A DNA stretch of 63,434 bases from a virus. Made by a program: the position numbers and the translations under genes. This document shows positions 1-63,434 of this stretch, piece by piece (positions within the stretch are counted from its first letter, which is position 1; each line of letters starts with the position of its first letter). The stretch is from positions 1-63,434 of IMG/VR virus record IMGVR_UViG_3300020446_000010. The stretch is one strand, 5' to 3'. Under the pieces are notes generated by a model. It did not search any database. It had not been told where the DNA came from and saw nothing but the letters and a program-made list of their open reading frames with translations.

Positions 1-1886
1 TTCTCCTCCTGCTCTTTTGTGTCTTGCTCAATCACGTTGCCAGCAAACACTTGAAACGTTGAGCCTGTCGTTGCGTAATTTTCAATCTTAGTTGACAGCC
101 CGAACTCATAAGTTTTGTTAGGCTCTATATCATAGCCTTGGCTGTATCTACCCTCAGGGGTGTTGCTTGTATATATTTTTACAAGCTCAAGCTCCACGGC
201 AATGTAACTTTTATACTCTTCACTTCCAACGGTGTAGTATATAATATAATTAGCCGTTTCTTTGCCTTGTTTTAGCTCTACCCTGTCAAAGTATACCTCT
301 TTCGTAATTTCGCTCTGTAACTGTCTCAAAATGCGCTGGAAAATGTTGTCTCTCATTTTTAAGTAGGCATGATTTTTTATTTGCTCGCTCCAGCTTTTTT
401 TGATAGCTTCTAAACCCTGCTTCCCTGATACGTTTGCACTATCTGAAAGCTCCGCAATAGCCATCTTGTCGTTGTCATAGTCATAGACTTTGCCGTTGAC
501 TGTAAACGTCCTGCTGTGAAGCCGTTCTTCAACCTGAAACGGTAGGTTTCCTTCGGCGTATCTGTACTGGACCTCTTCGATGGCGTCATCAATGTCTTCT
601 ATCTCTTGTGAATTTAACCCAGTATCAAGAAGCTTTCCAGTGTCTAGGTCAAACAGCCTTACGCTGTAACCCATTAGGTTATCGTCCCAGTAACTCGGAG
701 CATGTATTATATATATATTACCTCCCACGTGGTCCACGCTGAAGCTGTCCACTGTCTGATTAAAAAATCTAAGCGTTGACTCTTCGAAGTAGTTGGGCGC
801 TGTTTCTTTGGTCGCTTCAACCACGTCCTGAATAGTTATATTCTGAGGCTTTACGTTGACCTGCTTTGAATTTAAAACTGCCTGCTTTTTAGCCTTAGGC
901 TTTGACGGGGTTTTGTCCCCGCCTTTGCCTATTATATGCTCTACTGCTTTTTGAGCCTGTCCCATTGCGTAAACTGCTTCACGCTCTTTGTTTTCTAGAT
1001 GCTTAATCCAGCCGTTGATGTACGCCTGACTGTTGAGGTCGCTATCTTTAGGCTCCAGCCCACAAATACCTGTCAGGTACCATGCGCCTATCTCTGCTAC
1101 TAATTCCTCTTTGCTGTAAAGCTCATTTCCGAAGCTAGCCTTTGGCGATGTCACGCCTTCTCTCTTGAGTCTGTTCTTGTGACCTGTACTGTGGATTAGC
1201 TCATGAAATAAAGTTTTGTAATAGCTCGCTGTGTCAACGAAATTCTCAGGATTTGGCATTTGCACCTTGTCGATAGATGGGCTGTAATACGCCTGATTTC
1301 CGCCGTGTCTCAGTTGAGGGGCTTTATTATAATTATTATATATATCATCCGCTGACGGGATAGCTACATGCTCAGGGTTTTGTGGTGTATCGTCAACCTT
1401 TGTCTCGATACCGTCCGCCTGCTCGATGTTAAAAACTGTATGATAAATCAAGCTCCAGCACTCAGTCAAAGTTTTGTTTTGCACGTCCTGAGGAAGTTTA
1501 TAACCTGCCTTGATAACGGCTCTTTCATTGGGGAAATATTTGCCTGTTTCTGTAACTCTAAATGAACGGTTCCAAAATACAATCCCTGTACCCTTTTCGC
1601 CTTTCTTGACATGACCTCCAGCTTCTGAAATAGCTTTGTAAGTTGCCCATTCGCCTGAACTGTAATTTTCAGCTCTTGCAATAGCACTCAAAAGCATTCT
1701 GTTGACGCCTGTATAATTTCTACGGCTAGTGTAATTCAGCGGAGCATACAACGTGCCGTCAGCCATGCGCCACGGTTTGAACCATTGTAGACCCTCCTCT
1801 TTTAAGCCCTTTAAAACGGCTTGATTAACTTTGTTAAAAGCGTTGTTTTTACTGTTCTTTTTTGTAGTGTTAACTTGTGTTTTCAT
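1..1886 (-). CDS. ArdC-like antirestriction/ssDNA-binding metallopeptidase, 3'-truncated by the window edge
   Basis: The reading frame is open from an ATG at 1886 to the window edge (at least 628 residues; no stop seen). Residues ~15-110 match the ArdC N-terminal ssDNA-binding domain (aromatic WFKPW, then NYTSRRNYTGVN, EWATYK and a GG.VKKGEKGT segment). A zinc-peptidase motif HELIH lies at residues 228-232, followed by STGH and a downstream YSKEELVAEIGA helix that would give the third metal ligand. After a Lys/Pro-rich linker near residue 320, the rest resembles polyvalent-protein associated domains of mobile elements. Known ArdC proteins protect incoming DNA from restriction; here that role is inferred. 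The gene is divergent from the GroEL operon. A near-consensus promoter (TTG, 19 nt, TAATTTAG) lies in the ~75 nt upstream of the start. Confidence 0.85.
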   Translation of the reverse strand, partial: MKTQVNTTKKNSKNNAFNKVNQAVLKGLKEEGLQWFKPWRMADGTLYAPLNYTSRRNYTGVNRMLLSAIARAENYSSGEWATYKAISEAGGHVKKGEKGTGIVFWNRSFRVTETGKYFPNERAVIKAGYKLPQDVQNKTLTECWSLIYHTVFNIEQADGIETKVDDTPQNPEHVAIPSADDIYNNYNKAPQLRHGGNQAYYSPSIDKVQMPNPENFVDTASYYKTLFHELIHSTGHKNRLKREGVTSPKASFGNELYSKEELVAEIGAWYLTGICGLEPKDSDLNSQAYINGWIKHLENKEREAVYAMGQAQKAVEHIIGKGGDKTPSKPKAKKQAVLNSKQVNVKPQNITIQDVVEATKETAPNYFEESTLRFFNQTVDSFSVDHVGGNIYIIHAPSYWDDNLMGYSVRLFDLDTGKLLDTGLNSQEIEDIDDAIEEVQYRYAEGNLPFQVEERLHSRTFTVNGKVYDYDNDKMAIAELSDSANVSGKQGLEAIKKSWSEQIKNHAYLKMRDNIFQRILRQLQSEITKEVYFDRVELKQGKETANYIIYYTVGSEEYKSYIAVELELVKIYTSNTPEGRYSQGYDIEPNKTYEFGLSTKIENYATTGSTFQVFAGNVIEQDTKEQEE

Positions 1887-2423
1887 AGTGTAAATATTAA
1901 ATTAAATTTTGTGATTAACTGGGGCTAAATTACAATTATTAACCAATAAAACAAATTTTATTAACAATTATTTTTATTCCACTGGACCCAAATACCTTGG
2001 CAACCCGCACCAGTGTTAACCTTTGGGAGCATAAATTTTTTTTCAAATTTGTATGATTTACTAATATAATTAGATGCAATAAGAGGGGTTATTTCGTGTC
2101 CCTATGCGTCTCAATGTGAAATGTTTTGACCTAGGGGACAGAAAAAGGTAAATTTTAGCTGTGGTCCCGCATGAATACTGGGAAAAAAAGGTAAAAAGTT
2201 GACTTGCATTGACCAAAAAGTCGACCCCGTGGACCGAACAAAAACGTTTTCCAAAATCGGTGTCGGTCGTCAGCTTGATACATAACCCGTTGGTTCTCGA
2301 TAACTGATGTGTAACCAAAAATGGACATTAACTATGTTATATATATTGTACACCCTTATTTGTCCAGCTTCGGTAACACATATATTTGTTGTATATTTGA
2401 TATAAATAATTAAATAATATATA
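1887..2423. other. 537-nt gene-free divergent control region
   Basis: No convincing gene is seen on either strand. The segment separates the minus-strand ArdC-like gene from the plus-strand GroEL operon, so it should hold both promoters. It has several small inverted repeats, for example CACTGG at 1980-1985 with CCAGTG at 2010-2015. Its middle (about 1980-2300) is less AT-rich than the flanks. A structured RNA is possible but not demonstrated. Confidence 0.6.
2360..2399 (+). promoter_or_regulatory. Bacteroidetes-type promoter for the GroEL operon
   Basis: TTG at 2360-2362 is followed after 18 nt by TATATTTG at 2381-2388, matching the Bacteroidetes -33 TTG / -7 TAnnTTTG consensus. A second TATATTTG lies at 2392-2399, so two start sites are possible. 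The first gene starts at 2424. Confidence 0.6.
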
Positions 2424-2630
2424 ATGGACGGTATTGAAAACAGTATTAGAGAAAAACTATTAAAACAGATTGAAGGAGAGTTGTCTGCTGACGCAGTAGT
2501 AAACCCTGAAGTATTTAAAGTGTTAACTGACTTCTACATAAACTTCATGCATTTAAAAGCAAATGAGAAGGCTATGAGAGATGCTAATAAAGCAGCAATG
2601 CAACCCCCTGGCAATCCTTTGAAAAAATAA
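2424..2630 (+). CDS. Small hypothetical protein (68 aa)
   Basis: First gene after the promoter pair at 2381-2399. The predicted protein is largely helical with a charged N-terminus and a Pro-rich end (QPPGNPLKK). No domain is recognised, and no signal peptide or membrane segment is visible. The start is an ATG after an AT-rich leader with no Shine-Dalgarno sequence, as for most genes here. Its place at the head of the chaperonin operon suggests early or high expression, but gives no function. Confidence 0.6.
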   Translation: MDGIENSIREKLLKQIEGELSADAVVNPEVFKVLTDFYINFMHLKANEKAMRDANKAAMQPPGNPLKK

Positions 2631-2632
2631 AC

Positions 2633-2776
2633 ATGGAAGCTACCATAACATTCATGCCTCCCTATCAACTTATGGCAGGGGTGTCTTTTTTTCCAGAAGA
2701 ATTTAAAGATGGTAAACATTATTGGAATGAATTTACAGTGTATATCTTTATTTTTAGCATAAAGTTAGAATGGTAA
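2633..2776 (+). CDS. Small hypothetical protein (47 aa)
   Basis: ATG two nt after the previous stop, reading to TAA at 2774-2776. The product is aromatic-rich (several Phe, Tyr and Trp) with a hydrophobic C-terminal third (VYIFIFSIKLEW). Close spacing and the absence of another frame support it, but it has no recognisable family and could be spurious. Confidence 0.4.
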   Translation: MEATITFMPPYQLMAGVSFFPEEFKDGKHYWNEFTVYIFIFSIKLEW

Positions 2777-2824
2777 AACATTTTTTCTTATGTTTGTATC
2801 ATTAAAATTTAATTCAATTACACT

Positions 2825-2899
2825 ATGAAACTATTTAACTTCTTTTTAGGACTATCAATCGGACTATCTGTATCTCTAATACTTATAGTGAACTCATGA
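2825..2899 (+). CDS. 24-aa single-span membrane peptide overlapping the GroEL start
   Basis: A tiny ORF that opens with Met-Lys, continues as an unbroken hydrophobic helix from about residue 4 to 22, and ends Val-Asn-Ser. It stops in an ATGA overlap, where its TGA (2897-2899) shares bases with the GroEL ATG (2896). The geometry suggests translational coupling to GroEL. It may act as a leader peptide or as a small membrane protein in its own right. Coding status is inferred from position only. Confidence 0.4.
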   Translation: MKLFNFFLGLSIGLSVSLILIVNS

Positions 2900-4485
2900 T
2901 AGAAAAGGACATTACATTAGAACCTAAGGATTCCTTATTAGAAGGTGTTAGGGTTCTTAAGGATGCTGTGGGCTCAACTCTTGGACCAAACGGTTCTACC
3001 GTATTGCTAGAGGACGAGCTTGGAAAACCACACACCACAAAAGATGGTGTTACGGTGGCTAAATCAATTAACTTATCGGACCCAGTACAACACTTGGGTA
3101 TGTCTGTAGTAAGACAAGCTTCTATGAAAACAGCTGATGATGCAGGTGACGGAACTACTACTTCTGTGGTTGTAGCGCATGAACTTATCTCTGTAGCGAG
3201 TGAAGAGCTAAAAAAAGACAAAACTCTTAATATTTATGAGTTATGTGCACACCTCAGCTCAGAAATGAATGAAGCTGTAGAATATGTAAAACGTAAATCT
3301 ATTGACGCTGATAAGGAATTATTATCTAATGTAGCTAGAATATCAGCTAACAACGATAAAGAAATAGGAGACCTCATCTCTAATGCCTACGAAACGCTAG
3401 GTAAGAACACTATATTTACCATAGAAGAAGCTATGAGTGATAAAACGTGGGTAGAAGAAATAGAGGGTACTCGTATTAAGAAAGGATACGCTAGTAGTTA
3501 TCTTATTAATGACAAGGAGAAGGGTAGGGTTATGTACGAACACGGGGTAATATTAGTTTCAGATAAAAAAATCGAAACTATAGAGAGTATTATGACTCTA
3601 CTCAAGTTCTCCGTCACAAATGCAAAACCTCTTGTTATTGTGTCTGAAGTTAGCGAACAAGTACAAAACGCACTCAACGTAAATAAAGCTAGTGGTAAGT
3701 TAAACGTAAATGTAGTTGCTCCAGAAGGAGTAGGTACTTCTAGGTTTGAACTGTTAGAGGATTTATCTATCATGACTGGTGCAACACTTGTAAGCGATGA
3801 AACTGGAGACAATCTAGCTCACATAACCCCAGATATGTTAGGTAAATTCAAGAAAATTATATCTACACCTTCAGAAACCACTATAGTTTTACCCAGCGAA
3901 ACGGCTGACGCCGTTGTTAATAGACGTGAGGAAGTAGAAAACATACTTGCCAAAAATACAGACAAGTATTTAACGTATCATATAAAAGACCGCCTCTCCA
4001 GGTTGTACGGAGGTGTGGCTGCTTTGCATGTTGGAGCTTTTACAGAGGTTGAAATGAAGGAGAAAAAAGACCGAGTGGATGACGCTGTACAAGCAGCAAG
4101 AGCAGCTTTGGAACAGGGAGTAGTTCCTGGTGGAGGTGTGTCTTATTTAAACGCAGCTAAAAGAGCTGAAAGAAAAATAAAATCATCAAAAAACAGGTAT
4201 GCTAAGGTGGCAAACAAAATTATACACCTAAGTCTACAAGAACCTATTTATAAAATATTAAGCAATAGCAACTGTAATCACGAAAAGGTAATGACTTCAG
4301 TATACAAGTCGCCTAGATTTAATTATGGATATGATGCCAAAAACAATAAATACGGCGATTTAATATCTATGGGTATAGTTGACCCATTTAAAGTAGTCAA
4401 AAACGTGTTACATAACTCAGTTTCTGTAGCAACTAATATTTTAACAACAGATGTTTGTGTAACTAACAGGCGGGCTGATGGCTAA
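2896..4485 (+). CDS. groEL: Phage-encoded chaperonin GroEL (Hsp60)
   Basis: At 529 residues this is a nearly full-length Hsp60. ATP-binding and catalytic signatures are intact: TLGPNG (28-33), KDGVTVA with Asp50 (E. coli Asp52), GDGTTTS with Asp85 (Asp87), and VDDAVQAARAALEQGVVPGGG with Asp396 (Asp398). The apical region (about 190-370) aligns in outline but is divergent (YASSYLIND, VILVSDKKIETIESI), as expected for a phage chaperonin with its own substrate or co-chaperonin. The C-terminus lacks the Gly-Gly-Met tail of bacterial GroEL. It is presumably a cytosolic folding machine for abundant or difficult virion proteins. A GroES gene lies about 1.3 kb downstream in the same operon, and a second, tandem GroES-like protein is at 20936. 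The gene starts within a 24-aa peptide ORF and overlaps the next gene by 8 nt. Confidence 0.95.
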   Translation: MIEKDITLEPKDSLLEGVRVLKDAVGSTLGPNGSTVLLEDELGKPHTTKDGVTVAKSINLSDPVQHLGMSVVRQASMKTADDAGDGTTTSVVVAHELISVASEELKKDKTLNIYELCAHLSSEMNEAVEYVKRKSIDADKELLSNVARISANNDKEIGDLISNAYETLGKNTIFTIEEAMSDKTWVEEIEGTRIKKGYASSYLINDKEKGRVMYEHGVILVSDKKIETIESIMTLLKFSVTNAKPLVIVSEVSEQVQNALNVNKASGKLNVNVVAPEGVGTSRFELLEDLSIMTGATLVSDETGDNLAHITPDMLGKFKKIISTPSETTIVLPSETADAVVNRREEVENILAKNTDKYLTYHIKDRLSRLYGGVAALHVGAFTEVEMKEKKDRVDDAVQAARAALEQGVVPGGGVSYLNAAKRAERKIKSSKNRYAKVANKIIHLSLQEPIYKILSNSNCNHEKVMTSVYKSPRFNYGYDAKNNKYGDLISMGIVDPFKVVKNVLHNSVSVATNILTTDVCVTNRRADG

Positions 4486-4717
4486 TGGAAATCAATTTAT
4501 AAGCAGTAACTGGCAGATACTCGCATCTTTTGCTTTGGCTGTATTTACGGCAGGAGGAATATTTGCCGAGTTTACTGCTCTTAAGAACGAATTAACTTTG
4601 GTCCATGAAAGATTGGACGAAAAAGTTGTTACAATAGAAAAGCTCGAAGGTCGGGTCTTGGATATTGAAAAAGAATTAGAATACGAAAAAGGATTTTTAG
4701 AAGGAAGAAAAAAGTAA
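4478..4717 (+). CDS. Small membrane-anchored coiled-coil protein (79 aa)
   Basis: Overlaps the end of groEL by 8 nt. One membrane helix is predicted at about residues 13-31 (ILASFALAVFTAGGIFAEF), followed by a heptad-rich charged coiled coil to the C-terminus. This topology fits small phage membrane proteins such as inner-membrane spanins or holin accessories. No lysis gene is adjacent and there is no family match, so the function is left open. Confidence 0.65.
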   Translation: MANGNQFISSNWQILASFALAVFTAGGIFAEFTALKNELTLVHERLDEKVVTIEKLEGRVLDIEKELEYEKGFLEGRKK

Positions 4718-4740
4718 ACATAGTGTCCAAGAAAATCATT

Positions 4741-4887
4741 ATGTGCAGCCAGTGCTATGAAGAATTTGAAAACGGATATGATTATAGAATGCACTGGGAA
4801 AAAGAACATTTCTATCCTTATGTAAAAAAGAACGGATTTAACTATAAGCAAGCACAAAAAGACAGAAAAAGGAAATATGATTCATAA
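4741..4887 (+). CDS. C2H2 zinc-finger microprotein (48 aa)
   Basis: Begins MCSQCYEEFENGYDY and contains Cys-x2-Cys-x12-His-x4-His, the spacing of a classical C2H2 zinc finger (first Cys at residue 2, last His at residue 20). The C-terminus is strongly basic (QKDRKRKYDS), which suggests nucleic-acid contact. A GTG at 4723, six nt after the previous gene, would add six residues. It overlaps the next gene by 11 nt. The motif is visible; DNA or RNA binding is inferred. Confidence 0.5.
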   Translation: MCSQCYEEFENGYDYRMHWEKEHFYPYVKKNGFNYKQAQKDRKRKYDS

Positions 4888-5032
4888 AATTCAAAAAACT
4901 ATATTTGGAACATACAGAGTTTTATGGAAAGCTAATGATGGTATTAGAGCAGGTCATGAAGATTTTAATACAGAAAACGAAGCAAACAACTTTGCAAAAA
5001 AATTAACTGATGACTGGAACTATACTGTATGA
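4877..5032 (+). CDS. Small hypothetical protein (51 aa)
   Basis: Starts inside the end of the zinc-finger ORF (11-nt overlap) and ends one base before the next likely start. The sequence begins MIHKIQKTIFGTYRVLWKAN and looks like a small beta-hairpin plus helix protein. Tight packing supports translation; no function can be assigned. Confidence 0.5.
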   Translation: MIHKIQKTIFGTYRVLWKANDGIRAGHEDFNTENEANNFAKKLTDDWNYTV

Positions 5033-5033
5033 T

Positions 5034-5816
5034 ATGAAAAAAGGTACTCCTGCTTATCAAGAACAGGAGGACGGCTCCGCAAAGCCAACTATAATACCTT
5101 ACGAAAATCCTATGCCTGAAATAGACATCAATACTATTTTAGTTCCTGCAAAAAAAATGTTGCCAAATTGGTATAAAAAACTTGATAAAGGGGAGCATTT
5201 TGAATATGACCAAACTTTGACAGTAAAGACCTGCACATCTTTTATAACTCTTTTCCAAAATTCTTATTGCTTTGTAACTCCTATAGATTTTGAAATACAC
5301 GTAGAAAGGTTAGGTTGGGATGTAGAGTATGATAAAGAAGACTACCACGCACAATACATAAATTTTACATCACATACAAATTCAAAAATGCAGGAAGTTA
5401 TTGAAATGGGTGGTATGCAAGAAAATCAATTAGGTCCATATTGGGACAAAAACTACATAAACATAAAAATGGAGACTGCAATCAATATAAAATCTAAGAA
5501 AGGTAGAGTGGATTTTGTTATGATGGATGCTTTTTGGTGGATACCAGATTCACCTCTACAAGCAATGCAAGGCGTGTTACCTGTACTGGACAATTACGAT
5601 ACGTCACTTAATATAAACTTGTGGATTAGAAAAGACAAAACTAAAAAGGTTATTATAAAAAAAGGCACTCCACTAGGTGTCTTTTACTCTCCTACAGGTA
5701 AGGTCGAGTTTGAAAAAGCAAAAATTGATTCAGAACTTACAAAAATAGGCATGTATCCTGTTGAGGCTAGGAAATGCCCTTATGCATATAATTTGAAAGA
5801 TGAAAGTAATAGGTAA
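5034..5816 (+). CDS. Conserved hypothetical phage protein (260 aa)
   Basis: Start placed at the ATG at 5034, one base after the preceding stop. An in-frame ATG at 5010 would add eight residues but overlaps the upstream gene. The protein has an N-terminal PAKKMLPNWYKKL segment, a mostly beta-rich middle, and a C-terminal KKGTPLGVFYSP stretch. I recall similar uncharacterised proteins in marine phages but cannot name a family with confidence. It lies between GroEL and GroES and overlaps GroES by 17 nt. No membrane or signal segment is visible. Confidence 0.75.
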   Translation: MKKGTPAYQEQEDGSAKPTIIPYENPMPEIDINTILVPAKKMLPNWYKKLDKGEHFEYDQTLTVKTCTSFITLFQNSYCFVTPIDFEIHVERLGWDVEYDKEDYHAQYINFTSHTNSKMQEVIEMGGMQENQLGPYWDKNYINIKMETAINIKSKKGRVDFVMMDAFWWIPDSPLQAMQGVLPVLDNYDTSLNINLWIRKDKTKKVIIKKGTPLGVFYSPTGKVEFEKAKIDSELTKIGMYPVEARKCPYAYNLKDESNR

Positions 5817-6057
5817 AAATATATTATTAAAAAGAATAGAAGAACAGATAACTAACGATGTTGGTATAATCTACACTAAATCTTTAGATAAAAACATAAG
5901 ATACGCAAAAGCTGAGGTAGTTCAGTCAGGAGAAAGTGTTGATGTTTGCAAAAATAAAGATGTAATTTATTTTGACGTGGCTCAATCTAGTGAAATTAGG
6001 ATTGAGGAGAAAAAATATATAGTAATAGACGAAAAAGCAATAGTAGCAATAATATGA
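5800..6057 (+). CDS. groES: GroES-like co-chaperonin (85 aa)
   Basis: Single GroES-fold domain of near-canonical length. It has an N-terminal VIGKNILLKRIEE strand, a short mobile-loop region with GIIYTKSL, a central AEVVQSGESV turn, a KDVIYFD strand, and a C-terminal KKYIVIDEKAIVAII strand. It is divergent from host GroES, but the order of strands and the terminal ILAI-like segment are clear. It presumably caps the phage GroEL encoded upstream in the same operon. It overlaps the preceding gene by 17 nt and the following one by 4 nt (ATGA). Confidence 0.8.
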   Translation: MKVIGKNILLKRIEEQITNDVGIIYTKSLDKNIRYAKAEVVQSGESVDVCKNKDVIYFDVAQSSEIRIEEKKYIVIDEKAIVAII

Positions 6058-6668
6058 AAGTAGGAGAGATACCACAACCTTATTTTGTTCTTCCTTACGA
6101 AAATCACGAGAAAAGGAAAGCAGACACGATAAATCTTATTAAAACTGCTGAAGGTCGTTCTGTAGAGGACGCTTGGACAAAGGTTAGCATGACTGATTTA
6201 GGTGTAAATGCAAGAAGAACATATTATGATACTGACCTAGAAAAAGATTTTAACCCAATGTTTGAAAAATTCAACGAATGGATGAATGACAGATTAGACG
6301 TCCCGCATTGGCAAAGAACAATATTAGACTTGTGGTATATGGAATATGAGCAAGGGGATTGGGTAAAATGGCACACACATCCTTTATCAACATATTCTGC
6401 TGTTTACTTTTTACACATGCCAGAGCCAAAAGACGCTATATCATTTAGAACTTTTGATAAGCAACATTACATTCCTAAAGTAAAAGAAGGAGACATTATA
6501 TTTTTTAATTCAATGATACCTCATTCTACAATTTGCACATCTGAGCTTGGTAAAATATCTATTAATTTTAACATAAAAGCAGGGTTTCACGACAAGTATG
6601 CTGAAGCAGTCAGAACTCAGCTAGAGATAGTTGACAAAGGAGAGGATGCAACAGTGGAGGTTATTTGA
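6054..6668 (+). CDS. 2OG/Fe(II) oxygenase-like (cupin-fold) protein
   Basis: 204 residues with a double-stranded beta-helix signature. The metal ligands appear to be WHTHP (His107, His109) and a distal IPHST (His157), with GDIIFFNSM before the distal His and KISINFNI after it, where a 2OG-contacting residue is expected. The HxH instead of HxD is typical of one phage/marine subfamily of putative 2OG oxygenases. The substrate is unknown and could be protein, nucleotide or small molecule. It starts with a 4-nt overlap with groES and is not part of the prolyl-hydroxylase operon at 41249. Confidence 0.75.
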   Translation: MKVGEIPQPYFVLPYENHEKRKADTINLIKTAEGRSVEDAWTKVSMTDLGVNARRTYYDTDLEKDFNPMFEKFNEWMNDRLDVPHWQRTILDLWYMEYEQGDWVKWHTHPLSTYSAVYFLHMPEPKDAISFRTFDKQHYIPKVKEGDIIFFNSMIPHSTICTSELGKISINFNIKAGFHDKYAEAVRTQLEIVDKGEDATVEVI

Positions 6669-7398
6669 TGAAGACTTTAGTCCAACATACAACCTAAAAC
6701 TGGACTTTGAGTATGGTGAGTACGATTTCTTGTTTTTTGATGAACCAATCTGTAATTACGATTTAACAAGCGTCAGAAGCAAAATAAATTCTTTCGACCA
6801 ACTAAGATACTTCGCTGAAGTTTTTTTTTACTTAAATCCTGATGTTGAACTTAAAATGCTACAAGGGATATTCCAAACACTAGGTAATAGAGAATTTGGT
6901 AAGACTATAAGAACTTACGGGAAGAAAAGGGTTGTAAGTATGTGTGAAGACGTATACAGAGATAGAAAAGTTCCATACTGCAATCAGTGGAGAAAAATAC
7001 TCTTTAATCCAAATAAAATAATAAGCTCAGAAGAAAAAATGTCTATTGCTGGTGTTTTATTTAAAAAACACATCAGTATCACAAAAGATGATGTTTGGAA
7101 TACAGTTCAAGAGATTATTGCAAGAAACGAAGTAATTACTGATGTAAAAATCGCTTCTAATTTAAGAATTAGCCAAAAGACCATACAAAGGACAATGACT
7201 AAAGATATGAGGAGGCAAATTAAAATATCTAATGCTTTCATAAAACGAAACAACAAAGTTAATGAAATAATAGAGTATATAGATTTGTTGTCTGAAGGAG
7301 GCAATGACGTTAAAATTAGAGAGCTTAGAAAGTTTGTAGCTGTCAAAGATTATAGTTTGATTAAAGAAGCTTTTTCTAAGTATAAAGAGTCTCTTTAG
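6646..7398 (+). CDS. Hypothetical protein with C-terminal helix-turn-helix
   Basis: 250 residues. The ATG at 6646 is preceded by a good AAAGGAG ribosome binding site, one of few in this window, which overlaps the end of the oxygenase gene. The N-terminal ~120 residues are acidic and aromatic with no recognised domain. Around residues 165-190, DVKIASNLRISQKTIQRTM has the pattern of a helix-turn-helix. It may be a DNA-binding regulator or a replication/packaging accessory. Its 3' end overlaps the convergent gene at 7376 by 23 nt. Confidence 0.7.
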   Translation: MQQWRLFDEDFSPTYNLKLDFEYGEYDFLFFDEPICNYDLTSVRSKINSFDQLRYFAEVFFYLNPDVELKMLQGIFQTLGNREFGKTIRTYGKKRVVSMCEDVYRDRKVPYCNQWRKILFNPNKIISSEEKMSIAGVLFKKHISITKDDVWNTVQEIIARNEVITDVKIASNLRISQKTIQRTMTKDMRRQIKISNAFIKRNNKVNEIIEYIDLLSEGGNDVKIRELRKFVAVKDYSLIKEAFSKYKESL

Positions 7399-7861
7399 TT
7401 TTTTTATTCATTTGTTTTATCAGTTGACGATATATTTTATCCTGAAAGTTAGCTCCTTTAAATAATTCATTTTGATAAGGGTCCTCTGATATAACCTCCT
7501 CGCCTGTAAGTTTTTTATAAGTTTGATTGCAAATTAGCTTTGCTTTTTTAGTGAGTTCATATAGTGCCGCTTCATGACCTTGCTTTTCTCTCCACATTTT
7601 TATATATCCAGATTCAGTCATTTCTTTAAATTTTGACCTTTGCCAGTTTATTGTATGTGCTATCTTAACAAATTCTTTTTTTGTAAATAAATCGCTGTCG
7701 TATAAATAAAGAAGAACTTCTAATTCTGTAGAGGATAGGTCGTATTTTCTCTTTATATAATATCTAACTATCCTCCAATTTTTTAGAAAATTATGCTTTT
7801 TTTCTCTAGAGAAATACTTTTTTTTGCCTCTCTTATATATTTTTGGCTTGTCTCTACTCAT
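7376..7861 (-). CDS. Winged-helix (MarR-like) DNA-binding protein
   Basis: 161 residues on the minus strand, alone within a long plus-strand block. A very basic N-terminus (residues 1-20) precedes a winged-helix core: LSSTELEVLLYLYDSDLFTKKEFVKIAH, then the recognition-helix region NWQRSKFKEMTESGYIKMWRE and the wing KQGHEAALYELTKKAKLI. This is the layout of MarR-type regulators. Orientation and position between two plus-strand blocks suggest a transcription factor, possibly controlling the promoter at 7907 or the GroEL operon. Its start (7861) is divergent from the next plus-strand gene. Confidence 0.75.
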   Translation of the reverse strand: MSRDKPKIYKRGKKKYFSREKKHNFLKNWRIVRYYIKRKYDLSSTELEVLLYLYDSDLFTKKEFVKIAHTINWQRSKFKEMTESGYIKMWREKQGHEAALYELTKKAKLICNQTYKKLTGEEVISEDPYQNELFKGANFQDKIYRQLIKQMNKKTKETLYT

Positions 7862-7906
7862 GAATTAGATTGAAATACCACATAAAATTAACCTTTTTTT
7901 TATTAT

Positions 7907-7914
7907 TATCTTTG
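7907..7914 (+). promoter_or_regulatory. Candidate -7 promoter element for the small-protein cassette
   Basis: TATCTTTG matches TAnnTTTG and ends six nt before the ATG at 7921, so a transcript from it would be leaderless or nearly so. No TTG lies at the ideal -33 distance. Confidence 0.35.
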
Positions 7915-7920
7915 TCGAGT

Positions 7921-8205
7921 ATGGCAAGTAAAGTAGACAAGAGTAAAATGGCTTGTAACAAGCCTAGAAAAAGTACGAGACCAGGAAAGAAAAAAATGGT
8001 AAAAGCTTGTGCAAATGGACAAGAAAAACTCATACATTTTGGAGCTACTGGATACGGACACAACTACTCAAAAGCTGCTAGAAAGTCATTCAAGGCTAGA
8101 CACAAGTGTGGCGAAGCAAAAAATAAATTAAGTGCTAGATACTGGGCGTGTAAAACATTATGGGCTGGTTCTGGCGGAAGTGTAAAATCAAACCCTAGAG
8201 GTTGA
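7921..8205 (+). CDS. Small basic conserved phage protein (94 aa)
   Basis: Lys/Arg-rich protein with repeated Cys residues and the pattern RKSFKARHKC...SARYWACKTLW at residues 61-86. I recognise this RxSFKARH..YWA.K.LW pattern as recurrent in short proteins of many phages; its function is not known. The ATG start was chosen over an upstream TTG at 7870, which would add a spurious signal-peptide-like leader. A promoter-like element immediately precedes the ATG. Confidence 0.75.
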   Translation: MASKVDKSKMACNKPRKSTRPGKKKMVKACANGQEKLIHFGATGYGHNYSKAARKSFKARHKCGEAKNKLSARYWACKTLWAGSGGSVKSNPRG

Positions 8206-8251
8206 ACATAAAAAATTGTTAACTTTATAAATAAACTCAAAAATTAATATC

Positions 8252-8638
8252 ATGCCAGGAAAGAAAGTAAATAAAAAGCCAACAGCACCTAAAAAAGATA
8301 AGTATGGCACAGTAATACCTGAAGGTTTCTCGTCTAGCACTGGAAAAGATTATGTAATAACCGCAAGTTCAGGTACTCTTAACAGCAGAATATCTCCTTC
8401 AGGGAACGCATCAGGAATGGGGAGTAATTATAACTTCTCACAAAACACTATGGGAAGCAAAACAACAGATGCTAGCGGCTTAACATCTCAAACTCAGTAT
8501 AAGCCTACAAAGACTACAAAGAACTTTGATGGGTCTGTAAATAAAAGCACCGACTACACAACAACAAGCTATCAGGCTGTAGACTACAATTCGATTGGAT
8601 TTAAAAATAAAGCAATCGACAAACTGAACAAAACATAA
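8252..8638 (+). CDS. Ser/Thr/Gly-rich hypothetical protein with C-terminal DYNSIG motif
   Basis: 128 residues, low complexity, rich in Ser, Thr, Gly, Asn and Lys, and probably disordered. Its last ~20 residues (DYNSIGFKNKAIDKLNKT) recur at the N-terminus of the protein at 8909 (DYNSIGMKNSAIDRL), with a 20-nt perfect DNA match. Such a shared short motif suggests that both bind the same partner, possibly in the virion or scaffold. No known family. Confidence 0.65.
   Translation: MPGKKVNKKPTAPKKDKYGTVIPEGFSSSTGKDYVITASSGTLNSRISPSGNASGMGSNYNFSQNTMGSKTTDASGLTSQTQYKPTKTTKNFDGSVNKSTDYTTTSYQAVDYNSIGFKNKAIDKLNKT
8580..8599 (+). repeat. 20-nt direct repeat, copy 1 (DYNSIG motif)
   Basis: Identical to 8925-8944. 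Encodes the DYNSIG core at the C-terminal end of the 128-aa protein. Confidence 0.8.
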
Positions 8639-8649
8639 AAAAGAAAATT

Positions 8650-8730
8650 ATGAAAAACATTAAACCTTGTGAATGCGGAAACACACAACATCCTCAGGGA
8701 AATTGTGATGGTTCTCATTTAAATAAATAA
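8650..8730 (+). CDS. 26-aa CDGSH-type iron-sulfur peptide
   Basis: The whole protein is little more than a CDGSH motif: CECGNTQHPQGNCDGSH at residues 7-23. It has the three Cys and one His ligands (Cys7, Cys9, Cys19, His23) of mitoNEET-type [2Fe-2S] sites. Spacing between the second and third Cys is nine residues, one more than the commonest form. The ATG follows an AT-rich leader like those of its neighbours, and the stop is directly followed by the next gene. If translated it would be an unusually small CDGSH protein; cluster binding and any redox role are inferred. Confidence 0.65.
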   Translation: MKNIKPCECGNTQHPQGNCDGSHLNK

Positions 8731-8731
8731 A

Positions 8732-8905
8732 ATGGCAATAGTTAAAAACCCAAAGGGTCTTGGAGACTCAATACATAACTTGACTGTAAGGACAGGCATA
8801 AAAAAAGCTGTAGATACAGTTAGTCAGGCGTTGAACACCGATTGCGGGTGCAATCATCGCCGCAAGACTCTTAATGACTTATTCCCTTATAACAAAAAAA
8901 CATAA
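8732..8905 (+). CDS. Small conserved phage protein with DCGC...LNDLFPY motif (57 aa)
   Basis: Contains an amphipathic helix (IKKAVDTVSQALN), then DCGCNHRRKTLNDLFPY at the C-terminus. A CGC-x2-R...LN..FPY ending is familiar from small proteins of Bacteroidetes phages, but no function is established. Cys38 and Cys40 might bind metal. It starts one base after the CDGSH peptide and ends just before the 285-aa protein. Confidence 0.65.
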   Translation: MAIVKNPKGLGDSIHNLTVRTGIKKAVDTVSQALNTDCGCNHRRKTLNDLFPYNKKT

Positions 8906-8908
8906 ATT

Positions 8909-9766
8909 ATGGAAGATGAAGAATTAGACTACAATTCGATTGGAATGAAAAATTCTGCAATCGACAGATTACAAGGGAATACGCCAACTCCTATTCCACT
9001 AAAGCCAGTTGGAGAAAGAACATACGGAGAAGCTGTTGTAAACTCTGAAATAGTGGACGGAAGAAGAAAAATAACTACTACAACTCCATGGTCACAGAAT
9101 TTAGCTGGTCAAGGACCTACTTACAAACAAGCAGGAGTAAACCCAGAAGCAGCAAAACAGTATTGGCAAGCAAATCCTGACAAATACAAAGAGTATCTAA
9201 AAAGTAAAACAGGACTGCAAACAGGAAAAGACGTAAGCGTTAGATTCGAAGATATTCCCGCACCTTCACCTACCCCTACACCATCACCACCTAAACCAAA
9301 ACCAAGGAAAGTTATGTCTTACCAATATAGAGCTGGAGGCAGTATTAATGAATCTATTGGTGGAAGTGGAACTCTGAAAGGAGCTATAAAAGCAGCACAA
9401 AAATTTGGAAACAAAAATCAAACTGTTGTTGATGCGGTTTATGACCCAAAAGCTTATGGAAAAAACGCTATGGGTAGATTAATTCAAACCTCAGAGGCGG
9501 CTCAAGCAAATGCGATTAGAGAAGGTCAAAAAGAAAACCCTAATTGGAAAAAAGATTTGATGGCAAACAAACAGAAGTATTCTCAAATGAGAAGAGATGT
9601 TGCAGCTTGGAGAAAGACAGGAAGTGACCCATCAAAAATGCCTAAATCAGTACAACAATTTCAAGAAAGGATTAACAATTCATACGAAAGAGTATTTGAT
9701 GGAGGCGGTAATACAAGAAGTAACAGTAGCGCAGCAGCTTACAAATTTCAAAAATTTAGAGATTAA
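8909..9766 (+). CDS. Probable minor structural protein with DYNSIG motif and Pro-rich segment
   Basis: 285 residues. It opens with DYNSIGMKNSAIDRL, shared with the preceding 128-aa protein. The central part is Gly/Thr/Lys-rich, and residues ~118-132 form a proline-rich stretch ([16 protein letters not shown]) like the linkers of the adhesin proteins at 31-41 kb. The C-terminal half is helical and basic. No catalytic motif is seen. A virion or ejected protein is plausible from composition, and the Pro-rich segment could be another substrate of the prolyl-hydroxylase-like enzyme. Confidence 0.65.
   Translation: MEDEELDYNSIGMKNSAIDRLQGNTPTPIPLKPVGERTYGEAVVNSEIVDGRRKITTTTPWSQNLAGQGPTYKQAGVNPEAAKQYWQANPDKYKEYLKSKTGLQTGKDVSVRFEDIPAPSPTPTPSPPKPKPRKVMSYQYRAGGSINESIGGSGTLKGAIKAAQKFGNKNQTVVDAVYDPKAYGKNAMGRLIQTSEAAQANAIREGQKENPNWKKDLMANKQKYSQMRRDVAAWRKTGSDPSKMPKSVQQFQERINNSYERVFDGGGNTRSNSSAAAYKFQKFRD
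8925..8944 (+). repeat. 20-nt direct repeat, copy 2 (DYNSIG motif)
   Basis: Identical to 8580-8599. Lies at the N-terminal end of the 285-aa protein. Confidence 0.8.
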
Positions 9767-9771
9767 TTATT

Positions 9772-9894
9772 ATGGCAAAGAAAACAAAAATGAGCAACAG
9801 AAAAAACCCTTGCTGGAAAGGCTATGAAATGATTGGCATGAAACCAGGAAAAGGTGGAGGCAAAGTGCCAAACTGTGTGCCAAAAAAGAAATAA
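9772..9894 (+). CDS. Small phage protein with PCWKGYEMIG...VPNCVP motif (40 aa)
   Basis: Forty residues dominated by NPCWKGYEMIGMKPGKGGG then KVPNCVPKKK. This W-x-GYE-x-IG ... VPNCVP pattern recurs in many marine and Bacteroidetes phages, alone or attached to larger virion proteins. It may be a metal-binding or virion-associated peptide; no function is established. Its stop is immediately followed by the next ATG. Confidence 0.65.
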   Translation: MAKKTKMSNRKNPCWKGYEMIGMKPGKGGGKVPNCVPKKK

Positions 9895-10074
9895 ATGGGA
9901 GACTGGGATATAAATGATGATAAAAGCAAGTTCATTTACGAACGATGCGATGATATTATTACAAGAAGACCTTTTATGTCTGACGACCCATGTGAAAAAA
10001 TTGTAATTGAAAAAAATGGAGTAACCGTGCCAGAAGGAGAAAGAGAGCCTTTTTACAGATGGTGCAAAAAATAA
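9895..10074 (+). CDS. Small acidic hypothetical protein (59 aa)
   Basis: Abuts the previous stop. Contains three spaced Cys (residues 18, 33 and 57) within an acidic sequence and ends YRWCKK. No recognised family, but contiguity with neighbours supports it. Confidence 0.55.
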   Translation: MGDWDINDDKSKFIYERCDDIITRRPFMSDDPCEKIVIEKNGVTVPEGEREPFYRWCKK

Positions 10075-10088
10075 TAAATTAAATCAAA

Positions 10089-10415
10089 ATGGAAAGTGCA
10101 TTAATTATCATAGGTGGAGCTATAGCCTTTTTTATAGCTGTTTATTTTACGGCAATGTTTTTAAGTAAAAAAGGGTTGCTAAAAGACGAAGACAATGACT
10201 GGATACCAGATGTTGTTGAAGACAAAGTTTCTGCTGTAAAAGCAGATTTAGCAGAATTGAAAGCTGATTTAAAAGCTACACAGGAAAGACTATCAAAAGA
10301 GTTGTCTGATGTCGGTTCTGCAATAAAAGAAGTTGGAAATCAATTAGGAGACGTCCCAAAGGCGTTTTCTGGTAAAAAAAGACCAGGGAGAAAAAAGAAT
10401 AATGGCTCTAAGTAA
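10089..10415 (+). CDS. Membrane-anchored coiled-coil protein (108 aa)
   Basis: N-terminal membrane helix at about residues 4-25 (ALIIIGGAIAFFIAVYFTAM), then a short acidic linker, a coiled coil over residues ~45-90 with regular heptads, and a very basic tail (KKRPGRKKNNGSK). The topology resembles phage lysis accessory or spanin-like membrane proteins, and lysis genes follow within 1 kb. Overlaps the next gene by 14 nt. Confidence 0.65.
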   Translation: MESALIIIGGAIAFFIAVYFTAMFLSKKGLLKDEDNDWIPDVVEDKVSAVKADLAELKADLKATQERLSKELSDVGSAIKEVGNQLGDVPKAFSGKKRPGRKKNNGSK

Positions 10416-10653
10416 AAGCGCAAAATATTACAGAGATAACCCTGAGGCTAGGGAAAAAAAGAATAATTATAATCTTATTTTCCAAAGAAGAAAAAAACAG
10501 GTTAAAAAACGTGTAGAATGTAATCAATATAACAGAGACAAAGGAACTTATGGGAATGGAGACAATAAAGACTGTTCACATCAATCTGATGGCTCTTTAA
10601 AAACAGAAAATCAAAAAACAAACAGAGCAAGAGGTGGAGGTCAAAGACAATGA
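10402..10653 (+). CDS. Small conserved phage protein with GTYGNGDNKDCSH...NRARGG motif
   Basis: 83 residues. A basic N-terminal half (SKSAKYYRDNPEAREKKNNY...KRVECNQYNRDKG) is followed by GTYGNGDNKDCSH and a terminal NRARGGGQ. I recognise this combination as widespread in phage genomes; its biochemical role is not known to me. Overlaps its upstream neighbour by 14 nt. Confidence 0.65.
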   Translation: MALSKSAKYYRDNPEAREKKNNYNLIFQRRKKQVKKRVECNQYNRDKGTYGNGDNKDCSHQSDGSLKTENQKTNRARGGGQRQ

Positions 10654-10657
10654 CATA

Positions 10658-10831
10658 ATGAAAAATTTCATGAACATACAAGACTTAAAAATTTGGGGGC
10701 TTAGTTCATTTGCTTTAACTATGAATTTGATGGATGTCAAGTCTGGTTTAAGTATAGTGCTGACTCTCACGGCGATAGGATACACGCTACACAAATGGTA
10801 TATAATGTACAATAAAAATAAAAATAAATGA
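10658..10831 (+). CDS. Small membrane protein of the lysis region (57 aa)
   Basis: One or two hydrophobic segments (about residues 11-24 and 33-50) with a Lys/Asn-rich tail (KWYIMYNKNKNK). The ATG at 10658 was chosen, since an upstream GTG would overlap the previous gene. Position next to the endopeptidase and holin genes suggests a lysis accessory or second holin, which is an inference. Ends in an ATGA overlap with the next gene. Confidence 0.6.
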   Translation: MKNFMNIQDLKIWGLSSFALTMNLMDVKSGLSIVLTLTAIGYTLHKWYIMYNKNKNK

Positions 10832-10977
10832 AAGTAAAAGCACCAGAAGGGTACCACTGGATGAAGTCTGGTAAAGGTACACCTAAGCTTATGAAAAATC
10901 CAAAAGGCGGATATAAACCCCATAAAGGAGGTAGTCAGTCTTTTAATTTTGAAATACAAAAAGTACACAAGTCTTAA
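10828..10977 (+). CDS. Small conserved phage protein with HWMKSG...KPHKGG motif (49 aa)
   Basis: Sequence features APEGYHWMKSGKGTPKLMK, then KPHKGGSQSFNFEIQKVHKS. This HWM..G...LM......PH.G....F..Q..H arrangement recurs in small proteins of marine phages, without known function. It shares start and stop bases with both neighbours (ATGA upstream, TAATG downstream), which indicates translational coupling into the endolysin gene. Confidence 0.6.
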   Translation: MKVKAPEGYHWMKSGKGTPKLMKNPKGGYKPHKGGSQSFNFEIQKVHKS

Positions 10978-11438
10978 TGGACAGAATAAGTGAGCATATA
11001 ACATATAAAGAAGGTATTCGTTCAAACACAGCCCTTAGAAGAGGTATAGATAATACTCCTGGTGATTACGAACTTTCTAACATGAATAACATTGCAATCA
11101 ACTTATTTGAGCCATTAAGAGAATGGGTTGGAGGACCTATAAAAATAACAAGTTTCTTCAGGTGTGAAGAATTGAACAAAGCCATTGGCGGGAGTTCTCG
11201 AAGCCAGCATTGCGAAGGCAGAGCTTTGGATTTAGATGACACTTTCGGATATAAAACCAATGCAGAGATGTTTGAATACATAAAATCAAATCTAAACTAC
11301 GACCAATTAATATGGGAGTTTGGAGATGATAATAACCCAGATTGGATACACGTAAGTTTTGTTTCTGAAATGGAGAACAGAGGTCGCTCTATGCGAGCTC
11401 AAAAAGTGAACGGAAGAACTAACTATAGTATAATATAA
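10977..11438 (+). CDS. Endolysin: M15A-type zinc peptidase
   Basis: 153 residues, the size of a single M15A (D-Ala-D-Ala carboxypeptidase/endopeptidase-like) domain. Zinc ligands are His78 and Asp85 in SRSQHCEGRALDLD and His125 in WIHVSF; the catalytic Glu is probably in IWEFG (Glu114). SFFRCEELNKAIGG is the usual upstream signature. It should cleave cross-links or stems of peptidoglycan in the periplasm to release progeny. There is no signal peptide, so export would rely on the holin at 11873. It overlaps its neighbours by one base on each side. Confidence 0.9.
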   Translation: MDRISEHITYKEGIRSNTALRRGIDNTPGDYELSNMNNIAINLFEPLREWVGGPIKITSFFRCEELNKAIGGSSRSQHCEGRALDLDDTFGYKTNAEMFEYIKSNLNYDQLIWEFGDDNNPDWIHVSFVSEMENRGRSMRAQKVNGRTNYSII

Positions 11439-11839
11439 TGAAAACTTTAGAAAAAAGACCAGAAAGTAAAAAAGTAACACCCCAAACAAAAATGACAAAA
11501 AAAGAATTAAGACACTATTTAGGAGCTGCTGGAGTTTTTATCCTTGTTATAGGATTATTACTCTTTTTAGCGTTTAATGATATACCACAGGCAAACAAAG
11601 ATATATTTGTATCTATCATAGGTATGATTGTCGGGAGTTTATCAGTGGTGATATATACCATCATTGGCAAGAACCCAGACGAAGTAAATTCTCTACAGAA
11701 AAAAGTAGAGTCACTTCAGGCTTTAGCTGATACTATGGAAAAAAGAAATGACCAACTCGAAGCAATGATTATTGAACTACAAAGAAGTATCATAGAAAAA
11801 TTGTCTGTTGTTGGAGCAAGGTTTGAGCTAAAAAAATAA
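11438..11839 (+). CDS. Two-TM coiled-coil membrane protein, lysis cassette
   Basis: 133 residues: a basic N-terminus, membrane helices at about 29-46 (LGAAGVFILVIGLLLFLAF) and 57-75 (FVSIIGMIVGSLSVVIYTII), then a coiled coil from ~82 to ~125. It sits between the endolysin and holin genes and starts at the last base of the endolysin gene. It could be an inner-membrane spanin-like or holin-accessory protein; no family is recognised. Confidence 0.65.
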   Translation: MKTLEKRPESKKVTPQTKMTKKELRHYLGAAGVFILVIGLLLFLAFNDIPQANKDIFVSIIGMIVGSLSVVIYTIIGKNPDEVNSLQKKVESLQALADTMEKRNDQLEAMIIELQRSIIEKLSVVGARFELKK

Positions 11840-11872
11840 ATTAGGCTCGTAGTATAATTAAATTGAAATAAA

Positions 11873-12250
11873 ATGCTTAAAATGTTATTATCTCTACTCG
11901 GAAGAGGAGAGGGTGGAAGAAGTAAAATAGGAGGGCTTGCGCTTGACTTAAGAGAAGCTATAAAAGGTAAAGAGCTAGACCCTAATCAAATATTAGAGCT
12001 ACAAACAAAAATAAATGAAGTTGAGGCTCAACACAGGAGTATGTTTGTTGCGGGTTGGCGCCCGTTTATAGGTTGGATTTGTGGGTTGGCTTTTGCTTAT
12101 CATTTTGTAGCATTTCCTATTGTTAGAACAATATATCCAGATGTAGAATTTCCAGTGCTAAACACTGAACCTTTATTTACAGTTTTAATGGGTATGTTAG
12201 GTCTTGGTGGTCTTAGAACGTTTGAAAAGTTAAAAGGCAAAACTAAGTAG
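11873..12250 (+). CDS. Holin, 3-TM family
   Basis: 125 residues matching the 3-TM/GTA-type holin family. An amphipathic N-terminal half is followed by the signature RSMFVAGWRPFIGWICGLAF, a second hydrophobic segment (YHFVAFPIVRTIYP), and LFTVLMGMLGLGGLRTFEK near the C-terminus. It is expected to form inner-membrane lesions that time lysis and free the M15 peptidase encoded nearby. Confidence 0.88.
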   Translation: MLKMLLSLLGRGEGGRSKIGGLALDLREAIKGKELDPNQILELQTKINEVEAQHRSMFVAGWRPFIGWICGLAFAYHFVAFPIVRTIYPDVEFPVLNTEPLFTVLMGMLGLGGLRTFEKLKGKTK

Positions 12251-12251
12251 A

Positions 12252-12386
12252 ATGGCTAAATTAATTTTAGGAAACTACACTGTTAAAACTAAAGTAAAAC
12301 GCAAAGGTGTACACGCAAAAACGAAAACCTCTAAGAACAAAAACTCAAAGTTATATATTAAGCCATACAGAGGTCAGGGCAAATAA
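12252..12386 (+). CDS. Small basic conserved phage protein (44 aa)
   Basis: Contains KRKGVHAKTKTSKNKNSK then KPYRGQGK, a pattern seen in small basic proteins of many phages, commonly near structural genes. Highly positively charged, so it may bind nucleic acid or be packaged; the function is unknown. One base separates it from the holin stop codon. Confidence 0.65.
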   Translation: MAKLILGNYTVKTKVKRKGVHAKTKTSKNKNSKLYIKPYRGQGK

Positions 12387-12403
12387 TGTGTTTTTATTTT
12401 GAG

Positions 12404-12411
12404 TAAATTTG
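12404..12411 (+). promoter_or_regulatory. Candidate -7 promoter element for the tail genes
   Basis: TAAATTTG, 16 nt upstream of the 814-aa tail protein start. It lies in one of the few intergenic gaps in this block. No clear -33 TTG. Confidence 0.35.
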
Positions 12412-12427
12412 CATAAAGTATATAATT

Positions 12428-14872
12428 ATGGCAAGGTTATCTCAGTATCCAAAAGACACATCACCAGATAAACTGGACAGCTTTCTAACGCTAGATAGCA
12501 CTTCAGGAAACACCACAAGATTAGATATTCAAGATATTGCTGGTGTTATTGCGGATAGTGACCTTATAGATACTGCGGATTCTGCCCTATTTCAATATCA
12601 AACACCAAACGACCTTAATTACACTGTAAAACAAGATGGTCTAATTGTTTTAAATCCTGTTGGCACAAACGCCACAAGACTTTTTAGCACAATAACACAG
12701 CTTTATGTTTCTAAATCAGGATTTAACGGTAAAAATATTAGCACATATCTTTCTGACCTTAACGGGTATCAAATTAAAGTAAGTAAGCTAGGTGATTTAA
12801 ATGTATTTGGGATATTTGAGGTTACACAAGCTGTAGACTACACAGACCACTACATAAGACTAGCTGTAATTTATAGAGATAGAGGAAGTGGTTCTCTAGA
12901 ATATGGAGCAAAATACTATATAAGTCATCACCAAACGTCCTTTGACAATGACTTTAGTGATAATTCTGTAACTGAATTTGGAGATGTATCTGATGCAGGC
13001 TCAGGTTATATTATAACTGATGGAGAAAGAGCTAGAGTAAATGAGGTTACTTCTAAAATATTTTATTCTGATATTGTAGATGATTTAACATCCAATATTG
13101 CTAATAAACCTCTTTCTGCAAATCAAGGTCTTGTATTAAAGCAGTTTATTGATAACATAAACACATTATTGACATCAGATAATGTAGACTTAAACTCACT
13201 ACAAGAGGTAGTTGATTTTATAGAAGCTAATAAAACAATATTAGACACCTTAACCATTAGTAATATTGCTGGATTGCAAACTGCTTTAGATAGTAAAGTG
13301 GATAAGGTTGCTGGAAAACAACTGTCAGAAAATGATTTTACAAGCGCACTGCTTGCAAAGTTGAACGGAATAGCGTTAGGAGCAGAAGTAAATGTTCAGT
13401 CTAATTATACTGAAACTGACCCAGCTAATGATAGTTTTATATTAAACAAGCCTTCAGATGTAACAGACCTTTCCATACATTCTGTTACAGAACTAAATGA
13501 TATATCATCAACAGGTTCTGGTGCTATTATAACAGATGGAGAAAGAGGGGCTATAAACGGTTTAGTTAACACAACTAGCTCAAGCACGACTGTTCAAACT
13601 AATGACTTATTAAAAATAGGAACTATTGCTGAGTTTGTAAGCTCACAACCAGTAGAGCCATCTAATAATAATGCTATATATTATACGACTGAAGATGGTC
13701 ATGATGTTTTACAATTTAAAAATCATGGTCACAGAATAAGCATGGATTCTATTGTGAGCAACCTTTCTTCAGGTCTTTTATCTGGAGGAGGTATATCTAG
13801 CTCAAGTGCTACAGAATTTACTGTTGCAGCAGGTCATGGTGTAATTCTTGACATGAATAAAGAACAAGCATCAGTAGACCCACATCCTGAACTTAAAAAT
13901 ATAGCATGGTCAGCGTATACGGCTACCGTAAGTGGTTTAGATGTAAATGACACAAACGATAAACAAACTTGGATATATGTTGACGAGACTGGTACAGTAC
14001 AACAACAAAACACACCATTCACTGACGCACAATACAATAATACAATTCCTTTAGGTGCAGTAATTCATAGAGCTGGTAATGTTAGATTTGGGAAGTCTTT
14101 CCCAAGAACAGCTTATGGTCAACAAAATCAATTTGCAGAATTTGCAAGAATATTCGGTCCTCTCAAAAAGAGTGGTCACGAATTGTCTGGAGTTGCAGGC
14201 ACATTACAAATAGCGAGAAGCCAAGGTGTTTCTTTTGCATTTGGAAGAAACTACGCAACAGACCCAAACAATCCATCTTTTGTTACAGATAGCGGACAAA
14301 CACCAGCGTTAATACATAGGTATTATCAAGATGGTTCAGGTGGATTTATAAAAGACACTAACAGTGGTTCAGGCTATACTACTTTAGATATAGACAAATA
14401 TGATGATGGTTCTGGAACACTTGCTACATTAAGTAACAACAAATTCTCAACACAAAGAGTTTATTACTTCCCAAACAATCCTACAAGTATTATTGTTTAC
14501 TACGGAAGGCAAGAATTTGATACATTAGATGCTGCTAACACAAGCATACAAGCAGAGCCGTTTACAGAAGCAAAAAATACAGCGAATCAAGCTATATTTT
14601 TAGGATATGTAATTGCGGAAAAAGGAGCTACAGATTTAACTAGCACAACAAACGTTAGAATACTTAATGCTGGCATTTTTAGAAGCGTAGCATTTAGCTC
14701 TACAGGAGCAGCAGCTTCTGCGGCAAATTTAGCAGATTTGGCAGACACAACAATACAGTCACCTGCTAATGGACAATTATTAGAATACAGTTCAACAACA
14801 CAAACTTGGAATAACATAACACCAAACTTTAATCAGAATGCTATGGCAATGGCTGTGGCGTTAGGGGGATAA
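12428..14872 (+). CDS. Tail fibre-like protein (814 aa)
   Basis: Contains sequence typical of phage fibres: an N-terminal SQYPKDTSPDKLDSFLTLDS attachment-like segment, then repeats such as SVTEFGDVSDAGSGYIITDGER (residues ~180-200) and SVTELNDISSTGSGAIITDGER (~355-375). Between them is SALLAKLNGIALGAEVNVQ followed by YTETDPANDSFILNKP, a well-known trimeric fibre repeat. The C-terminal region (~440-800) is beta-rich with Gly/Ser/Asn and may carry a receptor-binding part. No enzymatic motif is seen. It is followed 16 nt later by the 1943-aa tail protein. Confidence 0.75.
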   Translation: MARLSQYPKDTSPDKLDSFLTLDSTSGNTTRLDIQDIAGVIADSDLIDTADSALFQYQTPNDLNYTVKQDGLIVLNPVGTNATRLFSTITQLYVSKSGFNGKNISTYLSDLNGYQIKVSKLGDLNVFGIFEVTQAVDYTDHYIRLAVIYRDRGSGSLEYGAKYYISHHQTSFDNDFSDNSVTEFGDVSDAGSGYIITDGERARVNEVTSKIFYSDIVDDLTSNIANKPLSANQGLVLKQFIDNINTLLTSDNVDLNSLQEVVDFIEANKTILDTLTISNIAGLQTALDSKVDKVAGKQLSENDFTSALLAKLNGIALGAEVNVQSNYTETDPANDSFILNKPSDVTDLSIHSVTELNDISSTGSGAIITDGERGAINGLVNTTSSSTTVQTNDLLKIGTIAEFVSSQPVEPSNNNAIYYTTEDGHDVLQFKNHGHRISMDSIVSNLSSGLLSGGGISSSSATEFTVAAGHGVILDMNKEQASVDPHPELKNIAWSAYTATVSGLDVNDTNDKQTWIYVDETGTVQQQNTPFTDAQYNNTIPLGAVIHRAGNVRFGKSFPRTAYGQQNQFAEFARIFGPLKKSGHELSGVAGTLQIARSQGVSFAFGRNYATDPNNPSFVTDSGQTPALIHRYYQDGSGGFIKDTNSGSGYTTLDIDKYDDGSGTLATLSNNKFSTQRVYYFPNNPTSIIVYYGRQEFDTLDAANTSIQAEPFTEAKNTANQAIFLGYVIAEKGATDLTSTTNVRILNAGIFRSVAFSSTGAAASAANLADLADTTIQSPANGQLLEYSSTTQTWNNITPNFNQNAMAMAVALGG

Positions 14873-14888
14873 ATAAAAACAATAAAAA

Positions 14889-17800
14889 ATGGCAAAGACG
14901 CTCTTACATTCATCGAAATATACTGTTGATAAAGCAACAAACTCTATACAGTATAAAGGTAACATTGGATTAGAAAGAATACTTCTTATAACAAACGTTA
15001 CCGCAAATAAAGTTGTATATCAATTTAACGACCCTTTACTAGGAGGGGAAGTCTTCTATCTTAATCAAGATGACGAAAGCACATTACAATTAACTAAAGA
15101 TTTAAGTACAGATGCTGACATCACCGCTAACGATGTTTACCAGTTTTTCTACGATGCTAATGAAGTTCACTTCTCCCCCGATGAGAGCTTGTTAGACCCA
15201 GTAAGTAAGTTAAGAGTGTCAAACCCTGAAAACTTAGTTGATACAGATTTTGAATATGGATTGCAGTCAACTAAATGGGAAACTATACAAACAGTTAATA
15301 ATATCCCAACTGTTTATTCTAGTTCTGGTGATTCCCCGCTAGAAGGTGTTTTATCTGTAGAAGCTATTGATGGTTCAAAACAAGTTAAAGTTACATGTAA
15401 CACCCCACACAACCTCAACATTGGAGACCCTGTTTCAGTACAAGGTGTTATTGATTATCAAGCTGAAGGTTATTTTGTTGTATCAGGAGTTGCTGATGCA
15501 TTAATATTTTTCTTTGAAATAGATGTTGTTGCATCAACCACAGGTGACATATCTGGGTCATATACTTCTATTGTTCCAGCTAAATTTTTTGAAGGCGCTC
15601 CTTTAAATATAAACACATCTTCTGGAGCAAAAACAGATGAAAAATCTCCCAGTAAAATAGAGGTTACAACAGACGCTACACATGGATTTACTGCGGGCAC
15701 AAAGTTGTATTTAAGAAACACAATAGGACCAAAAAAATTAGTAATAACTGACCCAACTGCAACAGCTCCTGACGGAAGACCTTTTGTAGATACAGATGCC
15801 TTTTTTACAATAGACAATGTAATAGATGCAACGGCTAGCTCAGGAAGACCTAGTTTTCAAGAAAAACCAGTTATTGCTTATGACTGGGAAAGCACACACA
15901 CTACATATTTAGAAACTGCTGCTATAGACGCTGCAAATAACAGAATTACTTGGACAGGACACCAAATGCAAAGTAAGTTTTGTGTTATATTTAATACACC
16001 TAGATATGGAGACCAAAATTTAAACACTGTTGATGGAACAATCTTTTTTGTAAAAAGAATTGACGATGATACAATAGAGTTATACAATGATGAAGCTCTT
16101 ACATCACAACACACTTTTACAACTTACACTACAGATTACGGAAAATGTAAGCTAGGATTAATTTACTTAATGACTAGAGTTGATGGATTTTACACCATGG
16201 ATGCTTACACAAGATATTATACAGAGTCAATATTCTCAGCTACTACACCATATCTGTCAACTCCTGCGAGATATTATGGGTCATACTATGATTACTTAAG
16301 AGTAGATGACCAGTTAGGCTTTGTTCCTGATGAACTTACTGTATTTAATATACAATTATATGGACAAGGTATTTATTACTACTATTATTATGTTTATCTA
16401 AGATTTGACAATGGAAATGCTTATAATGCATTATACTACAGATGGTCAAGTAATTACTCTTGGGTTAGCGCAGGTGTTCCAAGTCAAACATTAAGAGCTT
16501 CTAACGGTGAGATTTACACTGATGGCACAGGTCATTACATAAGAGTGTATCACTACTTAGGTAGTGGTTACGGATACCACTACGTGAGGATGCAAGCTAC
16601 AGGAACAGCACAAACAAATCCTGGTAACGAATTTTCTGGTTCAGACTTAATAAGCCAAACTTACGGTTTAGGAACAACGGAGCCAGACTTAATATTTGTG
16701 GCAAACACTCAGACACCTGATTTAAGTGCGAACCCTAGCTACCCTTACCAAGGTGACGGTATTGCTGACAGTTACGACCAAAACTATTCAAGGTTTGCTA
16801 CTATAAATAACAGGAACACGGCTATTATGCCATCATCCTCATATTATCAGCCATCGCAAAATGGTGCGTTTCAGGTTGAGACTTACGGTTTTGGAATGGG
16901 TGGAGGTTACAATAATGAGTCAACTCCGCAGGTGTTTTACGGTTTTGGTAGAAATTTAACGAGTGACAAAAACACTTTCTACAAATCAAATCACGGCATC
17001 CCAAATCAACAAGAGGGAACAGTTACTGTGCAAAACTATGACGCAGCTACACAAAGATTTGTGGTTCAAGATTATAGCGACCAAATTGTTGTTGGGCAGC
17101 AATTCGATGTACAAATAAATGTAGTTAATGACAACGTCTTCAGAATGGAGCTGCTTAACTTTCAGCACCCTCAATATGGATACACCATTATTACAGATGA
17201 TTACATTGATTTTCCAGACGACTTTACTGTTACGTATAGAAGAGACAATGAACTCTACAACACTGTATATATAAACAATCACAAAATTACAGCTACTTCA
17301 GAAGCAAAACTTTTGACTGAAGGTATGAATGAAACTAATCCAGAAGTTTATGCTGTAACAGAAGAAACAACAAAGTGGGGGATGTCTGGTACAAGACTAG
17401 GGCGTGACGAAACAAATCCAGACTTGATTTTATATAGAGGAGAAACATATAATTTTAATATGGATGCAGCAGTCACTGACACCTTCTATTTTACAACAGC
17501 TGACCCATCAGTAACATGGTCAAGCGGTGGTTATGATAGTGAATATACAACTGGAGTTACAGGAAGCCGTGCTACTGGAAGTGGCACCTTAGCTATAACT
17601 GTAGACGCTACTGCCCCTAATACTCTTTACTATGCCTCTGGTAGTTTGCAAACAAGAGCAGGAACTATAGCTGTAAGGGATGTAGGTACACCAATAGGAG
17701 GTACCACAAACAATACTGACTATAATTTAAATAGAGTAAATGACTCTAGGCTTTCTTTACAAGAGACGTCTAACACAGTTGCTTCTGCAACGACACAGGA

Positions 17801-20720
17801 TTTTGGAGCTCAAAATTCTAATCCTGGAACTATATCAGTTGATGCATGGACACCACTAGGGATAACTCCTACAAACGTTACTATAACAGGCGTTGAGTAT
17901 AGAGGGGATTTCTCTTCAAGAAACGAATACGTGGTAATTACGTTTGACGATGGAGACTCATACTTTATTGGACAGCAAAACGGACAAGACACTTCTAACT
18001 GGAGAGAAGAGCAGTTTTTCGGAACTAAAAACATAACATCTCTTGTAGATAGCTCAGGTAATTTTAATGTTGCTTATGCGCCTACGTCTCAAATAAACTA
18101 TGCTCCGTCAGGAATGAGTAATCATTGGGAAATTAGATTTATCGTTACTGGAGGTACTGGAGTAGTTACCTTGTCTTCTGGAGGAACTGGAGAACAAGTT
18201 TTAAATGTTTCTAGCTTAAAAGGAGCTTATGATGGCGTTTTCAGCATGGTAGAAACCAGTTCACAGAATACATTTAAAGTACAGACTGACTTTGAAATAC
18301 CAGCTAGAGAGTACGCATTCACTAGTTCAGATTGTGATTTCGCTAATCACACAATAACCTTTACGGACCCACACAATTTTGTTACAGGAGAGCTGTTAAC
18401 ATACGATAACGGTGGTAATGGAGATATGATTTCTTATGATACATCCAACAACAACACTACCGTATATGCTGTTGTAATAGATGATGTAACTGTAAAAATA
18501 TCTACAAGTGAGTTGGGTGCAGTAGACGGAGTTAGCACTACACTAATAACACAGGCAGGAACTCATAAGTTAATATCTACCAGTGTTATGAAAGGTGTTG
18601 TAGGTTCAGGAACAGTAACAGTGCAACAAGGTAAGAAAGAAGTTATTGGAAGTGGTACTAACTTTTTAACTCAGTTTAAGAAGTTTGATAAAATCTTTAT
18701 AACACAATCAGATTACACCAAACTTTACACCGTAGATAAAGTTACAGAAAACGAAAAGCTATTTGTTTTTGAAGAATTTACAGCGAGTGGTTCTGCTACT
18801 TCCTATTTCTTTATTACAGAAATGGTTTTAAGACCTGATGGATATGGATTACACTTGCCTTTTGATGGTGGTGTAAATATAACAGCGGGAACATCTCCTG
18901 ACAGTAAAATTGTAAGACAATCTAGAAAGTATTTCCGTTATCAATCTGGTAAGGGTATACAAAACTCTTTTGCTATAAACTTCAATCCCCCTAAGATAGT
19001 TAGGGATTTGATAAAATCAACAGGAACCACTGCTGCAATTAACACACAAGAAGCTCACAACCTTAGAGTTGGAGACACAATAGTTATTGAGGGTGCTGAA
19101 GTTTCTATCGGAACTAATACCTTTAATGGTGAATTTACAGTCGCAGCAGTCAACAGTCCTTTCCAATTCACGTATGAAATGTTGGATACCCCAACTCAAG
19201 CGAAAGCAGCTGGGTTCCCAACTTACCACAGAAAAAATTGGACAGACTCTTATATAAGAGCAGGAATGTTTGATGACCAAAATGGATTTTTCTATGAGTA
19301 TGATGGTCAAGCATTATATGCTGTAAGGCGTTCTTCCACAAAACAAATTGCTGGAACTGTAAACGTTAAAAGACAATCACAAATTGTAACAGGAAACGAC
19401 ACTTCATTTGTAACACAATTACAGACAGGCAACTACGTTGTTATAAGGGGGCAGAGTTATAGAATTGTAGCGATAAATTCTGACGCAAACTTTACTATAC
19501 AGCCAGCTTATAGAGGTGTAGATGCTACTAGAGTAAAAACTACAGTTACAGTAGATACAAGAGTTCCACAAACTGAATGGAATATAGATAAATGTGACGG
19601 AAAAGGATTACATGGTTATTTCCTAGACATCAACAGGATTCAGATGGCATACGCTGACTACTCTTGGTATGGTGCGGGGAAAATACGTTTTGGATTCAAA
19701 GACCAGAATGGGCACGTAAAATATGTACATGAGTTCAAGCATAACAACATCCTTAACGAATCTTACTTCCGTTCAGGTAACCTACCAGGAAGGTATGAAA
19801 TCTTAAATGGTTCAAATGCATCGACCGCACCTACGTTGTTCCACTTTGGTACATCAATCATTATGGACGGTACGTTCGACAATGACAAAGCATATTTATT
19901 TACTGCTAACTCTAAACCATTTGCATTTACAAACGGACAAAGCTTTACATTTAATTCAACAGACCAATCTTCATTCCAACAAATAACTTTAAATGGAAAT
20001 AGAGTTTGGGTGTATGCGTTTGAATGTAGTCAATCTAACGCAGAAAGCGTTTCTACTGGACTCTTAGTCACTGAGGGAAGTAGTTTACCTTCTGACACTT
20101 ATGTAACACAGGTGCAAATTGCTGGAGCACAATCTAAAATATTCACATCATATCCAGCAACTTCAACACTGCCTCCAACAAGTATTTATCCAACCATAAC
20201 AACTGGAACTACATTTACTTTTGGTGAAACAGATGTTGTTGATTTAACTAGACCAATTCCATTAATATCTGCTAGACTTGCTCCATCTGTAGATTCATCA
20301 CTTACAGGTGTTGTTGGAGAAAGAGAAATTATTAATAGAATGCAGCTTCAATTAAAACAAGCTGGTGTAACTGCAAATCAAGATGTAGAAGTATTCTTAA
20401 TCTTGAACCCTCAACCTTCTAACATGGACTTTACTAAAGTAGCATCTCCATCGTTGTCAGAGCTTATTGAGCATGACTCAGGAGATACACTAGAGGGAGG
20501 AACCGTAGTATATGCGTTGAAGGTTTCTACAGGTTCAACCGAAATTGATTTAAGTGAGCTGCTAGAACTAGGAAATTCAATCCTTGGTGGAGACAGTATA
20601 TTCCCAGCAGGTCCAGACTTGCTGACTGTTGCTGTTCAACCACAGAACTCTTCGGGTATTGACCAAAATACACCGTTTAGAGTTTCAGGGAAGCTTTCCT
20701 GGTCTGAATCACAAGCTTAA
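14889..20720 (+). CDS. Very large tail protein with repeated 'HGF/HNL' beta-domains (1943 aa)
   Basis: Begins AKTLLHSSKYTVDKATNSIQ. Throughout are short repeated beta-sandwich signatures of the type xVTTxxxHGFTxGx: CNTPHNLNIGDPV, TDATHGFTAGTKL, TDPHNFVTGELL and EAHNLRVGDTIVIEG. A Tyr-rich patch occurs near residue 490-520 (YYYYYYVYLRF and surroundings). The C-terminal ~200 residues include a conserved-looking NPQPSNMDF segment. Length and repeats indicate a virion tail protein, fibre or spike; no depolymerase catalytic signature could be identified. Confidence 0.7.
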   Translation: MAKTLLHSSKYTVDKATNSIQYKGNIGLERILLITNVTANKVVYQFNDPLLGGEVFYLNQDDESTLQLTKDLSTDADITANDVYQFFYDANEVHFSPDESLLDPVSKLRVSNPENLVDTDFEYGLQSTKWETIQTVNNIPTVYSSSGDSPLEGVLSVEAIDGSKQVKVTCNTPHNLNIGDPVSVQGVIDYQAEGYFVVSGVADALIFFFEIDVVASTTGDISGSYTSIVPAKFFEGAPLNINTSSGAKTDEKSPSKIEVTTDATHGFTAGTKLYLRNTIGPKKLVITDPTATAPDGRPFVDTDAFFTIDNVIDATASSGRPSFQEKPVIAYDWESTHTTYLETAAIDAANNRITWTGHQMQSKFCVIFNTPRYGDQNLNTVDGTIFFVKRIDDDTIELYNDEALTSQHTFTTYTTDYGKCKLGLIYLMTRVDGFYTMDAYTRYYTESIFSATTPYLSTPARYYGSYYDYLRVDDQLGFVPDELTVFNIQLYGQGIYYYYYYVYLRFDNGNAYNALYYRWSSNYSWVSAGVPSQTLRASNGEIYTDGTGHYIRVYHYLGSGYGYHYVRMQATGTAQTNPGNEFSGSDLISQTYGLGTTEPDLIFVANTQTPDLSANPSYPYQGDGIADSYDQNYSRFATINNRNTAIMPSSSYYQPSQNGAFQVETYGFGMGGGYNNESTPQVFYGFGRNLTSDKNTFYKSNHGIPNQQEGTVTVQNYDAATQRFVVQDYSDQIVVGQQFDVQINVVNDNVFRMELLNFQHPQYGYTIITDDYIDFPDDFTVTYRRDNELYNTVYINNHKITATSEAKLLTEGMNETNPEVYAVTEETTKWGMSGTRLGRDETNPDLILYRGETYNFNMDAAVTDTFYFTTADPSVTWSSGGYDSEYTTGVTGSRATGSGTLAITVDATAPNTLYYASGSLQTRAGTIAVRDVGTPIGGTTNNTDYNLNRVNDSRLSLQETSNTVASATTQDFGAQNSNPGTISVDAWTPLGITPTNVTITGVEYRGDFSSRNEYVVITFDDGDSYFIGQQNGQDTSNWREEQFFGTKNITSLVDSSGNFNVAYAPTSQINYAPSGMSNHWEIRFIVTGGTGVVTLSSGGTGEQVLNVSSLKGAYDGVFSMVETSSQNTFKVQTDFEIPAREYAFTSSDCDFANHTITFTDPHNFVTGELLTYDNGGNGDMISYDTSNNNTTVYAVVIDDVTVKISTSELGAVDGVSTTLITQAGTHKLISTSVMKGVVGSGTVTVQQGKKEVIGSGTNFLTQFKKFDKIFITQSDYTKLYTVDKVTENEKLFVFEEFTASGSATSYFFITEMVLRPDGYGLHLPFDGGVNITAGTSPDSKIVRQSRKYFRYQSGKGIQNSFAINFNPPKIVRDLIKSTGTTAAINTQEAHNLRVGDTIVIEGAEVSIGTNTFNGEFTVAAVNSPFQFTYEMLDTPTQAKAAGFPTYHRKNWTDSYIRAGMFDDQNGFFYEYDGQALYAVRRSSTKQIAGTVNVKRQSQIVTGNDTSFVTQLQTGNYVVIRGQSYRIVAINSDANFTIQPAYRGVDATRVKTTVTVDTRVPQTEWNIDKCDGKGLHGYFLDINRIQMAYADYSWYGAGKIRFGFKDQNGHVKYVHEFKHNNILNESYFRSGNLPGRYEILNGSNASTAPTLFHFGTSIIMDGTFDNDKAYLFTANSKPFAFTNGQSFTFNSTDQSSFQQITLNGNRVWVYAFECSQSNAESVSTGLLVTEGSSLPSDTYVTQVQIAGAQSKIFTSYPATSTLPPTSIYPTITTGTTFTFGETDVVDLTRPIPLISARLAPSVDSSLTGVVGEREIINRMQLQLKQAGVTANQDVEVFLILNPQPSNMDFTKVASPSLSELIEHDSGDTLEGGTVVYALKVSTGSTEIDLSELLELGNSILGGDSIFPAGPDLLTVAVQPQNSSGIDQNTPFRVSGKLSWSESQA

Positions 20721-20721
20721 T

Positions 20722-20943
20722 ATGAATTTAATAAGAAAGATAGCTGTTGGTCCCGACTATAAGAATGCAATGCATTATGAGGTCGGGCAAAACGTTATAA
20801 AAGGAAAATACAGAATACACTCTATAGAAGAGCAAAGCGAAGGTTATATTGTGCGTATAGTGCAGGATAATGTTGTTGTTGACTGGAAAAAAGTTAACTT
20901 GCAGATGCCAGTACATATAGAGTACAATATAATATATGATTAA
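20722..20943 (+). CDS. Small conserved phage protein (73 aa)
   Basis: Starts at the ATG just after the tail gene stop (an upstream in-frame TTG is inside that gene). Features KIAVGPDYKNAMHYEVGQNV and a C-terminal beta region (YIVRIVQDNVVVDWKKV). Similar GPDYKNAMHY proteins are familiar from marine phages, function unknown. Overlaps the double-GroES gene by 8 nt. Confidence 0.65.
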   Translation: MNLIRKIAVGPDYKNAMHYEVGQNVIKGKYRIHSIEEQSEGYIVRIVQDNVVVDWKKVNLQMPVHIEYNIIYD

Positions 20944-21481
20944 GTCTATAAAACATTATATAGTAGAGCCAATCGGCGGAGAATACGTTAATGAAAAAGA
21001 TGGCATTATTGTTAATGCTGGTATTGAAAATCATAAATATGTAAATAGACTAGGTAAAGTTATTAGTAAACCAGAATTTGATAAAAGTGATTTGATGGTG
21101 GGCGATACATGTGTTGTCCACCATAATTGTTTTAGAACTTATTATGGAATGAAAGGTGAAGAAAAAAAATCTTCTGAATATTTTAGAGAAAACACTTACT
21201 TAATACCTTTAGAAAAAATATATCTTTATAAGAGAAATGAATATTGGAAACCGATACATGATTATTGTTTTGTCAAACCTGTTGATTTTGTACAGGACAC
21301 TGACATCTATGTTCCAAAAAAAGAAGAGGAACATGTGGGAATTGTAATGTATAGCAATTCTAATGAATTTAAAAAAGGTGATAAAGTTGCATTTAAAAAA
21401 AATAGAGAATACGAATTTGAAATAAATGACGAAAAACTTTATAGGATGAAAAATAAAGATATTGTAATAAAATTTAATTGA
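20936..21481 (+). CDS. Tandem double GroES-like protein
   Basis: 181 residues that read as two GroES-type domains in a row. Domain 1 (about 3-95): KHYIVEPIGG, a mobile-loop-like KDGIIVNAG, RLGKVISKP, MVGDTCVVHHN and terminal TYLIPLEKIYLYK. Domain 2 (about 104-181): HDYCFVKPVDF, TDIYVPKKEE, HVGIVMYS, FKKGDKVAFKK and terminal LYRMKNKDIVIKF. The order of strands and the GD turn match GroES in both halves. This is distinct from the single-domain GroES at 5800. It sits between tail and terminase genes, so it could be a head- or tail-assembly co-chaperonin analogous in role to T4 gp31. That role is an inference. Confidence 0.6.
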   Translation: MIKSIKHYIVEPIGGEYVNEKDGIIVNAGIENHKYVNRLGKVISKPEFDKSDLMVGDTCVVHHNCFRTYYGMKGEEKKSSEYFRENTYLIPLEKIYLYKRNEYWKPIHDYCFVKPVDFVQDTDIYVPKKEEEHVGIVMYSNSNEFKKGDKVAFKKNREYEFEINDEKLYRMKNKDIVIKFN

Positions 21482-21482
21482 G

Positions 21483-21716
21483 ATGGCAAAAGAAGCTGTA
21501 AGCATTAAGTCGAATGGACTTAGAAATGAATTGAAGGAGATACGTAAAAGTATCGACAAACTTACTAACGCTATTATAGCACAAACACACAAACCCGATG
21601 AAAGGAATTTATATTTTAGCTGCGACCCTAATGATGATGGGGGGATGTGGCGTACAAACACAACATGCGAATGCGAGTGCTGCTCAGATGAAAATGATGA
21701 ACACAGAGAAGTTTAA
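21483..21716 (+). CDS. Small protein with Cys-rich C-terminus (77 aa)
   Basis: Starts one base after the double-GroES stop. It has a short coiled coil (RNELKEIRKSIDKLTNAI) and then a Cys-rich tail with Cys at about residues 47, 62, 64, 66 and 67 (TTCECECCSDENDE), a possible zinc or Fe-S site. The last 119 nt also encode, in another frame, the start of a lipoprotein-like ORF (21598). Both frames look plausible. Confidence 0.55.
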   Translation: MAKEAVSIKSNGLRNELKEIRKSIDKLTNAIIAQTHKPDERNLYFSCDPNDDGGMWRTNTTCECECCSDENDEHREV

Positions 21717-21825
21717 AGAGCTTACAAAAGATGTAGACAGGAATAATCCGCACGAAGTTAAGTTAGCACAAGCATTATGGACAGAAATGAGAAAGAAGCA
21801 ATCGAAGATAAAATTAGAAGAGTAA
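21598..21825 (+). CDS. Small lipoprotein-like protein nested in the preceding gene (75 aa)
   Basis: N-terminus MKGIYILAATLMMMGGCG is a good type-II signal peptide with lipobox MGGC (Cys17), followed by a Gln/Ala/Asn/Ser-rich linker and a charged helix. It begins inside the 77-aa gene (+1 frame relation) and overlaps the next gene by 49 nt. A nested lipoprotein recalls outer-membrane spanins (Rz1-like), but the host gene lacks a membrane segment. Coding status is moderately supported. Confidence 0.45.
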   Translation: MKGIYILAATLMMMGGCGVQTQHANASAAQMKMMNTEKFKELTKDVDRNNPHEVKLAQALWTEMRKKQSKIKLEE

Positions 21826-22082
21826 TATCAGCTGGTGAAAAAGCTGTAGACGAACTAATTAAGGTTGCTGAAGAAAAAATAATAACAGGAGATAAAGATG
21901 ATGATTTAGCGGCAGACAGATTAAAAAATGCAGCTGCCACTAAAAGATTAGCTATAGAGGATGCTTTTGTTATATTGAATCGTATAGAAAACGAAAGAGA
22001 AAAGCTAGATGGCGAAGAAAAAGACGACAAAAAAGATAAAGGATTCCAAAGTTTTGCAGAGTCAAGAGGAAGGAAATCTTAA
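21777..22082 (+). CDS. Probable terminase small subunit
   Basis: 101 residues, mainly helical and highly charged (AGEKAVDELIKVAEEKI, LKNAAATKRLAIEDAFVIL, NRIENEREKLDG), with a basic C-terminal end. It overlaps the start of the large terminase by 74 nt in another frame. Size, helical make-up and position immediately before TerL fit a small terminase. No diagnostic motif is present, so the call rests on context. Confidence 0.5.
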   Translation: MDRNEKEAIEDKIRRVISAGEKAVDELIKVAEEKIITGDKDDDLAADRLKNAAATKRLAIEDAFVILNRIENEREKLDGEEKDDKKDKGFQSFAESRGRKS

Positions 22083-24300
22083 TCTAGCAGAAGTTGTTTC
22101 ATTTAGCGAAAAGATAAAAGATAAGTTTAATAAAACTAAATCTTGGAAATACGGATATAACGACAAGTATGATTTTATTGTTATATCTAAAACAGGACAG
22201 ATTGGAGAAATACTTGATATTCAAGGATTGAAAATTGCATTACCTTTGCAGCCAAAAAAGGTTTACAAAAGAAGTGCAAATAAAAAAGAACAATACTGGG
22301 AAGCAAAAGAATACCCAAAAGAACTACAAAGAATCAAGACCATATTCCAGTGGAACGAATATTCGTCTGCATTCAAAGAAGCGTGGGTTGACTACATTGA
22401 AACTGAATTTGAAAGAAGAGAGAATGGTTTTTGGTTTAAGAATAACGGTCATACTACTTATATTACTGGCACTCACTATATGTACTTGCAGTGGACCAAG
22501 ATTGATGTTGGGCTCCCAGAGTTCAGAGAATCTAATAGAATATTCTTTATCTTCTGGGAAGCGTGTAAAGCCGACAACAGGTCTTACGGAATGTGCTATC
22601 TTAAAAACAGAAGGTCTGGCTTCAGCTTTATGTCTTCATCTGAAACCGTCAATCAAGCAACAATTAGTTACGATTCACGGTTCGGGATATTGTCCAAATC
22701 TGGTGCTGATGCTAAAAAAATGTTCACAGATAAAGTTGTCCCCATATCTACAAACTACCCCTTCTTCTTCAAACCAATCCAAGACGGGATGGATAAACCG
22801 AAGACAGAACTTGCGTATAGAGTCCCCGCCTCCAAGCTTACCAGACGGAGTATCGAGGAAACAGAGCAAGTTGAAGAACTCGCAGGTCTTGACACAACTA
22901 TTGACTGGAAGAACACTGGAGATAATTCCTATGACGGTGAGAAACTTAGACTCCTTGTGCATGATGAATCTGGAAAATGGGAGCGTCCCGATAATATCCT
23001 CAACAACTGGCGTGTCACTAAAACTACCCTCAGGCTCGGACGTAGAATAGTTGGAAAGTGTATGATGGGTTCGACATCAAATGCTCTTGACAAAGGGGGT
23101 GATAATTTTAAAAAACTTTACGAAGACTCTAATGTAAATGACCGAAACTCAAATGGTCAAACAAAAAGTGGACTATATAGTTTGTTTATTCCAATGGAAT
23201 GGAATTTTGAAGGGTTTATAGACCAATATGGACAGCCAGTATTTAGAACTCCAGAAGATACAACTTTTGATATGTATGGGGATGTTATAAATCAAGGCGT
23301 TATAGATTATTGGGAAAATGAAGTGGATGCATTAAAAGGAGACCCAGATAGTTTAAATGAATTTTACAGGCAGTTTCCTAGAACAGAAAATCACGCTTTT
23401 AGAGATGAAGCGCAGAATAGTATATTTAATTTAACAAAGATATATCAGCAAATAGATTATAATGACAATATAAAAAATAAACAGTCTGTCAGAACTGGTA
23501 ACTTTGTTTGGAAAGACGGAATGAGAGATACGGAAGTTGTGTGGGTTCCTAGTGTAAAAGGAGCTTTTCATACAACATGGCTTCCAGAGCAAGGACTAAG
23601 AAACAATATTGAAAAAAGAAACGGAAAGTTCTTTCCTGGCAACGCTCACATAGGCGCATTTGGATGTGACTCTTATGACATATCAGGAACTGTTGGTGGT
23701 CAGGGTTCAAAAGGAAGTTTGCATGGTCTTACATGTTTAAATTTTGATAATGCTCCATCTAATCAGTTTTTTTTAGAATATATTGCCAGACCACAAACTG
23801 CTGAAATGTTTTATGAAAATGTTTTAATGGCTTTACATTTTTATGGCATGCCTGTTTTAGTTGAAAACAACAAACCTCGTCTTTTGTATTATTTAAAAAA
23901 TAGAGGATACAGAGGGTTTTCTGTAAACAGACCTGATAAACACAAAAATGAATTATCAAAAGCAGAAAAAGAAATAGGAGGGATACCCTCTTCAACTTCA
24001 GTTATTGCAATACATGCTGAAGCAATAGAATCCTACATTGAAAGATATGTAGGTTATGATTATGTAGGTGAGTTTAGAGATGCTGATGTGCCAGGGAAAA
24101 TGTTCTTTAACAGGACATTACTGGACTGGGCGAACTATGATATTACCAAGAGAACTAAGTTTGATGCAACCGTAAGTTCAGGTTTTGCTGTCATGGCTAC
24201 AAATAAGTATGTTGTGAAACCCCAAAATAATCGTAAGGAAATAAGTGTTAAATTTGCAAGGTATAGTAATAAAGGCGTACTAAGCTCAATCTTAAAGTAA
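22009..24300 (+). CDS. terL: Terminase large subunit
   Basis: 763 residues. The ATPase has a degenerate Walker A (LKNRRSGFSF, residues 198-207) in which the usual G-K-[ST] is not recognisable, and a clear Walker B (LRLLVHDES with Asp319/Glu320). The nuclease half begins around residue 540, with acidic FGCDSYDI (Asp554) as the likely first metal ligand. The RR-S/E-G-F pattern in place of a standard P-loop recalls terminases of crAss-like and Cellulophaga phages. It packages DNA into proheads through the portal encoded next. Confidence 0.88.
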   Translation: MAKKKTTKKIKDSKVLQSQEEGNLNLAEVVSFSEKIKDKFNKTKSWKYGYNDKYDFIVISKTGQIGEILDIQGLKIALPLQPKKVYKRSANKKEQYWEAKEYPKELQRIKTIFQWNEYSSAFKEAWVDYIETEFERRENGFWFKNNGHTTYITGTHYMYLQWTKIDVGLPEFRESNRIFFIFWEACKADNRSYGMCYLKNRRSGFSFMSSSETVNQATISYDSRFGILSKSGADAKKMFTDKVVPISTNYPFFFKPIQDGMDKPKTELAYRVPASKLTRRSIEETEQVEELAGLDTTIDWKNTGDNSYDGEKLRLLVHDESGKWERPDNILNNWRVTKTTLRLGRRIVGKCMMGSTSNALDKGGDNFKKLYEDSNVNDRNSNGQTKSGLYSLFIPMEWNFEGFIDQYGQPVFRTPEDTTFDMYGDVINQGVIDYWENEVDALKGDPDSLNEFYRQFPRTENHAFRDEAQNSIFNLTKIYQQIDYNDNIKNKQSVRTGNFVWKDGMRDTEVVWVPSVKGAFHTTWLPEQGLRNNIEKRNGKFFPGNAHIGAFGCDSYDISGTVGGQGSKGSLHGLTCLNFDNAPSNQFFLEYIARPQTAEMFYENVLMALHFYGMPVLVENNKPRLLYYLKNRGYRGFSVNRPDKHKNELSKAEKEIGGIPSSTSVIAIHAEAIESYIERYVGYDYVGEFRDADVPGKMFFNRTLLDWANYDITKRTKFDATVSSGFAVMATNKYVVKPQNNRKEISVKFARYSNKGVLSSILK

Positions 24301-24303
24301 TAT

Positions 24304-26706
24304 ATGAACGGTCAACCATATTCACACGTTACAGGATTTCCTGACCAGATGGCTCTTGATGAGGTAAAAATAACAACAGAGTATGGTCTAAACGTTGGAA
24401 AAGCAATAGAAGCCGAATGGTTTCGCAAAGAGGGAGGTACATCTAGGTATTATAACAATAGAGATACATACCACAAACTACGCACCTACGCCTTAGGTGA
24501 GCAGTCAGTTCAAAAATACAAAGACGAATTAGCAATCAACGGAGACATATCCTATCTAAACTTAGACTGGACTCCTGTACCTATCATTCCTAAAATGGTA
24601 GACATTGTAGTTAATGGAATGTCAAATAGATTATTTAATGTAAAAGCAGAAGCAGTAGATGCTGTTTCATCAACCAAAAAAGCTCTCTATAGAAACACTG
24701 TAGAGACTCAGATGCGCAATAAAGCTGCATACGAAGAAATTGAAACTATGTTTGGTAAGCCCATGTTTAGCATGGATAAAGATGATTTGCCAGAAAACGA
24801 TGATGAATTAAACCTACACATGTCTATTAGTTATAAAGACGAAATAGAAATAGCTACAGAAAAAGCTGTTACTAATGTTTTTAAAATTAATGACTATGAA
24901 CTTATCAAGAAACAAGCTGATGAAGATGCAACTGTCTTAGGTATTTCAGCTATCAAACATACTTTTAATAATCACGATGGCATAAAAATAGAATATGTTG
25001 ACCCAGCTAATCTAATACACAGTCCTACTGAAGACCCTCAGTTTAAGGATTGTTATTATTATGGTGAGGTTAAAAACGTAAACATAACAGAACTTAAAAA
25101 AATTAACCCAAGTCTAACTCAAGAGGATATAACAGATATATCAAAGCTCTCTAGTAAATGGGATGCGTACCAAGGAATCCGTGGAGGTTACAGGACTGAT
25201 AATTTTGACAAAAATACTGCTACACTTTTATATTTCTGTTACAAGACAGACATGGAAATTGTGTACAAGAAAAAGAAAAATGCTTTTGGAGGAGATAAAG
25301 TTCTAAAAAAAGACGGAACATTTAATCCACCAAAAACAGAGTCTGCAAGATTTGAAAAACTCTCCAAAAGAATTGATGTATGGTACGAAGGTGTACTTGT
25401 TCTAGGAACAAATCACATGCTAAAATGGAACCTAATGAAAAATATGGTTCGCCCAAAATCAGCAATACAGAAAGTATTTGCCCCGTTTATTGTCAGTGCT
25501 CCGAAAATGTACAGAGGACAGATAGACTCTTTAGTAAAGAGAATGGTTCCGTTTGCGGACCAGATTCAACTAATACATCTTAAGTTACAACAGATTACAT
25601 CTAGAATGATACCTGATGGTGTTTATTTAGATATGGATGGATTATCTGCTATAAATTTAGGTAATGGAAATAGTTATGACCCACAAGAAGCATTAAACTT
25701 ATACTTCCAGACGGGTTCTGTTATAGGTAGAAGTTTTACAGAAGAAGGAGAATTTAATCACGGCAAAACGCCAGTACAGGAACTAACCTCATCTGGAGCT
25801 AACGCTAAAATATCTTCTCTTATAAATATGTACAACTACAACCTTAATATGTTAAGAGCTGCTACTGGTCTTAATGAATCAAGAGATGGTACTACGCCAG
25901 ACGAGCGTGCTTTAGTTGGAGTGCAAAAATTAGCAGCGTTAAATTCTAATACTGCAACAAGACACGTTTTAAACTCAGGTCTTTATATAACTAAAACGAT
26001 TGCTGAGTCAATTTATTATAGACTGTCAGATGTTTTGGAATATTCAGATATGGCAGAAGATTTAGCTAAAGGTATTGGTAGATTTTCTGTAGACATATTG
26101 AATGAAATAAAAAGCATACATCTGCATGATTTTGCAATATTTATTGAGCTTCATCCAGATGAAGAGCAAAAGGGAGTTTTAGAAAACAACATACAAGCAT
26201 CTTTGGCTTCTGGTAAAATAGACATTGATGATGCTATTGATGTAAGAAGTGTTGATAATATTAAGATTGCTTCACAGCTTCTTAAAGTTAGAAAAAAGAG
26301 AAAAGAAAAGCTTGACATGAAGAAGCAACAAATGATTGCTGAACAACAAGCGCAAGCTAATGCGCAAGCAGCTCAAGCAGCAGAACAAGCAAAACAACAA
26401 ACTATTTCTACTGAAGTTCAAGCAGATTCTCAACTGGAACAACTCAAAGCACAGTTAGAGTTACAAAGAATGGAGAAAGAATTTGAGTTGAAACAACAGT
26501 TAATACAAATGCAATCCTCTATGGAGATGCAAAACAAACAAGAGCAGCGTGCTTTTGAAATGGTGAAAGAAACAAACAGAGAAGATAGAAAAGATAAAAG
26601 AACTGAGAAACAAGCATCTCAGCAATCTGTTTTAATAAAACAAAGACAGCAGGATTTAGACCCTGTTGATTTTGATGGGCAAGATTCTTTAGGGTCTGGT
26701 CTTTAA
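24304..26706 (+). CDS. Portal protein
   Basis: 800 residues. Portal-like features include WTPVPIIPKMVDIVVNGMSNR (wing/clip region, ~90-110), VDPANLIHSPTEDPQFKDC (~235-255), and a long helical region with AATGLNESRDGTTPDERALVG (~520-540). The C-terminal ~130 residues are Gln/Ala/Glu/Lys-rich coiled coil, resembling the barrel/crown extension of podovirus portals. It matches crAss-like portals in pattern. Lies three nt after terL and before the scaffold gene. Confidence 0.85.
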   Translation: MNGQPYSHVTGFPDQMALDEVKITTEYGLNVGKAIEAEWFRKEGGTSRYYNNRDTYHKLRTYALGEQSVQKYKDELAINGDISYLNLDWTPVPIIPKMVDIVVNGMSNRLFNVKAEAVDAVSSTKKALYRNTVETQMRNKAAYEEIETMFGKPMFSMDKDDLPENDDELNLHMSISYKDEIEIATEKAVTNVFKINDYELIKKQADEDATVLGISAIKHTFNNHDGIKIEYVDPANLIHSPTEDPQFKDCYYYGEVKNVNITELKKINPSLTQEDITDISKLSSKWDAYQGIRGGYRTDNFDKNTATLLYFCYKTDMEIVYKKKKNAFGGDKVLKKDGTFNPPKTESARFEKLSKRIDVWYEGVLVLGTNHMLKWNLMKNMVRPKSAIQKVFAPFIVSAPKMYRGQIDSLVKRMVPFADQIQLIHLKLQQITSRMIPDGVYLDMDGLSAINLGNGNSYDPQEALNLYFQTGSVIGRSFTEEGEFNHGKTPVQELTSSGANAKISSLINMYNYNLNMLRAATGLNESRDGTTPDERALVGVQKLAALNSNTATRHVLNSGLYITKTIAESIYYRLSDVLEYSDMAEDLAKGIGRFSVDILNEIKSIHLHDFAIFIELHPDEEQKGVLENNIQASLASGKIDIDDAIDVRSVDNIKIASQLLKVRKKRKEKLDMKKQQMIAEQQAQANAQAAQAAEQAKQQTISTEVQADSQLEQLKAQLELQRMEKEFELKQQLIQMQSSMEMQNKQEQRAFEMVKETNREDRKDKRTEKQASQQSVLIKQRQQDLDPVDFDGQDSLGSGL

Positions 26707-26735
26707 TATGAATAATGTAAATTAAATTTAATAAA

Positions 26736-27944
26736 ATGGCAGAATTAAAATTTAGGGTCATGAATGACAAAGGAGACTTTGTCGACCCGCAAAAAAAAGA
26801 AAATGTTGCTGACGGCAAGGAAGAAGCTGCAAAAACTGACGCAAAAGATAAAGCAGAAGTACAAGCAGAAGTACAAACAGAAGTACAAGAACAAGTACAA
26901 GAACAAGTACAAGAAGAAGTTAAAAATAAAATAGAAGAAAATGGCGAACAAAAAGACCAAGGCGAAGCAGAAACCAAAGCCGAAGCCGAAACCAAAATAC
27001 TAGAAAAACCTGCTCCTGAGGAGCTAGATGAGTCTAGAATATTACAACATCTAAAAGAAAGATACAACGCACAGTTTGAATCTATGGATGAAGTAATAAA
27101 TAAAAATAAAACAGAAGAAGTTCAACTTCCAGAAGCTGTAGAAAAATATATGGCTTATAATAAAGAAACTGGAAGAGGGTTAGAGGACTTTATGAGAGCT
27201 CAGAAGAGTTTTGATGATGTGGATGAAAGCACATTACTATCTGAGTATTACAAGGAAACTAAACCCTACTTAGAAGCAAAAGACGTATCTAAGTACATTG
27301 ACCAAAATTTTGGTGTTGATGAAGATACAGAAGATGCAGAAAAAAGTAAAAGAGAGCTTCTCTATAAAGAAGAATTATATAATGCAAGAAAGCATTTTAA
27401 TGCAATGAAGGAAAAATATAGTGCGCCGCTTGAGTCAAGTAACGCTACTATTCCAGATGAGTATAAGAAAGCCTACGATGCATATAATAATTATATTGAG
27501 GAGTCTGAAAAGACTAATAAGCTGACTGCTGAAAGGCAGAACGTTTTTAGCGATAAAACGGAACGTCTGTTCTCTGATAATTTCGAAGGTTTCGAATATA
27601 ACGTTGGAGAAAAGAAAGTTGTTTTTAAGCCAAAAGACGTACAAAGCGTTAAAAAAACTCAGTCTAGTTTAAATAACTATATAGATAGATTTTTAGATAA
27701 AGACGGATATTTAGATGACGCTGCGGGCTTCCACCGTTCTTTGAACATGGCATTGAATCCAGATTCAGTCGCTAAGTTTTTTTATGAGCAAGGTGTTGCA
27801 GACGCAACAGAAGGTCTTGTAAAACAAACAAAGAATATCGACATGAGTGTTAGAGACAATAAAACTGTAGAAGATAAAGGTGGTTTCAAGTATAGAATAT
27901 TAGACAATTCGGATTCTGTGGATTTTAAAATAAGAAAACGATAA
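26736..27944 (+). CDS. Scaffolding protein
   Basis: 402 residues, very rich in Glu, Lys, Gln and Asp. The N-terminal region contains short tandem repeats of the form EVQ[A/T/E][E/Q]VQ (about residues 45-70), caused by near-perfect 12-nt DNA repeats at ~26855-26925. The rest is helical, ending with a basic KIRKR typical of scaffold C-termini that contact the capsid. Its place between portal and major capsid genes supports the call; no sequence family is claimed. Confidence 0.75.
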   Translation: MAELKFRVMNDKGDFVDPQKKENVADGKEEAAKTDAKDKAEVQAEVQTEVQEQVQEQVQEEVKNKIEENGEQKDQGEAETKAEAETKILEKPAPEELDESRILQHLKERYNAQFESMDEVINKNKTEEVQLPEAVEKYMAYNKETGRGLEDFMRAQKSFDDVDESTLLSEYYKETKPYLEAKDVSKYIDQNFGVDEDTEDAEKSKRELLYKEELYNARKHFNAMKEKYSAPLESSNATIPDEYKKAYDAYNNYIEESEKTNKLTAERQNVFSDKTERLFSDNFEGFEYNVGEKKVVFKPKDVQSVKKTQSSLNNYIDRFLDKDGYLDDAAGFHRSLNMALNPDSVAKFFYEQGVADATEGLVKQTKNIDMSVRDNKTVEDKGGFKYRILDNSDSVDFKIRKR

Positions 27945-27961
27945 TTTAAAAATTAAAAGAA

Positions 27962-29299
27962 ATGGCTGTAACTATGTCTGGAGTACAAGGTGCATTAACA
28001 CCCGCTCCATCGAAACAAACGTTGTCGACCAATTATCTTGGTTCGGACATCGAATTTACTTCACAATACCTTCCTGAGGTATATGAAGCTGAATTTGAAA
28101 AGTACGGTAACAGAACTGTTTCATCTTTTTTGCGAATGGTAGGCGCTGAAATTCCTTTTGCCTCTGATTTAATTCAGTGGTCGGAACAAGGTAGACTACA
28201 CATCGCAGTAACTGGTGCAACTCGTTCTGGTGATACTGTAACTTCAAATGGACACGGATTCCGTGTAAATCAAACTGTTATCATCTCTGATGGTACTAAT
28301 CAAGACAAAGCAATCGTATCTGCTGTAACTGCAAATACTTTTGACCTAGGTTCTTATTCTGGAGCAAACTTAAATGCTTCTCTTGGAACAACTGGTCTTA
28401 AAGTGTTTGTTTACGGTTCTGAATTTGCTAAAGGAACTGCTGGAATGGCAGGAAGCTTAGAAGCTCCTAAAGACATTCAATCATGTAGCCCAATCATTAT
28501 CAAAGACAAATATGAAGTTAATGGTTCTGATATGGCTCAAATTGGTTGGATTGAAGTAACAACTGAAAACGGAGCAACTGGTTACCTTTGGTATTTAAAA
28601 TCAGAGCATGAAACTAGATTGAGATTCGAAGACTACTTAGAATTATCTTTAATTGAAGGTAAGCCTGCTGCTTCAGGTTCTGGAGCTGAGACTGCTGGAG
28701 CTAAAGGTACTGATGGTATGTTCCACGCAATCGAAACTAGAGGAAACATTGCTACTGGTTCTATTGCTACTAGAGATGACATTGAAGAGCTTATCCTTAC
28801 ATTAGATAAGGAAGGGGCTATTCAAGAGAACGTTATGTTTGTAAATCGTGCTAAGTCATTTGAAATTGACACTGTATTAGCTAGTCAAAGTACGTACGGT
28901 ACTGCTGGCGCTGCTTCTTACGGTCTCTTTGATAATGATACTGACATGGCATTAAATCTTGGTTTTACAGGATTTAACCTTGGGTATGATTTCTATAAAA
29001 CTGACTGGAAATACTTAAATGATGCGTCAACAGGAGGGTTAACTTCTGATGTTGATGGTGTAATAGTACCTGCTGGTACAATGACTGTCTATGACCAAGT
29101 GCTAGGTAAAAACGCTAAGCGTCCTTTCCTACACGTGAGATTCAGAAAGTCTGAAGCTGAAGACCGAAGATATAAGTCTTGGGTTATCGGTTCTGCTGGC
29201 GGAGCTGCTAATAGCGACCTTGATGCAATGCAAGTTCACTTCTTAAGTGAAAGAGCTCTATGCGTTATGGGAGCAAACAACTTCATCATTATGAAGTAA
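27962..29299 (+). CDS. Major capsid protein (HK97-like fold expected)
   Basis: 445 residues, balanced composition, located between scaffold and a strong terminator. N-terminal arm-like region (1-60), a beta-rich inserted segment around 80-155 (ATRSGDTVTSNGHGFRVNQT), a helix with HETRLRFEDYLELSLIEGKP (~215-235), and a C-terminal FLSERALCVMGANNFIIMK. Codons look more favourable than in neighbouring genes, as expected for the most abundant virion protein. The fold is inferred from position and length. Confidence 0.8.
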   Translation: MAVTMSGVQGALTPAPSKQTLSTNYLGSDIEFTSQYLPEVYEAEFEKYGNRTVSSFLRMVGAEIPFASDLIQWSEQGRLHIAVTGATRSGDTVTSNGHGFRVNQTVIISDGTNQDKAIVSAVTANTFDLGSYSGANLNASLGTTGLKVFVYGSEFAKGTAGMAGSLEAPKDIQSCSPIIIKDKYEVNGSDMAQIGWIEVTTENGATGYLWYLKSEHETRLRFEDYLELSLIEGKPAASGSGAETAGAKGTDGMFHAIETRGNIATGSIATRDDIEELILTLDKEGAIQENVMFVNRAKSFEIDTVLASQSTYGTAGAASYGLFDNDTDMALNLGFTGFNLGYDFYKTDWKYLNDASTGGLTSDVDGVIVPAGTMTVYDQVLGKNAKRPFLHVRFRKSEAEDRRYKSWVIGSAGGAANSDLDAMQVHFLSERALCVMGANNFIIMK

Positions 29300-29307
29300 T
29301 ATTTATT

Positions 29308-29340
29308 AAGGGGATGGGTTATCCTGTCCCCTTTTTTTTT
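29308..29340 (+). terminator. Rho-independent terminator after the capsid gene
   Basis: AAGGGGA (29308-29314) pairs with TCCCCTT (29327-29333) across a 12-nt loop and is followed by a run of T. It would limit read-through from the head genes. Confidence 0.85.
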
Positions 29341-29361
29341 AATTAAATAAAATTATATAAA

Positions 29362-30162
29362 ATGTCAACAAAAATTTCAACCCAAACAAAAAAGCCTAGC
29401 CCTAAGGCTAAAACAAAAGTAGTAGAAGATAAACCTGCTTTTGAATTTAAAGATAGGGTATATGTGTGGAAAGCAGGAAGTCCTGTAAATGTCTTATTGA
29501 GGACTCAACACACACCAAGAAAACCCATGCAATACTTTGATGGGACTAAAACAAGAGCTATAAGATATTGTCAAAATCACGAAAGCCCATTTATAGATGA
29601 GCAAAAGGGTGAAGTGCACTTAGGCAGAATAAGAATGATTAATGGAACACTTGTAGTTCCTAAAGAAGATGTAACGCTACAAAAATTCTTATCAATATAC
29701 CATCCAGATAGAGATAAACTTTACTATGAATTAGACGTAGAAAAAGACGCTATGGATGATTTAGATTTTATAAGAATGGAATCAGAAGCTACAACTTTAG
29801 CTTTGCAGATGGATATAAATGATTTAGAGGCTATTGCTAGAGCTGTGTTTAGAAGCGCTGTAAACAATATGCGCTCGTCAGAAATAAGACGAGACATGGT
29901 TATTTTTGCTAAAGATAACCCAGAAGAGTTTGTGAAGTTAGCAAACGATGAAAACGTAAAGAATAGAAATATTGCAATTCGTTCTGTAGAGATGGGAATT
30001 TTAACTATATTGTCTGATAATCAAACAGTATGTTGGAACGATAAAGATAAAACAAAGATTATGACAGCGCCTTTTGGAGAAAATGTATACTCTGCGTTGG
30101 CTAAATTTTTTAAGACTGATGAAGGAGTGGAAGTCCTTCAAGGAATATCCAATAAATTGTAA
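29362..30162 (+). CDS. Probable head-associated structural protein (266 aa)
   Basis: After a basic, Pro/Lys-rich N-terminus (1-25), the sequence has VNVLLRTQHTPRKPMQYFDG and RMINGTLVVPKEDVTLQKFL followed by YHPDRDKLYYELD, which I recognise from flavophage and crAss-like head regions. The C-terminal half is helical. It lies between capsid and connector genes and is flanked by terminators on both sides, so it may be transcribed separately. A head auxiliary or decoration role is plausible but unproven. Confidence 0.6.
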   Translation: MSTKISTQTKKPSPKAKTKVVEDKPAFEFKDRVYVWKAGSPVNVLLRTQHTPRKPMQYFDGTKTRAIRYCQNHESPFIDEQKGEVHLGRIRMINGTLVVPKEDVTLQKFLSIYHPDRDKLYYELDVEKDAMDDLDFIRMESEATTLALQMDINDLEAIARAVFRSAVNNMRSSEIRRDMVIFAKDNPEEFVKLANDENVKNRNIAIRSVEMGILTILSDNQTVCWNDKDKTKIMTAPFGENVYSALAKFFKTDEGVEVLQGISNKL

Positions 30163-30196
30163 GTTTTTTTTTCATATTTTTTTTGTTTTGTAGATG

Positions 30197-30228
30197 AAGC
30201 CCCCTTAAAAAAGGGGCTTTTCTTTTTT
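30197..30228 (+). terminator. Rho-independent terminator
   Basis: AAGCCCC (30197-30203) pairs with GGGGCTT (30213-30219) around an A-rich loop, and the hairpin is followed by TTCTTTTTT. Located 35 nt after the 266-aa gene. Confidence 0.85.
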
Positions 30229-30229
30229 G

Positions 30230-30237
30230 TATTTTTG
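30230..30237 (+). promoter_or_regulatory. Candidate -7 promoter element following the terminator
   Basis: TATTTTTG directly after the terminator T-run and 15 nt before the ATG at 30253. A terminator/promoter pair here would restart transcription for the connector and adhesin genes. No -33 TTG at ideal spacing. Confidence 0.4.
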
Positions 30238-30252
30238 TGTAAAAGATACGCA

Positions 30253-30945
30253 ATGATAAATTTCATTAGAAATGTTGTGATGTTTATTCTAAACAAAGAG
30301 AATAGAGGGTACCTGACGCCTATTCAATTTAACTCCTACGTAAAGCTTGCGCAGCAAACAGTATTTGATGGAATGTTTAAACAATACAGGAAATTCTCTG
30401 TAAACAAGAACAACAGAATGGCTGCCATGGACTTTGGCGATGATAAGAAAAAACTTAGAGAAGACATTGATAGGTTTGTTCAAGAGGAACAGTTACAAGA
30501 GCTAGATGGTTATTTTTTAATGCCACACGATTGTTACTATACCCTACAACTTATATATGATAACAACATAGAAATAGAAGAAGCAGAAAAACATAAAATG
30601 CTAACATACTTAACAAAATCTACTCTTGCTTCTCCAAGCAGATGTTATCCTATGTATGCAAAGTATTATGACAAATATTTAATAAAGCCTGAAACTATTA
30701 TAGATTGTGTTACGGCTGTTTACGTCAGGAAATTAAAAGACCCAAAATGGACGTATCAAACTATAGCAAGAAACCCTGTGTTCAATCCTTCTGATGTTTC
30801 GTATCAAGATATTGAGCTACAAGAAGACTATGCCAACGATATTATTGCTGAGATTTTAAAGTTAGCTGGACTACAACTACAAGACAACCAAATACTGCAA
30901 GCTTCACTTGCTTACGAACAAAACACAATGGCAAAAGAAAATTAA
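30253..30945 (+). CDS. Ring/connector protein 1 (head-tail)
   Basis: 230 residues. The N-terminus NKENRGYLTPIQFNSYVKLAQQTVFDGMF resembles crAss-like ring proteins (NKEQRGY(I/L)-P-EFN). Central YFLMPHDCYYTLQLIY and KPETIIDCVTAVYVRKLKDPKW precede a terminal helical segment. The start is the ATG at 30253 rather than an upstream TTG. With the following gene it would form the connector between portal and tail muzzle. Confidence 0.7.
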   Translation: MINFIRNVVMFILNKENRGYLTPIQFNSYVKLAQQTVFDGMFKQYRKFSVNKNNRMAAMDFGDDKKKLREDIDRFVQEEQLQELDGYFLMPHDCYYTLQLIYDNNIEIEEAEKHKMLTYLTKSTLASPSRCYPMYAKYYDKYLIKPETIIDCVTAVYVRKLKDPKWTYQTIARNPVFNPSDVSYQDIELQEDYANDIIAEILKLAGLQLQDNQILQASLAYEQNTMAKEN

Positions 30946-30951
30946 TGTATA

Positions 30952-31812
30952 ATGGCAATCACACAACAACAATATTACGCAAATGACGCCTTATGGGGTG
31001 GAACACAATACACTAAATTAGAAGATATAATAAATAACTTCTATGCATTTTATGTTGGTGATGATAAGATTATAGATACTGCTAAAAGGTATGACGTTGT
31101 ATTTCATGCAAAGCGAGCTCTCCAAGAGCTGCATTATGATGCTCTTAAAGAAATAAGAGCTGTAGAGATTGAGGTGCCTCCACAACTACAAATGATTTTA
31201 CCAAAAGACTTTGTTAGTTTAGTAAGGCTTTCTTGGATTGACACTAAAGGGAGGTTTCACCCTATAACAGAAAACAGAGATACAGCTATCGGTGTAGCTT
31301 ACCTGCAAAATGATGACGCTACATATTCATATCAGTTTGATGCTGAAGGTAACATAGAGGTAGGAAGCACTATAAGTCGTGAACGTGCAAAAACTGTAGA
31401 GCCAGAAGACCAAGATTCTACATCTTTATTAGATGAGATGTATGGCGGTCGCTTTGGTATGATAACAAATAAAGCAAACATTAACGGAACTTACAACATC
31501 AGTAAACACCTTGGCACAATAGAATTTAGTACAGAGCTAACAGACAAGCTCGTAATGATTGAATATGTTACTGACGGGCTCACAGACCTTGATGATAGTG
31601 AAATACAGGTCCATAAGTTTGCAGAAAACTATGTTTTCAAACAAATAGCTTTCTCTATATTATCCACTAAGTTTGGGGTTCAAGAATACATTGTCAGAAG
31701 ATTTCAAAAAGAAGCGTTTGCTGCATTAAAAAACGCAAGAATAAGATTGAACGATGTCAACCCTGTTGACCTTGTAAAAGCAATGAAAGGTCGAAACAAG
31801 TGGATTAAATAA
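30952..31812 (+). CDS. Ring/connector protein 2 (tail tube-type)
   Basis: 286 residues. Features [39 protein letters not shown] and [20 protein letters not shown] are typical of the second ring or tail-tubular component in crAss-like podoviruses. A C-terminal helix contains [17 protein letters not shown]. It begins six nt after ring protein 1 and ends just before the muzzle-type protein. Confidence 0.72.
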
Positions 31813-31813
31813 A

Positions 31814-34800
31814 ATGAGATTAAGAAACACTTTTATTGGTGGCAAAATGAACAAAGACGTAGATGAACGTCTTGTTCCAGATGGTCAGTATAGAGATGCT
31901 GAGAACATCAAAGTTGCTATGTCTAATAGTTCTGACGTTGGCGCCTTAGAGAATGTGCTGTCAAATCAACAAAAATCTTTTTTAAATACAGGAGATAATG
32001 CTGAAACAATAGGTAGTGCAGCTGTCGAATACACTAATTGCGTTTATTGGTTTGTAAAGTCTGACACATCTAGCGCTGTTTATGAATACAATATTACTAC
32101 TGATTTGCAAAGAATAATATTGCTAGACACCAGAACAGGTTCAGACAATGTATTAAATTTTACTAAAGAAAATAGAATAAACAATGTAGACACTGTAGTT
32201 GACACTGATAACGGTAAGATATTTATATTCTGGACAGATGGACTTAATCCTCCTAGAAAAATAGAAATAGATAGAGCAGCTGGATATGGAGAAAATAATT
32301 TTACAGATGAAGACATTAGTGTTATTGTAAAACCTCCACTGCATAGACCTACGTTTACTTTGTCTGCAACAAACACAGCTGACGAAAATTACATCAAAGA
32401 CAAATTTTTGCAGTTTTCATATAGATATAAATACGTAGACAATCAATATTCAGCTATATCTCCATTTAGCAATCCTGCATTCGAACCCTATCCTTTTAAA
32501 TATAACTACGGACTAAATAGCAATGAGTCATTTGTTAATAGGTATAATGTTGTAAACCTAACAGTAAACTCAGGAAGCCACCTAGTTAAAGAAGTTGAAG
32601 TCTTATATAAAGAAGCTGGTAAAACAAATTTATATGTTGTAGAATCATACAACAAAGAAAAGAAAACTTGGGATGACAATACTGATTATGTAGTTACATT
32701 CCAAAACAAAAAGATAAGCAAGATACTTCCAGAGAGTCAAATTAAAAGAATATTTGATGCTGTGCCAAGAAAAGCTTTTTCACAAACATTTATTGGTAAT
32801 AGATTGATTTATGGAAATTACACAGAAAACTGGAATCTTATTGATGAGTTAGGCGGTGAAATAAAACCTGACTTTACTGCTTCTGTTTTAACAAATGAAT
32901 TTGCTACTGCACCATACACAACCATGAAGTCTGGTAGAGACTACGAAGTTGGTATAGTGTATTTAGATGATTATGGCAGAACTACAACAGTTCTTACCTC
33001 TGATGGAAATAGCGTTTTTGTACCAAACGAAAATTCATTATATCAATCTAAACTGCAAGTTGAGATAAGAAGCAAAGCTCCTGTATGGGCAAAGTATTTT
33101 AGATTTTTTGTCAAAGAAAGCAAACTGCCATACGACATAGTTATTCCTACAAGATTTTATGTTGATGGAGCTTATGTGTGGATAGAATTAACTGGTAGTG
33201 ACGTTAACAAAGTAGAAAAAGGAACACGTTTAGTAGTAAAAGCAGACACTTCTGGACCTGTAAAAGGATATGTAGAAACAGAAGTCTTAGACCTACAAAC
33301 ACAAACAGTAAACTTTTTAGAGCCTGACCCAACAGTAGCAGAGCTAGAACAAAAAGCAGGATTGTATTATAAGATAAGACCAAAAGGGTTTACTTTCAAT
33401 AATAATGCAGTAGAAATATATGAGTTTGAATCGAATCACAGCACAAGAGATAGAAGGGAAGATATGATAGACAGGGGCGATAAGCTTCAATATTTTAGCG
33501 ACCCAATACCTTATCTATCTGAATCAACTACACTTGCTGGGAACTCATTATCTAGGTCAGGAACTAATATAGCTCCGAGAGATATTAGATATAAAATAAT
33601 AATAGATGCCGTAGGAGATGGCATTACAACTTACGATGAGTTTAGAGTTGAATATGAAGACAACGGAGTTGCTTACGCTCAACCAGCTGTAACAATTACA
33701 GGAAGTAGTCAAACTATAACTAACGGGCTTAGTGTGAACTTTAGCTCTCGTTCTGGTCACACTGTTGGTGATTATTGGATGATTAGCGGTTATGGTAAAG
33801 AGCCTTTGAACTTTGGGAATCGTGACAGGTCTCATGCTTTGTTTAGAGGAGAACCTGGCAATGAAGTTATTGAGGCAGGGTCAATAGTAGAAATAGAATA
33901 TATCGAATCACAAAAAGCTGGTGACGGATATAGCAATAGTTTTACAGAATCATACACTTCAAGCAGTAAATATGCAAACTTAGAAGAGTGGTATTACGGA
34001 GAAAACCTTTCTGGATTTGGTCCAGGAGTAACAGATGCCCAAGTATTTTTTAGGCATGTTAACTTGACTCCTAATCACGGAGGTGAAGGGGATACTGCTT
34101 ACAAAGTGCAGGTACAGCAAAACGGAACTATGTGTATGATAATCCAAAGTAAACAAAGGCAATGGAATGAGAGAAATGCAAGGTCGAGAGTTTACACAAC
34201 GGGATTATTAGAAATTAAGTCATCAGATAGTTTACCTATTTTTGAAACTAAAGGAATAGAAAAAGATTCAGATATATTTTTTGAAGTTGGAGACACTTAT
34301 GAGTTATCAGAGAATGACACTTTTCATGTTGGTAAAGCAGGTGATGTTCCTCAATCTTTTACTTCTCCTGCTGTAATTACAATAGACGCACATAACGCAT
34401 GGGCTTGGGGTAATGGATATGAGTCAATAAAAATTAAAGACTTATTCAATAATCCAACATTTACTTTTGACACAAGACCAAGCACGTTTATAGAAAGCTA
34501 TAGAGAAAATAACAGAGTAGCTTCTTTAACTTACTCTGGTGTTTACGAGCAAAGCACAAATTTTAATGCCTTAAATGAATTTAATTTATCTACGGCAAAC
34601 TTTAAAGATATAGATGACGCTTTAGGTAGTATACAAAAAATAGTATCACGAGATAATGATATTGTTGTGTTTCAAGAAAACAAAATATCTAAACTCCTCT
34701 TTAATAAAAATATTATATTCAACACTGACGGTTCAGGCAATATATCACAAACTAAAAATGTATTAGGAACTATAACTCCTTATACAGGAGAATTTGGTGT

Positions 34801-35722
34801 TGGACTAAATCCTGAAAGTGTTTGTAAATATGGAAACGTAATATATTTTGCAGACACAAGTAGAGGCTTTGTGTTTAGACTATCTAACGATGGATTAACT
34901 CAAATATCACAGTATGGCATGGCAAACTATTTTAGAAGCGAATTGCCTGTGCGTGATTTAAACAAGACTTTAGGTGGATACAATCCAAGAGACGGAGAGT
35001 ATATTTTGTCTTTACAAGGAGGAACAGAGTCTACAGACACTTTATTGTGGGTTGGAGATGAATATACATGTGAACAAACATTCGTTGATGATGTAGTAGA
35101 ATGGAGAGGTAGCGATGCTGTATGTCTTGTTTCTTGTTATGGAGAATGGAAGCCATCTGACATAGTAAGTGACGGTCAAGATTGGAGAATAGACGAATAT
35201 TATTGTGAGCAAGAAGAGCAAAGACCAACACCTGCTCCAATTCCTACACCAGCTCCAGCACCTACACCAGTACCTGTTGTTGTGCCTTCGCCATCGCCAG
35301 TACCAGTACCTACACCAGTGCCAGTTGTAGTTCCTAATCCAACACCTTCACCAGCACCGACACCAGCGCCTGTAGCGGACTTACCACCATCGCCAACACC
35401 TAGTCCTACTCCGTCACCTACGCCAGCACCCGTGGTAATTCCAACGCCTAGTCCTACGCCTAGTCCTACGCCTGCGCCAGCGCCTACACCTACACCAACA
35501 CCAGCGCCAGCAAGCCCAACAGCATTTAGGTTAAACCCATGTAACCCGTTTGGTAGTTATGGTAAGAAAATAGCATTTGACTCTGGTCTGTATGTCGGAG
35601 CTGTGGTTACAATAGAAGATGGAAACTGTTATGCGGTTAGTGCTGCTATCACTGATACTGCTAATTCTACGGTATCTCAGATTTTCTTAAATTGTTATAA
35701 TTGTACTAATGGAATATTTTAA
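31814..35722 (+). CDS. Stabilisation/muzzle-type tail protein fused to proline-rich C-terminal extension (1302 aa)
   Basis: The N-terminus ([19 protein letters not shown]...[12 protein letters not shown]) is the hallmark of the large stabilisation/muzzle protein of crAss-like podoviruses. The muzzle-like body spans about residues 1-1085. Near 1090-1135 are [11 protein letters not shown] and [13 protein letters not shown], echoed in the 585-aa adhesin ([14 protein letters not shown]). Residues ~1137-1235 are a [T/A/S/V]-Pro repeat linker, and the last ~65 residues form a Cys-containing cap domain ([14 protein letters not shown]...[10 protein letters not shown]). The fusion of a tail-body protein to an adhesin-style linker and domain is unusual. 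The linker is a candidate substrate for the prolyl hydroxylase at 41249. Confidence 0.78.
35224..35514 (+). repeat. [T/A/S/V]-Pro repeat tract, muzzle protein C-terminus
   Basis: About 97 codons alternating Pro with Thr, Ala, Ser, Val, Ile or Asn. At DNA level these are imperfect 6-nt units such as CCTACA, CCAGCA and CCTAGT. Confidence 0.9.
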
Positions 35723-37507
35723 ATGAGTAATACAGGAACAAAAATAGTGACAAGATTAAGACTGTTTAAAGACGGTTTAGCAACTAGCAAGACAAAAGCA
35801 AATGTTGAGGGAGATAAATATTATGTTGCTCCATTTGAAGACTTGGTAGATTGCAACCCTCTTGGACCACCTGCACCTGTACCTACTCCTACTCCTGCGC
35901 CAGTTGCTGTACCAGCTACACCACCTGCACCTACACCTATTCCAATAGCAGTGCCTACGCCTTCGCCTACGCCTACGCCTAGTCCATCGCCTATTCCTGC
36001 GCCTGTACCTAATCCATCACCAAGTCCAACACCTGCACCTGCACCAATTCCTGTAGCTACTACACCGACACCAACTCCAGCACCAGTGCCAAGCCCTGTG
36101 CCTACACCAGCGCCAGCTGTAGCACCAACTCCTGCACCAGTTATGCCTACTCCTGCACCTGTGCCTGCTGCACCGACTCCTACACCAACACCAGCTCCAG
36201 CTCCAACAACTAATACTGAAAGTGTTTGGTCGGCAAATGCATTAAGCATTAATCAAGGAGTCTATAATGGAGATGTTTCCATAAGTGATGCGGAACAAAC
36301 AATATTTGGTCCTGTGAACAGTGGATATGATACAGTAACAGCTTTATATTTTAGTGACGATTCTGGATTTTTAAATACCGCTCAGTCTATTATAGAATCA
36401 AGTAATGCTGGCGGAACTATAACTGCTTACTTAAATCAAAATCAACAGGTTCCAATACAAGTAAATCAGGCAGCTCCTTACTTTGCTATAAACGATGTAG
36501 GTGGAGGCTCACAAGCGCCAATAAGAAGTGCACAACTTGTAGTTAAAATAGGAGCAGATAGCACCTTACAGATTATAAGTGGTTCTGATTTATTCCATGA
36601 AATAAGTCCTCTTAACCCTGTACCTTCTCCAGTTGCAGCGCCAGTAGCAGCAGATGTGTGTTTAACTAATCCTGCTGCTGTAACAATACAAAGTATTGGA
36701 GGCAGTAATAAATATGTATTTGGAGGCACACATGGTCACTATAAAACATCAGTAGGAACCTTCGTATTAACAAACGTCCCTAGCGGTCACCCTATTGCAA
36801 TTCTAAATAGTGGCAAAGAAACCCTTATAAGTTATACTGGTACTTATAATGCTGGTTCAAAAGGTATAAATAATGTTTATCATGATTATTATTATGGAGA
36901 CGTTACTATTACTGTAAACGGAGATTACGGAACAGTTAGCTATGATTGCTTAAATCATGGATATATGGGAGGTGAAAACAACTTAACATACGATAATGTC
37001 ACTTGTTCAGCGCCTACACCAGTGCCAGCAGCACCTACACCAATACCTGTAGGAGCTCCTATAGCAGCTCCACAAGCTGTAACTCCTGTTCCACAGCCTA
37101 CACCTGCACCTACACCAGCTCCTGTGCCTACACCTGCTCCAGTTAATCCAACTTATGCCTTATCGCAAAGCTCAACGATTAACGTACAGGGCATGTATAT
37201 GAACGGAACACTTTGGTATTATTTCGGCACTTACGGTAGCGATAGTTATAGGTTTAGCGCAACTACAGGAACATATACATTCAACATTCCTCAAGCACAC
37301 CCTATTGCTTTCTATACAGCAGGAACAACAAACAGTTACAGTGGAGGTACTGTACAAGGAACTAAAAACGGATTAGATGGAAACAGCTATGATTATAGAT
37401 ATGGAACAGTAACATTAACAATAAATGATACAAGCGCAACACCAGTGACTTATGAGTGCTTCTTCCATGGTTACATGGGAGGATTAAACAATCTCATATT
37501 AGTATAA
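35723..37507 (+). CDS. Modular adhesin 1: docking module, Pro-rich linker, two cupredoxin-like domains
   Basis: 594 residues. Residues 1-46 ([17 protein letters not shown]...VDCNP) are the shared docking module. Residues 47-166 are a [T/A/S/V]-Pro linker. Residues ~170-300 are a beta-rich domain unique to this protein. Two homologous domains follow. In copy 1 (~310-427) His356 precedes Cys409-x2-His412-x2-Met415 ([10 protein letters not shown]); in copy 2 (~475-594) His526 precedes Cys579-x2-His582-x2-Met585 ([10 protein letters not shown]). The His-to-Cys distance is 53 in both. This resembles a type-1 copper cupredoxin site, though with a shorter Cys-His-Met loop than plastocyanin. A second Pro linker (~431-474) separates the copies. 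Likely a virion surface protein; metal binding is inferred. Confidence 0.7.
35861..36209 (+). repeat. [T/A/S/V]-Pro repeat tract, adhesin 1
   Basis: About 116 codons of Pro alternating mainly with Thr, Ala, Ser and Val. A second, shorter tract is at about 37012-37146. Confidence 0.9.
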
Positions 37508-37511
37508 CAAT

Positions 37512-37519
37512 TATCTTTG
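37512..37519 (+). promoter_or_regulatory. Candidate -7 promoter element before adhesin 2
   Basis: TATCTTTG in the 23-nt gap between adhesin 1 and adhesin 2, ending 11 nt before the ATG. No -33 TTG at good spacing. Confidence 0.3.
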
Positions 37520-37530
37520 TATGATATAAA

Positions 37531-38502
37531 ATGGCAAATACAGGAAAAAAAATATTCACAACGATACGTCAATATATAAATGGCGTATTTACTGGTAATG
37601 AGAAGTTCAATAGCACTGACGACCCTGATTACCAACATCCTGTATATGATGATATTGAGTGCCCACTACCAGCTCCTCCTGTACCTAGCCCAATACCAAC
37701 ACCTAGCCCGATACCAACACCCAGCCCAGTGCCTGTTCCAGTACCAGCAGTAGTGGAAGTAGCTCCTAATCCAGCTCCTAATCCAGCGCCTGCTCCAACA
37801 CCTGCGCCTGTGCCTGTTGTTATTCCTACACCAGCACCAGTTCCAAACCCAGCACCAGCACCACAACCAGCACCAACACCCGCTCCTACGCCAGTTCCTG
37901 CACCTGCACCTGCCGCTACTCAAATGCAGTATATTATTTTAGGACACGGAAACACTCCAGAGGCTGCTTGTACAGATACAGGTGCTGACTTGTTTTATAT
38001 TGATGGAGGACAGCTTGCTACATCAATGAACGTATATTACGATGAATGGGGATTAACTTTTGCTCAACCACAGTATTATGCTGAAGGTAATGTTGTTAGA
38101 TACTGGAATGGTCAACAATTTACGAGTTATGCAGATTGCAATACTCCAACACCAACTCCTAACGCTCCAACACCTATACCTGTAGCGGCACCAACGGCTA
38201 GCTGTGGAACCAATATGTATTATATAAGCACAGGCAAGTTCTACGAAAGTGAGTTCTGCGCAGGCGTTTTTGGACAAACACAGAATTATCCAATAAGTAT
38301 GGCGGTTACCTCAAATTACCCTGGCAGTGTAAACGCACAACTAGGAGCTCAGCTTTGTTATAATGGACAGCCATTTAGCGGAAATGGATTTGCATACTTA
38401 ATGAGTAGCTTCCCTAGCAGTTTTAATGGAAACGGAAGCCATTCTACTGTAAGAATTAATGATGATGGTATAGTTACCGCAGTTAAATTTATGACTTGTT
38501 AA
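37531..38502 (+). CDS. Modular adhesin 2: docking module, Pro-rich linker, '[10 protein letters not shown]' and 'LGAQ' domains
   Basis: 323 residues. Docking module 1-46 (ANTGKKIFTTIRQYINGVF...DIECP); Pro linker ~47-130. Domain A (~132-203) contains [20 protein letters not shown] and WNGQQFTSYADC, and is also found in adhesin 5. After a short TPTPNAPTP linker, domain B (~224-323) contains VNAQLGAQLCYNGQPFSGN and STVRINDDGIVTAVKFMTC, and is also found in adhesin 3. Both domains begin and end near Cys residues, so disulfides are possible. It probably binds host surface glycans or proteins; this is inferred from architecture. Confidence 0.7.
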   Translation: MANTGKKIFTTIRQYINGVFTGNEKFNSTDDPDYQHPVYDDIECPLPAPPVPSPIPTPSPIPTPSPVPVPVPAVVEVAPNPAPNPAPAPTPAPVPVVIPTPAPVPNPAPAPQPAPTPAPTPVPAPAPAATQMQYIILGHGNTPEAACTDTGADLFYIDGGQLATSMNVYYDEWGLTFAQPQYYAEGNVVRYWNGQQFTSYADCNTPTPTPNAPTPIPVAAPTASCGTNMYYISTGKFYESEFCAGVFGQTQNYPISMAVTSNYPGSVNAQLGAQLCYNGQPFSGNGFAYLMSSFPSSFNGNGSHSTVRINDDGIVTAVKFMTC

Positions 38503-38503
38503 T

Positions 38504-39256
38504 ATGGCAAATACAGGAAGTAAAATATACACAACACTGAGGCTCATAAAAAATGGAGTAAGGACTGTACACGTTAAACCAAACGTGCCAGAAGACCCTA
38601 ATTTTATACCTCCTTTTACAGATTTAGCAGATTGCTTTACTAATGCTCCTGCACCTGCGCCAGTTCCTGTACCTACACCTGCGCCTGTACCTAACCCCGT
38701 TCCAGCTCCAGGACCAGCGCCTACACCAGTACCTGCTCCAAGCACAATAGTACCAACACCAAGCCCAACCCCAGCGCCAGTTTCAGGCGTTGTGCCGACA
38801 CCTAGTCCTTCGCCAGTTCCTGCCCCAACAGTTCCTTCGCCAGTTGGAGGTGGTTCGACTTACTACTTAAGTGCGCCTAGACAAACTGCTGGAGAGTTAT
38901 GTACAGCTGCATTCTCAATAGTTATGAGAGTACAAGTTACAGCTTCATCAGTTTCAACATCGTTAGGTGCGCAAGTAACTAAAGATGGAACTAGATTTGC
39001 TGGTAATAATAAATATTATGCAATGGATAGATACAATCTTGACACAACACAATCAGGAACAACATGGTTGGCTGTGCAAATTGACAATGATGGTATTATA
39101 CAAGACATAATTAAAATAGACTGTGGGGACTTTGCTTTCTATGACGGTTCAGGAGGATGGGATGCTCCAGACCCATACAATACACAACCACAAGATGATG
39201 GAGACCTTGTATATTATTATAAAAATGTAATGCAAGGAGGTGGACAAAATTTATAA
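38504..39256 (+). CDS. Modular adhesin 3: docking module, Pro-rich linker, 'LGAQ' domain, acidic tail
   Basis: 250 residues. Docking module 1-46 (ANTGSKIYTTLRLIKNGVR...LADC), linker ~47-121 of [P/A/T/V/S] repeats, then one domain (~123-206). That domain contains VSTSLGAQVTKDGTRFAGN and LAVQIDNDGIIQDIIKIDC and is homologous to domain B of adhesin 2. The last ~44 residues are acidic and aromatic (GGWDAPDPYNTQPQDDGDLVY). The gene starts one base after the stop of adhesin 2. Confidence 0.7.
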   Translation: MANTGSKIYTTLRLIKNGVRTVHVKPNVPEDPNFIPPFTDLADCFTNAPAPAPVPVPTPAPVPNPVPAPGPAPTPVPAPSTIVPTPSPTPAPVSGVVPTPSPSPVPAPTVPSPVGGGSTYYLSAPRQTAGELCTAAFSIVMRVQVTASSVSTSLGAQVTKDGTRFAGNNKYYAMDRYNLDTTQSGTTWLAVQIDNDGIIQDIIKIDCGDFAFYDGSGGWDAPDPYNTQPQDDGDLVYYYKNVMQGGGQNL

Positions 39257-39258
39257 AT

Positions 39259-39441
39259 ATGAGCTATACAGGAAAAAAATATTATACAAAATTAAGAAAG
39301 TTCGTAAACGGAAAACCAACACAACAAGTGAAGGAAAATTTGATTACGGACCCAGATTATATAAAACCTTATGATGATATAAATGGATGCCCAAAAGGCA
39401 CGTCTTCGCCTGCACCAGTTGCAGCGCCAACGACATATTAA
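39259..39441 (+). CDS. Docking-module-only protein (adhesin 4, possibly truncated)
   Basis: 60 residues consisting almost only of the docking module (SYTGKKYYTKLRKFVNGKP...DINGCPKG) and a stub of linker (SSPAPVAAPTTY). It may be a remnant left by recombination in the repeat tract, or a functional plug or competitor for the docking site. Starts two nt after adhesin 3 stops. Confidence 0.6.
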   Translation: MSYTGKKYYTKLRKFVNGKPTQQVKENLITDPDYIKPYDDINGCPKGTSSPAPVAAPTTY

Positions 39442-39447
39442 TTAATT

Positions 39448-41205
39448 ATGGGAGAGAAGTACAGTAAAATAAGAAAATACGTAAATGGCTTTCCAAAGCA
39501 AGACCAAGCCATCAATAGCCCTAACGAGCCAGGGTACATACCGCCTGTTTATGATGCAGGTCCATGTACTACATGTGAGCCAGAGGACGATGGTGATGTT
39601 ATTGAATGGAGAGGTCATGCTTTTTACTGTGAGCAAGAAGACGCTCCTACGCCTACTCCTAGTCCTACACCTAGTCCTACGCCTAGTCCAACTCCTAGCC
39701 CTACACCTACGCCGACACCCACTCCAACACCCACTCCGACACCTAGTCCGAGTCCAGTTCCTGCGCCAAATCCTAGTCCAATACCAACTCCAGCACCTAC
39801 GCCAGCTCCTTCTGTAGGATATGTGTATTATACTGTTAATGATTGTGCAAACACTTTTAATGATGTTGTAAGAAGCACTTTTTCTTTAGATACAGGAAGT
39901 GTTGTGAAGGCTACAGGAGTGACTGGTTGTTTAGAAATAGGAAGTTTAACACAGCCATCAGGCACAAACACTGTATATGAAACTTACACTGATTGTACTG
40001 ATTGTGGCGGAACAACTCCTACTCCAACGCCAAGTCCAACACCTAGCCCAATTCCAAATCCAACACCAAGTCCAACGCCTGCGCCTATTCCAAACCCAGC
40101 ACCTATTCCTACGCCAGCGCCTTCTGTAACGCCTGTAGTGCCTACACCTGTCCCACAACCTACGCCTACACCTATTCCAGGACCAGCGCCTACGCCTTCG
40201 CCTACCCCAACGCCAGCGCCTATTCCAATTCCTAATCCATCTCCAACACCAGCACCAGCATCAATACCGTGCTATGAGTTTGACATTGCAAATAATTCAA
40301 ACCCATTATTAGATGACTCATACACATACACGCAATGTGGTGGAGGAACAACTTCAGGAGCAGTATTCTATGGAGATGCAATAACTGTTTGTGGTACATC
40401 CTTCACTCATGTAGGTGCAGGATTAACTGTAACAAACACACTTGTTCCTTGTAGTGGAAGCCCTACTCCTAGCCCAACACCAGCGCCTACTCCTAGCCCA
40501 ACGCCAGCACCAACACCTGCGCCAGTCGCAAATCTTAACTATGTTGGATTAGGTAATGCAAACAGCGCTTCGGCTGCTTGTAGCGACAACTTAAATGACA
40601 TGTTCTATATAGATGGTGGACAGTTAGCTACTGCAACAGGAATTTATTATGATGCTGCGGGACAAAATCCTGCACAAGATACGCACTACACAGATGGAAA
40701 TGGATTCTATGTTGTTTGGAACGGCTCATCTATTACAAGCCTATCGTCTTGTCCTTCAGGACCTGCGCCAACATCTCCTAGTCCAATATATATACCACCT
40801 ACACCGAACCCTACGCCTGTAGCACCTACTCCTAATCCTACGCCAGCACCAACACCAGTAGCGCCTACACCAAATCCAACGCCCGCTCCTGCACCGCAGC
40901 CGACACCAGCTCCTGCACCGCAGCCGACACCAGCTCCTGCGCCCACGCCTACGCCTGCACCGCAGCCAGCGCCTACGCCTTCGCCTACTCCAGCTCCAGC
41001 TGCTGTAGCTTCTTATAGAGTTGAGGTTCAAAAACAATCAGGAGTTAGCTACATGATATTTACATACACCAATTCTTATGGACAGGCTCAATACAAAAAT
41101 AGTTCAAACTCCTATGAGTATGTGTGTGCGCAAGGAGGTACAGTTCAGGCAATGTCAGGAGTACAGTCCCAGCAGAACCTATACACAAGTTGCGTTGGTA
41201 ATTAA
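39448..41205 (+). CDS. Modular adhesin 5: docking module and four small domains joined by Pro-rich linkers (585 aa)
   Basis: Docking module ~1-38 ([17 protein letters not shown]...PPVYDAGP), then [14 protein letters not shown] (~52-66), shared with the muzzle protein C-terminal region. Four domains follow, separated by long [T/S/A]-Pro linkers. Domain 1 (~127-190) has [12 protein letters not shown] and ends TDCTDC. Domain 2 (~272-335) has [12 protein letters not shown] and ends TLVPC. Domain 3 (~363-435) has [17 protein letters not shown], homologous to domain A of adhesin 2. Domain 4 (~523-585) begins [17 protein letters not shown] and ends SCVGN. Most domains are bounded by Cys. It is the last adhesin and ends 43 nt before the prolyl-hydroxylase gene. 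Confidence 0.7.
39640..41007 (+). repeat. Four [T/S/A]-Pro repeat tracts of adhesin 5
   Basis: Tracts at about 39640-39810, 40018-40258, 40459-40527 and 40756-41007, made of imperfect hexamers such as CCTACG, CCAACA and CCTAGT. They separate the Cys-bounded domains. Confidence 0.88.
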
Positions 41206-41248
41206 AAAATGATTAACTTAGTATGATATTTAAATATAATACAATCAA

Positions 41249-42514
41249 ATGTTCACAGAAATACCAAATTTTCTCACTCATGATGAGTGCGATTTATTTA
41301 TACAATTAATAGAAAAACAAAACACCCGTTCACAAGTTGCTGGAAGTGGAAGTGATAATTCTAAAATAGAAGATAGTAGAACTTCTTACACTTCTAATTT
41401 TGGCGATAATATGTTACTTCCAAAAGCTCTAAAAGACAGGATTGCAGCTCATTTAGACATAGATGTTGCAAGGGGCGAAACATTACAAGGTCAAAAATAC
41501 GAAGTAGGTCAATATTTTAGACCACATTTAGATTGGTTTCAAGGTGATGCATATAACAATCATTGTTTGCATTCTGGAAACAGAACTCACACTTTTATGT
41601 TGTATCTAAATGATGGTTTTGAAGGTGGAGGAACTGATTTTCCAAACTTAGGTAAAACTGTAAAACCAGAAAAAGGAAAAGCTGTAGTTTGGCGCAACAT
41701 GGATGATAATGGTAATGGTATTTCTGACGTTATGCATGAGGGTATGGATGTAACTAAAGGAACTAAATACATAGTTACAAGTTGGTGGAGAGAAAAAGAA
41801 TTTAATGGTGCTGAAAACGAAAGACTTGCAAGAGAATTTCATGAAGCACAAAAGAAAGAACAAGAATCTAAGATTGTAAATATAAATCCAAATATAAAAA
41901 CATTTAAAACTGTAGATGAAATACCTAGGTTTACAGATAATGGATTTATGAAGGCTAAAGTGCCTCAAGATGTGTGGGGTATAATTCAAGACTCATATCA
42001 CATGTTAAAAGATAAAGAGGTTGCAGAACATTTTTCAGGAAAAGAAGGTATTATAGATACAATAGTTACTGATGCGGAAAGCAGCACACTTTTAAGTTTT
42101 GAACATATACCAAACATTAGAACTCAAATACATAAAATGCTCATGCCGTTACATGAAGAGTGGGCAAAAACAAGACTAGAACCATCTTTCGTATATGGTA
42201 TAAGGTCTTATCAAAGGGGAGCTACGTTAGCAAAACACGTTGATAGAATAGCTACTCATCATATATCTACTATTATTATTGTAGACAAAGACTTAAAGTG
42301 CGGTTGTCAAACTAAAGAGTTTGGTGATGATTGGGCTTTAGATATACAGGGTCATGACGGTCAGTGGTATGAAGTTTTTGCTGAGCCAGGAGAGATGATA
42401 TTGTACGAATCTGCTGTTTGTGAACACGGTAGAGACAAACCTTTTCAGGGAACAAGCTTTAAAAACTTTTACACACACTACAAGTTAGTGGATTACCAGT
42501 ATGCGGGACAATAA
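41249..42514 (+). CDS. Prolyl-4-hydroxylase-type 2OG/Fe(II) oxygenase with two oxygenase domains
   Basis: 421 residues. Domain 1 (~1-182) is a typical P4H/2OG-FeII oxygenase: His93-x-Asp95 (FRPHLDWF), distal His163 (MHEGMDVTKGTKY) and Lys173, the expected 2OG ligand, followed by TSWWR. LYLNDGFEGGGTDFP is the standard P4H beta-strand signature. Domain 2 (~225-421) is a second, more divergent oxygenase with His330-x-Asp332 (AKHVDRIATHH) and distal His393 (CEHGRD). Enzymes of domain 1's family hydroxylate prolyl residues using 2-oxoglutarate and O2. The gene directly follows five Pro-repeat adhesins and overlaps the next gene by 14 nt, so the adhesin linkers are the obvious candidate substrate. 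This is inferred. Confidence 0.85.
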   Translation: MFTEIPNFLTHDECDLFIQLIEKQNTRSQVAGSGSDNSKIEDSRTSYTSNFGDNMLLPKALKDRIAAHLDIDVARGETLQGQKYEVGQYFRPHLDWFQGDAYNNHCLHSGNRTHTFMLYLNDGFEGGGTDFPNLGKTVKPEKGKAVVWRNMDDNGNGISDVMHEGMDVTKGTKYIVTSWWREKEFNGAENERLAREFHEAQKKEQESKIVNINPNIKTFKTVDEIPRFTDNGFMKAKVPQDVWGIIQDSYHMLKDKEVAEHFSGKEGIIDTIVTDAESSTLLSFEHIPNIRTQIHKMLMPLHEEWAKTRLEPSFVYGIRSYQRGATLAKHVDRIATHHISTIIIVDKDLKCGCQTKEFGDDWALDIQGHDGQWYEVFAEPGEMILYESAVCEHGRDKPFQGTSFKNFYTHYKLVDYQYAGQ

Positions 42515-45071
42515 ATACATTTCTTTTGACCCGTGGTGGGGTGGTTTTTCTAACATAAGAATGACGTATGAATTAGTAGGAGCTTTATCTGTTATAACTG
42601 GTAGGACAATAATTTTACCTCACAAAATATATTGTTTATTCTTATCAGAATGGCAAGATAAAAAAACATGGTTTGACATGTTTGATGCTTTAGATAAAAA
42701 AAAATTTAGAAAGCATTTTGATTGTATAGAATATTATGACATTCCAGAATATGAAAATCTTGAAAACGATACGCAATATTTCGAAAATATTTCGTCTGTT
42801 GCGAAAGTTATTACTTTTGGCGACAAAGACGGACAACTAGGTCCTATGAAAGGTCCTGGTAACGATTATGTCTTAACATGTGGCATAGAGGACCATAGCG
42901 AGTTTAACATTTTTAAAGACGACAGACAAGTCATAGACTTAGAGTGTGATGATAAGTTCATGCACTTTCCAAGAAACTTGTTCGGTCATTTTTATTATCA
43001 TGTATATGGCAAAACACCTGTTATTAGAAACAGGATAAAAGAGAAAGTAAACTTAGGGATACAGTATAGACCTGATATTTTTGAGAAAGCTAAAAAGATT
43101 ACAGACAAACTAGGTGAATTTAATGCTATTCATGTTAGAAGAAATGACTTTTTGCAGGTAAGAAAAGATATTGCAGAGCGTCAAACAGTAAATCTTCTAG
43201 ATGATATTTCTAACAGAATACCTAACGACAAGCCTTTATTTATAGCTACAGACGAAAAAGACAAGTCTGTATTTTTGCCATTAAAAAAGAAATACAACGT
43301 ATTATATCTAACTGATTTTCCACAATCAGGAGTAAACGATACTGACGATTTGCTTTTAGACCAAGTTGTATGCTCTCAAGCAGATATTTTTTTAGGTAGT
43401 CATCTATCGACTTTTTCTGACTACGTAAACATTATTAGAGGTCAGCAAAATAAAAAAGATTTTCACAGAGAAGGAACTAACTTTAACAGACCTAAAATAA
43501 CATATAACAGATTTCCATGGGAAGTAGAAGAGTATGGATGGGATAAAACGTGGAGTTTTCATTGGGAATATGAACAATCATACTTTAACATAGCCGTATA
43601 TGGGTCTCACAACGCTTCTGTTGCGTTATCCCACAAAGCTGATGTTCTTGAGGTAGTAGAGTTAGAAAGGTTTGTAAATAAGAAAAACGCAGCTTTTTAT
43701 TTTCATTTTCCAGAAGAAAACCCAGACGATTTGACTTTGCAAATACATAATTATTTTGTTAAAAAATATGGTAGTTATGTGTATGATAATTGCTTATACA
43801 ATAGCTGTCTAACTAATATAAACGTTTTGCCTGCTAAAAACTTTGAGTGGGTAGGACATCATCTTGCTCATGTAAACAATGTTATATTCCAATCGCCAGC
43901 GAAAAAAAGTTTAAATATATCTTTTGATGGGGGCTCTGATGAAGGGCATTTTAATATATATAGAACTGAAGAAGATAAGGTGCCAGAAAAAATATTTTCT
44001 ACAAAACAAGATATATGCGTTCCCTATGCTGCTGTAGCCCACTATCTGTCTCCAATAAAACAAGAAGAAAATTGGTGGTGGGGTAACTTGGTATATGCAG
44101 GTAAGCTTATGGGACTGTCTGCATACGGGACAGTAAATCAAGATGACTATGATAAAATGTATCGCTACTTTAAGATGCAACAAACAGATAATGTAAATAC
44201 AGCGCATGAAAACTTCCAAAGAATATTTAATGTAAGTCCTGAAAAAAGATTTGATGAAGAAAAATCTTACGACTTAGCCGCTGCTACACAAAAAGTTTTT
44301 GAGGATATATTTAAAGAAACTATAGACCCTTTTGTTGAGACGCATAAAGATTATGAGTTACAGTTTAGTGGAGGTGGTGCCTTAAATGTTATAAACAACG
44401 CTAAATGGGATGCTTTTGTTAGTCCTAATCCTGACGATAGAGGATTATCTGTAGGGATGTTGTTTCATAAAATAAAACCTGGTCATGTTGTTGACACAAA
44501 ATATTTAGGCTCAGAAATGTTTGGTATGTATACACAACACAAACCATACAGCATTGACGAGATGTGTGAGGATTTAGTAGAAGGCAAAATAATTGGTTTA
44601 TGTCAAGGGCGTGGAGAGCACGGAGCAAGAGCTTTGTGTAATAGAAGCATACTATGTCTGCCTAAAAAAGGTTTCAAAGAAAAACTTAATGACCAAGTAA
44701 AACATAGAGAGGCTTTCCGACCTTTCGCACCTGTATGTAGAAAGGAGGATGCTAACACGTGGTTTGATTTTGGAAAACACACTGAATATATGAGCCACAA
44801 CGCAACAGTTAAAAATGTAAATAAAAGTATACAATCTATAATACACAAAGACTATACCGCTAGGTTACAAACAGTCACCTCGTCATCAAATCCTTTTGTT
44901 TATTTACTTTTAACTAGAATGAAAGAATTAGGTCATGAGCCAATATTAATAAACACATCGTTTAATGTAATGGGAAAACCTATAATAAATCAGTGGCAGG
45001 AAGCTATAAGTATGCTGAATGATACTGGATTAGATATATTAACTGACGGCAAAAGTAAAATTTATGGATAG
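42501..45071 (+). CDS. O-fucosyltransferase-like / carbamoyltransferase fusion
   Basis: 856 residues. The N-terminal ~340 residues resemble GT-B O-fucosyltransferases: FDPWWGGFSNIRMTYEL at the start, the GDP-sugar-binding HVRRNDF (211-217), FIATDEKD and IFLGSHLSTFSDY. From ~361 to 856 is a complete NodU/TobZ-type carbamoyltransferase: GSHNASVAL, GHHLAHV (~453), SFDGGSDEGH (~473), GKLMGLSAYG, the YrdC-like QGRGEHGARALCNRSIL (~702), KHREAFRPFAPV, and SFNVMGKPI (~820). The carbamoyl part would use carbamoyl phosphate and ATP to carbamoylate a sugar hydroxyl. The fusion suggests a sugar is transferred and then carbamoylated. Overlaps both neighbours (14 nt and 8 nt). Confidence 0.82.
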   Translation: MRDNKYISFDPWWGGFSNIRMTYELVGALSVITGRTIILPHKIYCLFLSEWQDKKTWFDMFDALDKKKFRKHFDCIEYYDIPEYENLENDTQYFENISSVAKVITFGDKDGQLGPMKGPGNDYVLTCGIEDHSEFNIFKDDRQVIDLECDDKFMHFPRNLFGHFYYHVYGKTPVIRNRIKEKVNLGIQYRPDIFEKAKKITDKLGEFNAIHVRRNDFLQVRKDIAERQTVNLLDDISNRIPNDKPLFIATDEKDKSVFLPLKKKYNVLYLTDFPQSGVNDTDDLLLDQVVCSQADIFLGSHLSTFSDYVNIIRGQQNKKDFHREGTNFNRPKITYNRFPWEVEEYGWDKTWSFHWEYEQSYFNIAVYGSHNASVALSHKADVLEVVELERFVNKKNAAFYFHFPEENPDDLTLQIHNYFVKKYGSYVYDNCLYNSCLTNINVLPAKNFEWVGHHLAHVNNVIFQSPAKKSLNISFDGGSDEGHFNIYRTEEDKVPEKIFSTKQDICVPYAAVAHYLSPIKQEENWWWGNLVYAGKLMGLSAYGTVNQDDYDKMYRYFKMQQTDNVNTAHENFQRIFNVSPEKRFDEEKSYDLAAATQKVFEDIFKETIDPFVETHKDYELQFSGGGALNVINNAKWDAFVSPNPDDRGLSVGMLFHKIKPGHVVDTKYLGSEMFGMYTQHKPYSIDEMCEDLVEGKIIGLCQGRGEHGARALCNRSILCLPKKGFKEKLNDQVKHREAFRPFAPVCRKEDANTWFDFGKHTEYMSHNATVKNVNKSIQSIIHKDYTARLQTVTSSSNPFVYLLLTRMKELGHEPILINTSFNVMGKPIINQWQEAISMLNDTGLDILTDGKSKIYG

Positions 45072-45918
45072 AATATTTTTAAGCATAGCATCATACAGAG
45101 ACCCAGACTTAATAAACACAATAAAAGACGCACACAAAAGGGCTGACAGACCTGATAGAATAACATTTGGAGTGTTGTTTCAGGGCACTAAAGAAGAGAT
45201 GAACACTTTTCTTTCAGAAGCCGTAGGAAAAATGAATGTTAAATATGTGCACCATAACGATACAAAAGGAACAGGATGGGCAAGAAATATTCTTACAAGA
45301 GACATGCTTGAGGATGAAGAGTATTGGTTGCAAATAGATTCACACACAAGATTTATTGAAGGATGGGACACAAAGCTTATTAATTTATATAATAAAATAG
45401 GAGAAGATTGTCTTATATCAGCATACCCTCCACACTTCGGAATGAACGAACCCTATGATGTATATACAACTAAAACCCTAAACAACAAAGCTTTAGTAGA
45501 GGGCTTTACCGATGTGTTCAGTTTTGAAAACACTGTAGGAAAAATTCCTGAGCAAGAATATGAAGAGTCAATAACGGCTGCGGGGGCTTTTCAGTTTACA
45601 AAAAGACATGTAGCAAAGTCTATGACGTTCGATGCATATTTTAATCCATGGATGGACCAAGAAATTTCTTCTTGTTTGGCATGGATGAATGGATTTAACA
45701 TTTATGCGCCTAGAGATGCTATATTGTGGCACTGTTATGAAGATAATCATATAGGGTCTAATGAAAAATGGAGAGGTTTGGTAGCTGACGAAGTTAAAGT
45801 TACTGGTTACGAAGACAAGCCCTTTGATATTATAAAACACTGGCATACAAAGAGAAACTGGAATCAGTGGAAAGATAGGGTTCTTGTAGATATTAATGAT
45901 TTAAAAAAAGAAAAATGA
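45064..45918 (+). CDS. Glycosyltransferase of the Skp1/hydroxyproline GlcNAc-transferase (GT60-like) family
   Basis: 284 residues with the full family signature: IFLSIASYRDPDLINTIKDA (4-23), FGVLFQG, TKGTGWARNIL (67-77), YWLQIDSHTRFIEGWD (87-102) with metal-binding Asp92 and His94, SAYPPHFGM, and later TAAGAFQFTKRHV and DAILWHCYEDNH. In Dictyostelium and Toxoplasma this family adds the first sugar to hydroxyproline on Skp1 after a prolyl hydroxylase has acted. Its position in the same operon as a P4H is therefore notable. The donor sugar used by the phage enzyme is unknown. Overlaps neighbours by 8 and 4 nt. Confidence 0.85.
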   Translation: MDRIFLSIASYRDPDLINTIKDAHKRADRPDRITFGVLFQGTKEEMNTFLSEAVGKMNVKYVHHNDTKGTGWARNILTRDMLEDEEYWLQIDSHTRFIEGWDTKLINLYNKIGEDCLISAYPPHFGMNEPYDVYTTKTLNNKALVEGFTDVFSFENTVGKIPEQEYEESITAAGAFQFTKRHVAKSMTFDAYFNPWMDQEISSCLAWMNGFNIYAPRDAILWHCYEDNHIGSNEKWRGLVADEVKVTGYEDKPFDIIKHWHTKRNWNQWKDRVLVDINDLKKEK

Positions 45919-46898
45919 AAACAGCTTTAGTTTTAGGTGGTGGAGGCTTTATAGGCTCACACCTTGTTAAAAGGTTAAAAGAGGAAGGATATTTTGTTAG
46001 AGCAGTAGACCTAAAAAAACCTGAATTTTGGGACACAGCAGCGGATGACTTTATTATAGGAGATTTGAGGTGGAGTCATATATGCTCTGCCGCATTCAGA
46101 CCTCTAGAAGAGCTTAGAAAGTTTGACGAAGTATATCAGCTTGCTGCGGACATGGGTGGCGCTGGTTATTTATTTACTGGTGATAGTGATGCTGATATTA
46201 TGCATAATTCTGCTTTGATTAACATGAATGTATTAAGAGAGTGTGTTGTTGAAGAGCACGCTCCTGGTAAAATATTTTACGCAAGTAGCGCTTGTGTGTA
46301 TCCAGAGTACAATCAGTTAGACCCAGAAAGCCCAAAATGTACAGAAGACAGTGTATATCCTGCTGAACCTGACTCTGAATATGGATGGGAAAAATTATTT
46401 AGTGAAAGAATGTATATGGCTTTTGCAAGAAATAAAAACTTAAATGTAAGGATAGGGAGGTTTCATGGAATCTTTGGACCATACGGAACATGGACTGACG
46501 GAAAAGAAAAGGCTCCTGCTGCAATATGTAGAAAAGTTGCAGAATCAAACGATAGCATAGAAATATGGGGAGATGGAGAACAAACTAGGTCGTTTATGTA
46601 TATAGACGATGCTATTGATACAGTGCGTAGGTTCATGGAGAATGAAGGATTTCAAGGACCAATGAATATAGGTTCTGAAGAAATGGTGTCTATAAATAAC
46701 TATGCACGCATAGTAATGGATGTTGCTAAAAAAGATTTAGATATTGTACACATAGATGGACCTCAGGGAGTCAGAGGAAGGAACTCAGATAACACGCTGA
46801 TGGAGCAAGAATTAAACTGGACTCCAGGGGGTAGTCTCAAAGATGGCGTAGAAAAAACCTACCAATGGATTGAAGAGCAGGTGCAAAAACTGTCTTAG
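45915..46898 (+). CDS. GDP-mannose 3,5-epimerase-like NAD(P)-dependent epimerase
   Basis: 327 residues, extended SDR family. The Rossmann motif GGGGFIG is at 8-14. Signatures match plant GDP-mannose 3,5-epimerase closely: AADMGGAGYLF, YASSACVYPE with Cys127 (plant Cys145), YGWEK with Tyr156/Lys160, RIGRFHGIFGPYGTW, GKEKAPAAICRK with Lys199 (plant Lys217), GDGEQTRSFMYIDD, NIGSEEMVSIN and GPQGVRGRNSDN. The plant enzyme makes GDP-L-galactose (and GDP-L-gulose) from GDP-mannose. Here it would feed a GDP-sugar to the fucosyltransferase-like domain encoded two genes upstream. Starts in an ATGA overlap. Confidence 0.88.
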   Translation: MKTALVLGGGGFIGSHLVKRLKEEGYFVRAVDLKKPEFWDTAADDFIIGDLRWSHICSAAFRPLEELRKFDEVYQLAADMGGAGYLFTGDSDADIMHNSALINMNVLRECVVEEHAPGKIFYASSACVYPEYNQLDPESPKCTEDSVYPAEPDSEYGWEKLFSERMYMAFARNKNLNVRIGRFHGIFGPYGTWTDGKEKAPAAICRKVAESNDSIEIWGDGEQTRSFMYIDDAIDTVRRFMENEGFQGPMNIGSEEMVSINNYARIVMDVAKKDLDIVHIDGPQGVRGRNSDNTLMEQELNWTPGGSLKDGVEKTYQWIEEQVQKLS

Positions 46899-46907
46899 AT
46901 AAATTAG

Positions 46908-46915
46908 TAAATTTG
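46908..46915 (+). promoter_or_regulatory. Candidate -7 promoter element after the modification operon
   Basis: TAAATTTG four nt before the ATG at 46920, which would give a leaderless transcript. No TTG at -33. Confidence 0.35.
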
Positions 46916-46919
46916 TGCT

Positions 46920-47660
46920 ATGGCAAACTACGAGAACAAAACAGTTGGGTTTAGTGAAATAAATAACGGCTGGACGTCATTTTATTCTTACATTCCTGAA
47001 GATATGGTCTACATGAAGTCAGACTTTTACACTTTTAAGGGCGGTAATATATACAAACATAACATTGATGACGCTTCTCGTAACAAATTTTACGATAAAT
47101 ATTATCCTAGCAAGGTTGAAACTATCATAAATGATGACCCAGAAGCTGTGAAAAACTTTAGAACTCTTAATATGGAAGGCTCTTCTGCTTTCTGGAGAGT
47201 AGAAATAAACACAGACTTAGATAAAGGCGGAGCAACTTATGATGATTTTGAAGAGAGAGAGCGATTATTTAAAGCTCACATCAGAACTGACAGAGACGAC
47301 AATCTTAACTTAGAAAGACTTACTGTGCAAGGGCTAGGTACACTAATATCTACAAATGGCACATCTATGTATTTTAGATTTATAGACAACGCCATTGAGT
47401 ATGGTGACTTCGTTTATAAAATATATGGTAAATCGTATACGTATTTAGGTAAAATTATTGCTGTATTTGAAGATTATATTATGTTAGACTCTATAGCTGA
47501 CCCAGTAGACCCTGGTCAATTTTGTTTTGCTACAAAAGACCCAGTGATAGAAAGCTATGGATTGAAAGGATATTTTGGCAGCTTTACGTGTACAAGTTAT
47601 GAATCAACTCCAATAGAATTGTTTGCAGTTGGTACAGAAGTAACGCAAAGCAGTAAATAA
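46920..47660 (+). CDS. Tail/muzzle-associated structural protein (246 aa)
   Basis: Begins ANYENKTVGFSEINNGWTSFYSYIPEDMVYM, followed by YTFKGGNIYKHN, a YPSKVETIINDDPEAVKNF segment and RTLNMEGSSAFW. I recognise the NGW.SF.S..PE....YTFK.G..Y.HN / NDDPE.VKNF..LN.EG pattern from crAss-like and other Bacteroidetes podoviruses, where it occurs in tail-muzzle proteins. The C-terminal half is beta-rich. It follows the modification operon and resumes the structural gene order. Confidence 0.7.
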   Translation: MANYENKTVGFSEINNGWTSFYSYIPEDMVYMKSDFYTFKGGNIYKHNIDDASRNKFYDKYYPSKVETIINDDPEAVKNFRTLNMEGSSAFWRVEINTDLDKGGATYDDFEERERLFKAHIRTDRDDNLNLERLTVQGLGTLISTNGTSMYFRFIDNAIEYGDFVYKIYGKSYTYLGKIIAVFEDYIMLDSIADPVDPGQFCFATKDPVIESYGLKGYFGSFTCTSYESTPIELFAVGTEVTQSSK

Positions 47661-47664
47661 TTTA

Positions 47665-48090
47665 ATGAAATTCAAATTAAGAAGGCTAGTAGAATCAGAT
47701 TACGATACTCTAGTAAAATGGTGGAAAGATTGGAAGTGGGAGCCAATACCTCAAGACTTTCTACCTGAAAACGGAACAGGTGGCTTTATGGTCACTAAAG
47801 ATAAAAAAGAGATATGTGCAGGTTTTATATACCTCACCAACTCTAAAGTTGCTTGGATTGAGTTTGTAATATCAAACAAGCAGTATAAAGGAAAGGATAG
47901 AAAAGATGCTATCCAATTTTTAATAAACAGCTTATCTGCTGTAGCTCAAGAAACAGGGGCTAAATATGGATACGCTGTATTAAAACATAAAGGACTGAAG
48001 TTTTATTATGAAAACTCAGGGTTTTTTGAAAGTGACAGAAATATAACAGAAATGATAACAATATGGCAATCGCAACAGGAACAGCAATAG
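47665..48090 (+). CDS. GNAT-type acetyltransferase-like protein
   Basis: 141 residues with a GNAT outline: an N-terminal LRRLVESDYDTLVKWW strand-helix, a central VAWIEFVISNKQYKGKDRKDAIQFL (pyrophosphate-binding loop region with GKDRK), and a C-terminal GLKFYYENSGFFESD, the usual last beta-alpha unit. Small GNATs of this kind are frequent in phage structural regions. Targets are unknown. It overlaps the next gene by 28 nt. Confidence 0.65.
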   Translation: MKFKLRRLVESDYDTLVKWWKDWKWEPIPQDFLPENGTGGFMVTKDKKEICAGFIYLTNSKVAWIEFVISNKQYKGKDRKDAIQFLINSLSAVAQETGAKYGYAVLKHKGLKFYYENSGFFESDRNITEMITIWQSQQEQQ

Positions 48091-48599
48091 CAATAGCAGC
48101 AGGTACAGCATTAGCAGCAGGTGGTGCACAAGCCGTCAGTGGAGCAGTACGAGCGAAAAGAGCAAAAAGAGATTTAGAAAACTTTGAAAGGCAAGAGGTT
48201 ACAGACTTAGCTAATGAGATGAGAGTATCAGACCTCGGCGAGCAAAGGAACGTGGAAAACATAATGCAAAGTGAAGCTAATCAGACAGAAGCAATACAAA
48301 TGGGTGGTTCCAGAGCAGTAATAGGAGCTACATCAGGTGTTCAAGCCAATACTGCAAATGCTTTAGCGGGGTCTGCTGTTCGAACTGACGAGAAGCTTGC
48401 TAATTTACAAAACGTAAAATATCAAGATAAAGTGCGTCAGTTTAACACCGTAGAGGCAAGACAGAACCAAACGATAGCTGGAATGGCTAATGAGATGCAA
48501 GCTGGAAGACAAGCAGTTCAACAAGGATTTCAAACAATGGCTGGTGTGCCCATGAAAGCTCTTGAGTCAGCATCCAACGTCCAAGGAGCTTTAACATAA
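48063..48599 (+). CDS. Probable internal virion (ejection) protein, small (178 aa)
   Basis: An Ala/Gly-rich hydrophobic N-terminus (AIATGTAIAIAAGTALAAGG, 2-21) could insert into a membrane. A long Gln/Asn/Ala-rich helical region follows. Composition and position before two larger virion proteins resemble T7 gp14-like internal proteins that form part of the ejection channel. No sequence family is claimed. Confidence 0.55.
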   Translation: MAIATGTAIAIAAGTALAAGGAQAVSGAVRAKRAKRDLENFERQEVTDLANEMRVSDLGEQRNVENIMQSEANQTEAIQMGGSRAVIGATSGVQANTANALAGSAVRTDEKLANLQNVKYQDKVRQFNTVEARQNQTIAGMANEMQAGRQAVQQGFQTMAGVPMKALESASNVQGALT

Positions 48600-48609
48600 A
48601 AAATATATT

Positions 48610-50046
48610 ATGAGCAAAGGAGCATATTACGCAGGAATGGCAACGGCGCCACAGGTAAAGCCAGCAGACTTTTATACGCCATTTGCAAACATGGCAGACA
48701 GGATTAGTCAGCGTGAAATAGATAGAAGGAAAGAAGAGCAAGCTAAGCAAGCGGCTGACGAAAAGTTTGCTTTAAGTAGCCAAGAAAAACTACAAGACAC
48801 TATAAACTCTTCAGGCTACAAAGGGATTGGTATAAACAATCTTGACATGGCTGTCAACGAATATATGTCATACCTACAATCTGACTTTGAAAAAGCTAAC
48901 GAAGAGTTTAATGTTACAAAAGATAAAAAAGCCTTAAGCGCAAAAACATCTGCCTTACAGTATAGCGCTAGACAAGTGCAAAACTTAGGAAATAGAATAT
49001 CTACCTTTGTAAAGAATGATGGCACTCTAGAAGCAAACGGAAAAGCTTCCATGTATAATGACGTTGTTATGGCTATGATACAGGATTTAGGTGATAACAT
49101 AGGTTTTGAAACAGAGTCTAGCGGGGTGCAAAGAATATATACAGTAGGAGAAGATGGTAACAGGAAAACAATAAACGCAAAAACTTGGGACACTTTGTTT
49201 ACTGCAAAACAATCTACTGACTTGAATGGAGTGCTTGAAGATATTGTAGAAATGACGCAACCAAGGCAAATAAAAGGTGAAAACAATACTTTCACACGTT
49301 ATCTAGATTACAGCAAAGACGCCAACGGAACGCTGACACAATCTCAAGCAGATATATTAACTAGAAGACTACAGAACTTTGAACCACATCAAGTTTATGA
49401 TGCTGCTGTAAGAGCTGGTCTTGTAGGCGATGGAGAAAACCAAATTCCTCTGAGAACAGATTTTAGTGACGAAGGAGTTATAGCTAACATAGACCAGATG
49501 AGAGAAGCTCTGGCTATAAAATCTATTGGCGACTTACAAAATATGTACAGAAATAAAGAAGGAAGTAAGCCTAACACTGGTGGTTCAAGGACTACAACAA
49601 GCAGCTTTGTCAACTACGACCCTGAAACATTATTATATTCTTATAAAAAAGGTTCTGCTACTTCAGTAATGATGAGAGCTACCTTTACAGGTAAAGATAT
49701 GGTAGATGATGCTCCTGTTGGTAAATCAGAAACGGTCCCTTCAGGCGCTTATATCTCTGACGTAAGACTGACTCCTTATGGTCTTGAAGTTTTTGGCACT
49801 ATGGCTGTCAATGAAAAGACTGGAGACATCATGGATATAATGAATTTCAATTCTATGTCTGATGTAGAAGTTAAAAATAAAGGTTTAAAAAGGGTAAACT
49901 TTAGAAAAATAGTTGACCCAGGAACAAACCAAATGGCTATTCGACAATTACAAGCTGTGTTTGAATTTGATATTGATGAATACAACCAAATATTAAAATT
50001 AAACAACTCAACAGAAAATCAAGGACCAGATTATAGCAATAAATAA
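48610..50046 (+). CDS. Probable internal virion/ejection protein, middle (478 aa)
   Basis: Follows the 178-aa protein by 10 nt. The N-terminal ~150 residues are helical and charged (SQREIDRRKEEQAKQAADEK), followed by a mixed alpha/beta region. No enzymatic motif is visible. Its place between the small hydrophobic protein and the 1834-aa protein matches the middle member of the three-gene ejection-protein set of podoviruses. Confidence 0.55.
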   Translation: MSKGAYYAGMATAPQVKPADFYTPFANMADRISQREIDRRKEEQAKQAADEKFALSSQEKLQDTINSSGYKGIGINNLDMAVNEYMSYLQSDFEKANEEFNVTKDKKALSAKTSALQYSARQVQNLGNRISTFVKNDGTLEANGKASMYNDVVMAMIQDLGDNIGFETESSGVQRIYTVGEDGNRKTINAKTWDTLFTAKQSTDLNGVLEDIVEMTQPRQIKGENNTFTRYLDYSKDANGTLTQSQADILTRRLQNFEPHQVYDAAVRAGLVGDGENQIPLRTDFSDEGVIANIDQMREALAIKSIGDLQNMYRNKEGSKPNTGGSRTTTSSFVNYDPETLLYSYKKGSATSVMMRATFTGKDMVDDAPVGKSETVPSGAYISDVRLTPYGLEVFGTMAVNEKTGDIMDIMNFNSMSDVEVKNKGLKRVNFRKIVDPGTNQMAIRQLQAVFEFDIDEYNQILKLNNSTENQGPDYSNK

Positions 50047-50047
50047 T

Positions 50048-53000
50048 ATGGATAAAGAAGTATTAGAAGATTTATATAAGAGAGCTGTATCTAAAGGATA
50101 CAATAAGACGTTAGAAGATTTTACGTTGCTGATAAATTCTGATGAAGAAGTTTTGTTGGACAACTATAACTACGTCAAAGAAAAAGGATATAACAAACCA
50201 ATAGAAGATTTTCAAACTCTTCTCACTGAAAAAAAAAATCCAGAAGTCTCTTCAATCAGACCGACAGAAAACATTCCAATCGCTTTTTCGGACTCAAATT
50301 TTTCATTGGACGATACCAAGTTGTCTTCGGACTTATTCGAACCAGAAAAAGCCGATGAATACAGAACGTTTTTCAATTATAATGGATTTGGTATACCTAC
50401 CATAGGTGTAGAAAAAGACACAGACGGTCAGTATTTAAAAGGAGGGTTTGGTGATTTCATAAATCAGTTGCCGTTTGGCGACTTTATAGATGACCAAGCT
50501 AGAGCCTGGGCTAGTGGAAAAGAAGATGCAGATGCAGCTGAAGCTGCTGCCGAATTAATGAATGAGATAGGCACATTTAAAAAAGGCAATCCTACGGTAG
50601 AGCAAGCAAATACAATGCTTAAAGAAATGTTTGAATCACAGACAACTCCTATGTCTGATGAGATGAAACAGTTCCAAAAAGATTTACAAGAAAACGGTAA
50701 CGATGCTTACGCAGCTGTAAAAGCGGCAGCCAACAACCCTAGTGCTGCTACAGAGTACGTTATGAGAAGCATGCGTTCTATGTTTAATGATGACGCTATA
50801 GCTACAGGGCTCGCTACGCTAGGAACAAATACCGCATTAGGAGCTGCTGCTGGAGGACCATTAGGTGCTTTAGGTGGTTTTATGAGAGGTATTCCTGCTG
50901 CAATGACAGCAATGGGAGCTCAAACTGATATGGCATTATCTTTTGGAGAGTTTTTTTTAGAGGAATTAGGTGATGGTTTTACAAGAGAAGATGTTGCTAA
51001 CCTTTTACAGGACCCTGAAAAACTACAAGAAGTACAGAATAGAGCTTTAGCTAGAGGTGTATCTATTGCCGCTGTCAATGCATTCACTGCTGGACTAGGA
51101 ATTAGAGTAGCATCAAACGTATTTAGAGCAGGAAGAAAAGGATTAAGAGCAGGCTTAGAATCGTTTGCTAAAGTCACCCCTTTAGATATGGCTGGTGGCT
51201 CTCTTGGTGAATTTGCAGCGCAAGGAACATCAGGACAAGAATTTAACACAGCTGAAATAGCTTTAGAAGGTCTCCTTGACCCTATGTCTAGCATTGCAAC
51301 AACAGTAGGTGGTACTGTTATTGATGCAGGAAGTGCTCCATCATATAAAATTAATGGAGGTAAAACTACTAAAGCGGACTTTATAAGACGTTTAGGCGCA
51401 ATGTCTGACGAACAATTAGAGCAAGCAAATTTCACTGTAAACAATGACGATGAAACTTGGCGTCAGGTTGATGATAGGCTTAAAGATATTCAGTTTGGAA
51501 AAGAAATAAAAGAGATTTATGGAGACATAGATGATGAGCAAACAAGAAGATTAACTGATTTAGAAAAAGAAAAAAGAACTTTAGAGAAGAAGAAATCTAC
51601 CACTGCACAAAAAAGATTAGCTGATGTTAACAAAGAAATAGATGAGGTATTAGAAATCTACAAAACTAAACGTGAAGCTATTGGTATTTTGTCTGCACCA
51701 TATTACGACAGAAATGTATCAAGTGTAGAGGACGCACAAAAGAAAAGAAAAAGTAAAGAATACAAGCAGTATAAAACAAAAGCTAAAAAACTTGCTGAAA
51801 CTATGGGCTTGACAGTCAGTGGCATGAACGATGGCATTGGCGGTTATTTTTTAGATGACGGTACTTATCTGCAAGAGTTGTCTTCTGAGGTTTACTTAGA
51901 AGGTGCTACATACGAACAGGCGATAGAATATGCTTCTGTGTTGGGCGCTATCACTCCTGAAACACAAGAAAGTACAATCGCTGGTATGATTGTAGGTGAA
52001 GGTGAGGGTGATGCCTCAAAATTTAACTTTATTATTGAAGATAATAATAACTTAGAAGGCGTAAGAACTGCCTTAGATGAGCTAGGAATTGAGTATTCTA
52101 TGAATACAGATACTGGCGAGATAGGAATTATTGACTTCGCAGATGGAAATAATGTAGAACTTAACGAAAAAATTGGTATATTTGTACAGGTACTAAATGA
52201 AAACAATATAAATCATGAGCAAAGACTTGAGAGAATCCGTTCGAAATATATCGGCGCAGAAGACAGGGCTGGAAACTTACGAAACATTAAAGAAAATTCC
52301 TCTAAGTTTGGAAAGAATGGGGAAAGCGTTCGTTACATCGCTGAACAAGCCGAAAAAAGGAACAAAAAATACTTAGACGAAAAAAAGAAAGCACCTAAAA
52401 CGGTGGAGGAAGAGTCGCAAGAACCTATAGTTGTAAAACCTCTTCCTGAAAACTCTGAAAGACTACAACCTGTAGACAGAGTTAAAAAAATTGCAAGAAC
52501 AATACGCAGAGCCTTTAGGAGAACTTTTCTCCGAGACGCAGGTTTACCTAAAAATATAGGAGATGCTATAAGAGCTTACAGAAGAAAAGGAACTGCAATC
52601 CAAAATTACTTATCAGACCAACAAGTCGTGTTTCTCGACATGTACGATGCTGCTACAAAGTCAATGACCAAGAAACAAGAGCGACAGTTTGGAGCTTACG
52701 TAAATGAAGCGCTAGCTGGAAATGTTGTTGATGGTATTTTTACGCCTGAGCAACAAAACGTCATTGAGTCAATGCGACTGGAGATAGATAAAAAAACTGA
52801 TGAGCTTGTAGCGATGCTTGAAAAGCATGGCAAAAATGATGAAAGAACGCAAGAATTAATTAAAACATTACAAGACAACAAAGGAACATACATTCATAGA
52901 ACCTATTCTGCATTTAAAGATTTAAATTATTTGCAAGAAATGATTGGTGACCCTGCGTTAGCACGTTCTTCAATCAATGAATCTTATGATTTGTTAGTGG

Positions 53001-55552
53001 CAGAAACTGCAATGGACCAAGGCATAAGTATTGTAGAAGCAAAAAAGCTTGTTGATGACTATATAGCTCAAGCGTTTGATGCTCCTGATAGGTCAACTTA
53101 CATTGCCTCTTTAGCTGACGGAAAAATATCATCACCTTTTCTAAAGAAAAGAAATAAAAATTTATCTGAAGCATTTAAAAATTACTTAGGAGAAATAAAA
53201 GACCCTTTATATAATTATGTAAACACGTTAGAAAAAGTTTCTTCTTATATAGCTGCTGTAGAATATCAGCAGAATCTTTCAAATAGTCTCTTGCGAATGG
53301 GTCTAGCCACTACAGAGGGAGGTCCAGGAAAAAAACGATTAGAGTCTGGGCAACAGTCTTTTAATATATTAAGTAAATTATACGTTCCAGACGATGTATA
53401 TGAAGCATATCAAGACATACAAAGATTAGCACCAATACAAAATGACTTTTTAAGATACATTGTAACGGCACAAGGAAGTGTTAAATATGGTAAAACTATA
53501 TTGTCTCCTATGACTACTGCCAGAAACTTTATATCTGGAGCGCTGATTACAATGTTAAATGGAGAAAATATTTTAAACCCAGGTAATTGGCAAAACGCAT
53601 CTAAATCTATGAGATTAGCTTGGGATACAAAAAAATCTCCAAAAGAAATAAAAGCTGAGGTCCAAAAGCTTATTGAGTTGGGTGTTATGAAAGATGGTGG
53701 TCGTGCCCAAGAGATTATGGAGATAATTAACGACATATATGCGTTAGAAGGATTAAGAAGAAAGTCAGGAACTTTAGGAAAAAATGTAGATAAATTTAAC
53801 AACCTTGTTACAAAAGTTTATCAGTTCGGTGATGACTATTACAAAACATTTGCTTTTTATCAAAAAAGAGATGCTTTCGTTGAGACGGGAATGTCTGTAG
53901 AGGAAGCAACTCAAAAAGCCGCAGACAGAGTAAGAAACGGACAACCAACATATTCGCAATTACCTAGAACAATTAGACAGCTAAGAAGGTTTCCTCTAAC
54001 GGGTACTTTTGTTTCTTTCCCATATCTTATAACACAAGCACACTTTAATAATTTAAAATTTATTGCAGAAGACTTCAAGGAAGGTAGAAATAAAATGGCG
54101 CTAAAGCACGCTTTAAATTATAGCATGGCAATAGCAATTCCTTATGGTATTTCTATGGGCTCAAGAGCGATGTTTGACATTACTGACGATGAGGACAATG
54201 CATTAAAAGATATGATGCCTGAGTATTATAGAGATGCTTCTTTTGTTTATACAGGAAAAGACCCTGAGTCAGGAGAGTTACAATACTTTGACATAAACAC
54301 TATAGCGCCAAGCGCTCAGATAAAAAAGGGATTAGATATATTAATGAAAGACAGGAATGGTAGAAACCTTCCTGATAAAATAAAACTAGCGGCTTGGGAA
54401 CAGCTAGAGCCATATCTTTCTTTAGACTTAACAGCAAACACTGGTATAGCAATAGTAACAGGTGTTGACCCTACAACAGGAAATGTTTTAAGTGATGACA
54501 TATACGAGAGAGTAAAGTGGGGTGTAAACAACATTTCTCCTGGAGCTATTAGAAATGCTGCAAACATAGCTCGTTCACAGGGTTGGTTTGGATTAGATGA
54601 AATAAACCCTTATACTGGTAGAAGATATACTGTAGAAGATGAGCTTTTAGCGCTTCTTGGATTCAGAGTTCAAACTACTAGCTGGGATTTACAGTTAAAA
54701 AATTACGCAAGAAAAAACAGTATACAATCTTCTGATGCTGTAAAACAGAAAATAAAAAATGTAAAAGGTCAACAATCTAAATCACTTGGAGAAGTAGAGG
54801 GTATTGTTACAGACTACAGAGAAGACATGTTAGAGTTTTCGGAAAACCTATTATATCAAATAGACGCAGCAAGAAAACAAGGCATGGAAGAAGGAGAAAT
54901 AGTAAATGCACTCTCAGGTGGAGGTTTTAATAGTAAAAACGTAAACGCATTGATGAAAGGAGAAATGCTAGAACTACAAGGTATATCTAAAACACAATAC
55001 GATAGAGAAATAGAAATGTTAAAAGATAGACCTGATTTAGCTGCTAACATGGCTAAAAATTTAGATATGTATAATTTCTTCGTCAATGAAAAAAATTATG
55101 ATTCTAGGGTAAGAAAAGACCTATATAGAATGATGAGGGAAAATGCTTCAGATGAAGATATTTTAGCATTAATTAAAAAATCTAGCGTAGATATTTACAA
55201 AAGAACACTGCAAAGCCCAGTAAGTAAAGACTTAAAATACAATCAGGAAGATGTGAGAAAAGCGGAGGTTAAGTCTTTTATGAGATATAAAGACATATAT
55301 CAAGGCTACAAGGCTTTACATAACAACCCTAATTATCAAGGGACTGCTTTAGATAGTAAATCTGTTGTTGATATGCTGTATGAGACTGACACTGAAATGA
55401 AGTCTTTACTTCTATTTAAGTATTTAGATGGCAACCACGACAACAACTCTATAAACAAACTTAATAATCTACACTCTTCTATAACTGGTAAGAATATATC
55501 AAAAGGTGTTTTAGAGATGCTACAGTACAGAATACTTTATTATAGTAAATAA
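50048..55552 (+). CDS. Giant internal virion/ejection protein (1834 aa)
   Basis: The N-terminus carries two tandem ~32-residue units (YKRAVSKGYNKTLEDFTLL and YNYVKEKGYNKPIEDFQTLL), a motif I recognise from large Bacteroidetes phage virion proteins. A Gly/Ala-rich hydrophobic region at ~255-300 (TALGAAAGGPLGALGGFMRG) and a second at ~345-360 could be membrane-active. A long coiled coil (~490-545) is followed by polyvalent-protein-like segments, including ILSPMTTARNFISGALITML (~1150). No lysozyme, protease or RNA-polymerase signature was found. Last gene of the plus-strand structural block. Confidence 0.62.
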   Translation: MDKEVLEDLYKRAVSKGYNKTLEDFTLLINSDEEVLLDNYNYVKEKGYNKPIEDFQTLLTEKKNPEVSSIRPTENIPIAFSDSNFSLDDTKLSSDLFEPEKADEYRTFFNYNGFGIPTIGVEKDTDGQYLKGGFGDFINQLPFGDFIDDQARAWASGKEDADAAEAAAELMNEIGTFKKGNPTVEQANTMLKEMFESQTTPMSDEMKQFQKDLQENGNDAYAAVKAAANNPSAATEYVMRSMRSMFNDDAIATGLATLGTNTALGAAAGGPLGALGGFMRGIPAAMTAMGAQTDMALSFGEFFLEELGDGFTREDVANLLQDPEKLQEVQNRALARGVSIAAVNAFTAGLGIRVASNVFRAGRKGLRAGLESFAKVTPLDMAGGSLGEFAAQGTSGQEFNTAEIALEGLLDPMSSIATTVGGTVIDAGSAPSYKINGGKTTKADFIRRLGAMSDEQLEQANFTVNNDDETWRQVDDRLKDIQFGKEIKEIYGDIDDEQTRRLTDLEKEKRTLEKKKSTTAQKRLADVNKEIDEVLEIYKTKREAIGILSAPYYDRNVSSVEDAQKKRKSKEYKQYKTKAKKLAETMGLTVSGMNDGIGGYFLDDGTYLQELSSEVYLEGATYEQAIEYASVLGAITPETQESTIAGMIVGEGEGDASKFNFIIEDNNNLEGVRTALDELGIEYSMNTDTGEIGIIDFADGNNVELNEKIGIFVQVLNENNINHEQRLERIRSKYIGAEDRAGNLRNIKENSSKFGKNGESVRYIAEQAEKRNKKYLDEKKKAPKTVEEESQEPIVVKPLPENSERLQPVDRVKKIARTIRRAFRRTFLRDAGLPKNIGDAIRAYRRKGTAIQNYLSDQQVVFLDMYDAATKSMTKKQERQFGAYVNEALAGNVVDGIFTPEQQNVIESMRLEIDKKTDELVAMLEKHGKNDERTQELIKTLQDNKGTYIHRTYSAFKDLNYLQEMIGDPALARSSINESYDLLVAETAMDQGISIVEAKKLVDDYIAQAFDAPDRSTYIASLADGKISSPFLKKRNKNLSEAFKNYLGEIKDPLYNYVNTLEKVSSYIAAVEYQQNLSNSLLRMGLATTEGGPGKKRLESGQQSFNILSKLYVPDDVYEAYQDIQRLAPIQNDFLRYIVTAQGSVKYGKTILSPMTTARNFISGALITMLNGENILNPGNWQNASKSMRLAWDTKKSPKEIKAEVQKLIELGVMKDGGRAQEIMEIINDIYALEGLRRKSGTLGKNVDKFNNLVTKVYQFGDDYYKTFAFYQKRDAFVETGMSVEEATQKAADRVRNGQPTYSQLPRTIRQLRRFPLTGTFVSFPYLITQAHFNNLKFIAEDFKEGRNKMALKHALNYSMAIAIPYGISMGSRAMFDITDDEDNALKDMMPEYYRDASFVYTGKDPESGELQYFDINTIAPSAQIKKGLDILMKDRNGRNLPDKIKLAAWEQLEPYLSLDLTANTGIAIVTGVDPTTGNVLSDDIYERVKWGVNNISPGAIRNAANIARSQGWFGLDEINPYTGRRYTVEDELLALLGFRVQTTSWDLQLKNYARKNSIQSSDAVKQKIKNVKGQQSKSLGEVEGIVTDYREDMLEFSENLLYQIDAARKQGMEEGEIVNALSGGGFNSKNVNALMKGEMLELQGISKTQYDREIEMLKDRPDLAANMAKNLDMYNFFVNEKNYDSRVRKDLYRMMRENASDEDILALIKKSSVDIYKRTLQSPVSKDLKYNQEDVRKAEVKSFMRYKDIYQGYKALHNNPNYQGTALDSKSVVDMLYETDTEMKSLLLFKYLDGNHDNNSINKLNNLHSSITGKNISKGVLEMLQYRILYYSK

Positions 55553-55620
55553 AAAAAGCGCCTGGGTGTTACAACAGACGCTTCTTATTTACACTAAAAA
55601 TAAAGGTTGAGAACCTTTAA
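55551..55620 (-). terminator. Two hairpins closing the minus-strand replication operon
   Basis: Hairpin 1: AAGCG-C-CTG (55556-55564) with CAG-A-CGCTT (55575-55583), followed on the minus strand by seven T. Hairpin 2: TAAAGGTT (55601-55608) with AACCTTTA (55612-55619), followed on the minus strand by five T. Both point to minus-strand termination; they may also slow plus-strand read-through. Confidence 0.7.
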
Positions 55621-55639
55621 CAAGTTAATCAGTACAAAG

Positions 55640-56092
55640 CTACAAAATTTCTTTCAATAATTCACCCACCCTTTCACAATCTTTTTGATTTCGTGGCATA
55701 AACAACTTGGCGGTAATATCACTATCATTCAAAAACTTTTTAAACAACTTCCATCTTATGGGAAATGCTTCGTTAGGATTACCTTTACATTCTATAATAA
55801 ACCGTGGAGGATATTCTTTATCGACAAAATCAGGAGTGTATTTTATTGGCAGTATTTTTTTCTGACCTCTGTTGTGTAGTTGTTTTTTTGCTTTTGTTTT
55901 TTCAAACGAATCGTTACTAGAATGAAAGCCATCTACAATGACATACGTTTGACCTTCGTAAGTGAATGGTACTTTTATCTTTTTAAGAATCCTGTACATG
56001 TGTAATTCTAACTTACTTGCAAACTGTATATTATCTTCTTTTACTTTTTTTGAGCGGGTAATTTGTTTTTTTGCTCTTCTTCTTCTATTCAT
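55640..56092 (-). CDS. PD-(D/E)XK endonuclease (DUF1064/resolvase-like)
   Basis: 150 residues. Basic N-terminus (NRRRRAKKQ), then the nuclease core: FASKLELHMYRILKK with Glu29, IKYTPDFV with Asp88, and FIIECKGN with Glu101-x-Lys103. This is the typical PD-(D/E)XK layout of DUF1064/Holliday-junction-resolvase-like phage nucleases. It probably debranches recombination or replication intermediates before packaging. Last gene of the minus-strand operon; overlaps its upstream neighbour by 8 nt. Confidence 0.75.
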   Translation of the reverse strand: MNRRRRAKKQITRSKKVKEDNIQFASKLELHMYRILKKIKVPFTYEGQTYVIVDGFHSSNDSFEKTKAKKQLHNRGQKKILPIKYTPDFVDKEYPPRFIIECKGNPNEAFPIRWKLFKKFLNDSDITAKLFMPRNQKDCERVGELLKEIL

Positions 56093-56528
56093 CTACATTT
56101 ATTATCTCAGTCACAACAAAACCCTGAGACACTAATTCTTGCTCTGCTTCCTCAATAGACTTAGAATAAACAACAGTTTCATTTAAAATCTGTTCTTCGT
56201 GTTTATTAAAATGCATTGTTGTGACATTGTATTTATTTATTCCATTTAAATCATTCCAATAAAGTATTTCTTTTAAGTCTTTTAAAAATCCTGGGTGATT
56301 AGCAAAACAATATAAGGCTTCTAAATGAGAACACTGTAATTCTTCGCTTAAAAATTCTACGGAAGCTGTTGGAAAGGTTGTAATTTCTATACCTTGATTT
56401 GAGTCTAAATCTATAAAGAAGTAAAGCTTATCCATAGGAACCTTTTTTTTACGCATCTCATCCACGTACTCTGATAATACTTGTGCTTCGTAAATGTCAG
56501 GGTTCCTATTAAAAAGTATTCTTCGCAT
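56085..56528 (-). CDS. Hypothetical protein (147 aa)
   Basis: Start placed at ATG 56528. TATATTTG lies just upstream on the minus strand (56532-56539), which suggests a leaderless transcript. The protein is acidic, mixed alpha/beta, with KLYFFIDLDSNQGIEI and FANHPGFLKDLKEIL segments. No family recognised. Coding is supported by contiguity with the replication operon. Confidence 0.6.
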   Translation of the reverse strand: MRRILFNRNPDIYEAQVLSEYVDEMRKKKVPMDKLYFFIDLDSNQGIEITTFPTASVEFLSEELQCSHLEALYCFANHPGFLKDLKEILYWNDLNGINKYNVTTMHFNKHEEQILNETVVYSKSIEEAEQELVSQGFVVTEIINVDE

Positions 56529-56545
56529 ATACAAATATACGAAGA

Positions 56546-56938
56546 CTATAGGCTCTCTTTTAGCTTGGTAATTTCGTATGTATTGGCAAGTGTCATTAAA
56601 AAGTCACGAACAGGAGCTTCGTGTTTGTGTATTACAGCATCTCTATAAACATACTTTACGTAACAGTTTTCCATGTCTATAATATCTGTTGTTTCTGTAT
56701 TGTGAAAACAGTAAACAACCCATGCGGGTCCATTTGTTTTTTCCCAACAGTCTGCTAGTCTTTCGAATAAAAGTTTTTGTCCTATCGGAACTTTCATCCC
56801 TTCTTTTTTTACTTCGAATATTATAAGGTATTTTTCATCAAACTCTAGTATAGCATCTATATCAGTAGGGTGTATCTTACTGTTACCAATGCCTTTAAAG
56901 TTTAAAACTTGTTTGATTCTCTCAGGAAACTTAATCAT
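56546..56938 (-). CDS. Small PD-(D/E)XK nuclease-like protein (130 aa)
   Basis: Start at ATG 56938; an upstream TTG would add 16 unlikely residues. Core motif TDIDAILEFDEKYLIIFEVKKEG gives Asp28 and Glu42-x-Lys44, followed by VPIGQKLLFERL with Gln54. This is the D...ExK...Q arrangement of short phage nucleases of this superfamily. It probably works with the recombination and repair genes upstream. Confidence 0.7.
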   Translation of the reverse strand: MIKFPERIKQVLNFKGIGNSKIHPTDIDAILEFDEKYLIIFEVKKEGMKVPIGQKLLFERLADCWEKTNGPAWVVYCFHNTETTDIIDMENCYVKYVYRDAVIHKHEAPVRDFLMTLANTYEITKLKESL

Positions 56939-56978
56939 AGTGTAAATATATTGACTAAGATAAGAATAAAAATGTTTT

Positions 56979-58142
56979 CTAGGCAAAAATATGTGTTAAT
57001 CTTGCTATTTGTCCGTGCTGTGTGTGATGAAGAAAGCCTTCTATAGCTCTGACAGCATGTTGATAGCCATTTCTATGGTGCCAAGAGTCTGAACCACTAG
57101 GAGACCTTAAGCTTTCTACGGTAACTCCAGGAAAATCTTTTGATATTTTATGATGGACATGGTGTGTGTAGTAATATCTGTGTATTGTTTCAGACCATAG
57201 TTTTTTAGCTTCTTGAGCCATTAGCAATGGTAGGTCCTGTGACTTTGCTCCATCTCCATGCGTTGTACCTATCAAATTGTTGTGATATTTAAAATATTTT
57301 CTGTGAGCTATGCTAACATCAAATGTTATGTTTTTGCATTCAGAAAAACAAGCAAGGATAACTTGAGCCAAAAAGAAACCATTTGTATAATCATGATTGC
57401 TGGGGTTAAACATAAAATGTACATCAGCTGTTTGTAAAAGCCTGTCAATTACAGTTACATACATGTCCCTTGCTTTAAGAAAATTTTCATACCACATGCC
57501 ATCAGTATCTTGTGGCGTTCCAGATGTAGTTAATCTTTTTGGTGTGTCAATGTGAAGAACATCGTTTCCAGCTATAAACAATATCTTTTCTATTTTAAAT
57601 CCTTCTGCTTTTTTTAATATACCAGCTACTCCTTCATGGACTCTTTTGATAGCAATATCGCTATTGTATTCCTCGCCAGTCTCATAAGCACGTGCAAGTT
57701 TTCCGATGTGAATATCAGCAGGGTCAACAACAAGAAGATATTTATCGTCTTTAACACGTATAGGTTTACGGTTGATTTTATATTTAATAGGATATTTTTT
57801 TATTGCATCTACGTGGTCTCTAAGCATTTGTTCAAAAGATGGTCCTTCTGAACTTGGTCTGAATTGTATTGACCAGTGTTTACCTTTATACCACGCTTGT
57901 CTTACTGTTGATGGGTCTATACCTACCTTTTCTGTTTCTTGTACTAAAGCAGGGTTTTCTTGTTTGATGGCATGCCTGTGTAGATACTGAGAAAACATTC
58001 TCCTACCTTTCTCTATAGTCATATCCATCTCTAAAGCTTCTATGGCTACTTCGGCAATTCTTGTCTTATTGTTTGTAACGCCTTTATCCCAAAGCTCTAG
58101 GCATTTATCAAGAAATATTTGATTTTCAGATTTCCGTTTCAT
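56979..58142 (-). CDS. Metallophosphoesterase (SbcD/Mre11-like family)
   Basis: 387 residues. An N-terminal helical region (1-130) includes a possible DNA-binding part. The calcineurin-like phosphoesterase motifs follow in order: VVDPADIHIGK (Asp143, His145), FIAGNDVLH (GND, 191-197), FNPSNHDY (NHD motif), GTTHGDGAK and YTHHVHHK (final His pair). Such enzymes act as 3'-5' exonucleases or endonucleases in phage replication, but no SbcC-like partner is seen in the window. Confidence 0.78.
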   Translation of the reverse strand: MKRKSENQIFLDKCLELWDKGVTNNKTRIAEVAIEALEMDMTIEKGRRMFSQYLHRHAIKQENPALVQETEKVGIDPSTVRQAWYKGKHWSIQFRPSSEGPSFEQMLRDHVDAIKKYPIKYKINRKPIRVKDDKYLLVVDPADIHIGKLARAYETGEEYNSDIAIKRVHEGVAGILKKAEGFKIEKILFIAGNDVLHIDTPKRLTTSGTPQDTDGMWYENFLKARDMYVTVIDRLLQTADVHFMFNPSNHDYTNGFFLAQVILACFSECKNITFDVSIAHRKYFKYHNNLIGTTHGDGAKSQDLPLLMAQEAKKLWSETIHRYYYTHHVHHKISKDFPGVTVESLRSPSGSDSWHHRNGYQHAVRAIEGFLHHTQHGQIARLTHIFA

Positions 58143-58311
58143 CGTCTTCCTTTATTAAGTTTTGGAGGATGTCAACGGCGCCAACTAATCTTCTTACTGA
58201 AGATTTTGCCTGCTGTTTGTCTATGTCAAGTAGAGAGTCGCATGTATCTGCCACATCATCGTGTAGCTCCTCACATACTTTTATTATAAATTTCTCTCTA
58301 GGTGTAAACAT
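58126..58311 (-). CDS. Small hypothetical protein (61 aa)
   Basis: Helical, acidic (FTPREKFIIKVCEELHDDVADT at the start). Overlaps the metallophosphoesterase start by 17 nt and lies two nt after the next upstream gene. No family recognised. Confidence 0.55.
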   Translation of the reverse strand: MFTPREKFIIKVCEELHDDVADTCDSLLDIDKQQAKSSVRRLVGAVDILQNLIKEDDETEI

Positions 58312-58313
58312 TC

Positions 58314-58604
58314 TTAAACATCATCTTGATGTCGAAGAAATACGTTTCCTAAATTAGTGTCAATTTTCTTGATTCCTCTGTAGATAATTCTAGACTTGCT
58401 GATTACAGCTTTTTTGTCTTTTTTTAAATTCGTGCAATCAAGATGCCCGTGTAATGTATGGTCGTAAAATAATAGTTTATCAATTTTGGCTCTATCACTC
58501 CACGAAACTCTCGACAAAACTTTAGAAACTAATTCCTCCAACTGAACCTTTTCAGATTCTAATTCTAAGGCATTCCTCTCTCTTTTGTTTAATTCGTATT
58601 TCAT
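58314..58604 (-). CDS. Small hypothetical protein (96 aa)
   Basis: Coiled-coil N-terminus (NKRERNALELESEKVQLEEL), then a basic region with FYDHTLHGHLDCTNLKKDKK. His and Cys spacing could bind metal but is not diagnostic. In the replication operon. Confidence 0.55.
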   Translation of the reverse strand: MKYELNKRERNALELESEKVQLEELVSKVLSRVSWSDRAKIDKLLFYDHTLHGHLDCTNLKKDKKAVISKSRIIYRGIKKIDTNLGNVFLRHQDDV

Positions 58605-58640
58605 GGATTTGATTAAATTTTTTTACAAATCTAAACTAAG

Positions 58641-58901
58641 TTAAACACTTTTTTTGTATTTATCGTATAGTTTTATGTACAAATCCCACATTTCTTGTTG
58701 CATTTCGCATTGTGTATAGTCTTTTGGAGACACTGTTATGCGATTTTTTGCTAGTGGATTTTCTATTTCTACATAGAGTTTTTTCTTTTTCCAAACTGGA
58801 TATGTCTTGATACCAAGCCTGTGACACCAAAGCATTTTTTCATAATGTTCGGGCGTTACCCTCACATCACAAGGTTTTATTTTTTTTGGTTTTTTATACA
58901 T
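58641..58901 (-). CDS. Small basic hypothetical protein (86 aa)
   Basis: Lys-rich with aromatic residues (YKKPKKIKPCDVRVTPEHYE, KTYPVWKKKKLYVEIEN). Its start overlaps the primase-helicase stop by one base, so it is probably translated as part of the replisome operon. No family recognised. Confidence 0.55.
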   Translation of the reverse strand: MYKKPKKIKPCDVRVTPEHYEKMLWCHRLGIKTYPVWKKKKLYVEIENPLAKNRITVSPKDYTQCEMQQEMWDLYIKLYDKYKKSV

Positions 58902-60697
58902 TAAAACAAGTCATCATCGTTTTGATGTATTTTTTCTCTATCTATTCCTGCCCATGGATTGTCAGGTTTCATTTTAGGCTCAATGTAATACTTGTCACTT
59001 ATCATGCTATTAGTGTTTGGTTCTACATTAACAGCATTATATCTACCACTAGGCAAATCATACCTAAAGACTTGTTCCTCCAGGGTTTCTCCCTGAAACT
59101 TCATTTTCTGTTTTAAAGATTTTACAACAACGTCATCTTTTCTGTAGTCATTATAATCTCTAAAATATCTATAAACAAGCATTCCATCATGACAGATATT
59201 TTTAAAGTCAGCACTTCCACTTACGCTATAAAGGTCAGGTTGTTTGTAATACCCTAAATCATCCTTTTGCATTTTAGTTGGATGAGCTACAAGAAATATC
59301 ATAACATCGTATTGCTGTGCAAAATTTGTAAGCTTAGTAAGTGTAGTTCTAATCTGAGACAGCTCATTATTTTTACCACTCATTTCCACCTTGTTAAAAG
59401 CATCAATAACAAAAACATCTACACCATAAGAGTAAACTTGTTCTTTGAATCTTTCAAGCAACCATGCCCATGTAGGTCTTTCGTTTTCAGGATATGTTAT
59501 ATAAACCTTTTCTTTTGACCATTTAATATATGATTCAATATCTTGTTCTGATACTTTTTCTCTATCAGGGTTTGTCATAAAAAAGTTTTTAGCAAACACT
59601 TTTTCTATAAAGGTTGATTGATGCAATGCCATTGGATGGTGTTCAGGAGAATAAAATGAAGCTTTCATGTTATAATCCTTAACCAAATTAAGAACATACC
59701 ACTCTACAAAATTAGATTTACCATGTGAGGGTATTCCAGTAACAACAGTTAAGTGACCCCTCATTGTTGTGAACGCATCCTTCAGTCCGCCAAAACTATA
59801 GCATTTAGGATATATGGTCCTTGGTTTTCCGTGTTTGTGTAAAGTATAAATGTCATCAGAAATATCTTCAGCGGTGAACGTTCCGCTTGCTGGATATTTT
59901 TGGCTTGATGATAGTGAATTTTGTAGACCAATTTTTCCCCCGTCTATCAGGTCTCCGTTGGCATCTTTGTTTTGAAATAAAATTCTTTCGCATCTGTATC
60001 TTCCTAGTCTGTGTGCTATTCTATCGGCAAGAGCTTCTCCCTTGTCGTCATTGTCGGTGCAAATATAAAATTTCTTTACATCTGAGAGGTATTTTTCTGA
60101 ATGCTTCCAGTAGTTATCATTATCGTTAGCCCCATTAGGAACAGAGATAGCATTTTTTATTCCTACCTCCCACATTGCTAATACATCAAACTCCCCTTCC
60201 ATGATATAAACCTCATCCTTTCCTATAATATTATTTATATTATAAAAGATTGGCTTTCCATCTTTTGATTGAGTAAAGTTTTTAGATGAATCTCTAAATT
60301 TTTTATTTACAATTTTATCTCCCTCAAAATAATTAAAGACAAAACAATTCATCTCTTTATTTTTTTGTGGAATGTAATATTTTTCTTGAGTAATTTTTAA
60401 ATCAATAAGCGTCTGCTGGGATATTCTTCTTGCCTCTGCAAACTTAACAAACTGGTCGCTAAACTTGGTGTGATTTTCCCACTGCTGTGGAGGTAAAGTA
60501 AACTCAATTTTTTCGTCTTCTTTTATTGATATAGCTTCACAATAATGGCATTTAGCAACACCTTTAGCTACATTGACGCTCAGACTTCTGTCTGATTTGT
60601 TTGTTCGCCTATCTATACAGGAGGGACATTTAACTTTTACTTGTCCTGATTTACCGCTGATTAACTGGCTAATTTGTTCCCAATCTATTTTATCCAT
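58901..60697 (-). CDS. Bifunctional DNA primase-helicase (T7 gp4-like)
   Basis: 598 residues. Zinc ribbon Cys24-x2-Cys27...Cys50-x2-Cys53 (KCPSC, KCHYC); Toprim motifs YIMEGEFDVLAM (~165-175) and YICTDNDDKGEALADR (~211-226); RecA-like helicase with Walker A VTGIPSHGKSNF (319-330), Walker B VDVFVIDAFNK (~435-445), and H3/H4 elements AHPTKMQKDD and SADFKNICHDG. It ends in the acidic tail QNDDDLF, as T7 gp4 ends in an acidic tail that contacts the polymerase. It should unwind DNA and make RNA primers at the fork. Confidence 0.92.
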   Translation of the reverse strand: MDKIDWEQISQLISGKSGQVKVKCPSCIDRRTNKSDRSLSVNVAKGVAKCHYCEAISIKEDEKIEFTLPPQQWENHTKFSDQFVKFAEARRISQQTLIDLKITQEKYYIPQKNKEMNCFVFNYFEGDKIVNKKFRDSSKNFTQSKDGKPIFYNINNIIGKDEVYIMEGEFDVLAMWEVGIKNAISVPNGANDNDNYWKHSEKYLSDVKKFYICTDNDDKGEALADRIAHRLGRYRCERILFQNKDANGDLIDGGKIGLQNSLSSSQKYPASGTFTAEDISDDIYTLHKHGKPRTIYPKCYSFGGLKDAFTTMRGHLTVVTGIPSHGKSNFVEWYVLNLVKDYNMKASFYSPEHHPMALHQSTFIEKVFAKNFFMTNPDREKVSEQDIESYIKWSKEKVYITYPENERPTWAWLLERFKEQVYSYGVDVFVIDAFNKVEMSGKNNELSQIRTTLTKLTNFAQQYDVMIFLVAHPTKMQKDDLGYYKQPDLYSVSGSADFKNICHDGMLVYRYFRDYNDYRKDDVVVKSLKQKMKFQGETLEEQVFRYDLPSGRYNAVNVEPNTNSMISDKYYIEPKMKPDNPWAGIDREKIHQNDDDLF

Positions 60698-60699
60698 AC

Positions 60700-61344
60700 T
60701 TACATTGTTATGTTGTCGTGTCTATTTTGCTCGCTCTTCCTGAGAAAACCTGCAAACGTCTTTTTAAAACTTTGCAAAGTTATCTGATATTGTCCTTTGC
60801 CGTGCAGGAAATCTCTAAAAGTTTCCATCCTTCTTTTTACTATGTATGGTTTTTTATTGTTTTTCATACACAAATGCTCTATGTAAAGGGTATCCTTAGA
60901 AACCTTTTTAATAATAATGCTGACGTCTTCTGCAACATTATTTACATTATTTACATTATTAACATTATTAGTAGTGGTTAACGGCTGGTTAACGGCTGGT
61001 TGTTGGTTGGTTAGAGGTTGGTTATCTCCTTCCTTGATTTGGTACTCATCGTACTTATTTACAGTGATTAACGTGTGCATAGGGTTGGTTGAAATCTTAA
61101 TCTCTTTTGTTTCAGTCAGGTGCCTAAGTGCTGTTCGTATTTTCTGTCTACTCAACCCCAGCTCAAGCGCTAATTTATCTGCACTTGTGACGAAAGTGCC
61201 ACGTTTTATTTTTATTCCTTCCCACTCTTTGTCTTTAAAATTAGCTTTGAGTAGGATATGAATAAACAAACGGAAAGTGTTTGGTCTTTTATACCACTTC
61301 CAGTCTTTAATCTTTCTGTTGAGAGATATAAAATTAGATTTCAT
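60700..61344 (-). CDS. Replisome organizer / replication initiator (DnaD-like) with internal iterons
   Basis: 214 residues. The N-terminal domain is typical of phage replisome organizers: IKDWKWYKRPNTFRLFIHIL, IKIKRGTFVTSADKLALELG, then the helix-turn-helix LSRQKIRTALRHLTETKEI and TLITVNKYDEYQ (~1-102). A low-complexity Asn/Pro/Gln/Val/Thr linker (~105-137) is encoded by DNA direct repeats (60935-61024). The C-terminal domain (~145-205) contains RMETFRDFLHGKGQY and LQSFKKTFAGFL. It probably binds the origin and loads the helicase encoded next. Confidence 0.78.
   Translation of the reverse strand: MKSNFISLNRKIKDWKWYKRPNTFRLFIHILLKANFKDKEWEGIKIKRGTFVTSADKLALELGLSRQKIRTALRHLTETKEIKISTNPMHTLITVNKYDEYQIKEGDNQPLTNQQPAVNQPLTTTNNVNNVNNVNNVAEDVSIIIKKVSKDTLYIEHLCMKNNKKPYIVKRRMETFRDFLHGKGQYQITLQSFKKTFAGFLRKSEQNRHDNITM
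60935..61024. repeat. Iteron-like direct repeats inside the initiator gene: candidate replication origin
   Basis: Four 9-nt units ACATTATT[T/A] at 60935-60970, then two perfect 11-nt units GGTTAACGGCT (60976-60986, 60987-60997), and several GGTTG/GGTTA units to 61024. The 11-nt repeats are out of phase with codons, so the repetition is at DNA level. Placement inside an initiator gene is lambda-like. Confidence 0.5.
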
Positions 61345-61840
61345 TTACATCAAACTTCTTAAGTTTCTCTTCTAGTTTTTTTGTGTAGTCACGATAGAAT
61401 TTTATTTTCACTTTAGCTTGATGAAATTTTCTTATATACTTTTTTTGTATCTGATTCAACGTAACACCTTCCTCGACTGGAGTCTCTCTGTCTTTTAGTT
61501 TTGATAAAAGAAACGGAAACATGTCAAGAATTTCTTGTTCAGCCCTGAGATAACATCTGTAGGCTTTTTTATTGTTCAGAACAAAGACTTCAAAGTTTTT
61601 CTTGTAATGACATATTGTACTATGGTCTCTGCCCATATACTGAGCTATTTTTTCAAAGCTTTCTTCTGCATAATCAAGGCATAACTTTACAAAGAATGCT
61701 CTAACATCAACTGTACTTCTTTTTCTGTTGTTTGCTAAATAATCTATGTCAGTGTACCTTCTGTAGATTGAATCTATATCTGATAAAGTTGGATATAGTC
61801 CAAGGGAAGTTTCTTCCATACCTGTTCTGTATTGTTTCAT
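61334..61840 (-). CDS. DnaA domain IV-like DNA-binding protein
   Basis: 168 residues from ATG 61840. Residues ~45-90 (DVRAFFVKLCLDYAEESFEKIAQYMGRDHSTICHYKKNF) match the DnaA C-terminal DNA-binding domain, including the signature MGRDHSTICHYK, where host DnaA has GGRDHSTV. No AAA+ domain is present. The C-terminal part is a basic coiled coil. It could recognise an origin or DnaA-box-like sites or act as a regulator. Overlaps the initiator gene by 11 nt. Confidence 0.7.
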   Translation of the reverse strand: MKQYRTGMEETSLGLYPTLSDIDSIYRRYTDIDYLANNRKRSTVDVRAFFVKLCLDYAEESFEKIAQYMGRDHSTICHYKKNFEVFVLNNKKAYRCYLRAEQEILDMFPFLLSKLKDRETPVEEGVTLNQIQKKYIRKFHQAKVKIKFYRDYTKKLEEKLKKFDVNEI

Positions 61841-61860
61841 TAAAATAAAATTAAAGTTCA

Positions 61861-61887
61861 AAAAAAAGGGGAGGGGTTACCTCCCCC
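61861..61887 (-). terminator. Rho-independent terminator downstream of the SSB-like gene
   Basis: On the minus strand, GGGGAGG and CCTCCCC (61868-61874 with 61880-61886) form a perfect 7-bp stem followed by eight T (61860-61867). It follows the SSB-like gene and would separate it from the DnaA-like gene. Confidence 0.85.
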
Positions 61888-61900
61888 TAACAACTAATTA

Positions 61901-62230
61901 CTAACCAAATAAATCATCGTCATCCGATGAAGTGCTTTTTGCAGTAGTCCCTGCTGGCTCACATCCAAACGTATCCACCTTCATATAACCTTCAGGCTTA
62001 TCAGGAGTACCATTTAGATTGCTAATGTTAACATCAAGCCTTACTTGTGGTTCCCCTTTATACAAACTGTGTCTTGTAGGGTCATCTAAAGCTTGCTGTA
62101 GCCAGTCTATAAAATACTTGTTAACTACCACTTTTCCTTTTGCCCAGTCGGGCTGTGTTGGTCTAGACGGAAAAAATATCATTCCGTCAGGTCTCATTGG
62201 GTCTTTTTTCTTTTCTTCTTGTTGTTGCAT
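61901..62230 (-). CDS. Single-stranded DNA-binding-like protein with acidic tip (109 aa)
   Basis: A core with IFFPSRPTQPDWAKGKVVV and RLDVNISNLNG is beta-rich and OB-fold-like in pattern. The Ser/Thr-rich linker ends in SSDDDDLFG, like the acidic C-terminal tips of SSB proteins that recruit partners. The primase-helicase ends in a very similar NDDDLF. It lies between the exonuclease and a strong terminator, fitting an abundant SSB. The OB fold cannot be confirmed by eye. Confidence 0.6.
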   Translation of the reverse strand: MQQQEEKKKDPMRPDGMIFFPSRPTQPDWAKGKVVVNKYFIDWLQQALDDPTRHSLYKGEPQVRLDVNISNLNGTPDKPEGYMKVDTFGCEPAGTTAKSTSSDDDDLFG

Positions 62231-63000
62231 TATATTAAAAATTTAATTACGTGTTGTGAAGCATCTTCCCCTGCTCCTTTAGGGTCCACATATTTGTAGT
62301 ATTGTTCTTCTGCTTGTTGAACAAGCTCTTGACCTTTTTCAATAGCATATTCTGATATTTCAGGCATTGCTATCTGAAAAGTGTTTTTATCAATAACTAT
62401 AAGCTGATAATTAGCATCAAATAGCTGAGAATAAATGTAGGCTTGACTATGGTAGTTGTAGGACCAAAAGCTGTTTTTAAAGTTTTTCATGCTTGCTGTA
62501 GTTTTTAAATCAACAACAAGATTTGTTTTTCTATTAAATATATCTGCTTTTCCCTTCCAGAGGTATCTGCTACCATCCAGAACCATACCTACCTCAGGAA
62601 CCTCTTTATCTGATTGAGTTATGTCTATTAAATCAAAAACCTCTTGAACATTCATAAGCCTGTCTGCCATTCTTTTTGCCTGCTCTACCTCCACATCAAG
62701 GAGGAACTCACAGTTAGCTTCAGCTTTTTTTGTTTGATAGGCTTTTGTGTTTCTACTTTTAACATCAATAGTTTCCCATTCTGATGTCTTTTCAGGCTCT
62801 AAAATTTCTTGATGAAAATACCTTCCAAAAAGCATTTCAGGGCTAGGCATTTCTTTTTCTCCTAGCTCTCTCTGAATTTTAAACTTTTGTGGATTTTTCA
62901 TCAGTTCCAGTATGTCTGAATTTGACAAATAATTTTGTCCCAGCTCTCCATAATAATTATTATCATCCTGGAGTTGTTTAATTAGTTTTGGCTTATCCAT
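62230..63000 (-). CDS. RecE/RecB-type PD-(D/E)XK exonuclease
   Basis: 256 residues. Motifs in order: LFGRYFHQEILEPE (His63, first helix), WKGKADIFNRKTNLVVDLKTTASMKNF with Asp153 and Asp164-x-Lys166, and YNYHSQAYIY with Gln186. This is the RecB/Cas4-like fold of phage recombination exonucleases. It directly follows the DUF1071-type annealing protein, the classic exonuclease plus annealase pair. Overlaps that gene by 8 nt and abuts the SSB-like gene. Confidence 0.82.
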   Translation of the reverse strand: MDKPKLIKQLQDDNNYYGELGQNYLSNSDILELMKNPQKFKIQRELGEKEMPSPEMLFGRYFHQEILEPEKTSEWETIDVKSRNTKAYQTKKAEANCEFLLDVEVEQAKRMADRLMNVQEVFDLIDITQSDKEVPEVGMVLDGSRYLWKGKADIFNRKTNLVVDLKTTASMKNFKNSFWSYNYHSQAYIYSQLFDANYQLIVIDKNTFQIAMPEISEYAIEKGQELVQQAEEQYYKYVDPKGAGEDASQHVIKFLI

Positions 63001-63434
63001 TTACTTCTTTTGTTAAGGTTTTTAAATCCTCCTTAGAGAGCCTGTGTGTTTTTAATAAACCATCTATGCTACCCTTACCACTTTTAATGCCTTGTACAGC
63101 CTTCTTAAATAGCTCTGTGCCTGCCTTAATTTCTTTTCTAGAGTCTACCTCTGCGGATTGTTTTTCAGTTTCAGGCAAATCTTCTCCAGCATAGATGTAT
63201 AAACCTAAGCCAAACATTGCAAGATTTTTAGTTAAACACCTCATCAAAGTTGAATTAATTTCGAACATAGTTGCGGCTTGAACATTCAGTTTTTTACCCC
63301 ATGAAGTTACATAGGTATAAGGCTCAAGTTTCATCGCTGTGTTGTTGTTGTCCATCACAGGAAGCCACATTGTTTTTTTTGGTTCATCAGGGGAAGTACG
63401 AACCCATGTTTCACACATTAGCCCAGCTGATGAT
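62993..63434 (-). CDS. DUF1071-type single-strand annealing protein, 5'-truncated by the window edge
   Basis: The frame is open to the right edge; a Met at 63418 is internal to the family pattern. Conserved segment: LPVMDNNNTAMK, YVTSWGKKLNVQAATMFEIN and LMRCLTKNLAMFGLGLYIYA followed by GEDLPE, typical of DUF1071/Rad52-like phage annealing proteins. A Lys-rich C-terminal tail follows. It would anneal single strands produced by the exonuclease encoded next. Confidence 0.8.
   Translation of the reverse strand, partial: SSAGLMCETWVRTSPDEPKKTMWLPVMDNNNTAMKLEPYTYVTSWGKKLNVQAATMFEINSTLMRCLTKNLAMFGLGLYIYAGEDLPETEKQSAEVDSRKEIKAGTELFKKAVQGIKSGKGSIDGLLKTHRLSKEDLKTLTKEVNG

Follow-up and report, generated by a model that had tools for sequence, protein, structure and literature searches.

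Five consecutive ORFs, which cover positions 35723 to 41205 of the window (the whole stretch of 63,434 nucleotides of viral DNA that was analysed; it comes from a marine crAss-like phage), start in the same way, and this raises the question of where on the phage proteins with such a common start would be attached. The five ORFs, separated by gaps of 0 to 23 nt, are:

35723-37507, + strand: ORF1, 594 aa; module at 35723-35857, Pro-rich linker, one further domain, two putative cupredoxin-like domains
37531-38502, + strand: ORF2, 323 aa; module at 37531-37668, Pro-rich linker, two domains in common with ORF5 and ORF3
38504-39256, + strand: ORF3, 250 aa; module at 38504-38638, Pro-rich linker, C-terminal domain in common with ORF2
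39259-39441, + strand: ORF4, 60 aa; bare module
39448-41205, + strand: ORF5, 585 aa; shortened module at 39454-39573, own W(x)6C motif at 39607-39630, Pro-rich linkers, four small domains

An earlier note on this DNA had claimed that the five ORFs open with one N-terminal pattern and then diverge through Pro-rich linkers into different C-terminal domains. The first half of the claim is borne out. Alignment of the five starts gave a 45-residue module with the consensus MxNTGxKIYTxLRxxxNGxxTxxxKxNxxxDPxYIxPxxDxxxC, in which eight positions besides the initiator Met are invariant (G5, K7, R13, G18, N27, P37, D40 and C44); the ORF5 copy is shortened and lacks NTG. When each copy in turn was left out, the profile built from the others recovered it with E values of 9e-13 (ORF1), 7e-16 (ORF2), 1e-18 (ORF3), 1e-16 (ORF4) and 3e-8 (ORF5). 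The same profiles found no further module in the window, the best match outside the array having an E value of at least 0.028. The second half of the claim applies to four ORFs and not to five, since ORF4 is a bare module; the combination by which a shared anchor is recognised, namely a homologous N-terminal module with divergent C-terminal parts, is accordingly present in four of the five. The module is always N-terminal in the window, and internal in 23 of the 104 non-redundant copies from other phages.

The array is not an artefact, because three independent IMG/VR contigs (L011, L012 and L100) have the same five-gene order, bare module included; it is kept in part in L093. Bare modules orthologous to ORF4 are present in all four of these contigs, and further bare modules were found in L115 and L119. 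Read-through of the stop codon between ORF4 and ORF5 was considered as well: the two are in one frame in the window but in different frames in L093, so that this is not a conserved arrangement.

With the Pro-rich linkers masked, ORF2 and ORF5 have a 67-residue domain in common (49% identity), and ORF2 and ORF3 a C-terminal domain (26% identity). ORF1 contains a duplicated domain (residues 311-425 and 481-594, 45% identity) with H and C-x2-H-x2-M, which we label cupredoxin-like from these motifs and which would be a putative copper binder. No arm domain gave a firm match above threshold in Pfam or PHROG; a GLEYA match in ORF1 (E = 0.012) was below the family cut-off and was set aside. The five proteins resemble tentaclins in being phage adhesins with a conserved anchoring domain, but tentaclins have a C-type lectin domain at the N-terminus and are anchored by an Ig domain at the C-terminus (PMC10743442). 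This assignment was rejected, given that the N-terminus is here the 45-aa module and that no C-type lectin or Ig match was obtained with Pfam or PHROG.

The ORF that precedes the array (31814-35722, 1302 aa) encodes a crAss muzzle, or tail-tip protein (PF25731 crAss_MUZ, E = 1.9e-18; phrog_14478, E = 4e-259). In crassviruses, the muzzle is a hexamer at the tail tip. The best cultured relatives of the window muzzle are Cellulophaga phages such as phi38:1, at about 40-41% identity. Its parts are placed as follows:

31814-35020, + strand: muzzle N-terminal part, residues 1-1069, aligned to residues 2-1076 of phi38:1 gp097
35021-35218, + strand: muzzle C-tail after split site A, with three W(x)6C motifs (by PSSM)
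35219-35722, + strand: the muzzle's own Pro-rich arm and a small Cys-rich end domain (from the sequence and the domain listing)
46920-47660, + strand: muzzle C-terminal part, a separate 246-aa gene (PF25729 crAss_MUZ_C, E = 1.3e-12)

The break follows residue 1069 of the muzzle; the final 244 residues are encoded by a gene of their own that lies 11.9 kb downstream, and its product aligned to residues 1079-1321 of phi38:1 gp097 (E = 5e-23) and matched elemo (E = 2e-30). In phi38:1, Gundel and elemo, the parts form a single chain, and comparison with these relatives establishes that the muzzle is split. As in the crassvirus muzzle (phiCrAss001 gp44; PF25731, PF25729), the two products together match the family from end to end; the difference is that the window gene is split before the C-terminal domain, so that the one continuous polypeptide, usual for a crAss muzzle though not formally defining, is not found there. 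Within the gap are the tail and arm that belong to the muzzle itself, the genes of the five module proteins and those of four enzymes. Both the identity of the muzzle and that of its C-terminal part were settled with Pfam profiles, single-sequence searches of the PDB having yielded Pro-rich or chance matches only. The parts of the crAss001 structure paper that deal with these proteins describe a muzzle whose length varies because sequence is inserted in its crass and IG2 regions, and fibres attached at the collar via residues 1-26 of gp22 (PMC10172136). Elsewhere in the window, an 814-aa protein (12428-14872) matched Phage_fiber_rpt (PF22337, E = 3.9e-7), and a fibre of the conventional kind, lacking the module, may therefore be present as well. 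The muzzle of Maribacter phage Panino (L002, 14778-15180) is annotated as two ORFs owing to a frame break within the core; this is possibly a sequencing error and is distinct from the split described here.

Comparison of the window with L012 bears on the exchange of arms. The muzzle cores of the two are 99.5% identical and the other arms 97.6 to 98.5%, whereas ORF2 is only 83% identical, and the ORF2 copy of L012 (15718-16707) is 93% identical to that of L011. This pattern shows replacement of ORF2 by recombination relative to L012, that is, an exchange of one arm between near-identical phages.

Three W(x)6C motifs follow immediately on the break in the muzzle (35048-35071, 35102-35125 and 35183-35206, with PSSM scores of 24.9, 21.2 and 30.1). 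ORF5 carries the fourth motif of the window, and none of the other window proteins reached a score of 12. The PSSM, built from 29 seed peptides, detected 213 copies over all loci, compared to 11 in reversed sequences; 145 of the 213 were in muzzle ORFs, which hold 10% of the residues. Among the loci split at site A, the motif was present on the muzzle tail in 17 of 17 with modules, and in none of the 24 without. Among 86 related muzzles, 33 had both motif and module, 50 had neither, three had the motif only (with a loose pattern) and none had the module only. The muzzle tree needs about four changes to explain this distribution, and on it motif and module show no change in opposite directions. 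The perfect co-occurrence lacks statistical independence, however, because the tree allows only three to four independent comparisons, too few for significance (sign test, P = 0.25). Motif and module copy numbers are equal in many loci (2:2 or 1:1) but not in all (7:1 in L103, 6:1 in L118, 3:1 in L115, 4:5 in the window), so that gene number alone does not give the stoichiometry. Many phages have a single module protein only, and some (L115, L119) only a bare module. A large clade (L019-L059) has a muzzle split at site A, mostly with a tail of about 600 aa, and has neither motif nor module; the split thus exists without this proposed docking system.

A second break, inside the C-terminal domain of the muzzle, was found in L120, L127, L129 and L140. 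In these loci, the end of the muzzle ORF lies only a few residues from EWRGDTYEC, EWRGDTYECVQT or a closely similar peptide, and the next gene opens with the module. Motif and module also occur in one chain: 11 of the 23 internal modules come directly after a motif, among them those of four muzzle proteins (L145, L148, L154 and L185) and of two tail proteins other than the muzzle (L123 and L141); the other 12 have no preceding motif. L154 is a Pedobacter assembly contig with a split crAss-like muzzle and a module. In L149 (phage MA9V-3, which has a contractile tail, PMC13120357), L150 and L151, an anchor protein beside a gene that we call baseplate-J-like from reading its sequence, and not from a profile search, ends in three motifs, and module genes follow. 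The L149 anchor occupies 4276-5943, and its modules start at 5950, 6698 and 7053. L150 and L151 are Chitinophaga chromosomes, in which the module and anchor genes lie in contractile-type prophage-like loci. In L141, L149 and L150, the motif-module unit is repeated in tandem inside single chains. As far as can be read from these loci, contractile-tail phages repeat the anchor and module arrangement, and the module is exclusive neither to N-termini nor to crAss-like phages.

Structure prediction of the fused unit of L145 with AlphaFold2 (81 alignment rows) gave one compact five-strand beta domain (pLDDT 93.2, pTM 0.74), in which the blocks that cover the motif and the module strands reached a pLDDT of 95-97. 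Foldseek found no solved relative of this unit, the best probability being 0.13. For a genuinely split pair, the muzzle end and module of L129 were modelled by reading across one stop codon, with the fused rows left out of the alignment; the best pLDDT was 74 (49-74 over five models) and the pTM 0.57. The split-pair model is weaker than that of the fused unit. One might guess, from their conservation, that the cysteines of motif and module form a disulfide.

The remainder of the gap between the muzzle halves is filled by four enzyme genes:

41249-42514, + strand: prolyl 4-hydroxylase-like 2OG-Fe(II) oxygenase (PF13640, E = 1.2e-16)
42501-45071, + strand: fusion of an O-fucosyltransferase-like and a carbamoyltransferase part (PF10250, E = 5.9e-20; PF16861, E = 3.1e-51; PF02543, E = 4.3e-17)
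45064-45918, + strand: GlcNAc-type glycosyltransferase (PF11397, E = 1.8e-33)
45915-46898, + strand: NAD-dependent sugar epimerase/dehydratase (PF01370, E = 1.3e-37)

The product of 41249-42514 matched solved prolyl 4-hydroxylases (P4Hs; 3itq/5hv0, E = 3e-24; 2jig, E = 2.7e-15), and the catalytic set of these enzymes, HxD, the distal His and Lys, is aligned in it, as expected of a 2OG-Fe(II) oxygenase. By its closest solved structures and its active-site alignment, it is a prolyl 4-hydroxylase, for which hydroxylation of proline is the predicted activity. The gene is present in 12 of 14 loci with Pro-rich arms versus 0 of 47 others, counts that include related phages; the two Pro-rich loci without it, L010 and L100, are contigs ending before the place. 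The P4H and the glycosyltransferases probably hydroxylate and glycosylate the Pro-rich linkers. Five loci (L103, L113, L116, L132 and L134) have Thr-rich instead of Pro-rich linkers and no P4H; they carry another conserved gene of about 300 aa (starting MKYICAQP), which is probably a glycosyltransferase. The use that viruses make of P4H has been called cryptic, and P4HA is among Baltic virus genes (PMC9301287). Like the viral P4Hs of PBCV-1 and the Baltic, the window gene is a clear family match with its catalytic residues, but it differs in going together with Pro-rich tail arms that the insert also encodes.

The earlier note had read the array as several interchangeable arms served by one attachment site. 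The split muzzle, the motif on its tail, the fused forms and the predicted fold of the fused domain all point to the muzzle tail as the docking place, and we consider it probable, at roughly two chances in three, that the W(x)6C tail is a socket and the module a plug that docks on it; a place in the virion and a role in adhesion would follow from this reading. A shared docking module on several muzzle arms is then the best reading of the array, now with evidence for the site, except that ORF4 would be a bare plug and not an arm. A single attachment site is probably wrong, with three socket motifs on the muzzle tail and a fourth on ORF5. The W(x)6C hairpin of the muzzle and the TG...C module of the arm would be two halves of one small domain, reassembled between proteins and possibly locked by a disulfide between the conserved cysteines. 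Each muzzle subunit might hold as many as three separate arms. ORF5 has a motif as well and could either occupy its own socket or make one available in turn, and ORF4 could cap a socket. The arms would be joined by stiff Pro-rich linkers, probably modified by the P4H and the glycosyltransferases encoded between the muzzle halves, and the small distal domains would contact the host surface and be exchangeable gene by gene.

Other readings have to be weighed against the docking of arms on the muzzle. The motif and module might together be a spacer repeat of Bacteroidota phage adhesins, whose halves were separated by chance fragmentation while attachment occurs elsewhere or through other contacts; the tandem units within single chains and the 12 internal modules without a motif would fit. 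Chance fragmentation would not be expected to break the unit repeatedly between its halves, at two places in the muzzle and again in another tail machine, with the socket staying on the anchor upstream and the module opening the genes that follow, nor to conserve bare modules as genes, and we regard this explanation as unlikely. Still less probable is that the modules bind one another, by way of the conserved Cys or by pairing of strands, and build a fibre bundle of mixed composition that a single member such as ORF5 would attach, instead of each docking on the muzzle. That ORF5 has both halves and that the window has five modules for four sockets would agree with it, but module self-assembly cannot be the general function, because many phages have only one module protein, and L115 and L119 only a bare module.

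The proteins might also be released or intracellular, as decoys or modifiers of the infected-cell surface, and not be virion parts at all. The neighbouring glycosylation enzymes could be taken in this sense; against it, the array genes lie between the two halves of a tail protein with gaps of no more than 23 nt, and four muzzle proteins of other loci contain the module within their own chain, which makes this reading very improbable. As for the split being an assembly or sequencing artefact, nothing beyond the metagenomic origin of the DNA speaks for it, and the same break with different inserts occurs in dozens of independent contigs; we give it hardly any weight.

Exchangeable phage adhesins with shared N-terminal anchors are already known. 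Tailspikes of Ackermannviridae and Klebsiella phages have shared anchors and modular exchange, and the shared-anchor receptor-binding proteins of such phages use whole anchor domains. The LtfA and LtfB proteins of the T5-like phage DT57C are branched adhesins: several receptor-binding proteins sit on each other or on a common anchor and are swapped as modules (PMC4728585). The window would resemble these systems in having several arms on a shared anchor, exchanged as modules, but differs in that its anchor looks like one half of a domain, the other half being supplied by a tail-tip peptide. In chaperone-usher pili, donor-strand complementation likewise completes a fold between two proteins; no sequence relation is claimed, and the phage halves, unlike these, are also fused in one chain and have conserved cysteines that suggest a disulfide. 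In an incomplete literature search, we found no description of a split muzzle that makes room for arms, or of a half-domain anchor completed by a tail-tip protein.

Host contact and changes of host range are poorly known in crAss-like phages, and a module array in a split muzzle is a plausible way of swapping host-contact arms one gene at a time. The motif and module would form a small binding pair open to bench testing, and with a socket motif this short and recognisable, sequence alone would reveal receptor arms in many Bacteroidota phages that have not been cultured. That a phage P4H goes together with Pro-rich arms suggests a specific candidate role for a gene whose use by viruses has been called cryptic. 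More tentatively, and at somewhat less than even odds, the socket and plug may be a general code of Bacteroidota phages, used on a crAss muzzle or a contractile baseplate, to which one marine group would have added hydroxyproline-glycosylated rod arms. If so, arms could be gained, exchanged or capped while the tail protein stays as it is, and the rod arms of the marine group, made by P4H and glycosyltransferases, would be reminiscent of plant cell-wall proteins.
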